Virus record (IMG/VR): IMGVR_UViG_3300027969_000239
Location: 1-35,776 of that record
Reading direction: 5' to 3' (one strand)
Origin: a virus
Length of the DNA stretch: 35,776 nt
The translations under genes were made by a program, and so were the position numbers. Below are positions 1-35,776 of the stretch, piece after piece (within the stretch, counting starts at the first letter, position 1; each line of letters begins with the position of its first letter). The notes under the pieces were generated by a model. It was not told the origin of the DNA, did no database searches, and worked only from the letters and a program-made list of their open reading frames with translations.

Positions 1-2427
1 CTGAAACCCGCCGGGGTTCATTTTATCAACGCCGGAGAACCCTTCCTCCGTTGTCGAAATAAAACGTTGTTTGATGTAGTCAACTATTGACCTGCGGAGG
101 CCGTTGACAGCGTCAGGGTCCGCCTTGACCTGATTGAAAAGGTTGCGCATCTGCCTTGCAGCGTCAGTTTTTCCGAAGACGGTTCCGACTGTCTTGACCA
201 CATCGGCCTCATTGCCGAGCTTAAGAAGCTGCTTTGTCAAGCCTGTCTGGAAATTGCTGACAGCAGTGCTGGTGTCAGCCGCAGACCTTGCAGCCGTCTC
301 CGTGGCCGTTGAGGCATTCGCGAATTGTCTTTCAAGATCAGGGAACTCGCGCAAGGCGTCCTGATACTTCTTGCGCCACCCCGCAAATTTACGAGGGTCT
401 ATCGTCCCCTGCGCCGTCATCGCCTCGCGCTTTAATGACGAGACAATGTGGTCGCGCATCACGCCTACTGCGGCGGCGTCACTGCCGACAGCGTTCATAT
501 AGCTTTGCATGCCCTCATGCCCAGCCGGGCCGGGCCTGAAGAACTTGTCGCCAACTTGAGAGTCAAGAACCTTGTAGCGGCCCGGCCCCCCGGCAGACGC
601 CAAAGTTGCGCCAGTGGCGCCTTCTTTGAAGGTTTGGGCGTAAGCGGCGTGGCCAAGTTTGGCGGCAGTGATGGCGTCAACATCTTCCTGCGTGATCTTT
701 GTTGGCTGCGCAGGAGGCTTTGCCTTACCGCCTTCTTTCTGCGCGTAGAAGTCCTTCACCCATTGGTCAATGCGGTCAGCAATGCTGCCTCCGGGGGGAG
801 GGTTGCCCGCAGCCACAGCGCGAGCGTCCTGAGCAGCTTGGTTCTCGACGGCGTCATTGATCGATGACGCCACGGCCTTCTTCATCTGAGTGAGGAGATA
901 ATATTCGGGGGTTTCTGTGCCGGTTCTGGCAAGCTCTTCAGACATGGCGGCATTGATGCGCTTGTCGAAGGCGACCAGAGACTTGAAGGGCGTATTGTCT
1001 CCAAGCTTCCCGGCATCGTCATAGATGCCCTTGATCTTGCCTGTCATCGGCTCTGCAAGAGGATCGTAATCAGCGATCACCTTGCGGGCCGCATCGCGGA
1101 TTTGAGAGGAGACAACCTGAACACGGCCCTGCGGATCAACGGCCTCGTAGAGCTTTGTCCGCCAGTCGCGCATCTCTTTCTTGGCTGCATCCAAAAAGTT
1201 GCGCATGGCCGAGCCGGTGGCCTCTGGGGGCTGTTGAGTGCCCAGACTGTCAGCCGCTTGTTGAGCGCCACGCAGATCCTGCTGCGTGATCTGGCGCTCT
1301 TGGTTCTCAAGGTTCTGGAGTTCGCGATCAAGCTTCTGCGAGACGGCGACGGGTGAGCCGGGAGGGGCGGCCTCATCAAGCGCCTCGGCACGAGCCGCAG
1401 CGCGTTCCCCACGTCGCTCCATGAAGGGAGCCGCGTCTTTTGTTTGACGCTCAAGCATGAGCGACCCAAGTTTCTGATCTCCCAGAACCTCGGGCGTCGT
1501 GGGCTTTGATCCGGGCAAGATCTCAAGAGGTTCGTTCTCAAGAATATCTTTCGCCCGCTCCACGCTTGTGACGTTACCGGCGACACGGTTCGCGGCAGCG
1601 CGGCGCTGGCCAGCCACAGTGACGGGATCGAAGAAGTTCTGAACGGCGCTCTTCACGGGAGCGCCAAGGGCTTCCACACCCTTGAGCAGGCCAGAGGTAG
1701 ACAGGCTGCCGCCCATGCCGCCAACCATGCCAGCGATAGGCTTATAGGTGTCAGGAACGGCCTCCATAGCCGCCTCGGCCCCCGCACCGCCACCGGCGCC
1801 GATGGCTGCGTTCTCAAGGACAGGCGCGACAGCTCGCGTAGCCTCCCTGACCGTGCCGCCCGGGCCTGTGGTGGGCGCGCGGCCACCCAAGATCTTGTTC
1901 ATTATCTCTGTTGTCTTTGGGGCAATAGCCTCCATGCCAGCGCGCGTCAGGCCACCGGCCACACCCTGCATACTGAGGGCCTCGCCTGCGCCACGACCGG
2001 CTGCGCGAATATATTTCTCAGCATCGCCAGAGACGGGGATGTTCTCAGGATTGGCGCCGACGAGACCCATGCCTTTCTTGATCGAAGCAGACCCGCCGAA
2101 GGGCGTGTCGCCCATTGGGGCGCCAGCCATGCGCAATGCGCCCGCGACAAGGTCCACAGGCAGGCCGAGGGTGTTTGCCAAACCTTCATTGAAGCCTGCG
2201 GGCAGTTGTGTCGCCTTAGACCAGCCGGTGGACTGGGTGGGCTTCACGCCCTTGCCGACGACCTCCTCAATGCTTTTTGGAGCGGCGGGAGGCTCACCAG
2301 AAGGAGGAGCAACTTCAGCCACAGGCGCCGGGGCTGCGGGCGCAGGGCGGCTCCCGGGCCCAGCGCCTGTTGCGCCGAGGATCTCTTCAATAGATTTGAC
2401 TCTCGGGGTTTCTGCGATCTCGACCAT
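1..2427 (-). CDS. Very large internal-virion-type protein, 3' end outside window (at least 809 aa)
   Basis: An uninterrupted reading frame starts at the ATG at 2427 and stays open to base 1, so the gene is cut by the window edge. The start lies one base beyond the stop of the upstream 1650-residue gene (TGATATG), which suggests translational coupling. The N-terminus is Pro/Ala-rich and holds two copies of a short motif (KSIEEILG, KSIEEVVG). A Gly/Ala-rich, possibly membrane-active stretch follows at about residues 130-250 (GGMGGS, GAGGGAGAEAA). After that comes a long charged helical region, and near the visible end a segment beginning RDHIVSSLKREAM that I associate with giant virion proteins of environmental podoviruses. 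No catalytic motif is seen in the visible part. Length, composition and position after the hub and internal protein suggest a DNA-ejection or internal virion protein; this is inference. That it is coding is very likely. Confidence 0.72.
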   Translation of the reverse strand, partial: MVEIAETPRVKSIEEILGATGAGPGSRPAPAAPAPVAEVAPPSGEPPAAPKSIEEVVGKGVKPTQSTGWSKATQLPAGFNEGLANTLGLPVDLVAGALRMAGAPMGDTPFGGSASIKKGMGLVGANPENIPVSGDAEKYIRAAGRGAGEALSMQGVAGGLTRAGMEAIAPKTTEIMNKILGGRAPTTGPGGTVREATRAVAPVLENAAIGAGGGAGAEAAMEAVPDTYKPIAGMVGGMGGSLSTSGLLKGVEALGAPVKSAVQNFFDPVTVAGQRRAAANRVAGNVTSVERAKDILENEPLEILPGSKPTTPEVLGDQKLGSLMLERQTKDAAPFMERRGERAAARAEALDEAAPPGSPVAVSQKLDRELQNLENQERQITQQDLRGAQQAADSLGTQQPPEATGSAMRNFLDAAKKEMRDWRTKLYEAVDPQGRVQVVSSQIRDAARKVIADYDPLAEPMTGKIKGIYDDAGKLGDNTPFKSLVAFDKRINAAMSEELARTGTETPEYYLLTQMKKAVASSINDAVENQAAQDARAVAAGNPPPGGSIADRIDQWVKDFYAQKEGGKAKPPAQPTKITQEDVDAITAAKLGHAAYAQTFKEGATGATLASAGGPGRYKVLDSQVGDKFFRPGPAGHEGMQSYMNAVGSDAAAVGVMRDHIVSSLKREAMTAQGTIDPRKFAGWRKKYQDALREFPDLERQFANASTATETAARSAADTSTAVSNFQTGLTKQLLKLGNEADVVKTVGTVFGKTDAARQMRNLFNQVKADPDAVNGLRRSIVDYIKQRFISTTEEGFSGVDKMNPGGFQ

Positions 2428-2428
2428 A

Positions 2429-5400
2429 TCACTGCCCCATATGAGTAGAGAACATCTCGTCTCGCGGAATGACGGTTACCTTTTCACCGGGGCCATTATA
2501 GCGCCAGATGTCGCCGGGCTTGATGCCCAAGGCGCCCATCGCCGCCCGAGTGTCGCCATCCAACTCCTTCGGAGTCACATAGGTGGCGCCAGCGGCCAGC
2601 TTGTTGGCGGGCGGGAGTGGCATACCGGCGAAGTTACCCATCTGCCGTTTGGCGCTTTCCATGTACTCAGACAGCGGGTTTGCTTTCGACCATGCCTGAT
2701 AATAGGAAGACATGCTGCGCCAGCCCTCTGCCTTGGCATCAGGCCACGACTCCATAAAGGCACTTGCGCGATTCATAATAGCAAGTCCTTGGGCGACCAT
2801 CTGAAAGTTGGCGCCGGGTAGCTTCGCTGCGTCTGGAACGCCACGATCAAGGAGGGCTGTAAACTCAGATTGCGCAAAACGCGGCGTGGCCGCCTTGAGC
2901 TGTTCAAGGACGAGGCCGGGGACTTCCTTTTGCAGCAACTGAACTGCTTCTGGCTCGCCATCCATGATGCGTTTTGCCAGATCCGGGTAGCCGTAAGATT
3001 TGGCGATTGCCGCGTAATCGGAAAACGTCCCGGCTCCCGGCCCACTTTCAAAAAGCTTGAAGGCATTGGCAATAGAATTATACCGTTGGCTTCCAATTGT
3101 TAGGGACTCAGATTTTCCAAGCATGTCTTCAAAGAAGTCAGCATCTTTGGCAATTTGCTTAACCGCCAGATCGCCAAGCTTTGTCACGCTGGCATTAGCG
3201 GGCAGATTAGGAATGACAGAACCGCCGCCCGCAGGAGGCTTCGGGCGACCGGGGATGACCTTGCCTGTCGGGGGATCAATCTGGACGCGCTCAGGCGCAG
3301 GAGTAGCCGCGCCTTGCTCCGCCTTCGGAGGAGTGGGCGCCACAGCCTTGCCGGTCTCGTCAACCGGCAGTGTGTATTCCGTGCCAGTCTCGGGGTCCAC
3401 ATAGGCGCGGGTGCGCTGCCCAACGCGAGCCTTTGCCTCTTCTTCAAGGCGAACCTGATTTGCTGCGGCTGCGGCTTTTGGATCCGTTATGTCAGAGCCA
3501 AGAACAGCCAGCGCCTTCCCGCGCTCCATCCGCGCAGCGCCAGCAACGGCTTGGGGGGACACCCCAAGCTGCCTGCCAATGTCAGCTAAAATGGGAGCGG
3601 TGAGGCGCGTTACCCCAGCCTCAGCACGAGAAGTTGCTTCCCTTGCCTGCGCGTTGGCAATTTCAAACTCTTTGGCCAAGGTCGCCCGCCTCTCAGGCGT
3701 CATCGGCCCCCTCATTTGCGCCTGCCGTTGATCGGCGATGCGTGATTGAATGCGGGCCTCGTCAAGGTGCGCCTTGACATCGGGCTGAGAGCGAGCCCAA
3801 GCGTCAGCTTTAAGGATTTCGGCCTGCGCATCTTCAGGAATGCGGACGGTGGGCTGCTCGCCTTCCTCCGGCTTTGCTGCGGTGCGCGCAGGCGGCGCAG
3901 GCTGCGTTCCCGCAGCGGGTGCGCCGGGGGTGACCGCAGGGGCCTCAGCAGGAGCGGTTGCGGCGGGCCTTGCCGGGCCACTAACAGGCGGAGCAGCAGC
4001 GGCACGAGGAGTAACGGGCTCGACGCCCTTGTCCACAACATCGCTTGCCAGAGCAACTGTAGGATCACGTTGGGGGGCCTCCCTTGCGGAGGCGGTCGGC
4101 GTTTTTGCAAGGCCAGAGAATCCGGGCATGTTCCGCAGAAAGCCAAAGGCCTCTTGTGGCGTGGCAAACTTGCCCGTCTGGAGGTTCATATAGCTGATGT
4201 TTCCCTCGCCATCCTCGCGCTTTTCAAAGACCTTGTTGAATATATCAAGCGAGTTCTTGGCGATCTCGCTTTGCTGCTTCTGCAAGCCAGTGTACGCGCC
4301 AGTCCCACCCACCAGCCCCGAGCCAATGGCCCCGGCCAGCGTCTTGTTGGGCGAGGCCAGCATTGAGCCGAGGCCCGCCAGCGCGGGCACCCAGAAGTTC
4401 TCGGACGACAGTGTGTCCCTGACGCCCTCGGACGTGATCTCGGGCAGGAAGGACTTGGGAGGGTTAAGGCCGGGCTCACGCGCGCGAGGTGTTGTAGCTA
4501 CAACCGCATTCTCGGGAGTTGGGACAGGCTTCACGGTGCGCGCAATTGGGGCAGTGCGGCCAATGCTCGTCGTCTGGTCGTCGCCGCCTGTAGCAGCCAC
4601 CTCATTACCACCCTCGGCACCCGCAAGGCCGGGCTCTGCCGTGGAATACTCGTCGGGGACAAGGAACCCGCCATCGTCAAAATGCCCGCGCTTGGCGGCG
4701 GCATTAGTCGCCCTGCGGTAGTCCACAGTCTTCATGCCGCCAGCAAGGCCAACGGCCTCGGGTGCGGACTTCTCGACCTTCTGGGCGATGAGGCCCATCT
4801 GGGTCTTGTCATCGCCATTGTACTTGAAGCGGTAGACGGGCTGGCCGTCATAGAGGGTGCCGACCTTCTTGATGTCGTGCTTAACGCGCTCGTCGGACGC
4901 GAGGGGAGCAAAAATAAGGAGTTCAGCGGCAGCAGCAGCCTCCGCAGCGGCAGCGGCAGCGGCGGCGGCTTCGGCTGCGGCAGCAATCTCCGCAGCAGTA
5001 GTGGCAGCGGCAACGCCTTCGGCGGCGGTTGTTCCACCGGCAACGGCCTCGGGAACCGCAGCGGTAAGGGCCTCGGGAATAACGGGGGCAGCCGCCTCGG
5101 GGACAACTCCACCCGCAACGCCCGGCAAAGCCTCGGCGCTCGTGGCGCTCATGGCAGTGTCACCGCCAAGCCCGAGCTTGTCGGCGCCAAACTTGTAGGC
5201 CTTGTTCCCCAAATCATACGCGCTCTTGGCCTTGAGGCCAGTGCTCACGACATCGCCAAGCCCGCCAGACTGCTGCTGGGGCTTCTGGCTGGGCGCCTCT
5301 GGCGCCTTCATCATCTGTGGCTGGGGCTGCTGCTCCTGCTCCTCAAGGACGGGGCCGAGAATGCTATTGCCGCCAAGTCCGCCGTAGGGGTTGATGCCGC

Positions 5401-7381
5401 CACGGCTGTAGTGGTGGCGGTCACCGATCAGGCCGCCACGGGCTTCTTCCGGCACTTCTGGCTTGTCCGCAGCTTTTGCGTCGGATGGGAGCTGATACCC
5501 TTTTTCTCTAGCCCATTCAATGTCGCGCTGTTCCCTTGCTGCGAGGGCATCAGCAGTTTGTTTGCGAGCGGCAATGTCCGCATCACTCCGCAAAAAGTCG
5601 GGGCGGGCCTTGTTGCCCATCTCGACGAGCTTCGCCATGTTCATGGCTGCGGCAACCGCGTCAGGCTGCTGCCGCTGCTGCGGCGCCTGCATCGGGGTGC
5701 CCTGAAGGATCTGGCGCTGGGCAAGGGGCTGCAACTGAGTGCCGTAGACACCGCCCTGCTGCGACTGCTGCGGGCCGTAGTAGGCAAGCGCCGGGTTCAT
5801 GTAGCCGCCATCGGCCAGACCGCCGCGCGCGAAGGAGCCGCCATGCGCAAACGCGCCGCCCTCGGGGCCGACAAGGCCACCGGCGGAAGAATACTGCGGG
5901 CCCGGCGAGGCGTTCTTGTTGAGCCAGTCCTGAAGGGTGCCAATCCGGCTCTGGATGTAGCCGGGGCCAGAGCCAAGGAGGGCGCCATTGGGCCCGGGAG
6001 GCTGGTTTTGCGCACTGAGCAGCGAATCCAGTTCGGCCTGCTTGCCCTCGCGGACGCCGGGAGCAAAGCCCGTAACCGTGGGGGAGCGCATAGCCGCAAG
6101 GCCAGCGCCACTGGCGCCAGCCTCAATCGGGATGTCCCTCCCGCCCATGAACGCCTGCGGCAGGCTGGGCATGGCCCCGAGGCCCTTGCCGGAGTTCTCG
6201 CGCAGCATGGCGCTGGGGGCGCCAATGCTGTAGGCGTCGGTGCCAGACAAGGCCCCGCCGTCCTCCTTGTGGATGGCGCCCTCGGTGGCCTTCTTGTAGT
6301 CCACGGTCTTGTAGCCCTGCGAAGACCCAACCGCCTCGGGATGGTCCTTCTCAACGTCCTGCGCCAAGAGGCCGATCTGGGTGCGCTGGTCGCCCTTGTA
6401 GTTGTAGCGGTAGATCGGCTGGCCGTCGTTGGTTTCGCCAACCTTCTTGATGTTCTCCTTCAGGCGCTCGTCCGAGAAGAACCCGCCGCCTCCAGTGGTG
6501 GTTGAGGTGCCGCTTGTGGCGTTGCCCGACAGCGCACCCGTGCCTGTGGCGATGTTCGCGAGGAACTGCGCCTGCTGGTAGGGGAAGCCCTGCTGCTGCT
6601 GGAACTGATTGTAGAGCGCCTGCAAGCCAGCCTGCTGCGTCTGCTGCTGCTGCTGGCCCGCCGCCAACTGCGCCTGAGCGCCCGCGAGCCCCGCCTGCTG
6701 GGCGTTCGTGCCGATGCTGCCAAAGAGCGTGGCCGCGTTCTGGAGGTTCTGGCGATTGGCCTGCTCGGCCCCAAGACCCACGCCCTGCTGCTGCTGGGCC
6801 GCCGCCAAGGCCTGATTGTAGTTCTGCTGGTACAGGGGCGCGATGGCCTGAGCCTGCGCAAGGCTCTGCTGACCCATCAACTGCGCCCGCTGGAGGCCCG
6901 CTCGCTCGCCGCCAAAGGCGCCGCCACGGATTGCGTCCGCCTGCTGCTGGGATAGCTGCTGCCCCTGCTGCTGGTTCATCGCCGCCTGCGTGGCGTTTAC
7001 GACGCTCTGCGTGAAGGGGTTCATGTACTGGCCGACGTTCAGGGCGCTGGGGTTTACGCTCCCAGTGCTCTGCGCCGCAAGGCCCGTGGCCGCGCCGTAG
7101 TAGGGCTGGGCCGCGCCAGCCATGGCGTTGGTGTTCTGGATGCCAGCCTGCTGCGTCTGCGATAGGGGCGCGACGAAGGCGTTGGGGTCTTGGCTGTAGG
7201 CCTGATAGGGCGCCTGCGCGACGGTCTCGGCGCGAGCGTTGACGGCATTGTATCGCGCCAGAACCTCTGGCGGGATCTGCGTCACATTGTTAGTTGTGGT
7301 CGTGGATCCGCCCTTGCCGCCGCCAAAATACTCAGTGATGACGCCGTGGGGAGGCCGCCTGAAGACAAAAACATTGCTCAT
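2429..7381 (-). CDS. 1650-aa internal virion-type protein with two S74-like intramolecular chaperone/protease domains
   Basis: Residues about 30-300 are Gln/Ala-rich and probably helical. A peptidase S74-like domain follows at about 300-370, starting SDERLK with Ser303 and Lys308, then the conserved stretch QIGLLAQDVEK and the ending KTVDYKKA. A second S74-like domain lies at about 826-897, with SDERVK (Ser829, Lys834), QMGLIAQKVEK and KTVDYRRA, directly after an almost pure alanine/glutamate helix (about 795-822). In the family the Ser and the Lys five residues later form the self-cleavage dyad, and cleavage falls just before the Ser. Both copies keep the dyad. Between and after the domains are Gly-rich, Pro/Ala-rich and helical segments; the last 250 residues look globular. 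S74 domains normally sit at the C-terminus of tail spikes, so two internal copies are odd. Cleavage at both would give pieces of about 302, 526 and 822 residues. The role as an internal or ejected virion protein is inferred from context. Confidence 0.8.
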   Translation of the reverse strand: MSNVFVFRRPPHGVITEYFGGGKGGSTTTTNNVTQIPPEVLARYNAVNARAETVAQAPYQAYSQDPNAFVAPLSQTQQAGIQNTNAMAGAAQPYYGAATGLAAQSTGSVNPSALNVGQYMNPFTQSVVNATQAAMNQQQGQQLSQQQADAIRGGAFGGERAGLQRAQLMGQQSLAQAQAIAPLYQQNYNQALAAAQQQQGVGLGAEQANRQNLQNAATLFGSIGTNAQQAGLAGAQAQLAAGQQQQQTQQAGLQALYNQFQQQQGFPYQQAQFLANIATGTGALSGNATSGTSTTTGGGGFFSDERLKENIKKVGETNDGQPIYRYNYKGDQRTQIGLLAQDVEKDHPEAVGSSQGYKTVDYKKATEGAIHKEDGGALSGTDAYSIGAPSAMLRENSGKGLGAMPSLPQAFMGGRDIPIEAGASGAGLAAMRSPTVTGFAPGVREGKQAELDSLLSAQNQPPGPNGALLGSGPGYIQSRIGTLQDWLNKNASPGPQYSSAGGLVGPEGGAFAHGGSFARGGLADGGYMNPALAYYGPQQSQQGGVYGTQLQPLAQRQILQGTPMQAPQQRQQPDAVAAAMNMAKLVEMGNKARPDFLRSDADIAARKQTADALAAREQRDIEWAREKGYQLPSDAKAADKPEVPEEARGGLIGDRHHYSRGGINPYGGLGGNSILGPVLEEQEQQPQPQMMKAPEAPSQKPQQQSGGLGDVVSTGLKAKSAYDLGNKAYKFGADKLGLGGDTAMSATSAEALPGVAGGVVPEAAAPVIPEALTAAVPEAVAGGTTAAEGVAAATTAAEIAAAAEAAAAAAAAAEAAAAAELLIFAPLASDERVKHDIKKVGTLYDGQPVYRFKYNGDDKTQMGLIAQKVEKSAPEAVGLAGGMKTVDYRRATNAAAKRGHFDDGGFLVPDEYSTAEPGLAGAEGGNEVAATGGDDQTTSIGRTAPIARTVKPVPTPENAVVATTPRAREPGLNPPKSFLPEITSEGVRDTLSSENFWVPALAGLGSMLASPNKTLAGAIGSGLVGGTGAYTGLQKQQSEIAKNSLDIFNKVFEKREDGEGNISYMNLQTGKFATPQEAFGFLRNMPGFSGLAKTPTASAREAPQRDPTVALASDVVDKGVEPVTPRAAAAPPVSGPARPAATAPAEAPAVTPGAPAAGTQPAPPARTAAKPEEGEQPTVRIPEDAQAEILKADAWARSQPDVKAHLDEARIQSRIADQRQAQMRGPMTPERRATLAKEFEIANAQAREATSRAEAGVTRLTAPILADIGRQLGVSPQAVAGAARMERGKALAVLGSDITDPKAAAAANQVRLEEEAKARVGQRTRAYVDPETGTEYTLPVDETGKAVAPTPPKAEQGAATPAPERVQIDPPTGKVIPGRPKPPAGGGSVIPNLPANASVTKLGDLAVKQIAKDADFFEDMLGKSESLTIGSQRYNSIANAFKLFESGPGAGTFSDYAAIAKSYGYPDLAKRIMDGEPEAVQLLQKEVPGLVLEQLKAATPRFAQSEFTALLDRGVPDAAKLPGANFQMVAQGLAIMNRASAFMESWPDAKAEGWRSMSSYYQAWSKANPLSEYMESAKRQMGNFAGMPLPPANKLAAGATYVTPKELDGDTRAAMGALGIKPGDIWRYNGPGEKVTVIPRDEMFSTHMGQ

Positions 7382-7408
7382 TTGGCGGCGCTCCGGCTTT
7401 TCATAGCG

Positions 7409-7900
7409 TTACTCGGCTGCCTGTTTCCAAGTGCCGGTGCGGGTTCCGTAAAGGAAATAGGCCCCAGATGGCGGCCCGAAAATGCGCTCGTACATGCGGA
7501 CCTTGCCTGCCGTCCGCTGGCTGGACATGACACCGATGGTGAGCGGTATTCCAAGTTCATCCGAGACCTGCTTGCTAAATTCGCACAACTTGCGAGCGCG
7601 GCCCCCCTTCGCTGCCCTGAAATCAGGGTGAATGAAGACGGCGCGCTCCTCTAGTATCTCGTCGTCACTATACCACACATGGCAAATTCTCAAAAGAATT
7701 GCCCCTTGCGGTTTCTCGCCGGGTACGCCCACGAAGCCCACGATGCCATTCTCGCGGCTCAGGGCGGGCCAGATCTCGCGCAACAGGCGCTCGTGGTTGG
7801 GTTTTACGAAGCTGTTCTCGTAGCAGCCCTCTATGGCCAGCTCCATCATAACGTCTACGTCTTCAAGATTGCCAACCCATACCTTTAGCTCGTCAGACAT
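7409..7900 (-). CDS. GNAT-family acetyltransferase
   Basis: This 163-residue protein has the layout of a GCN5-related N-acetyltransferase. It has an N-terminal helical part, a central strand with GFVGVPGEKPQGAILL, and then the acceptor/acetyl-CoA region around residues 95-130 (ERAVFIHPDFRAAKGGRARKL). The usual acetyl-CoA loop Q/RxxGxG/A appears here as RAAKGGRARK, a reasonable but not perfect match. A C-terminal strand-helix ends with YERIFGPPSGAYFLYGT. The start is preceded by a G-rich ribosome-binding stretch (GAGGGGG), as in several other genes here. It lies between small structural genes and the large internal protein, so the substrate may be a virion protein or a host factor; the sequence does not say which. 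Confidence 0.7.
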   Translation of the reverse strand: MSDELKVWVGNLEDVDVMMELAIEGCYENSFVKPNHERLLREIWPALSRENGIVGFVGVPGEKPQGAILLRICHVWYSDDEILEERAVFIHPDFRAAKGGRARKLCEFSKQVSDELGIPLTIGVMSSQRTAGKVRMYERIFGPPSGAYFLYGTRTGTWKQAAE

Positions 7901-7911
7901 TGAGATCCCCC

Positions 7912-8463
7912 TCAGTCAGTCTTGGGCCCGGGTAATTTCTGAAGCGTCTTGATCAGATCCTTCCGCGTGGCCTTGATCCAGTTGTCGAGGGCGCGGTGGC
8001 CCGCGTCAAGGTCACCCTTGCCCGCCCAGATCACTTCATCTGGAGAAAGAACATATTCTCCACCGGCTGCGACAATAGGAACGGGTTCCCCGACGCCCCC
8101 GCCAGCCGCGTAGGCACCCGGTGCCGCGTCACGGAACATCATCTTGACGGCCCGGTAGCCCGCCATGGTGTTACCTTCGCCCAGCGAGGACACGATGTCG
8201 GCGGGAATGACGTAGGAGCCCGATGGGACGTGCATAGGCAGGTGGTCAGTGCGGCCCGCCACGGGGCTGTGGATGGGGCCGAGGTGAACGCCGTCAGAGG
8301 CTCCAGCGGGCGCGGGAGCGCGCATGGGGCCACCCTCCGCCTTGGCATGGCGGGCAGTGTTGAGCGCAATGGCGACGGCCTGCTTCTGCGGGCGGCCAGA
8401 ATCAATTAGCTCTCCAATGTTGGAGCTGATCGTCTTCTGCGAGGAACCTTTTTTGAGCGGCAT
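7912..8463 (-). CDS. Small structural-type phage protein with DUF6496-like N-terminus
   Basis: The 183-residue product begins MPLKKGSSQKTISSNI and continues GELIDSGRPQKQAVAIAL, a basic N-terminal segment seen in many small phage and bacterial proteins of the DUF6496 kind. Residues about 33-45 carry ALNTARHAKAEGG, resembling an H-x-DGG motif in the large internal proteins of this window. The middle (GSYVIPADIVSSLGEG) and the end (EYVLSPDEVIWAGKGD) look like a folded domain. It sits between a small structural gene and the acetyltransferase with almost no spacing. The function is unknown; a virion-associated role is inferred from position and the shared motif. Confidence 0.65.
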   Translation of the reverse strand: MPLKKGSSQKTISSNIGELIDSGRPQKQAVAIALNTARHAKAEGGPMRAPAPAGASDGVHLGPIHSPVAGRTDHLPMHVPSGSYVIPADIVSSLGEGNTMAGYRAVKMMFRDAAPGAYAAGGGVGEPVPIVAAGGEYVLSPDEVIWAGKGDLDAGHRALDNWIKATRKDLIKTLQKLPGPKTD

Positions 8464-8466
8464 GGC

Positions 8467-8823
8467 TTACCCCGGAGAATAGGTGACGTTGACGGACTGC
8501 CCTGTTCCCGGCGTAACCACCAAGCCCGCTGAGAAAACCTGCCCCAACTTGACGACGCCAACCGTGGCGGGGATCGCGCAGAGGGCGTTGGCAGCGGCCA
8601 CGGATGCGACTGCGCCGGTGTTGCTGATTGTTCCCGCTGTAGACCCCGCCACGACAACGGAGAAGTTCACGAGATAGCCCTTGCCGACGTAAATCAAAGT
8701 GGCGGCAGTAACCGTAAGAGATGTCTGCGTTCCAAGGGTCCGGGCAGTTGCCTGCGCAAGCCCGTTGATGGCGACGACGCCATTCTTCTGGGTGGTTAAC
8801 AGGTCGTCAATTGATGCAGCCAT
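8467..8823 (-). CDS. Small virion-type protein, unknown function
   Basis: A 118-residue protein rich in Ala, Val, Thr and Gly with alternating hydrophobic residues, suggesting an all-beta fold. It lacks a signal peptide, a membrane segment and any recognisable active site. Its ATG overlaps the stop of the preceding hub gene by one base (TAATG), so translation is probably coupled. It belongs to the tail/hub cluster and is likely a minor structural protein; I do not recognise a named family. Confidence 0.62.
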   Translation of the reverse strand: MAASIDDLLTTQKNGVVAINGLAQATARTLGTQTSLTVTAATLIYVGKGYLVNFSVVVAGSTAGTISNTGAVASVAAANALCAIPATVGVVKLGQVFSAGLVVTPGTGQSVNVTYSPG

Positions 8824-11105
8824 TAGAATTTTCCGTCTTGCTGGATGCGGTAGCGGATATTACCAAGGCGCCAAAAGGACCCGATGTCATTGCTCTCAAT
8901 GCGGATCGCCACCAAGCGGCCACGGAAGCGGGGCGTGATGAACGTCGTCGCCTGCGTCAGCGTATAAGGGCCATAGGCGACAGGCGCCGTGCCGGGATAG
9001 TCCGTGATGTAGAAGGTCAGCAAGACGTTGGCGCCCTGCGTTCCGTCAAAGTAGCCCCACTTCATGTCGGGCCAGACCTGATCAATGAAGCTCTTCACGT
9101 CCGCCTCCGTCAGGGCAAAGTAGCCCGTCTGGAAGTAGGAGTTCATGGCCACGCCGTCGGCGTCCTTGGAAGTCTCGTGCTGGTACAGGTACTGGTTCAG
9201 ACCGGCGCCAATGGGCGGGCCAAGCACAGACTCATTAATCCACGCCGAGCGCGACACATACGGATTGGCGGCAGAGTTGGACCCGTAGTCCCACTGGTCC
9301 AAGTTGATATTATATTTGACGTATCCCTCGTTTTCCCCGCCATTCCCGTAGGTGGGGAAGTACCAAGTGATTTCGCCGAAGCGGGAGTTTGGAGCAATCC
9401 TGATGCGGTCGAGGTTGGTCGTGTCGAGGTCCTGAAAGACAACGTCCCAGATCGGGCAGCGAATCGGCTCGACGCCATTGCCCGCGAGCCGGTAGAATTG
9501 GCTCTGCCCCATCCAGTAGACGACACCATTCATGGACCCGGCGGCCTTGCGCCCTATGAGGCCGCAGCCCGTGCCCAACTCGTTGAATTGGTAGACGTAG
9601 GGCGGCCCAACATACTGCATGGCCCAGATGCCCAAGTCAGTCCACAGGAGGCCCTGCTGCGGCCCCTGAATACACTGAACAAGGCGGGAGCCTTTGGGTA
9701 TGCGGTAGCTGCCCGCCTGATTGGTGAGGCTGGCGGTCCAGTCGTCGTAGTTGTTAACGTCGCACCAGCGGACCAGCAGGGGATCAGAGATCCCCGTAAA
9801 TGTCGAGCCCCACGCAATGATCTGGCGCTGTGGCATGGCGACGAACATGCCCTGATTGACCGTGGGCGCGGCCACAATCACGTTGGCGACCGCCGTGCCC
9901 GTCGTCGGATCCCACGAATAGATCGGCCCGCCCAGCGGGTTGGCGATGAGGATTTGGCCCCAGTTGTCCAATGTCCAGTCGGTGGCGTTGATCGGAACGC
10001 CCCGGTAGCTGGTGGGGACAATGCCACCGTAACCGTAAAATCCGTAGCCTGCCTCGCCATAGCCAGCGCCGGGCGGGTATGTGCCAACGCCGTTGCGGTA
10101 GACGAAGTGAACCTGCCCGCCGTTCATTGAGCCGCTGGTGCTGGATGTCGCGGAATTGGACGCCGCAATGACGAAGACGTTGCCGCTGGTCACGCTGATG
10201 ACGGCGTAGTTGCCGTATATGGTGACGCCGCCGACTGTCGTCGCGACCAGTGCCGTGAACGTGTCCCCGGCCAGATACCCGTGATTGTTCAGGGTGACTG
10301 AGACTGAGTTGACGCCATTGGCCGTGGTGAATGACGGCACGGCCCCGCCGTTGGCGACAGTCGATGTCGCGGCGGTGGCCGCGTAAATTGTGTATTGGTT
10401 GGCGTTCAGGGTCGGATTAGACACCTGATATTGCCCGAACAGGACAATGCCGCCGACGCTGACTTGTGTCTGTATATCAACAGCATAGTAGTCGTTGGTA
10501 TTGCTGGCCGTGTCCACGATGACGACGGCAGTGCTGCCGGACGTGGTGCTGAAATTGACGGCCTCGTTGGCCGTTATCTGCTCGGGCGTAATGTCTTGGC
10601 TGCCGCCTGACACAATGACGCCGAGGGAGTTGCCCGCGCCGGTGATCGTGCCGCCGGAGACGTAGGCGGTCGTCGTGGCGTTGGCGTATGAGACGCTGGT
10701 TGATGTGGCAGCCGTGACCACATAGGTCCCGTTGTAGCCGTTCGGGTTTATGCTGCCGACGAGAATGGCGGAATTGACTGTGAAGACAAACGGGCCGGTG
10801 AAGGTCAGGGTTGCCGTCGTCCCATTTCCGCTGGCGCCGGTCACAACAATTGGCGCAAGTCCGTCGGCGCCGACAGCCAAATAGGAGTTGGCGTTGGTGT
10901 CTTCCCACGCCCACAAGCACCGGACAGTGGAGCCGATCTGGCCCGCGTAGAACTTTGTCCAGCCGCCCAGCTTCTGCACCAAGCCACCAAGCGTCCGGTC
11001 GGGAATGAACCGGATGAGCTGGCTCTGCGAGATGGCGGCCTCGTTGAGGGCGGGTGTCTTGTTGACATCCACGCCGGGCATAAGTTTGAGCGCGCTGTGG
11101 GGCAT
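8823..11105 (-). CDS. Large tail hub / DNA-stabilisation (P22 gp10-like) protein with inserted beta domains
   Basis: The 760-residue protein starts with a segment typical of head-closure or hub proteins (ALKLMPGVDVNKTPALNEA, then LGGWTKFY). Its C-terminal two-thirds carry repeated Trp/Tyr/Gly-rich blades (WDPTTGTAVANVIV, LLVRWCDVNNYDDWT, GVVYWMGQSQFYRL, YVKYNINLDQWDYG) that suggest a beta-propeller-like fold. P22 gp10, which plugs the portal channel, is about 470 residues; much of the excess here is a Thr/Ser/Val/Gly-rich block at about residues 85-320. That block holds a domain (about 88-155) clearly related to one in the adaptor gene just upstream. It follows the adaptor stop by three bases and is preceded by GAGGGGG. 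Assignment to the gp10/hub group rests on pattern and context; the order with an adaptor upstream supports it. Confidence 0.65.
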   Translation of the reverse strand: MPHSALKLMPGVDVNKTPALNEAAISQSQLIRFIPDRTLGGLVQKLGGWTKFYAGQIGSTVRCLWAWEDTNANSYLAVGADGLAPIVVTGASGNGTTATLTFTGPFVFTVNSAILVGSINPNGYNGTYVVTAATSTSVSYANATTTAYVSGGTITGAGNSLGVIVSGGSQDITPEQITANEAVNFSTTSGSTAVVIVDTASNTNDYYAVDIQTQVSVGGIVLFGQYQVSNPTLNANQYTIYAATAATSTVANGGAVPSFTTANGVNSVSVTLNNHGYLAGDTFTALVATTVGGVTIYGNYAVISVTSGNVFVIAASNSATSSTSGSMNGGQVHFVYRNGVGTYPPGAGYGEAGYGFYGYGGIVPTSYRGVPINATDWTLDNWGQILIANPLGGPIYSWDPTTGTAVANVIVAAPTVNQGMFVAMPQRQIIAWGSTFTGISDPLLVRWCDVNNYDDWTASLTNQAGSYRIPKGSRLVQCIQGPQQGLLWTDLGIWAMQYVGPPYVYQFNELGTGCGLIGRKAAGSMNGVVYWMGQSQFYRLAGNGVEPIRCPIWDVVFQDLDTTNLDRIRIAPNSRFGEITWYFPTYGNGGENEGYVKYNINLDQWDYGSNSAANPYVSRSAWINESVLGPPIGAGLNQYLYQHETSKDADGVAMNSYFQTGYFALTEADVKSFIDQVWPDMKWGYFDGTQGANVLLTFYITDYPGTAPVAYGPYTLTQATTFITPRFRGRLVAIRIESNDIGSFWRLGNIRYRIQQDGKF

Positions 11106-11108
11106 GGA

Positions 11109-12101
11109 TTACCCCCTCGTCGGGGTGGCGACGGTGGCGGGGCTCTGCGAGGACCACCCGGCGGCGTCGAACTTCTTGCGGGCCTCCTCGACGATGGCGC
11201 TCTTGAGGAGGGCCTGATACTGGCTCTCGTAGGTGATGGCCATCTGCGGGTCGTCATTCAGGCGCCCGAAGTTGCGCTGGTACGCAGAAATGTAAATCAT
11301 CGAGGCCATGATGAAGACGTCTGGCAGGTAGAGGCTGATAAACGTCGAAGTGTTTGTTGCCGAGAGGCTGTTGGGCCGGTAGGTGCCGACGACCTCGACC
11401 GGGTAGGCCTGATCTGGCACGGGGCCGACGAAGAACAGCGTCTCATTGAAGGGCACGAAGTACTGGGGCTGCCCGCGATTGGCGGTAAAAGATGACCCGT
11501 AGACGGCGTCAAGGAACTCCTTCGTCGTGGGAAGGAGGGGAATGCGGGCGCACAAATCTGGGTTATTGGTGGTGGATGCGTTGCTGCTTCCGTCAATTGT
11601 TCCGGCGGTGGTCATGCTGCCAGTGGTTGTTCTGGCGTATGACACAGACCCCGCCGACGAGCTGGTTACGGTGTAAGTCCCATTGTACCCTGCGGGGACC
11701 ATTCCAGCCACAGTGATCGTCTGCCCGGCGGAGAACGCATAGGTGCTGGAATATGTGAGAGTGGCAGTAGTCCCATTGCCAGAAGCGGCTGTAACATCCA
11801 GAACTGGCGGCCCCGTCAAGAGATTGATCTGTTCGCTGACGACGAACGTACCCGACGCCGCATCCGAATTTGACGCCAAGTTGATGTTGAAGGACAGGTT
11901 CCTACTTCCAGCAGTCAGGACGAAGCTGGCGCCGTGCAGGGACGTGGAGGTAAACATGAAGTCAATGTCACGGTACATCCGGTTTTCGGCGTAAGTGATC
12001 ATCTGGGGTAGGATCGTGACGAACGCAGGATCAGTCTCCGCCACGACAGCCATCGTGGCGATTTGGGTGACGTACTGCGAATATGTGAGGCCTGTGGTCA
12101 T
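11109..12101 (-). CDS. Head-to-tail adaptor protein with an inserted Ig-like domain
   Basis: The ends of this 330-residue protein match podovirus adaptor proteins. The helical N-terminus has ITYAENRMYRDIDFM, and the C-terminus has PTTKEFLDAVYGSS, PQYFV, a strand ending VVGTYRPNSLS and the helices LPDVFIMASMIYISAY. Such adaptors form the ring between portal and tail. Residues about 95-175 are a foreign-looking Gly/Thr/Ser-rich beta domain (SGNGTTATLT, GYNGTYTVT, SVSYA). It is inserted in the loop between the two halves of the core and is about half identical by eye to a segment of the next gene. The gene follows the endolysin after 42 bases with no clear terminator. The adaptor assignment is fairly secure; function of the inserted domain is inferred as surface decoration or binding. 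Confidence 0.68.
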   Translation of the reverse strand: MTTGLTYSQYVTQIATMAVVAETDPAFVTILPQMITYAENRMYRDIDFMFTSTSLHGASFVLTAGSRNLSFNINLASNSDAASGTFVVSEQINLLTGPPVLDVTAASGNGTTATLTYSSTYAFSAGQTITVAGMVPAGYNGTYTVTSSSAGSVSYARTTTGSMTTAGTIDGSSNASTTNNPDLCARIPLLPTTKEFLDAVYGSSFTANRGQPQYFVPFNETLFFVGPVPDQAYPVEVVGTYRPNSLSATNTSTFISLYLPDVFIMASMIYISAYQRNFGRLNDDPQMAITYESQYQALLKSAIVEEARKKFDAAGWSSQSPATVATPTRG

Positions 12102-12143
12102 GACTAACCCCGTGATCCGCCCTTTATACCACTGACGGTCTGT

Positions 12144-12653
12144 TTACGCCATGCCAGAGGCTTTGTCCTTGACCTCGGCCACGCGGCGGCTCCAGCCCTT
12201 GCCAAACGTCTCGAATGTCGGCAGGCGCTTGAGAAAATCAAGGCGCATGTCGCAGAGGGCGTCAACCATCTGCTCGGGGTCGCACTCCCTGATGGCGCCC
12301 ATGGACTTGGGTCCAAGGACGCCGTCCGCCGTGACGCCAGCAATTGTCTGCAAAAACTTTGTTGCTCTGCCCACGCCGGAGTTTACCGCCAAGTCGTAGG
12401 CGGCATAGTCCACGCCGTTGGGGAGTTGGTCTCCCTTGATCTTGTCCCAATACATGGCCTTGTAGAAAGGCTTCACCACCTCGGGCGTAAGCTTTCGCAT
12501 AAAAGCCTCGTCCACGGGCTTGCCAACGTAGCCCTCCCAAGCCGCCTTTGTGACGCCCAAATTGGTCATGCCACCCGGATCTTTCGGATGGTTCACAAAT
12601 CCACCCTCGTGCTTCAAGACGGCGGCGAAGCTGTCATCCCAGTTCTCTTGCAT
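12144..12653 (-). CDS. Endolysin, glycoside hydrolase family 108 with peptidoglycan-binding C-terminus
   Basis: The 169-residue protein contains the GH108 signature HEGGFVNHPKDPGGMTNLGVT from residue 15; Glu16 is the expected catalytic acid. The family cleaves peptidoglycan glycan chains as a muramidase. The C-terminal half carries VNSGVGRATKFLQ and GVTADGVLGPKSM, matching the PG_binding_3-type domain that usually follows GH108. No signal peptide is seen, so export through the holin is expected. I chose the ATG at 12653: it lies one base after the holin stop and has AAGGA eight bases upstream, whereas an extension upstream would overlap the holin. Holin and endolysin form a lysis pair. Confidence 0.92.
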   Translation of the reverse strand: MQENWDDSFAAVLKHEGGFVNHPKDPGGMTNLGVTKAAWEGYVGKPVDEAFMRKLTPEVVKPFYKAMYWDKIKGDQLPNGVDYAAYDLAVNSGVGRATKFLQTIAGVTADGVLGPKSMGAIRECDPEQMVDALCDMRLDFLKRLPTFETFGKGWSRRVAEVKDKASGMA

Positions 12654-12654
12654 G

Positions 12655-13176
12655 TCACTTGTCCTTTGAGGCAAGTAGGTCGTTCTTGGCCTTGGAGCCA
12701 GCGGACGAGCCGTAATAGAAGTTGACCACGCCGGTCCACGCCGTCCCCAGAGCGCCCAACATCATCAGGAGCGCCTCCGTGCCCGTCTTTGGCATTCCAT
12801 TGAGGAGCATCCAGATCAGGATGCCAAAGAAACCCAGCGTAATGACGATGGCGAGGACCTTGGGAACCCAGTCCTTTGTCTCACGCTGCATCTGCCGGGC
12901 GCTGTCTCGGTCACCGGCGGAGATGCGCTCAAGGTCGATGTCGAGCGACTTCATTTGCACCTTGAAGTCGGCGTCAATCTTCTTGATGGCGGCAAGCTGG
13001 TCAGGCGTTGCCACGGCCATGGCCGCAGAGATCTGCTCCTCGGTGCCGTCCTCATGCCCGAAGAGGGCATTGGACAGGGTCTTGACGGCAACGCCAGCCA
13101 AGGGGCCGCCAAGCGCCGTTGCGATAGATGGGGCCAGTTGACCAAGTAGGGGGCCAAATTGCTTCAGTAAGTCCAT
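12655..13176 (-). CDS. Holin, GTA 3TM family
   Basis: This 173-residue protein has a Gly/Ala-rich hydrophobic N-terminus (LAPSIATALGGPLAGVAVKT) and a charged middle. Two strong membrane segments lie near the end (VPKVLAIVITLGFFGILIWM and ALLMMLGALGTAWTGVVNF), followed by YYGSSAGSKAKN, the hallmark of the 'holin of 3TMs, for gene-transfer release' family. The protein would open the inner membrane so that the adjacent endolysin reaches the wall. The ATG at 13176 is one base after the upstream stop (TAAAATG) with AAAAGGG in front; an in-frame TTG six codons upstream would bury the start in the previous gene. The family is well known from alphaproteobacteria, which hints at the host. Confidence 0.88.
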   Translation of the reverse strand: MDLLKQFGPLLGQLAPSIATALGGPLAGVAVKTLSNALFGHEDGTEEQISAAMAVATPDQLAAIKKIDADFKVQMKSLDIDLERISAGDRDSARQMQRETKDWVPKVLAIVITLGFFGILIWMLLNGMPKTGTEALLMMLGALGTAWTGVVNFYYGSSAGSKAKNDLLASKDK

Positions 13177-13177
13177 T

Positions 13178-13651
13178 TTATTTGCCCTTTTCAAGCAGAG
13201 TGATGCGCTTGTCGAGCGCGGCGATTAGTTGTGCCATGTCAAAGCGGATGGCGGCGCGGGCCTGCGCGGCGTCAGCCACCATGTCCATACGGCTCTTTTC
13301 AATGGCGGCCATTGAGCGTTCACGGTCCAAAGTCATTGCGGCGCGGGCCAAGGCACTTTCTCGGTCAACCTTGGAAATCTGGTCGCTCAAGTGCTCCCTG
13401 ATCTGCGCCATGTCTATGGTCGTCCCCTGCGGGGGGATGGCCTTGTTGTCAGCGTTGACAACGACAGCCACCTTCGACTTTAGTTGAATGATCTCGTTGT
13501 TGGCAGCAGAAAGCGAACTCATGAGGTAGACGACGCAAGAGAACAGGATCGGTATACCAGCAAAGGTAATCTTCTCGACCAGCGCGCCCTTGCTGGCGCT
13601 TGCCGCCATCTCAATGGCAAACTTTTCCTGCTTCTCTTCCGTTGTGCTCAT
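13178..13651 (-). CDS. Single-pass membrane protein with coiled coil, lysis-cassette member
   Basis: A 157-residue protein with one membrane segment at about residues 28-50 (ITFAGIPILFSCVVYLMS). The rest is a long, charged, probably coiled-coil region (MTLDRERSMAAIEKSRMD). This layout resembles inner-membrane spanins or antiholin-like accessory proteins, but no conserved family motif is recognised. It overlaps the previous gene by four bases (ATGA) and precedes the holin by one base, so it is very likely co-translated with the lysis genes. Confidence 0.68.
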   Translation of the reverse strand: MSTTEEKQEKFAIEMAASASKGALVEKITFAGIPILFSCVVYLMSSLSAANNEIIQLKSKVAVVVNADNKAIPPQGTTIDMAQIREHLSDQISKVDRESALARAAMTLDRERSMAAIEKSRMDMVADAAQARAAIRFDMAQLIAALDKRITLLEKGK

Positions 13652-13881
13652 TTGTCTGCCTTCCCATCAAGCTTGTCATAGATCCGCTGGAACATCGTTT
13701 CGATGTGGTCCATCCGCTTGTCTATGTCGATCTTGCTGACATATGACTTAGGCAGATCTACCTCCAATTCATGAAGGTCTTTTCGCAGTTCTTTGACAGC
13801 GCCCCATATTTCGCGGGCGAACCATCCGCCTGCTCCAATAGCAGCTACGCTTACAATGTTCATGACTGACTGCGTGTCCAT
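13648..13881 (-). CDS. Small membrane-anchored coiled-coil protein
   Basis: A 77-residue protein: hydrophobic N-terminal helix at about residues 5-28 (VMNIVSVAAIGAGGWFAREI) followed by a heptad-like charged region to the end (LRKDLHELEVDLPKSYVSK). Small proteins of this shape recur next to lysis genes in podoviruses; their role is not established. The ATG overlaps the stop of the glycosyltransferase gene by one base (TAATG), and the 3' end overlaps the next gene by four. Confidence 0.66.
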   Translation of the reverse strand: MDTQSVMNIVSVAAIGAGGWFAREIWGAVKELRKDLHELEVDLPKSYVSKIDIDKRMDHIETMFQRIYDKLDGKADK

Positions 13882-14966
13882 TATGCGGCCTCTTCTTGCG
13901 TGTCACCGAGATAATAACCAAAATTAGATCGCAAGCGGTCATCATGTGGAGCCAATTCTACTGCAATTTTCCCCTGCTTAACAGCCGTGTCCTTTAGACC
14001 AAGGTTCCACGCCGAGATGGCCGCAAGGTCATGCGGTTGATACCCCCATACCTCGGGGTCGCAGGTGTAAACGGCCTCGCGGTTGGTGATTTTCAGCGCC
14101 CGAGTGGAGTAGGCGAAGCATTCCTCCCAGCGGTGCTGGCGGTAGCAGAGGAGCGCCAACTCGCACCAAGGCTCTCGGGTGTTTGGCGCCTCAGACGCGG
14201 CCATCTGGAAGGCCTTCTCGGCCTCTTCGACAATGCCAAGTTCGTTATAACTCCGACCCATGACGCGGTAGGCGTAGCACCGTTCATTCTGCCAAGTGGC
14301 ACGAGGCAGAGCCAGATAACTGCGGCAGGCGTCAACCGCTTCTTGCCACCGCGAGTTAAAACTCAATTCGCGGGCGTAGTAGAAGGCGTTGCGCGGGCAG
14401 GCCGGGTCTTCTTTTACGGAAAGCTCCAGAAGATCCATGTACTGGCCCCGGCTCTTGGTCGGGTCTGGCTTGTGGACGGCGATGAGGAAGTCGGTCTGCG
14501 CCCAGACTTCCGCAATGCGTCCGTCAGGTACAGGATATTCGTGGCAGGGGTGGTGCCAGTGGTATCCGTGTCTGGCGTGGATTTTCTCGTAGTAGAACGC
14601 GATGCCCGCGCCCCAATCAAACATGTAACGGAGGCGGGTGGTCTCTCCCTTGATCCAGACACGTTCAATCTCCTCACGCCAGCCGGGTTGCAGAACCTCG
14701 TCAATGTCTAGGCTGATGCATACGTCAATATCGCGAGGAACAAGGGCAAGAGCAGCATTGCGAGCATGATCAAACCGCCAAGGAGTGATGCAAATGTGAT
14801 GAACAGTCGCCCCATATTTTGCCGCCTCTTCTGGAAGCCCGTCGTCTGATCCCGTGTCGGCAATCAAAATCATGTCTGCGTCAGCCGCAGATTCGCAAAA
14901 CCGCTGCACGAAGTGCGCCTCGTTCTTGCTGATGGCGTAGACGCATATCCTCAACTTCTTCTCCAT
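13881..14966 (-). CDS. Family 2-type glycosyltransferase with C-terminal TPR-like repeats
   Basis: Residues 1-130 form a GT-A nucleotide-sugar domain: ICVYAISKNEAHFVQRF at the N-terminus, then ILIADTGSDDGLPEEAAKYG, WRFDHARNAAL and the metal-binding region CISLDIDEVLQPGW, where Asp-x-Asp is expected. Residues about 190-345 are paired helices of the tetratricopeptide type (FYYARELSFNSRWQEAVDAC, YNELGIVEEAEKAFQMAA, LCYRQHRWEECFAYSTRAL). This matches small bacterial and phage GT2-TPR proteins that transfer a sugar to a protein or peptide; the acceptor cannot be read from sequence. It starts 22 bases after the collagen-like fibre stop, preceded by GAGGGGG, and runs into the lysis genes. The fibre is the obvious candidate acceptor, as an inference. 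Confidence 0.85.
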   Translation of the reverse strand: MEKKLRICVYAISKNEAHFVQRFCESAADADMILIADTGSDDGLPEEAAKYGATVHHICITPWRFDHARNAALALVPRDIDVCISLDIDEVLQPGWREEIERVWIKGETTRLRYMFDWGAGIAFYYEKIHARHGYHWHHPCHEYPVPDGRIAEVWAQTDFLIAVHKPDPTKSRGQYMDLLELSVKEDPACPRNAFYYARELSFNSRWQEAVDACRSYLALPRATWQNERCYAYRVMGRSYNELGIVEEAEKAFQMAASEAPNTREPWCELALLCYRQHRWEECFAYSTRALKITNREAVYTCDPEVWGYQPHDLAAISAWNLGLKDTAVKQGKIAVELAPHDDRLRSNFGYYLGDTQEEAA

Positions 14967-14988
14967 GACGACCCCCTCGTCGTTAGAA

Positions 14989-16821
14989 CTAGATAACAGT
15001 CCAAGTGCTCCCTGACGGCACAGTGACCGTCGCGCCAGAATTGATCGTCACCGGCCCGGCAGTCATGGCGTTGTAGCTGGTGGTGACGGTGTAGTTGGCC
15101 GTGATCGTCTGCTGGTTCTCGTAGAAGATTTGGTCAGGCGACCCGCCAGTCGGGTAAATCGAGCCTGTCGGCCCGGTGGCGCCCGTGGGTCCAGTCGGGC
15201 CTGTCCCGCTGGGGCCTGTGGGGCCGGTGGCGCCAACATTCCCCGTGACGGTGATGTTCCACGAGGTGTAGGTGCCCGATCCGCCCGTGGCGTCTGATGT
15301 CATGACCAGCGTGGTGCCGCTGAAGGATGTAATGATGCCCTCGACGTAGTTCGTGGGCGTGATGGTGTAGGCGATGCGGACCCGGTTGCCGACAGTGATG
15401 GCAGTTGCGGTGTCCGCCAGATTGGTCGTGAACGTGAGCGACCCGGTGCCGATCAGCGTCGATGTGCTGCTGGTCAAACCGGCGTAGCCTATGCCCGTGG
15501 GGCCGGTCGGCCCAGTGGCCCCCGCGCCCCCGGCGGTTCCGGTCGGGCCCGTGGCTCCATTTGCGCCCGCGCTTCCGGCGGCTCCCGTAGGCCCCGTGGG
15601 GCCCGCAACAGTCGATGCCGCTCCGGTCGGGCCGGTCGCACCGTTTGCGCCCGCGCCGCCCGTGGGGCCGGTCGGGCCCGCCACAGTTGACGCCGCTCCG
15701 GTGGGCCCGGTTGGCCCCGTCCCGCTGGGGCCTGTGGGCCCGGCGATAGTGGATGCGGCTCCAGTCGGGCCGGTCGGCCCGGCGGGCCCGGTTGGGCCGC
15801 TAATGCCATTCACAAGCGCCAAGAACAACGCGGCCCCGTTAGCAAAGCCTGTGGTTCCGGCGCCGCCAGATGCGTTAAGGGTGACGGGATAAGTCCAGTA
15901 TGAGTTGGCTGCGCCCGGGTTCACATTGGTGGGTGCGCCAGAGATCGTCCACGTCTGGTAGCTGCTGCTGCTAGTCTGGCTCTGGATGATGATCTGTTCG
16001 CCGACGCTTAGGAGCGCCAAGAAAATGTCCACGTCTACATTGTTGTCAGTCAGGTGACTGACATTAAGCTGCGTGGCGCTTGTCTGGACGGCATTGTTCC
16101 AGATAATGTCGCCGTCGCCGGGGTAGCCGGATATGGCGCCCGTGTTGGCAAGATAAAGGAACAGATTGGATGACGTGCCCGGCGTCCCAGTGGGGCCGGT
16201 TGGGCCTGTAATGCTCGCGCCCGTGGGTCCGGTGGGGCCGCCGACTCCCGTGGGTCCGGCAACAGTTGACGCGGCCCCCGTAGGCCCAGTGGGCCCCGTA
16301 CCGCTCGGCCCAGTTGGCCCAGCAACAGTAGACGCCGCCCCCGTAGGCCCCGTTGGGCCGCCAACGCCCTGCGTCCCGGCAGCCCCCGTGGGCCCCGTGG
16401 CGCCAAACCCCGTGGGCCCCGTGCTGCCCGTGGGGCCAATATCTCCGTTTATGCCCGTGGCCCCCGTGGGGCCCGACACGCCCGTGGGGCCGATAGTCCC
16501 CTGCGGGCCCGTGGGCCCAGCAACTGTCGATGCAGCGCCCGTCGGGCCAGTTACACCTTGGCTGCCCGTTGGCCCCGTGCTGCCGGTGGGCCCGGTGACA
16601 TTGGACGCTGCGCCCGTGGGGCCGGTATTGCCGGTGCTTCCGGTCGGGCCGGTCGGCCCAGTGGGTCCAACCGTTCCCTGCCCTCCCGTGGGGCCGGGAT
16701 AGAGGCCAGCAATTTGCAATGCGGTAGTGCGCTTGGACGTTCCCGCCTGAACAATCTCAAGCTGCTCCGCACCCGTAAGGGCGGTTGCCGCAGGAAGATT
16801 GGGGATTTGGGAATTTGCCAT
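14989..16821 (-). CDS. Collagen-like tail fibre
   Basis: The 610-residue protein begins with a short attachment-like module ([20 protein letters not shown]). Three Gly-X-Y tracts dominated by GPTG follow: about residues 43-215, 335-440 and 520-545. Within them the unit [12 protein letters not shown] or a close variant occurs seven times and breaks the triplet phase. Two beta-type domains separate the tracts (about 215-335 and 440-520). The end ([30 protein letters not shown]) is a common phage fibre C-terminus that probably trimerises. Collagen-like tracts form rigid triple helices, so this should be a trimeric host-contact fibre. The DNA is correspondingly repetitive, which makes recombination and assembly errors possible. 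Confidence 0.88.
15480..16700. repeat. Repetitive DNA encoding collagen-like GPTG tracts
   Basis: Two long blocks (about 15490-15800 and 16190-16690) are built from GGCCC/GGGCC-rich 9- and 18-base units encoding Gly-X-Y triplets. A longer unit encoding [11 protein letters not shown] is repeated. Extremely GC-rich; the open frames on the plus strand here (VGPVGPV) are only the mirror of this repeat. Confidence 0.85.
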
Positions 16822-16824
16822 CCG

Positions 16825-17100
16825 TTACACCGACGTTATGGTTTGCCAAGCGGATCCACTATACACGCAAAGCTTGTTAAGTGTGGTGTCGAAGACAATC
16901 TGCCCGGATACCGCCGACAGCGCGTTCTTCTGCGTCGTCGTGACGTTCTGCGCCACCGTCAACTGCGCCAAATTGGCGATCTGCTGCGTCGTGCAGCGGG
17001 CAGTGGCGCCAGCCTGAACGATCTCAACAAGTTCGGCCCCCGACAAAGCTATGGCGGGGGTGAGATTGGGGATCTGAACATTACTTGCGTAACGGGGCAT
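16825..17100 (-). CDS. Short fibre-base protein, paralogue of the collagen fibre N-terminus
   Basis: The 91-residue product carries QIPNLTPAIALSGAELVEIV and ends its first half with CTTQQIANLAQLTV. This is clearly related to the first 40 residues of the collagen-like fibre encoded three bases downstream. The C-terminal half (GQIVFDTTLNKLCVYSGSAW) is a small motif common at the ends of phage fibre proteins. It may be a minimal fibre or an adaptor to which the long fibre docks. The start overlaps the previous stop by one base (TGATG). Alternatively the pair is a split and duplicated ancestral fibre. Confidence 0.7.
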   Translation of the reverse strand: MPRYASNVQIPNLTPAIALSGAELVEIVQAGATARCTTQQIANLAQLTVAQNVTTTQKNALSAVSGQIVFDTTLNKLCVYSGSAWQTITSV

Positions 17101-17834
17101 CAGAGCGGTCCTGTCTTGGGCACTTCAGTGAAGCCGTATGGCAGGCTGGGGTTATTGATGACGTAGCCGCCGGACGTGTAGGCGCCCGAGAAGACCGAGC
17201 CCTGAAGGTCGATCTGGGTCGTATTCATCACCGTTATGCGCCAATTGCCATTGGCAGAAGACACGCCGCTTACGTCCTGAACGGTGACGTGCTGCCCTGT
17301 AATCATGCCATTGGTTGTCGCAATTGTCAGGCGGATGATCCCGATGCCGTTATTAGTGGCGTTCGTGACCGTGCGGTAGGTAACGGCATTCGGGTCTGTG
17401 CCCGGCAACTGGTTCGTGCCGTAGGGCGCCTCCCCAGTCTGCTGCGTGACGCGGGTCTTGTCAGGCACGTCGGTGTCGATGGTAGTAACGCGCGTGTCGC
17501 CGCGCTGGACGGGAATGCCCGTCTGCGGGTTGGTGGTGTTATTACCCGACACCTGACGCCGGTCGATCTCGTCCCAAGCGTAGGGCTCGACACGGGGATT
17601 GATGATCGGCACGGGGTCAGCCGGAATAATGATGGCGCGGAGCTGCTCCTGCGGGGTGTCGTAGCAGGTGTTGCAGACGAGAATGCGCTTGTTCATCAGG
17701 GACGCGCCAGCCCAGTCGTATTGCCACTTGAGCTGGTCGTGGTTGTACCGGAAAGCGCAGCGGTCGCATATCGCATGAGCGCGCGGATTGGTGGCGCTAG
17801 TAGTGGCCCGGCCCGATCTTGATGCGTAGCCCAT
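17100..17834 (-). CDS. Virion protein with N-terminal zinc ribbon and FCCH-like beta domain
   Basis: Residues 23-26 (CDRC) and 54-57 (CNTC) form a CxxC...CxxC pair that probably binds zinc; the segment between is Trp/Tyr-rich. A Pro-rich middle leads to a domain at about 160-225 (NGIGIIRLTIATTNGMITG, VSGVSSANGNWRITV, FSGAYTSGGYV). This has the pattern of the small beta domain that profile searches label E1 FCCH in phage proteins, with no link to ubiquitin. The combination is familiar from uncharacterised structural proteins of environmental podoviruses. It sits between an adaptor gene and the fibre genes, so a connector or fibre-anchoring role is plausible but unproven. The start is preceded by AAGGGGGC. 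Confidence 0.68.
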   Translation of the reverse strand: MGYASRSGRATTSATNPRAHAICDRCAFRYNHDQLKWQYDWAGASLMNKRILVCNTCYDTPQEQLRAIIIPADPVPIINPRVEPYAWDEIDRRQVSGNNTTNPQTGIPVQRGDTRVTTIDTDVPDKTRVTQQTGEAPYGTNQLPGTDPNAVTYRTVTNATNNGIGIIRLTIATTNGMITGQHVTVQDVSGVSSANGNWRITVMNTTQIDLQGSVFSGAYTSGGYVINNPSLPYGFTEVPKTGPL

Positions 17835-17844
17835 TCACGCCCCC

Positions 17845-18564
17845 TTACCTGAAGTAGCCAGAGATCATCGGGGAAATGTACTGCTGCGCGGTCTCAATGT
17901 TCTGGTCAGCCGCGATCTGGTAGGACTCGTCCGCCATGGGCTTGATCATCGCCACTGCCGCCGGGTTCCAGATCTGCGCGAGGCGCAGGGCGAGGCCGTA
18001 GGCGAACGCTTCCAACCAAAGATAAGGAATCTCGACCGTCTGCCCGTTTTGAAGCGCCGAGTCCTGTATCTGCCGCACCCGGTAGTATTTCAGGCTCTGG
18101 GGGCCGTTGTCGGTGTTTGGCACGGGCCACAGCGTCACGGACGGCCCGGCGGACCCGGTCGAGCGGGACGAGCTGATCAGGCGGTCGAACCAATAAACCG
18201 TGGGGAAACCCTGCTGCTCCTTGTTGGGGTAGCTGGCGTATTCCGTGCGGCTCACAGGCAGGATGATGCGGTCGATGTTGGCGCCGGAGTCGTCGTTCTG
18301 GACGTAGGCGTCCAAGATCGCAACCGTGTTTCCATCGACGGCGTAGGTGGCCTGATCGGTGACGAGCGCCGTCGTGACGAGGTCAACGGCCCAGAGGTTG
18401 ACGCCCATGTTCGACCAGCGCGCGCAGAGCATGTTGGACGCCATGCGGGCGGCCTCCATGTGCTCCTGAAGCACGGCTGTATTCCTGATGCCGACGAGGT
18501 TGTACGCATAGAGCGTCAGCTCACCAAGCCCCGGATTGAACGTGTAAGTGTCGCTCGTCGCCAT
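17845..18564 (-). CDS. Head-to-tail adaptor, P22 gp4-like
   Basis: A 239-residue protein with a helical N-terminal half (GELTLYAYNLVGIRNTAV, then HMEAARMASNMLCARWSNMG) and a beta core (ILPVSRTEYASYPNKEQQG). Then come PTVYWFDRL and SVTLWPVPN, and finally two helices (WLEAFAYGLALRLAQIW). The arrangement is that of podovirus head-completion proteins that extend the portal ring before the hub is added. P22 gp4 itself is shorter (about 166 residues). A second adaptor-like gene lies at 11109-12101, so the two may form successive rings. The assignment rests on pattern and gene order. Confidence 0.6.
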   Translation of the reverse strand: MATSDTYTFNPGLGELTLYAYNLVGIRNTAVLQEHMEAARMASNMLCARWSNMGVNLWAVDLVTTALVTDQATYAVDGNTVAILDAYVQNDDSGANIDRIILPVSRTEYASYPNKEQQGFPTVYWFDRLISSSRSTGSAGPSVTLWPVPNTDNGPQSLKYYRVRQIQDSALQNGQTVEIPYLWLEAFAYGLALRLAQIWNPAAVAMIKPMADESYQIAADQNIETAQQYISPMISGYFR

Positions 18565-18573
18565 GGTGGCTCC

Positions 18574-18906
18574 TTAGACCGGGCCAGCCTGAACGATGCT
18601 CGCCGTGACCGCCCCGGTGCCGCTGGTGATGTTGATGCAGATAGCGCGGCAGGGGATGATGACGGCGCCGCCAGTCGATGCCGTCAGGGCGCTGAAGCCC
18701 GTGGCGACGTACCATGTTGCCCCGGCGACGGTGTACCCGTCGGCGTTGGGGTCATCGAGCGAGTACTCAATGTTGAATGTGGGCGACCCGGACGTGACCT
18801 TGGCGCCGACGCCAATGTTGAAGGGCGTCTGGAAGTCATCGACGACGCGGGCGCCGCTGCGGATTTGCGAACCTGTGGCGGTCGCGCTGATGCTACCGAG
18901 TTGCAT
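18574..18906 (-). CDS. Small beta-rich structural protein, unknown
   Basis: The 110-residue product begins MQLGSISATATGSQIRSG and reads as an all-beta protein (FNIGVGAKV, TFNIEYSLDDPNADGYTV, GAVIIPCRAICINITSG). The ATG at 18906 is preferred: it follows the DUF5872-like stop by one base and has AAGGAAAG in front. An in-frame TTG further upstream would overlap that gene. It lies between small basic proteins and the gp4-like adaptor, so a minor head or connector protein is likely. Confidence 0.62.
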   Translation of the reverse strand: MQLGSISATATGSQIRSGARVVDDFQTPFNIGVGAKVTSGSPTFNIEYSLDDPNADGYTVAGATWYVATGFSALTASTGGAVIIPCRAICINITSGTGAVTASIVQAGPV

Positions 18907-18907
18907 T

Positions 18908-19306
18908 TTAACTTTCCTTCTTTGCGCCAGACGGCGAAACGGGCCATGATTTTCTAGCAGAGCCAATTTTCTTCTGCGCCATTGACGCCTTCTGACCTTT
19001 AGTCATTGACGCGGCAGCCGCAGCGGGACGACACGCGGGATACGGGCGCTTGCCCTTCTCTCCCTCTATCCTACCACATTCCTTGCCGGTCTTTACATCC
19101 CGCCAATCTTCAGCAAACCACTTGCCCAAGCCGCCGCCCTCGGCCTTATTGACCCGATTGTCGTCACCGGACCACTTGCCGCCATGCTGCTTGTACCATT
19201 TAGAGGCAAAGGCATTGGCGTAGGCTGACGGATAAACATCAAATTTGGTTCTGGCCGCCGCCTTGGCGCGCCCCCAGAGACCAGAATTTTGAGGCTTGGC
19301 AGGCAT
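18908..19306 (-). CDS. DUF5872-like small basic protein
   Basis: The 132-residue protein has LWGRAKAAARTKFDVYPSAY, ANAFASKWYKQHGGKW, a GLGKWFAEDWRDV box and CGRIEGEKGKRPYPACRP, then MTKGQKASMAQKKIGSARKS. This order is what I recall for DUF5872, a family of unknown function in phages, giant viruses and some bacteria. Cys residues in the CGR and PAC boxes could bind metal. The product is strongly basic. It follows a DUF6321-like gene by one base, and the two families often travel together. Confidence 0.72.
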   Translation of the reverse strand: MPAKPQNSGLWGRAKAAARTKFDVYPSAYANAFASKWYKQHGGKWSGDDNRVNKAEGGGLGKWFAEDWRDVKTGKECGRIEGEKGKRPYPACRPAAAAASMTKGQKASMAQKKIGSARKSWPVSPSGAKKES

Positions 19307-19307
19307 A

Positions 19308-19547
19308 TTAACAGTCCCACTTCCTGAGCGACTTGTTGATGCGACTGTCAGGATCTGCGGCCTTCGCGGACCCGGTCAGCTTGCGCTTCATCCCGGTCAT
19401 CCTAGCACAGAAGCTGTCCTTGCGCGACCCGCCCTCGGGCTGGGGACGCTTGATGTCGTGCCCCTCGGCTTTGAGAGACGCGCGTCCCTTGGCGTTCAGG
19501 CCGCCAGCGGGGTTCTTGCCTTCTTTGCGTGTCCATGCACCAGACAT
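19308..19547 (-). CDS. DUF6321-like small basic protein
   Basis: The 79-residue product starts MSGAWTRKEGKNPAGGLNAK and continues with GRASLKAEGHDIKRPQPEGG and SRKDSFCARMTGMKRKL, ending NKSLRKWDC. This matches my memory of DUF6321, a family of unknown function found in phages and large viruses. The ATG at 19547 fits better than an upstream in-frame start because GGAG lies eight bases before it. The ribosome-binding site directly follows a strong intrinsic terminator of the previous gene, so this gene may have its own promoter or depend on read-through. Confidence 0.72.
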   Translation of the reverse strand: MSGAWTRKEGKNPAGGLNAKGRASLKAEGHDIKRPQPEGGSRKDSFCARMTGMKRKLTGSAKAADPDSRINKSLRKWDC

Positions 19548-19559
19548 TGCAAGCTCCAT

Positions 19560-19589
19560 AAAAACGCGGGGGACACGAATGCCCCCCGC
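19560..19589 (-). terminator. Intrinsic terminator after the small Lys/Gly-rich gene
   Basis: On the minus strand GCGGGGG (19589-19583 side) pairs with CCCCCGC (19572-19566 side) around a ten-base loop, followed by G and five T's. It is immediately followed by the ribosome-binding site of the DUF6321-like gene, so downstream genes need read-through or a promoter that is not evident. Confidence 0.82.
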
Positions 19590-19616
19590 AGAACCACCGA
19601 GTCGGGGGAGGACGAC

Positions 19617-19859
19617 TTAGTAGTTTGCACCCTTGCCGCGAGGCGTACCGCCAGCGGCAGAAGACATGACGCTGCCGCCGCTCTTGCGGGGCTTGCGACC
19701 GGCGTGAGCCTCGGACATGACGCCCTCGGCCTTCATGCCAATCTTGCCGCCCTTTTTGAATCCGCCCGTGGGCTTCATCATTTCAGAGGCCACAGTGCTG
19801 GTGCCGCCCGAGTAGGCGTTCATCGACTTGGCTTCGCGAGTTCCAGACTTACCCTTCAT
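19617..19859 (-). CDS. Small Lys/Gly-rich disordered protein (KGG motif)
   Basis: An 80-residue, strongly basic, low-complexity protein beginning MKGKSGTREAKSMNAYSGG. It contains GGFKKGGKIGMKAE followed by HAGRKPRKSGG, which recurs almost exactly in the 494-residue protein at 25585-27069. The start at 19859 has AGGAGA seven bases upstream, whereas an earlier in-frame start runs into the previous gene. It is probably unstructured and may bind nucleic acid or coat a virion component. A strong terminator follows the stop. Confidence 0.65.
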   Translation of the reverse strand: MKGKSGTREAKSMNAYSGGTSTVASEMMKPTGGFKKGGKIGMKAEGVMSEAHAGRKPRKSGGSVMSSAAGGTPRGKGANY

Positions 19860-19875
19860 GACGATCTCCTGTGAC

Positions 19876-20328
19876 TTAGGCGTTCTCAGCCTGAACGTAA
19901 CGGACGACAAGGTCGCCGACACCGGCTCCCGTGTTGGCGGACAGGGCGTAGACGATTACGTCGGTTGCGCCGATGTTGGACCAGAGCGCCGTGCGAGTGG
20001 CGTCGGTGCCGGGAGTCAGGCCGTTGATGCCAATGGCAGCCACGGAACCCGCCGAGACAAGTTCAGTTGCAGTCGCGGAAGTGCCAAGGCTGATGGTTGA
20101 AGCCGCACCACTCCAAGCCACCGTCGCCAAGATTTGAATCTGGACAATGTGGCTGTAAGCGGGGATGACGATAGGCGTGGCGTAGGCCGTGGCCGTAGCT
20201 GCCTGCGTGATAGGCGCGATCTGTACCATCATAACGAAGCCAACATTCTTGACCGTACCGGCAGTGGTGCCGGTCGTGTTGAGAACATTGCCAGCCTTGA
20301 TGGGGCCGGTAAATGTAGTGATGCCCAT
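19876..20328 (-). CDS. Putative small virion protein downstream of the capsid genes
   Basis: A 150-residue protein (MGITTFTGPIKAGNVLNTTG, then GTVKNVGFVMMVQIAPI) made of alternating hydrophobic and small residues. It includes IPAYSHIVQIQILATVAWSG and ends DLVVRYVQAENA. It reads as a beta-rich structural protein, and such proteins commonly follow the coat gene in environmental podoviruses. The ATG at 20328 has a full AGGAGG five bases upstream; a GTG five codons earlier would overlap that site. The role is unknown; minor capsid or decoration protein is the likeliest guess. Confidence 0.65.
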   Translation of the reverse strand: MGITTFTGPIKAGNVLNTTGTTAGTVKNVGFVMMVQIAPITQAATATAYATPIVIPAYSHIVQIQILATVAWSGAASTISLGTSATATELVSAGSVAAIGINGLTPGTDATRTALWSNIGATDVIVYALSANTGAGVGDLVVRYVQAENA

Positions 20329-20405
20329 AAGAGCCTCCTGCACGATGAGATCACGAAGTCTGTGCAGCGCCCGCTAGGCCGGTCTGCGTGATCGGGTTGC
20401 CTAGT

Positions 20406-21065
20406 CTATTCGCCAGCGGAGTGCTTCCTGATGTAGTCGGCGCCCGCAAGCAAAACTTCAATGTTGTCCCTCGCCTGACCCAACATGCTATTGCAAGAAT
20501 AGCACAAAAGCTCACGCACGGAACCAGTCTTGTGGCAGTGATCGACGGCGAGAACGCGAACATTCCCGTGGCGATCTTTGTCCTTTTCCGGCAACTTGCA
20601 GATCCCGCACTTGCCATCTTGGACACGGTACATCTCGGCGTAGTCGTTCAACGAAAGCCCGTAATAACGCTTGAGGCCATAGTGCCTCTGCTTTTCACGA
20701 GACATTTTGCTGCTAACGCGGCCATCAGGACCTATTGTTCTGGTTGTTGAGTCCGACAACCTCAAATTTGAAACTTTGAGGTTGGTCGTGTCACCATCCA
20801 CGAACATCACAGACCGATCAGGCCACACGCCGTAATGCAACATCCACGCAACTCTTGAGGCAACCATTTCCCGGTCTTTATAACGGATATAAAGGTAGGA
20901 CTTGGTCTGCCCCGTGGTGCGGTGGCGGGTACTTTTTACAGTTCCCGCCGCCACGCCTTTTTTGATGCTCTTCGAAACATCCTTTTTCCAAATAAAAGCG
21001 CCGGTTTCTGGGTCGTAGGCGATAGCCTCAGATACTTCGTCGTAACTCAGTTCTTGCAGTTTCAT
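20406..21065 (-). CDS. Homing-type endonuclease: degenerate HNH module fused to endonuclease VII domain
   Basis: Residues about 1-100 resemble the N-terminal HNH module of the other endonuclease here (YDPETGAFIWKKD, YLYIRYKDREMVASRVAWML, NLKVSNLRLSD). However, the His of HRLAW is Ser (SRVAW) and the catalytic HIDGD is FVDGD, so this module has probably lost cleavage. The C-terminal part is a recombination endonuclease VII domain: CGIC, then VLAVDHCHKTGSVRELLCYSC, with both zinc CxxC pairs and the Asp-His intact. The ATG at 21065 is chosen for AAAGGAGG five bases upstream. A promoter-like TTGACT-17-TACTTT precedes it. Base composition is more A+T-rich than the neighbours. It lies between the coat gene and the next structural gene, a usual place for free-standing mobile endonucleases. 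Confidence 0.86.
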   Translation of the reverse strand: MKLQELSYDEVSEAIAYDPETGAFIWKKDVSKSIKKGVAAGTVKSTRHRTTGQTKSYLYIRYKDREMVASRVAWMLHYGVWPDRSVMFVDGDTTNLKVSNLRLSDSTTRTIGPDGRVSSKMSREKQRHYGLKRYYGLSLNDYAEMYRVQDGKCGICKLPEKDKDRHGNVRVLAVDHCHKTGSVRELLCYSCNSMLGQARDNIEVLLAGADYIRKHSAGE

Positions 21066-21090
21066 GTTGTCCTCCTTTAAAGACATTCTG

Positions 21091-21119
21091 AAAGTACCCA
21101 GAAGCTTATTGAAAGTCAA
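21091..21119 (-). promoter_or_regulatory. Possible promoter of the HNH/endonuclease VII gene
   Basis: On the minus strand TTGACT (21119-21114) and TACTTT (21096-21091) are separated by 17 bases, about 25 bases before the ATG. The -35 box is good, the -10 weak. A private promoter would fit a mobile endonuclease. Confidence 0.35.
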
Positions 21120-21163
21120 CATGAAACTTGTATCGTCTGTTTTATCCCAGAAAACCAGTGATT

Positions 21164-22069
21164 TTAAGTGGGGAACGCTCCAAAGATAGAACGGAAGTTA
21201 TAGTAACCGAAACTGTAGCGCTCGTAACCTTTGACAAGCAAATTGTCTGTAGTGAAGTCGACTTGCATGTCTGTTTCGAACTTAATGCGCTCCATATAGG
21301 AGAGCCCATCAATGTTCGTAAGCAGGAACCACGCGCGGGCAGAGGTCAGATAGTCGTTGACCATGTAGCCCTCGGGCAGGCCGCCAGCCGTGGACATGAT
21401 CGCATTGACATCATTGTCCGCAGTGCCGGGGCGCAGTTCAGTCTTCGTCAGGCGGATCGCCACCGGCTCAAGGGCGGGCGGGATAACCAGACGACGACCG
21501 CGAGCGAACACCTTCAGACCGGCCTGATCGCGGAAGTTCGTGCGGATGGCGATCATGCCAGCCAGCAACGTGCTCTCGTTCAGGTCGTTCGTGGTGGAGT
21601 TCGAGATCGTGCCACCGTCGATGGGGTGGTCCGTCGCCACGAGGGCCTTGCCGTCGCCGCCGATGGACCCGTTATAGGTCGTGGCGGTGTTCAGCACGTT
21701 GGCGCCGTAGATTTCCTTGGTCTGCGCAAAGGACTGCGTCAGGCCGAGGTTCGACGGGGCGAACTGGCTCTTGTAGAGGTTGTCGTCAATGGCCTTGCGA
21801 GTGATCGCGTAGCCAAGGCCGATCTCGGTGTGCTCCTGATTGTACACGAAACGCTCGCCAGCGCCGTTGTCGAACGCGGTCTGGCCGCCTTCGGTCTTGA
21901 GCTGGGCGTAGCCAAGGAAGCGCATCTCAGCGGTGCGTTCCAAAGCCATCTTGGAGTCGTGCTTGGTGAAGATCTTGTCGTACTGCGACGGGATCTGCTC
22001 GTACTGACCTTCAACGCCCCGGAGACCGGGGAGGAGAAGATCTTTAATCGCTGAAAGATTGACAGCCAT
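21164..22069 (-). CDS. Major capsid protein, Mu gpT / HK97-fold type
   Basis: The 301-residue protein begins MAVNLSAIKDLLLPGLRGVE and has QIPSQYDKIFTKHDSKMALE, FVYNQEHTEIGLGYAITRKA, FRDQAGLKVFARGRRLVIPP and LKTEL-type strands. It ends DNLLVKGYERYSFGYYN and AFPT. This order is typical of coat proteins related to Mu gpT (about 305 residues), which adopt the HK97 fold. No delta domain or protease is evident, so a separate scaffold is expected; one lies upstream at 23951-24832. The gene is 15 bases after the decoration-like gene. It is among the best-conserved genes here. Confidence 0.88.
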   Translation of the reverse strand: MAVNLSAIKDLLLPGLRGVEGQYEQIPSQYDKIFTKHDSKMALERTAEMRFLGYAQLKTEGGQTAFDNGAGERFVYNQEHTEIGLGYAITRKAIDDNLYKSQFAPSNLGLTQSFAQTKEIYGANVLNTATTYNGSIGGDGKALVATDHPIDGGTISNSTTNDLNESTLLAGMIAIRTNFRDQAGLKVFARGRRLVIPPALEPVAIRLTKTELRPGTADNDVNAIMSTAGGLPEGYMVNDYLTSARAWFLLTNIDGLSYMERIKFETDMQVDFTTDNLLVKGYERYSFGYYNFRSIFGAFPT

Positions 22070-22084
22070 TGATCCTACTCCTTG

Positions 22085-22675
22085 TTAGACGCCCGGAAGG
22101 GCCTTGGTCTGGACGAAGTTAAACGCCACGACAGCCTTCTGGTAAGCACCAGACTCCGTGCCGTTCACGCCGGGCGGGTCAGTAATGAGCGACACGACCT
22201 TGAACGGGAAAGTGGTGTCAGTCGTGCCGAGGGTGGCAAGAAAGGCGCCCGAGATGCCGTTGGAGGTGTTGCCCGTGCCGATGTTGAACCCGACAGCGGA
22301 GTTCACATAGGACTGGCTGACGCTGACGTTGCCGAACTGGGCGACGAACTTCGCGTTGGGGTCGTTGATGATGTAGCCGGTGACCACGTTGGTCGAGGCG
22401 ACATCGGAGCCGGGCCAGTAGTTGGACCAGACGGTACGCTTCTGCGACACCGACAGATACTGGCAGCCGACGAACACGCCAGCGATCTGGGTGTTGGCGG
22501 ATGCGCCGGTGGTCACGCCGACAACGACGTAGCCGTTGGCGTCGGGGTTTACGGGGTCGCCGTAGTAGATGGCGGAGGCATTGTAGGCAATCTGGACCGC
22601 AACCTGCTCATAGGTCGGCGCAGAGCCAGTGCCACTGTACTGTTGAAAACCGTTATAGGCGGCAGTGTTCGCCAT
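22085..22675 (-). CDS. Putative capsid decoration / head structural protein
   Basis: A 196-residue Gly/Ser/Thr/Val-rich protein (MANTAAYNGFQQYSGTGSAP) with beta-type segments (VAVQIAYNASAIYYGDPVN, GVFVGCQYLSVSQKRTVWSN) and a conserved-looking end (VSLITDPPGVNG). It lies directly before the coat gene with a good ribosome-binding site (AAGGAGA, seven bases). Genes in this spot often encode capsid cement or decoration proteins. No fold can be proved by eye; a minor capsid protein is the alternative. Confidence 0.65.
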   Translation of the reverse strand: MANTAAYNGFQQYSGTGSAPTYEQVAVQIAYNASAIYYGDPVNPDANGYVVVGVTTGASANTQIAGVFVGCQYLSVSQKRTVWSNYWPGSDVASTNVVTGYIINDPNAKFVAQFGNVSVSQSYVNSAVGFNIGTGNTSNGISGAFLATLGTTDTTFPFKVVSLITDPPGVNGTESGAYQKAVVAFNFVQTKALPGV

Positions 22676-22708
22676 GACGGGGTCTCCTTTTTACGGGAAG
22701 CCTATTAG

Positions 22709-22724
22709 CTGCGCGCCGGGGCAG
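22709..22724. repeat. 16-bp direct repeat, copy 1
   Basis: CTGCGCGCCGGGGCAG occurs here and again 40 bases further on (22749-22764), with a related GGCAGGGGCAG between them. The repeats sit in the untranslated leader of the decoration-capsid genes, between a promoter-like sequence and the ribosome-binding site. Their ends (CTGC...GCAG) are complementary, so each could form a weak hairpin. Confidence 0.85.
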
Positions 22725-22748
22725 CATCATAGGCAGGGGCAGATGATC

Positions 22749-22764
22749 CTGCGCGCCGGGGCAG
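22749..22764. repeat. 16-bp direct repeat, copy 2
   Basis: An exact copy of the CTGCGCGCCGGGGCAG element at 22709-22724, a spacing of about four helical turns. It could be a paired operator, a recombination footprint from arrival of the adjacent endonuclease, or an RNA leader element. Confidence 0.85.
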
Positions 22765-22789
22765 GAAATGCCGTCAAGGCAGTATCATC

Positions 22790-22817
22790 AATATACAGCA
22801 AAAACTTACGCTTGCAA
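22790..22817 (-). promoter_or_regulatory. Possible promoter of the capsid genes
   Basis: On the minus strand TTGCAA (22817-22812) is followed after 16 bases by TATATT (22795-22790), a fair match to a sigma-70 promoter. It is about 115 bases upstream of the decoration gene and downstream of an intrinsic terminator, where a new promoter would be needed. TTGCAA is self-complementary and could also serve the plus-strand endonuclease gene. Confidence 0.45.
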
Positions 22818-22869
22818 ACATACTAGAAAAACAGTAGTCTACCTGTGTGAGACATAGGGATAAACTATC

Positions 22870-23376
22870 ATGCCGGTAAAGATAAACGACCTTCCTAATA
22901 AAGATGTTGTAGACAAATATGTAACGTACTGCCCCAAAACAGGAGTATTTACGTCGAACATATTTCATCAATATTGTAAAGTCGGACAAGTTGTCGGGCT
23001 TAAAGATAGAAATTATATTAGAATTTACATAGAGAAAAAATATTATGCCGCACATAGACTTGCTTGGCTTTTGATTAATGGTGAAATAAACCCTAATCAT
23101 CAAATTGATCACATTGATGGAGATAAATCAAATAATAGGATTTTTAATCTTAGGTTGGCGACACATGCCGATAATTGCAGAAACATTGGATTACCTAAAC
23201 ATAACAAAAGCGGCGTCAAAGGAGTTCATTTTTATAAACAAAAAGAAAAATGGCGGGCTCAAATAAAATTAAATGGAAAACGACATTGGTTAGGTGATTT
23301 TGAAAAGATTGAAGACGCAAAATTTGCTTATGACAATGCTTCCAAAACATTTCATGGGGAATTTCGCAGGGAATAA
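22870..23376 (+). CDS. HNH homing endonuclease with AP2 DNA-binding domain
   Basis: This is the only plus-strand gene. Its 168-residue product has an HNH domain at about residues 55-105 (AAHRLAWLLINGEINPNHQI, then DHIDGDKSNNRIFNLRLATH) with the catalytic His residues and Asn present. An AP2-type DNA-binding domain follows at about 112-165 (KSGVKGVHFYKQKEKWRAQI, GDFEKIEDAKFAYDNASK). Such proteins are free-standing homing endonucleases that spread their own gene. The coding sequence is A+T-rich (18 G/C in 60 bases at 23101-23160), unlike its surroundings, which marks recent transfer. AGGGA lies nine bases before the ATG. The gene ends just before the terminator of the convergent scaffold operon. 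Confidence 0.93.
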   Translation: MPVKINDLPNKDVVDKYVTYCPKTGVFTSNIFHQYCKVGQVVGLKDRNYIRIYIEKKYYAAHRLAWLLINGEINPNHQIDHIDGDKSNNRIFNLRLATHADNCRNIGLPKHNKSGVKGVHFYKQKEKWRAQIKLNGKRHWLGDFEKIEDAKFAYDNASKTFHGEFRRE

Positions 23377-23402
23377 AGAAAAGGGGGCCGGTTAGGGCCC
23401 CC
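23375..23402 (-). terminator. Intrinsic terminator after the scaffold operon
   Basis: On the minus strand a perfect 7-bp stem (GGGGGCC / GGCCCCC, arms 23402-23396 and 23389-23383) with a six-base loop is followed by TTTTCTTT. It lies directly after the stop of the 180-residue gene and is a textbook factor-independent terminator. It separates the GroES-scaffold group from the capsid genes. Confidence 0.85.
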
Positions 23403-23411
23403 TGATCGGTG

Positions 23412-23954
23412 TTAAAGATCCTCGGGAATCGGCATGTCAAAGGTCTTCTTGATGCTGGGCGCCACGCGGTCCATCGTGCCGTCCGGGGTGCCCGAGAGCT
23501 GCGACTCCTTGATCCGCACCTGCTCGCGGGCGCGGCGATAATCAATGCGGCGCACCTCGTCGGAGATCTCCTTCGGGCGCTCCATGAGAATCATGCCCTT
23601 GCGCTCAATGCTGCCCTTCTCCCAGTTGCTGGGCATCCAAGTCGGGTGGCGGCTGGCGGGCACCGGCTCCCAGCCCTCGCGGGCAAGCTGCACCGTGTAG
23701 GCCGGGTCCTCTTGGTTCCAGATCGTGTGGCGCTTCCACTCGTAGACCCAGCCGTCCGGCACCATTCCCTTGGGGATGTAGAACTCGTCGGTGCCCTCAT
23801 CCATGCCGCCATTGTCGTCACGGATTTGGGCGGCGCGCGCTGCGGCGCGGGCGCGGGGGTCGTCTTCACGCAGTTCTGGCCTCATGGCTGGGCGCTCCGG
23901 GGTTGTTGACATGGCCGACTTCTCGGCGATTACACGTTGAAATTTGGCGTTCAT
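23412..23954 (-). CDS. Conserved scaffold-adjacent structural protein, unknown
   Basis: The 180-residue protein has a charged, probably disordered first third. A Trp/Tyr/Pro-rich folded part follows (DEFYIPKGMVPDGWVYEWKR, HTIWNQEDPAYTV, GWEPVPASRHPTWMPSNW), then a helical RxxR-rich stretch (DEVRRIDYRRAREQVR). I recognise this pattern from uncharacterised proteins next to scaffolding genes in environmental podoviruses. It overlaps the scaffold gene by four bases, so the two are co-translated and may act together in procapsid assembly. Confidence 0.68.
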   Translation of the reverse strand: MNAKFQRVIAEKSAMSTTPERPAMRPELREDDPRARAAARAAQIRDDNGGMDEGTDEFYIPKGMVPDGWVYEWKRHTIWNQEDPAYTVQLAREGWEPVPASRHPTWMPSNWEKGSIERKGMILMERPKEISDEVRRIDYRRAREQVRIKESQLSGTPDGTMDRVAPSIKKTFDMPIPEDL

Positions 23955-24832
23955 TGCATCCGTCCCTCTTTCTTGAGGAGCATCTTGTTGCGGGCATATT
24001 CCTTTTCGGTCATGCCCAAGTCGCGCGCCGTCTCAATCTCGTCCCGGGTGAGGCGGACCTCATTGGGGCGGGAGCCCGTGCCACCACCACCGCGCGAGAC
24101 GGGGGCTGCGGGCGGGGCCGAGCGGCGCTGTGTGACCTTGGCGGCGCCCGAGGTGGGGTCGTCGTCATAGTCCGTGTTGACGCGCTTGCTGATCTTCAGC
24201 GTGTCCTCAATCTGGCCGAAGTAGTCGTCGCTGTCGGGCGTGTACCCGTCAGCCACGGCAATGTTGTGGGCCGCCACCATCTTCTGATACATGCGCGGGT
24301 CCGTCACGCACTGCGGATTGCGGCGCACCCAGTCCGCCGAGCGAGGGGAAAGCTGGGACGCCAGATCTTCCACGGGGTCTGCGCGGCGCACAGGCTCCTG
24401 CGGAGTGATCTTGGGCGCGTTTTCCATGTGGGACCGGCCCCGCTCCAGCTCCATGAGCTTGGCGGAGTTCATTCCCATGGTCTCTTGGATCTCGGCGGCC
24501 TTGGTGTAGTCGCCGACCGACATGGCCTCGCTGTAGTTGTACTTGAGGATGTCGTTATTGCGCTTTACCGTGTCGATGGCGTTGCGCACGAGCTGCAAGT
24601 TGGTGTCCTGCACCTCGTTTTTGGCCTCGGCGGCGGAGTTGTGGGCCGCGCGGGCCTGCTTTTCGGCTTCAATACGGGCCGCGCGCTCCTGTTCCAGCTT
24701 CATTTTGAGTTCTTGAATGCCCTCTTGGGGTTCAATCTGCTCTTTTGAAGCGTTTTTGGGCGGATTTTCGACTTCTACGACCTCAATCTCGTCGTTCGCG
24801 TCGTCTTCGACCTTGTTTTCGGTGTCTGACAT
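23951..24832 (-). CDS. Scaffolding protein
   Basis: A 293-residue, highly charged protein. An acidic N-terminus (SDTENKVEDDANDEIEVVEV) leads to a coiled coil at about residues 40-75 (ELKMKLEQERAARIEAEKQ). A helical middle and a Gly/Pro hinge (SRGGGGTGSRPNEV) follow. The C-terminus is a basic helix pair (RLTRDEIETARDLGMTEKEY, KMLLKKEGRMQ). The length and the basic C-terminal helices resemble the P22 scaffold (303 residues), whose C-terminus binds coat. It lies between the co-chaperonin and capsid genes, exactly where a scaffold is expected. Sequence alone does not prove homology. Confidence 0.72.
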   Translation of the reverse strand: MSDTENKVEDDANDEIEVVEVENPPKNASKEQIEPQEGIQELKMKLEQERAARIEAEKQARAAHNSAAEAKNEVQDTNLQLVRNAIDTVKRNNDILKYNYSEAMSVGDYTKAAEIQETMGMNSAKLMELERGRSHMENAPKITPQEPVRRADPVEDLASQLSPRSADWVRRNPQCVTDPRMYQKMVAAHNIAVADGYTPDSDDYFGQIEDTLKISKRVNTDYDDDPTSGAAKVTQRRSAPPAAPVSRGGGGTGSRPNEVRLTRDEIETARDLGMTEKEYARNKMLLKKEGRMQ

Positions 24833-24842
24833 GGGATTTTCC

Positions 24843-25253
24843 TCAGTAGACGTTGTCGGGGTGCGGAATGCGGGCGCGGATCGCCGTGTCGTCGAACATG
24901 CGGCACAGGACGCCGTTGACGGTGACGTTCCACCCGTCGCTGGGGCGGAAAACGATCCAATCGCCAGCCTTCAGGTCAAGATTGGAGAACCACTTGCCGT
25001 CCTCATCGACGAATGCGGAGGGCCCGGTCTTGAGGATCAGGCCAACCTTGGACTGGTGGCGATCCTCGTCGCGGGCCTTGCTGGTCATGATGATGCCGCC
25101 CTTGGTCTTTTCGGGGCGGATGTACACGGCGACAAGCACCTGAGTGTTCAGCAACTCGACCCCGGAGATGTCGCCAAGTTCTTTGAGCAGAACGTCCTTT
25201 GGATCGACTTCATGGTGCATCGTAATGTTGTGGTGTGCGGATACGTTGGACAT
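24843..25253 (-). CDS. Phage GroES-like co-chaperonin
   Basis: The 136-residue protein has the GroES (chaperonin-10) pattern. It has a strand VLVAVYIRPEKTKGGIIM, in which residues 52-56 (GGIIM) correspond to the mobile-loop GGI-hydrophobic tripeptide that docks on GroEL. Then come KVGLILKTGP and LKAGDWIVFRPSDGWNV (about 94-110), and finally a strand returning to DDTAIRARI. Host GroES is about 97 residues; the extra length is an N-terminal extension of about 36. T4 gp31 and RB49 CocO are known phage co-chaperonins needed to fold their coat proteins. Its place just before scaffold and coat genes suggests the same job. The start has GGAGGGGG just upstream. Confidence 0.85.
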   Translation of the reverse strand: MSNVSAHHNITMHHEVDPKDVLLKELGDISGVELLNTQVLVAVYIRPEKTKGGIIMTSKARDEDRHQSKVGLILKTGPSAFVDEDGKWFSNLDLKAGDWIVFRPSDGWNVTVNGVLCRMFDDTAIRARIPHPDNVY

Positions 25254-25267
25254 GTAGACCCCCTCCT

Positions 25268-25480
25268 TTACTGGCCGCGCTCCTCGCGGTTACAGACCGT
25301 CGCCGCCTCGTCGCACATCTCAAGAGCCATGCGGAGGCCGGTGATTATTCCTACTTGGTGTTTGTAAGTTGGGAAATCAATCGTTGCCAAGCCTGTGGAC
25401 AGATTGTCTTTGCGATCTTCCACGGCGGATGCGATTAATTTCTTCAATTCGCGCTCGAAGAGCGTGTTGAGCGTAAGCAT
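25268..25480 (-). CDS. Small helical protein, unknown
   Basis: A 70-residue, mostly helical protein (MLTLNTLFERELKKLIASAV, then VGIITGLRMALEMCDEAATV). Short phage proteins of this shape are common but have no known role. It precedes the co-chaperonin by 14 bases. Its ribosome-binding site (AGAGGGGTCTATG) is complementary to the loop of a strong upstream hairpin, so its translation may be structure-controlled. Confidence 0.62.
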   Translation of the reverse strand: MLTLNTLFERELKKLIASAVEDRKDNLSTGLATIDFPTYKHQVGIITGLRMALEMCDEAATVCNREERGQ

Positions 25481-25483
25481 AGA

Positions 25484-25547
25484 CCCCTCTTTGCTCCCCC
25501 TCGATGTAAGTGGGACGGCTGGCAGAGGGGGTCAAACCAGCCGTCCC
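25484..25547 (-). promoter_or_regulatory. Predicted leader hairpin/pseudoknot covering the start of the GroES operon
   Basis: On the minus-strand RNA an 11-bp perfect stem (GGGACGGCTGG / CCAGCCGTCCC; arms 25547-25537 and 25522-25512) encloses a 14-base loop with CCCCCTC. That loop is a perfect complement to GAGGGGG at 25502-25496. A shifted pairing, CCCCTCT, matches AGAGGGG at 25490-25484, which is the ribosome-binding site of the next gene. Either pairing would make an H-type pseudoknot; the second would hide the ribosome-binding site. No T-run follows, so it is not a standard terminator. Confidence 0.55.
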
Positions 25548-25553
25548 GTTACC

Positions 25554-25578
25554 CGCAGGCAGTACCGAGCTGCCTGCG
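25554..25578 (-). other. Perfect 9-bp stem-loop after the Lys/Gly-rich gene
   Basis: CGCAGGCAG and CTGCCTGCG (25578-25570 and 25562-25554) form a perfect stem with a seven-base loop, six bases past the stop at 25585. It lies just upstream of the larger leader hairpin. No U-tract follows, so it may protect an mRNA 3' end, help Rho-type termination or be part of a larger folded leader. Confidence 0.7.
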
Positions 25579-25584
25579 AATTGT

Positions 25585-27069
25585 TTACGCCTTGCGCTTC
25601 TGGATCTCGGTCTTCTCAAGGCGACCGAGGCCCGAACCGGCGCCTGCATCCATATCTTTGTAGGTGCGGTAGACCTTGCCACCGGCCTTGCGGCCCATTG
25701 CAGGGAGGCCAGCGGGCCCAGCGGGACCGGCGGGGCCGGGCATCGGCATCGGCATGGGCATCGGGGCCGCAGCGCCAGCGGGAGGCATACCCATGGGCAC
25801 GGGAATGCCGCCAGCGGGGCGGGGAGGCAGGCCGGGGGGCATGGGAGGCATACCACCCATCTGATCGTCCGGCTTGGCGCCCGGGTTGATCACGATGTTG
25901 ATGTTGGTCTTGCCCTTGCCGCCCTTCTTGGGGGCGCTCAGACCGCCGCCGCCAAACTTGGCGGTGCGCGCCTCGGCCTTCACCATCTTCTTGATGAGCG
26001 CCTTGTCCTCGGCCACGTCTTCGTGCTTGATCGCGCCGCCACGTTTGACGTAGGGCGAGCCGGAGGTGCCAGCGCCAAAGTTCATGGCGTTCCTCTGGAC
26101 AATGCTCTTCGGGTCGGGGCCCATGATGGGGACGGGAGTTGTCCCACCGTAGGGGGCAAGTTCGCCGCCGCGCTCCTTGTTCACGGCCTTGCCGCGAGTG
26201 GGCTTGGACGCCGCGTCCTGCTTCTTCTCAAGGGCAACCTGCTCGGAGGTGCTCATGCCCTTTTTGCCAGCGGGCATCTCCATGGGGCCATAGTTGACGT
26301 TGCCGCCAGCCTTGCGGGCCGTGCGACCGCCCTTCTTCAGGCCCTCAATCTTCTTGGTCAGCGCGTCCTTGTCCTCCTGCGAGGGGCCGCCCTCGACCTT
26401 GTAGTCGGGGTCGGGCTTGCTGGGCTGGTAGTCCGGGCTGGGGTTGGGGTTCTTGACGCGGTCCATCGTCCCGCCGCCATTGGCCTTCTTGGCCTTGCCG
26501 CCCTTCTTCATGCCCATGGTCGGCCCGAGCACGTTTCTGATGTAGGCTTGGGGGTTCATAGAGTTCTTCAGCATGTCGGTGGGCGAGCCGCCCATGGCCT
26601 TGCCGGTGCGGCCACCAGACTTTTTGCCATCCGAGAACCCTTTGAGCAACTGCTCCATCGAAGCGGGGCTCTCGCCCTGTATGGCTTTGGATGTCAGAAG
26701 GTTGTCAATGGCGCCGCCAAAGAGCCTGCCCGCCCGGCCACCCTTCTTCATGCCGCCAACGTGCTTCTTGCCCTCGCGGCCCTCATTCGCTTCCTTCTGG
26801 TCGCGGTTGATGAGGCTGTCGGCAGTGATGGCGCGGCCACCAGACTTGCGGGGCTTGCGGCCCGCGTGGACCTCGGCCTTGGCGCCAGCGATCTTGCCGC
26901 CGCGCTTGAAGCCCTGCTTGGAGATCGGGCGCATACCCGTCTTCACGTCCGCGTCCATGGGATCGCCGGGCGTCCAGTTGGAGCTGTCCACCTTCTGGTC
27001 CTTCTCACCGGCGAGGCGCTTGGCCTTGCCGCGCATGGCCTCACGGGCCTTTTTTGCCATCTCATACAT
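25585..27069 (-). CDS. Lys/Gly-rich low-complexity virion-type protein
   Basis: The 494-residue protein is basic and repetitive. KGG-type blocks recur throughout (GFKRGGKIAGAKAE, MKKGGRAGRL, MKKGGKAKKANGG, LKKGGRTARKAGG), and HAGRKPRKSGG near residue 70 is shared with the 80-residue protein at 19617. A Met/Pro-rich tract lies near the end (PMPMPMPMPGPAG), followed by RKAGGKVYRTYKDMDAG, which looks conserved. It is probably disordered and may condense DNA or act as an internal head protein, by analogy of composition only. It follows the SleB/PcfJ gene after 63 bases, with GAGGAG eight bases before the ATG. Confidence 0.7.
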   Translation of the reverse strand: MYEMAKKAREAMRGKAKRLAGEKDQKVDSSNWTPGDPMDADVKTGMRPISKQGFKRGGKIAGAKAEVHAGRKPRKSGGRAITADSLINRDQKEANEGREGKKHVGGMKKGGRAGRLFGGAIDNLLTSKAIQGESPASMEQLLKGFSDGKKSGGRTGKAMGGSPTDMLKNSMNPQAYIRNVLGPTMGMKKGGKAKKANGGGTMDRVKNPNPSPDYQPSKPDPDYKVEGGPSQEDKDALTKKIEGLKKGGRTARKAGGNVNYGPMEMPAGKKGMSTSEQVALEKKQDAASKPTRGKAVNKERGGELAPYGGTTPVPIMGPDPKSIVQRNAMNFGAGTSGSPYVKRGGAIKHEDVAEDKALIKKMVKAEARTAKFGGGGLSAPKKGGKGKTNINIVINPGAKPDDQMGGMPPMPPGLPPRPAGGIPVPMGMPPAGAAAPMPMPMPMPGPAGPAGPAGLPAMGRKAGGKVYRTYKDMDAGAGSGLGRLEKTEIQKRKA

Positions 27070-27132
27070 GCTTTTGCTCCTCGGAGGTTCCGGGCGTCCC
27101 CGGTGCTGCCTGAAGGGATAGCTTGGGCAACA

Positions 27133-30100
27133 TCAAGCTTGCTGGGATACTAACATAAGCGCGCGATCCACGACAGAGCCGCCGTCTGTGGGCTTTTCAC
27201 AGCCGCATGAAGCATCCTTAACTGCGCCGCCGGAAGCGTAGTCGCGAGGGTTCCTCAACTTGGTCATCCATTGGTCCATAATTTCTTGCGGCATCTCGTT
27301 CTCGACCGCCATCTTTTGGAAGTCTTCCATTGAGTATAGGCCGGGTTCTATCTCTTTGGCGAAACCCGGCAAACGCTGGCCCGGTTTAACTTCGTAAAGC
27401 CCCGTGTTGTGGAGGTCTTCAATGACGTTCCAATCTTTAGATTTGATAAAATCTTGAACAAAAGGAAGATATTCATCTTTTGGAGCCAAATTGCCTTTGC
27501 CCTTAACCTGAACAATGTTTTCAGCTTTCATTTTGTTGTAAATATCAGGCCGGTTTTCTTGAAGCCATTTGTAGGAGTTTATATGGCCGCCCTCATTAAC
27601 CATTTTCTCCCAAAGACCCGGCTCAATTTTATTGATTGCGTTACCAAAGCCAGCAAGGTGGCGGCTAGGCTCAGTCTCAATCGTCACATGCGGGCGACCT
27701 TTTGAGTCACGCAAGGAGAAGATGCGCGACTCACCAGCAGCCACGTTGTCGCAATAGCCGCCAACGCAATGACCCATCATGTCGCCTTCATACTTCAAGG
27801 CAGCTTTGAGTGCGGGGCTAACTTTGGCTTGATCGCCAATAACGCCTTGCAGGGCGTTATATGGCGTATCTCCAGCTTCCAAGTAACGCTGATAAAGATT
27901 CTTTTCAAACGGATTAAGAGATTGCAGAACCTCTTCGCTCACCGTAGTTGGGGGCTTAAGTTCAACCCACTTGTAACCCTTGTCTGGATATTCTTTGACG
28001 AGGTGCGTTGCTTCATTGTTTGCATTCACGGCAAGAGCATTAGCCGCCGCTTCTTCGCGCCATTTATTGATCTTTGACACCAGTTCGACCGCCTGTGGCA
28101 TCGACACTTTGTCAAGTTTGTCAGGGGTCATACGCAAATGAGTTGGCAAGTCGCTGTCAGGGCGAACAGTGTTCTTCAGTTCATCAACAAGATGATCAAA
28201 GCCAAGATCGTTGGTTATTTGCCTGCTGGCGTTTGCTTCATACACTGTTGTCTCAGGCAAAACTTTTTCAAGCCAAGGGTTTTTTTCATACACTTCTTGT
28301 GCTCCAGCCCACGGGATACCTTGATCGTAATCAAAGTAGTTTTTGGCAGGGCCGCCTACGATGCTACGATCAGAAACATCTTCCCAAGCTCTAGCTGTAT
28401 TAGACTGAGCAAGCCGGGTTTGACCGGGCCTATCCTTATATGTTGGAAACATAAGTTCTGGTTTAATATGAAGAATATCCCGTTCAGCCAACGGGCGTAT
28501 TGGGTCTTCAGGTGTTCCCATTTCATTTTTGATGTACTTGTTGAGCTTCTTATCAATCCAGTTATTTATTGGATCATCGACTGCTATGTTTGCGGCAGGC
28601 AAGTCTGCGGGTTCTTGAAGAGCCCGTGCAAGATCGCGGTTCTTTAGTCCTTCAGTTTCGGCCTCAACACTACCTTTGATCCAATTCCCACCCTTTGGCT
28701 TTACGGCCATGCCAAGCATAGTCTCGCCTGATTGCACAGCAGGGCCAACTGCGTGACTTAACGCAAAACCGCCAGTCACTGGCATCATAGAAGCATTGAA
28801 TGCGCGGCCCATTCCTTCGTCTGTCTGAAAATAGTTGGGTGGCAGTTGGCCTTGATATGCCTGATTGGCAAGATCAAATGGATCTTTAATGCTGTGGGCA
28901 ATAGCGCCCGGTGCATTGTAGAGGGCCTCACCAAGCTTCTCGGGATACGTCTGCACAAATTTGCTGGCTTCTGGACCAAACGCTTCCTCGGGTGGCGTCC
29001 AAGCGCGTGCCAGCGAGGCGGGCGTCACCGGCTGGCGGCGAGCAATAGTAACCGCAGCGTCTTCAGGGGTTGGCGTTTCTGGCATCTCCGGCGCCCGCCC
29101 CACCGCCTTGCCGTCAGCGTGATGCTCGCGCACGACGTGGAGCGCGTCATCGACGAGGCCGCCCTCAGCCCTGCTCAGGTTATGAAACCGCGTCTCGCCA
29201 ATGTCCACGCCGCCGGTGCGGCCCCACTTGGGGGGACGACGACCCATCGCAGCCTGCGCCTTGGGCGCCCAGAAGTTGGTGGCGCCCTTGGTTATGTCCT
29301 CGGCGCCCAGCGCCGCGTCAAGCGCCGTCTGGCCGAGGCCGTAGCGGCGGCTCTCAGGCGTGAAACGCATGGGGTAGTTGGCGCCGTTGGGGTTGCTCCA
29401 CGGCTCGAACTGCTTGCGCGCAAACAGCACGGCCTCAGGCGTTGCGCCGTACTTGCCGGACTGGATGCGGTTGAGGATGACATGGGCGATGGCCTGCGAC
29501 TCTTCGGGGCTCTTGCCGCTCGTCTCCGCCGCAATGGTGCGGATGATCAGATCGCGCTGGCGGTCGTTCAGGTCGGGGCCCTGCGGGGCGCGGGCCGTCA
29601 GCTTGCCGGTCGCCTGATTAATCGCCGCAGCGGCGGGGGCCGCTGGCGCCTCGGGGCTGTAGGCGATGGGCCGAACGGTGGGGCGCTCTTCCCTTGGCAT
29701 GCCCTGATTGATCATCATTGGCCCGGCGGCGCGGTTGAGGCGCAGGGCCTCCTCGACGGGGATGCTGTCAAACATGGCGCGGTTGTGGGCCGCGAGGATC
29801 TCACCAGCCTTGTCGTATTCATTGCCGGAAAAGATCCCAGCGTTCTGAAACTTCTCAACGGCGGCGAGGGCGTCGGCGGCGCTGGGGATTGCTTCTGGCT
29901 GCGCAGGCGCAAGGTTCCGCGCCAGTGAGACGGCGCGGGCAACCTCGGCCCTTGGCTCAGGCCGGAACATCATGGACTGGCGCACGTCATCGACAGACAT
30001 TGGGTTACCAATGCCCTCATTAAAATCTTCTGGAACAATCCCTGCGTAAGTTTGAATATCATTTCCAGACGATGGCCAAAGCGCCCCTGCATTTCCAATG

Positions 30101-30591
30101 GTGTAATCCATCTGCACTGCGGGTGCTTTATTCTGGTCTTCACCGCCGCCAAGGCGCTGGGTCTTCTCCCCATACACCGGCTCACCAAACGCCAAGCTGG
30201 GCGTTGTGATCGGCGGAAAGTCATGCGGCTCAACATCGCCAATCGGCAAAGTTGTTACGGGGCGAAACGCTTGCACTAGTGCGGGCGCAGGGGCCGGTGC
30301 GGGGGGCGCGGCGACAATCTGTTGGCGCGGCGCAGCCTCAGGCGCCGGGCGACGGAGCGGCATATCGCGAGCAGGCTCAGACGCCTGCACCTCGCGCGCC
30401 AAGCGAAGGGCGCGGTCGGCCTTGAAGAAGTCAGACGCCACCTCGGGATCGCCCCAGTTCGTCGGAGACGCCACCTCGCCAGTGGACAGGTAGTCGGGGC
30501 CGGAGAACATGCCGCGCAGGCTTTCAAGGAAGCCGCCCTCGTCGAAGTGCTGGCGCGCGGCGTGGAGGGCCTTGGCGACGAGATCATCCAT
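27133..30591 (-). CDS. 1152-aa internal virion-type protein: SleB-like wall hydrolase fused to a PcfJ-like C-terminal domain
   Basis: The N-terminal third is Pro/Ala-rich. Residues about 340-475 match SleB/CwlJ-type cell wall hydrolases (Hydrolase_2): IIRTIAAETSGKSPEESQAI, AHVILNRIQSGKYG, QFEPW and TKGATNFWAP; the Glu in AAET is the expected catalytic residue. A long helical region follows. Near residue 938 comes MGHCVGGYCDNVAAGESRIF with SLRDSKGRPHVTIE, the HCVGxY signature of PcfJ-type proteins, whose function is unknown. The SleB part is GC-rich (42 of 60 bases at 29221-29280), while the C-terminal part is strikingly A+T-rich (16 G/C of 60 at 27421-27480), pointing to a separate origin. 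A short ALHAARQHFDEGG motif lies at residues 8-20. The gene starts one base after the portal stop. It is likely ejected with DNA, opening the cell wall. Confidence 0.75.
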   Translation of the reverse strand: MDDLVAKALHAARQHFDEGGFLESLRGMFSGPDYLSTGEVASPTNWGDPEVASDFFKADRALRLAREVQASEPARDMPLRRPAPEAAPRQQIVAAPPAPAPAPALVQAFRPVTTLPIGDVEPHDFPPITTPSLAFGEPVYGEKTQRLGGGEDQNKAPAVQMDYTIGNAGALWPSSGNDIQTYAGIVPEDFNEGIGNPMSVDDVRQSMMFRPEPRAEVARAVSLARNLAPAQPEAIPSAADALAAVEKFQNAGIFSGNEYDKAGEILAAHNRAMFDSIPVEEALRLNRAAGPMMINQGMPREERPTVRPIAYSPEAPAAPAAAAINQATGKLTARAPQGPDLNDRQRDLIIRTIAAETSGKSPEESQAIAHVILNRIQSGKYGATPEAVLFARKQFEPWSNPNGANYPMRFTPESRRYGLGQTALDAALGAEDITKGATNFWAPKAQAAMGRRPPKWGRTGGVDIGETRFHNLSRAEGGLVDDALHVVREHHADGKAVGRAPEMPETPTPEDAAVTIARRQPVTPASLARAWTPPEEAFGPEASKFVQTYPEKLGEALYNAPGAIAHSIKDPFDLANQAYQGQLPPNYFQTDEGMGRAFNASMMPVTGGFALSHAVGPAVQSGETMLGMAVKPKGGNWIKGSVEAETEGLKNRDLARALQEPADLPAANIAVDDPINNWIDKKLNKYIKNEMGTPEDPIRPLAERDILHIKPELMFPTYKDRPGQTRLAQSNTARAWEDVSDRSIVGGPAKNYFDYDQGIPWAGAQEVYEKNPWLEKVLPETTVYEANASRQITNDLGFDHLVDELKNTVRPDSDLPTHLRMTPDKLDKVSMPQAVELVSKINKWREEAAANALAVNANNEATHLVKEYPDKGYKWVELKPPTTVSEEVLQSLNPFEKNLYQRYLEAGDTPYNALQGVIGDQAKVSPALKAALKYEGDMMGHCVGGYCDNVAAGESRIFSLRDSKGRPHVTIETEPSRHLAGFGNAINKIEPGLWEKMVNEGGHINSYKWLQENRPDIYNKMKAENIVQVKGKGNLAPKDEYLPFVQDFIKSKDWNVIEDLHNTGLYEVKPGQRLPGFAKEIEPGLYSMEDFQKMAVENEMPQEIMDQWMTKLRNPRDYASGGAVKDASCGCEKPTDGGSVVDRALMLVSQQA

Positions 30592-30592
30592 C

Positions 30593-32896
30593 TTACGACT
30601 CCGTCAGGGGCTGCTCGTTGCTCTCAAGGCGCTGGATCATGCCGGGGTCCAGCAGGCTCTGCACCGCCTGCTCCGCGCCGGGCACCGTCGCGATGGTCTC
30701 GGCCAGCTTGACCGCCGCCAGACGCTCGCGGCTCTCGCGGTCGCGCTTGCGGTTGATGGCGTCCATCATCGAGTCTTTCTGGTCAAGCTGCATTTCCTGC
30801 TGACGGGCTTGCAACTCGGCCATCTTGATCTGGTCCTCAATGGTGGGGCCTTGGGCGCCCTGAACGCCTTGGCCTTCCTGCATCTTGGCCGCAACTTCCT
30901 GCTGCTTGACGCCGACCATCGCCGTCTTGGCGTCGGCTTCCTGCTTCTTGATCTGCACCATCGCCTGAGCGTACTGGACCTCTGGCGGGGGCTTGTTCTG
31001 GAGCGAGGAGGGCGGCACCATGAACTGCTGGGGATTGCTCCAGCCCATCGCCTGCAAGGCGGCGGTGTCAATGGCGATGGGGTCGTAGAGGCTGGGGTTG
31101 CCCTGCTGAAGCTGCTTCAGGCCCATGATCTTCATCATGCGCTGGCTGTGGCTCGCCGTGTTTGGGTCGGCCTGCGGGACAAGCTGGCAGTCATCGAGCG
31201 CGGCGAGGAACGTCGCCTCGTCCCACGGGTAGGCGGGCTTCTTGTTGCGCTGCCAGAAACTCTCGGGGTTCTCCTGAAAGCAGCGGGTCAGAAGCTGGAA
31301 CTCCTGCGCCTGCGCCGCATGCATCCGCTTGTGGACGGCGTTCAGGACCTTGGTGGCTTGGTCGATCATGGCCAACGTCGTGCCCACCGGCGCGTCGGCG
31401 CGGCCCTCGCCCACCTGCATCTCAGACGTGCCGCCGACCCTCATGCCGGTCTCGGCCATGTTGGAGACGAGGTTCATCAGCGCCGGGCCGGGCTCCTTGT
31501 AGGGGAGCGGCATGATCGCCTGCTGGATCGGCATACCGCCGGTCTTGACGAGGGCGCCGCCGCCGGGCGGGACGCGGAAGATGTTTGTGTTCTGCCGGGC
31601 GCCGGTGTCCGCCATGAGGAAGCCGGGGAAGTTGGCGTACATGCCCGCGTCCAGCATCTCGCGCCAAGCCGCCGTGATGGCGTTGGTGGTGTTGCCGAGG
31701 ATGTGGAGCAGGCCGATGTCGTAGAAGCCAAGGCCGGGGACGAACGTGTACTTGACGAAGTTGGTGCGCGCCTCGGGGAGGTCGGCCTCGTCCTCGTCGT
31801 AATTGCGGACGATGGACAAAACCTCGCGGGAGGACAGGTCGATGGTCACCCGGTAGGGGATCTCAAGGCCGGACTCCTTGCCCTTGTACTTGTGCTCAAA
31901 GCCGGGGATGTCCAGCTCGCAGTAACACTCATAGATCTCGCGGTCGCGGTCCTCGGGCCGGAAGGAGCCAGCCGAGATGCCCTGCTGCGCCCGCTCCTCG
32001 CGCTGCGCCGCGTCGAGGTCGGGGTCCTTGGCCATCGGCAGGTCCACGTCGCGGTAGACGCCGAGGATCTGGAGGCGCTTGACGGTGCTTGAGCGCATCA
32101 TCGAGCGATGGGTGATCCGCTTAGCGTTGCGCAAGTCGGTCGCCGCGTTGTTGACGATCAGGTCATCAGCATCGACGGACTCGGACACGGGCCGCCCGCG
32201 CAAGGGGCAGAAGTACACCTTCTTGAAGGACGTGCCGCCAAAGCCCAGCATGAGGAGCATGCGGTCGGTGTCGGGATAGTACTCGGACGCCGTGGCCGTC
32301 AGGTAGTGGTTGAGGTCGCGCTCAAGCGCATTGGCAAGTGTGTCTTCTTCCAGCGTGGCGTTGTTGTTGTCGTCCCTGATCTTCACCGGCCCATCAGTCG
32401 GGAGCAGCTCCGAGCGGGCGTTGGCCTGAAAGCGCAGGACCGCCTCAAGCAGCAGGGGGTGCCGGACTCTTGACATGCCCTCAACGGGTGCGCCGTCCGC
32501 TCCGCCCGCAATGCCGGGGATCTCCAGCTTCAGGCCGAGCAGCTTGATGCCCTGCGCCCGGCCCTCAATCCAGTCGCGGCGACTCTCAATGTCGTCCTCA
32601 ATGCCGCGCAGCAGCTCGTCGGAGATGGAGCCGAGCGCGCCTTGGTCGATGTCCTCGACGAGGTTGCTGAACCATTCGCCCTTGGCCTTGCCGGGCTGAT
32701 CGACGAGGGACTTGCCGTCCATGCTGATCGAAATCGACCCGTCGTCGTGCTCAATGCGCAGGATTGGCTCGTTGTCGTTCAGTTCTGGCGCCGGGCCGTC
32801 GTCCGCCTCGATGATCACGTCGGGCGCCATCGGGATCGCCGCGTCGGGCAGGCCGGGCAGGCGGATGTTCTGGGGCGCGAGGCCGGGCAAAGGCAT
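30593..32896 (-). CDS. Portal protein, P22-like
   Basis: The 767-residue protein lies right after the terminase and has the length of P22-type portals (725 residues). The core has GFGGTSFKKVYFCPLRGRP, VDADDLIVNNAATDL and RITHRSMMRSS at about 215-270. Later come FVKYTFVPGLGFYDIGLLHI, GRADAPVGTTLAMIDQATKV and YPWDEATFLAALDDC. The last 130 residues form a Gln-rich coiled coil (KMAELQARQQEMQLDQK), matching the long barrel of P22 portals. The portal dodecamer is the DNA entry channel and docking site for terminase and adaptors. The N-terminal 45 residues are Pro-rich and probably flexible. Confidence 0.88.
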   Translation of the reverse strand: MPLPGLAPQNIRLPGLPDAAIPMAPDVIIEADDGPAPELNDNEPILRIEHDDGSISISMDGKSLVDQPGKAKGEWFSNLVEDIDQGALGSISDELLRGIEDDIESRRDWIEGRAQGIKLLGLKLEIPGIAGGADGAPVEGMSRVRHPLLLEAVLRFQANARSELLPTDGPVKIRDDNNNATLEEDTLANALERDLNHYLTATASEYYPDTDRMLLMLGFGGTSFKKVYFCPLRGRPVSESVDADDLIVNNAATDLRNAKRITHRSMMRSSTVKRLQILGVYRDVDLPMAKDPDLDAAQREERAQQGISAGSFRPEDRDREIYECYCELDIPGFEHKYKGKESGLEIPYRVTIDLSSREVLSIVRNYDEDEADLPEARTNFVKYTFVPGLGFYDIGLLHILGNTTNAITAAWREMLDAGMYANFPGFLMADTGARQNTNIFRVPPGGGALVKTGGMPIQQAIMPLPYKEPGPALMNLVSNMAETGMRVGGTSEMQVGEGRADAPVGTTLAMIDQATKVLNAVHKRMHAAQAQEFQLLTRCFQENPESFWQRNKKPAYPWDEATFLAALDDCQLVPQADPNTASHSQRMMKIMGLKQLQQGNPSLYDPIAIDTAALQAMGWSNPQQFMVPPSSLQNKPPPEVQYAQAMVQIKKQEADAKTAMVGVKQQEVAAKMQEGQGVQGAQGPTIEDQIKMAELQARQQEMQLDQKDSMMDAINRKRDRESRERLAAVKLAETIATVPGAEQAVQSLLDPGMIQRLESNEQPLTES

Positions 32897-32898
32897 GG

Positions 32899-33114
32899 TT
32901 ACGATCCTTGAACGGGCGGCTCGGGCAATGCTTCCATCTCCGCGACGAAGCGGGCAATGCCTTGCTGTGCCGCGATTGTATCAGATTGGGCCATGATCTC
33001 ATAGTGACGCACGAAGTCGTAGGGGGCCTGCCCCCAGACCTCGACCCGGAAGTTCCCGATCCGCTTGGGCGTGTTGGGCGTGATGACATCGACGACGGCG
33101 CTGGCGTTGATCAT
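32899..33114 (-). CDS. Small protein between terminase and portal, unknown
   Basis: A 71-residue protein (MINASAVVDVITPNTPKRIG) with a central FRVEVWGQAPYDFVRHYEIM and an acidic helical end. It is ten bases after the large terminase stop and two before the portal start. Small ORFs in this slot are frequent in environmental podoviruses and lack a known function. Confidence 0.65.
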   Translation of the reverse strand: MINASAVVDVITPNTPKRIGNFRVEVWGQAPYDFVRHYEIMAQSDTIAAQQGIARFVAEMEALPEPPVQGS

Positions 33115-33124
33115 GGCGGTGGCC

Positions 33125-34807
33125 TCAGATGGGGTAGAGGGGTGCGGGAGCCGAGCCGATGTGGCGGCGCCCGGCGTCGATCTCAGCCATACGCTCCGGC
33201 GCGCGGACGAGCAAGCCGGTCTCGCGCAGGTGGCGCAGGGCCATTGAGACGGTGTCCACGAGATCGTCGTGCTTGCCCTTGGGGAACACCTCGCACTGGC
33301 GGATCACCATGTCCGCCCAAGCCCGGTCGGGGGCGAAGATCATGCCCTCGGAGAACAGGTGCTGGATGGAGTAGACGCGCGCCAACTTGTCGAGCGAGCC
33401 GGGGTTGATGAGCTGGACGGCGAAGTCCTCGGCCCCGTACAGGCGCCGGATCTCCTGCGCGACGGACAGGCCGGACGCCTTGGCCTCGACGAGGAGCTTG
33501 TCCACGCGGAACTTGCGGCAGGTGGCCGCCACCTTCTCGACCAGCTTAGACAGTTCGAGGTGCTCCTGCCACGCGCCCATGAGGAAGACCTTGGGGACGC
33601 TCTCGGGGTTGTGGTCGAGCATGTCGCGGATGCGGACGCCCTCGTCAAAGCGGGAGGCCTCGTCTGCGGTGTTCCGCATCTTGCCGCGCGAGTTGACGTA
33701 ATTGTCGGCGGTGGAGTTGGTGATGTCGCCGCTGAAGACGCCCCAGACCGTCATGGCGCTGGGGTCGTTCTCGGTCTTGGACGTGTAGGCGGTGTCTATG
33801 CTGGCGATAATGTAGTCAAAGGCTGGGTAGCCCTCATCCATCCACGTCTCCCACCACCCGGCCTTGATGACGCCCCCGCCCCGGGGCGCTGGCTCCTGCT
33901 GGAACTGGCCCGCCGTGGCGTAGGGCCCCATGACCTTGGTGTCGCGGTCCACGACCTCCTGCGGGAAGCGGGCGGGGAAGAGCAGCTCGCCGTCCTCCTC
34001 GCGCGGGTCCACGATGCCGAGCTTGGTTGGATAGGCGCGGCTCTTGTCCAGCATCATGGGCAGCATGACGTGATCGTAGCCGAGGCGCTTGTCGAGGATG
34101 ACGCCGGACACGTCGGCCTCGTGCAGGCGCTGCATGATGACGATGATGGCCGAGCTGTCGGGGTTGTTGAGGCGGGTCGGGACGGCCTCAAGGAACCACT
34201 GGACCGTGCTCTCGCGCTGGGCGTCCGAGTTGGCGCCATCAACGCTGTGAGGGTCGTCAATGATGACCCTGTCGCCTCGGGCGCCGGTGATCGACCCAGC
34301 GGCGGCGGCCTGACGGAAGCCTGTCGAGGTGTTCTCGAACTTGGTTTTCTGATTCTGATCAGATGTCAGGTTGACTCGGTCGCCCCACCGCTTCTGATAC
34401 CACTCGGACGTAATCAGGCGCCGCATGCGCAGGCCGTCGCGGATGGCGAGGTCGAGGCTGTGCGAGGCGCAGACATAGCGCAGGTGGGGCATGTTGCGCG
34501 GCCCCCACTCCCACGCGGGCCAGAAAACGCCGCAGAGCAGGGACTTCATGGTGCCGGGCGGGACGTTGATCAACAGGCGGTTGTACAGCTCGCCATTGTC
34601 CAGCTCGACGCCGTCCGTGATAGCCTCAAGGTGGGCGCAGATGAAGTCGATGTGCCAGCCGTGGACGTACTTCTGGCCGGGCTCAATGACGGCCCACGCC
34701 TGTTTGACGAATGACGCAAGGCTTTCCTCGGCATCCACCAGATCCAGCTCATAGAGCGTCTGGTCGATGTCGATCTTCTGGTCGCCATATGTAATGTATC
34801 TGGCCAT
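33125..34807 (-). CDS. terL: Terminase large subunit (ATPase-nuclease packaging motor)
   Basis: The 560-residue protein has both terminase domains. The ATPase shows a P-loop at residues 81-91 (NVPPGTMKSLL, with Met in place of the usual second Gly), a Walker B at 181-185 (VIIDD) and a coupling segment IIVIMQRLHEADVSGVI. The RNase H-like nuclease shows Asp338 in IASIDTAYTSK and the C-terminal acidic cluster HDDLVDTVSMAL (Asp514, Asp515, Asp518). It drives headful or site-specific cutting and pumps DNA through the portal. The ATG overlaps the preceding stop by one base (TGATG). Confidence 0.95.
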   Translation of the reverse strand: MARYITYGDQKIDIDQTLYELDLVDAEESLASFVKQAWAVIEPGQKYVHGWHIDFICAHLEAITDGVELDNGELYNRLLINVPPGTMKSLLCGVFWPAWEWGPRNMPHLRYVCASHSLDLAIRDGLRMRRLITSEWYQKRWGDRVNLTSDQNQKTKFENTSTGFRQAAAAGSITGARGDRVIIDDPHSVDGANSDAQRESTVQWFLEAVPTRLNNPDSSAIIVIMQRLHEADVSGVILDKRLGYDHVMLPMMLDKSRAYPTKLGIVDPREEDGELLFPARFPQEVVDRDTKVMGPYATAGQFQQEPAPRGGGVIKAGWWETWMDEGYPAFDYIIASIDTAYTSKTENDPSAMTVWGVFSGDITNSTADNYVNSRGKMRNTADEASRFDEGVRIRDMLDHNPESVPKVFLMGAWQEHLELSKLVEKVAATCRKFRVDKLLVEAKASGLSVAQEIRRLYGAEDFAVQLINPGSLDKLARVYSIQHLFSEGMIFAPDRAWADMVIRQCEVFPKGKHDDLVDTVSMALRHLRETGLLVRAPERMAEIDAGRRHIGSAPAPLYPI

Positions 34808-35022
34808 CAGCAGCTCAGGCCTTCCCGGTCGCAGAGGTAGGGCTCGCCGTCCTCGCCGATGACCTCGAACAGCGTCATGACCTCGATGTGGTCCTCCTGC
34901 GAGGAATAGATCAGTAGGCCGTCAGGCGCTTCGTAGCAATAGCCCTCGTCGCAACTGTCTAGCTCCGGGCGGCGCAGCCAGCCGTAGGTCCAGTGGGGGC
35001 CGCAGGATTGGTAGGGTTTCAT
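34807..35022 (-). CDS. Small Cys-containing protein, unknown
   Basis: A 71-residue acidic protein starting MKPYQSCGPHWTYGWLRRPE. It has five Cys residues (SCG, DSC, YCYE, LCD, LSC), enough for a metal site. The ATG at 35022 overlaps the stop of the upstream DUF551-like gene by four bases (ATGA), which favours it over an earlier in-frame start inside that gene. It is translationally coupled to terL. Confidence 0.6.
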   Translation of the reverse strand: MKPYQSCGPHWTYGWLRRPELDSCDEGYCYEAPDGLLIYSSQEDHIEVMTLFEVIGEDGEPYLCDREGLSC

Positions 35023-35210
35023 TTTGGGGGCTCCGGCAGAGGCATCCAAGCTTCCATCCAACTCTCGTGAATTTGAGGCGGTTCGAATGCGTCTACCCAC
35101 CATTTATTGAATTCCAAATCATAACAGACAATTTCGATGCTTCCCGCCCTCATGTAAACCAGAAACGATTCCCCATCCTTCGGCGCAGTTTCAATTGGTT
35201 GCCAGATCAT
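35019..35210 (-). CDS. DUF551-like small protein
   Basis: A 63-residue protein with the two DUF551 boxes: WQPIETAPKDGESFLVY at the N-terminus and WMPLPEPPK at the C-terminus. The family is common in phages and prophages and has no known function. It overlaps both neighbours by four bases within the packaging operon. Confidence 0.75.
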   Translation of the reverse strand: MIWQPIETAPKDGESFLVYMRAGSIEIVCYDLEFNKWWVDAFEPPQIHESWMEAWMPLPEPPK

Positions 35211-35398
35211 ATCTTCCTCCCCATCGTGACGTTCGCCTGCGCTCTAATATCCTGATTGCGCCACGACCAACACTCGCCGGTGTCCTGAAAGACCACCCAG
35301 ACGAGGTCGTGCTCGGCGCCATAATCAATGATGACGTGCGCCAGCCCAGCGCCCTTGGGCGTCATGACCGGCAGCGGCGGATTGAGCTGGAGCATCAC
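35207..35398 (-). CDS. Small protein of packaging operon, unknown
   Basis: A 63-residue beta-type protein (MMLQLNPPLPVMTPKGAGLA, DYGAEHDLVWVVFQDTGECW, SWRNQDIRAQANVTMGRK). It overlaps the small terminase gene and the DUF551-like gene by four bases each. Its shape resembles short phage proteins with an SH3-like barrel, but this is only an impression. Confidence 0.58.
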   Translation of the reverse strand: MMLQLNPPLPVMTPKGAGLAHVIIDYGAEHDLVWVVFQDTGECWSWRNQDIRAQANVTMGRKI

Positions 35399-35776
35399 CG
35401 CTCTCCCGGGTCGTGCTCGATGGTCTTCCCGGCGCTCATCAGCGCCATGCGTAGGGCGTCACGACTGTCAGCGTCAAGCTGACGAACGTCAACGGCAGAG
35501 TTTGTTACGATGGTGATCGACGGGCCTTCTTCGCGCTTTTCCGCGTAATCCTCGCGGAAACGGCTAGTGACGCAGTGCTTCCACAGGGCGGCATTGAAGT
35601 TGCGGTCGATGAGCCCGGTCTGCGCTTTATCTTCCCACCAGTCCTGAGAGTAAGTAAGGGCCACGCGTAGAGCGGTGGAGAAGTCGTCTTTCTCGTCCTT
35701 CCACTTCAGCAAGCTCGCCTTATCGACCTCAAGCTTGGCAGCCATTTGCGTGATGGATTTTCCTTGTTTCCCGAGC
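35395..35776 (-). CDS. terS: Terminase small subunit, 5' end outside window
   Basis: The frame stays open through the right edge, adding LGKQGKSITQ ahead of the first internal Met, so the Met at 35745 is not the true start. The visible N-terminus (KSITQMAAKLEVDKASLLKW) is a helix-turn-helix, as expected for pac/cos recognition. The middle (TYSQDWWEDKAQTGLI, FNAALWKHCVTSRFRE) follows the pattern of P22-type small terminases, and the last 40 residues are a charged tail. Its position two small genes before the large terminase supports the assignment. Confidence 0.75.
   Translation of the reverse strand, partial: LGKQGKSITQMAAKLEVDKASLLKWKDEKDDFSTALRVALTYSQDWWEDKAQTGLIDRNFNAALWKHCVTSRFREDYAEKREEGPSITIVTNSAVDVRQLDADSRDALRMALMSAGKTIEHDPGER

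Follow-up and report, generated by a model that had tools for sequence, protein, structure and literature searches.

MyRF, a membrane-tethered transcription factor, carries a single internal S74 domain that cuts the chain before a serine, S587, with a lysine, K592, acting as the base (PMC8326128, PMC3828593). The coiled coil of MyRF drives trimerisation, and either of the substitutions L692A and R695A stops the cutting (PMC8326128). The S74 domain of endoNF is also cut before its serine, S911, with K916 as the base. In the endosialidase, the GA-1 neck appendage and the fibres, the domain (CIMCD/ICA) is single and is located at the C-terminus of a fibre-like protein. The ejection proteins of phage P22, gp7, gp20 and gp16, are made separately and have 229, 471 and 609 amino acids, respectively, and S74 is not mentioned in their description (PMC8954989). 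The phiGT1 paper reports only weak similarity to P22 ejection proteins. A C-terminal S74 domain in single genes had been recorded by those who deposited phiGT1 and AH02. The S74 domain, its Ser/Lys chemistry, the cutting of an internal S74 in MyRF and the database naming of fused proteins, which UniProt automatically calls 'intramolecular chaperone auto-processing', are already known. In open papers, we found no description of S74 capping podoviral ejection proteins, of tandem internal S74 domains, or of a form lacking the coiled coil.

Here, we analysed a contig from a virus, 35,776 bases long and hereafter referred to as the window, in which a single open frame of 1650 codons with an ATG start encodes a protein of 1650 amino acids and 171.4 kDa (Table 1). 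Judged by its family matches, by a gene order like that of P22 and by the homology of its C-terminal part, this is an ejection protein and not a fibre, and it contains two internal S74 domains.

Table 1 Features of the fused ejection gene and of its neighbours in the window.
Feature	Positions	Strand	Basis
Acetyltransferase-like gene, P22 gp14-like position, upstream	7409..7900	-	PF13508 (0.013), phrog_1249 (7e-4)
Fused ejection protein	2429..7381	-	ORF; phrog_4287 and phrog_6121 matches; fused homologues of 1173-1786 aa
N-terminal helical domain, residues 38-278, P22 gp7-position moiety	6548..7270	-	AlphaFold2 helices and phrog_4287
S74-1, residues 303-366, Ser303/Lys308, predicted scissile bond Phe302-Ser303	6284..6475	-	Pfam, AlphaFold2, dyad conservation
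Gly/Gln-rich linker, residues 367-780	5042..6283	-	No Pfam match
Ala-rich stretch ending hydrophobic, residues 781-828, abutting S74-2 on its N-terminal side	4898..5041	-	Alignment
S74-2, residues 829-892, Ser829/Lys834, predicted scissile bond Ala828-Ser829	4706..4897	-	Pfam, AlphaFold2
Hydrophobic Gly-rich element, residues 960-1045	4247..4504	-	Conserved in 99 family proteins
C-terminal domain, residues 1405-1625, P22 gp20-position moiety	2507..3169	-	Profile of last 520 residues
Large downstream gene, P22 gp16 position, running off the window	1..2427	-	Position alone

The segment of residues 24-365 corresponds to nearly the whole of phrog_4287, annotated as 'DNA ejection protein' (1.2e-20), and residues 782-895 match the C-terminal end of phrog_6121, a 'virion structural protein'. 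In the gene neighbourhood, the acetyltransferase-like gene also precedes the homologous gene in five relatives (L016, L018, L127, L128 and L138), and the P22-like order, with this gene upstream and a large gene downstream, is shared with L016, L018 and L138. The downstream gene itself had no family match in Pfam or PHROGs, and its counterparts in L001 and L008 are 83-88% identical to it. Farther upstream of the ejection genes, a gp10-like stabilisation protein is placed at 8823-11105 by synteny with MW202675, and portal and terminase are found by PHROGs. On these matches the order is that of podoviral ejection genes, as in P22 gp7, gp20 and gp16, whose inferred role the window protein would share; it would then be carried inside the head and leave together with the DNA. 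The identification in the original prediction of an internal, ejection-type protein is thus borne out by the phrog_4287 match, the P22-like order and the homology of the C-terminal part to PAE2_14, and identity as a tail fibre or spike was ruled out by the gene neighbourhood and the family matches.

Both S74 domains are matched by Pfam PF13884 (Peptidase_S74; 6e-19, 68.5 bits combined), and the single domains score 41.9 and 38.8 bits against a curated cut-off of 22. No further S74 was found in the window. The domains start with SDERLK (residues 303-308) and SDERVK (residues 829-834), sharing Ser-Asp-x-x-x-Lys with the endosialidase, GA-1 and fibre domains, and each continues with GLLAQ or GLIAQ and then with VDY near the domain end. 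In the comparison of L001 and L008, dN/dS is 0 and 0.02 for the two domains and 0.24-0.32 for the linkers. The motifs are not due to chance, because homologues hold both domains under purifying selection; the Pfam scores and the conservation of the dyad equally exclude a chance motif. The description of the two domains as complete holds in part. Both are real and above the Pfam cut-off, but they are complete for the 58-residue Pfam model alone; compared with the ICA domain of fibres (114-130 residues), the second half, which forms the C-terminal coiled coil, is absent.

The AlphaFold2 model of residues 1-390, built with 50 sequences, has long helices in the N domain (38-55, 75-104, 122-152, 159-197 and 205-278), predicted at moderate confidence. 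S74-1 is predicted as a block of pLDDT 87-96 over residues 301-370, with a flexible segment [279-299] before it and disorder from residue 375 onward. The model of S74-2 is weaker, with pLDDT of about 57-76, and has the same order of elements. In both models VDY is followed by a short helix alone, without a C-terminal triple coiled coil. Foldseek found no match to either model in the PDB at E 0.001. With the structural aligner VIA, MyRF (7dc3) was the one S74 structure listed, as a weak match (Z 4.2, 62 residues, 23% identity), and profiles matched S74 to GA-1 (3gud) and MyRF (7dc3). Among the viral predicted structures are two homologues (1487 and 1329 amino acids) that already bear the name 'Intramolecular chaperone auto-processing domain containing protein'. 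Between S74-1 and S74-2, the Pfam search detected no known domain in the linker.

In other phages, an S74 protein is encoded by a separate gene at a similar place (RHph_N2, EBPR podovirus 2, PAE2, Mwe-JY13, Sulfitobacter pCB2047-C, phiGT1, AH02, Mx8, phiM5, Vibrio 199E37-1 and GAP52). Members of this group, including phiGT1_17, RHph_N2, PAE2_13, AH02_11, phiM5_27, Mx8 p54 and GAP52, have the same short S74 as the window protein and a similar neighbourhood, with an acetyltransferase or gp10-like gene before and usually an injection protein after; the following gene in AH02 is annotated as 'P22-like injection translocase'. They differ from the window protein in being mostly separate genes, of 272-480 codons as open frames, with a single C-terminal S74 and no fusion to the ejection protein that follows. 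Such stand-alone proteins usually have 270-470 amino acids, their S74 ends 0-12 residues short of the stop, and the distance from the serine to the C-terminus is 62-83 residues in 26 loci of the stand-alone type. By comparison, fibre-type S74 domains of related phages are longer, with 101-109 amino acids after the serine and a coiled-coil-like end. Of the 16 named phages searched, 15 have no S74 other than that of the gp7-position protein; ppBeUSDA76-2 (L017) differs in carrying an additional fibre-like S74 protein (3517-4725, 402 amino acids) with a coiled-coil-like end, which contrasts within one genome with the short ejection-type domain. PhiM5_27, a distant S74 relative, is annotated as detected in particles; the annotation gives neither size nor termini. 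The premise of the original prediction, that S74 is normally a single C-terminal domain of spikes and fibres, omits these podoviral ejection proteins, from whose C-terminal S74 the internal copies most likely derive.

On sequence grounds, the window protein is a fusion of the ejection proteins of the gp7 and gp20 positions into one chain. Separate genes are matched by a profile built on the final 520 residues of fused family members, and the window protein therefore joins proteins that are made separately elsewhere. These genes are L021 (CV-1-33; E 3e-13), adjoining a gene for the N domain; PAE2_14 (E 2e-6), directly after the S74 gene of PAE2; and L134 (E 4e-4), after a structural gene of MW202489. 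The homology rests on the profile, because tblastn with the C-terminal 253 residues matched no phage record. S74-1 follows the helical N domain; S74-2 lies past the hydrophobic segment, on the N-terminal side of the gp20-like moiety. Peptidoglycan hydrolases can be found after S74-1, between the fused parts, in L016 (SLT), L013 (Hydrolase_2) and L143 (Phage_lysozyme2). The gene of L021, which has no S74, ends in a hydrophobic Gly-rich stretch, close to the end expected for a stand-alone protein after cutting. The sequences of relatives diverge just past the element of residues 960-1045, a possible membrane segment and exchange point. As this divergence begins at about residue 1040, a recombination boundary exactly at S74-2 was ruled out. 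The element resembles by eye a stand-alone gp20-like start, but its profile gave no convincing match and this assignment was rejected.

Fused proteins are common, with 582 and 385 confirmed relatives in two scans whose sets are not mutually exclusive. Among 134 distinct homologues that have the N domain, 80 have one S74 copy, 42 have two and 12 have none, and the corresponding counts for 94 complete fused homologues are 48, 39 and 7, in a sample that is skewed to close relatives and whose first scan used a query that included S74. One or two internal S74 domains are the norm in this protein family and not peculiar to this contig. The seven complete fused homologues without S74 include L012, L143, L182, L199 and L204; in L012 the N domain passes straight into a Gly-rich linker at the site of S74-1. 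Another relative, L026, with 86-98% identity to the window protein per 50-residue block over the first 300 residues, precisely lacks S74-2, the gap lying after the hydrophobic segment and before the Asp-Gly-Gly that comes next. In all 168 distinct S74 domains (about 75 effective), Ser1, Asp2, Lys6 and Gly35 are invariant, and Arg4 varies. Five decayed copies of S74-1, scoring 17-31 bits, retain the Phe-Phe-Ser-Asp start and the lysine. Among the homologues checked, we found no S74 without the Ser/Lys pair; where the pair is gone, the entire domain is gone. The residue before the serine is Phe in 96 of 111 first internal copies and mostly hydrophobic elsewhere. The 20 residues upstream have a mean hydropathy of 1.2 in second internal copies and 0.9 in stand-alone C-terminal ones; first internal copies (-0.07) lack this hydrophobic segment. 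The second S74 of L089 (residues 821-881, 46 bits) is degenerate: its Ala-Gln motif is lost, but Ser, Asp, Arg and Lys are still there.

We propose, tentatively, that one phage gene gives rise to several ejection proteins, as a polyprotein that splits itself twice by S74 domains lacking a coiled coil, with assembly of the ejection proteins as the trigger. Each S74 domain would fold after its upstream part has assembled, and its serine would attack the preceding bond with the lysine as base, cutting Phe302-Ser303 and Ala828-Ser829. The fragment lengths given in the original prediction, 302, 526 and 822 amino acids, are correct and have computed masses of 31.3, 53.6 and 86.5 kDa; the products would be virion proteins of 31, 54 and 87 kDa, of which the latter two would carry an N-terminal S74. 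Because the S74 coiled coil is missing, oligomerisation would have to be supplied by the ejection proteins themselves. This polyprotein reading is partly supported. It needs the modules flanking S74 to exist as separate genes elsewhere, which the sequence comparisons support, and the retention of the dyad, together with the correspondence of fused and separate proteins, favours cutting. Retention of Ser, Asp and Lys in 168 domains and in five decayed ones makes cutting plausible; these residues could also be structural, as the Asp and a Gly are equally invariant. MyRF offers a precedent for the cutting of an internal S74 (PMC8326128), with a serine and lysine five residues apart and a downstream fragment that begins with the S74, as predicted here, and the well-folded prediction of S74-1 may be counted on the same side. 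So may the Phe before the serine in most first internal copies, the stand-alone proteins that stop soon after S74 and the end of the L021 gene; the absence of a hydrophobic segment before first internal copies speaks against cutting. The chief difficulty, by analogy, is that MyRF cutting needs a C-terminal coiled coil that the short S74 does not have, so that either the ejection proteins bring the domains together or there would be no cutting. Cutting by S74 is furthermore not obligatory in the family, since fused homologues without S74 and L026 without S74-2 exist; in these the modules either can remain in one chain or are separated in another way. On balance, cutting at one site or more is about as likely as not, and cutting at both appears doubtful.

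The absence of the coiled coil and the existence of fused homologues without S74 would suit a rather unlikely alternative, in which the S74 domains are uncut caps for folding or assembly that shield hydrophobic ejection segments or aid oligomerisation before packaging into the head. S74-2 and the stand-alone domains do follow a hydrophobic stretch likely to benefit from capping; however, the complete retention of Ser and Lys, decayed copies included, exceeds what a cap should need, and no relic without the pair was found. The original prediction also suggested that the domains are kept as clamps for trimerisation, a view weakened by the lack of the coiled coil that trimerises. Quite improbable in our estimate is a variant of the cutting proposal in which one cut alone takes place: S74-2 would restore the two-protein state and S74-1 would be inert or a chaperone, or the reverse. 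S74-2 shares the upstream hydrophobic segment with the stand-alone form, and in proteins with two S74 domains the last one is nearer the gp20-side element (median of 198 residues, compared with 500 in proteins with one), but both domains of every such protein keep the Ser/Lys pair, and S74-1 is the copy that is nearly always present and best folded. The copy number of zero to two among relatives, the clean loss or gain of S74-2 in L026 and a tree of S74 copies that mixes first and second ones (16 changes, poorly resolved with 64 columns) could also indicate a recombination module of phage structural genes, inserted twice and with little function left. Against the low dN/dS of both copies relative to the linkers in L001/L008 and the invariant dyad, this reading is very improbable.

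With these results the range of S74 extends beyond fibres, to proteins that deliver the genome in many podoviruses, and there it is the sole S74 of most genomes searched. The relatives constitute natural experiments, having zero, one or two copies, fused or separate genes and no coiled coil, and such variants bear on whether S74 can cut without trimerisation by a coiled coil of its own, as well as on the solubility and maturation of ejection proteins. If the polyprotein reading is true, the locus would encode a self-processing polyprotein in a tailed phage, with an unusually small self-cutting module.

Elsewhere in the window, 27133-30591 (-) encodes a protein of 1152 amino acids in which a Cell Wall Hydrolase domain (PF07486) is joined to a PcfJ-like segment (PF14284). 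At 14989-16821 (-) there is a 610-residue protein with collagen-like Gly-Pro-Thr repeats (PF01391), probably a fibre, in which S74 was not found. By eye, 20406-21122 (-) and 22870-23376 (+) look like HNH-type homing endonucleases, one of them antisense to structural genes, and an ORF amid the structural genes at 13881-14966 (-) resembles a glycosyltransferase.
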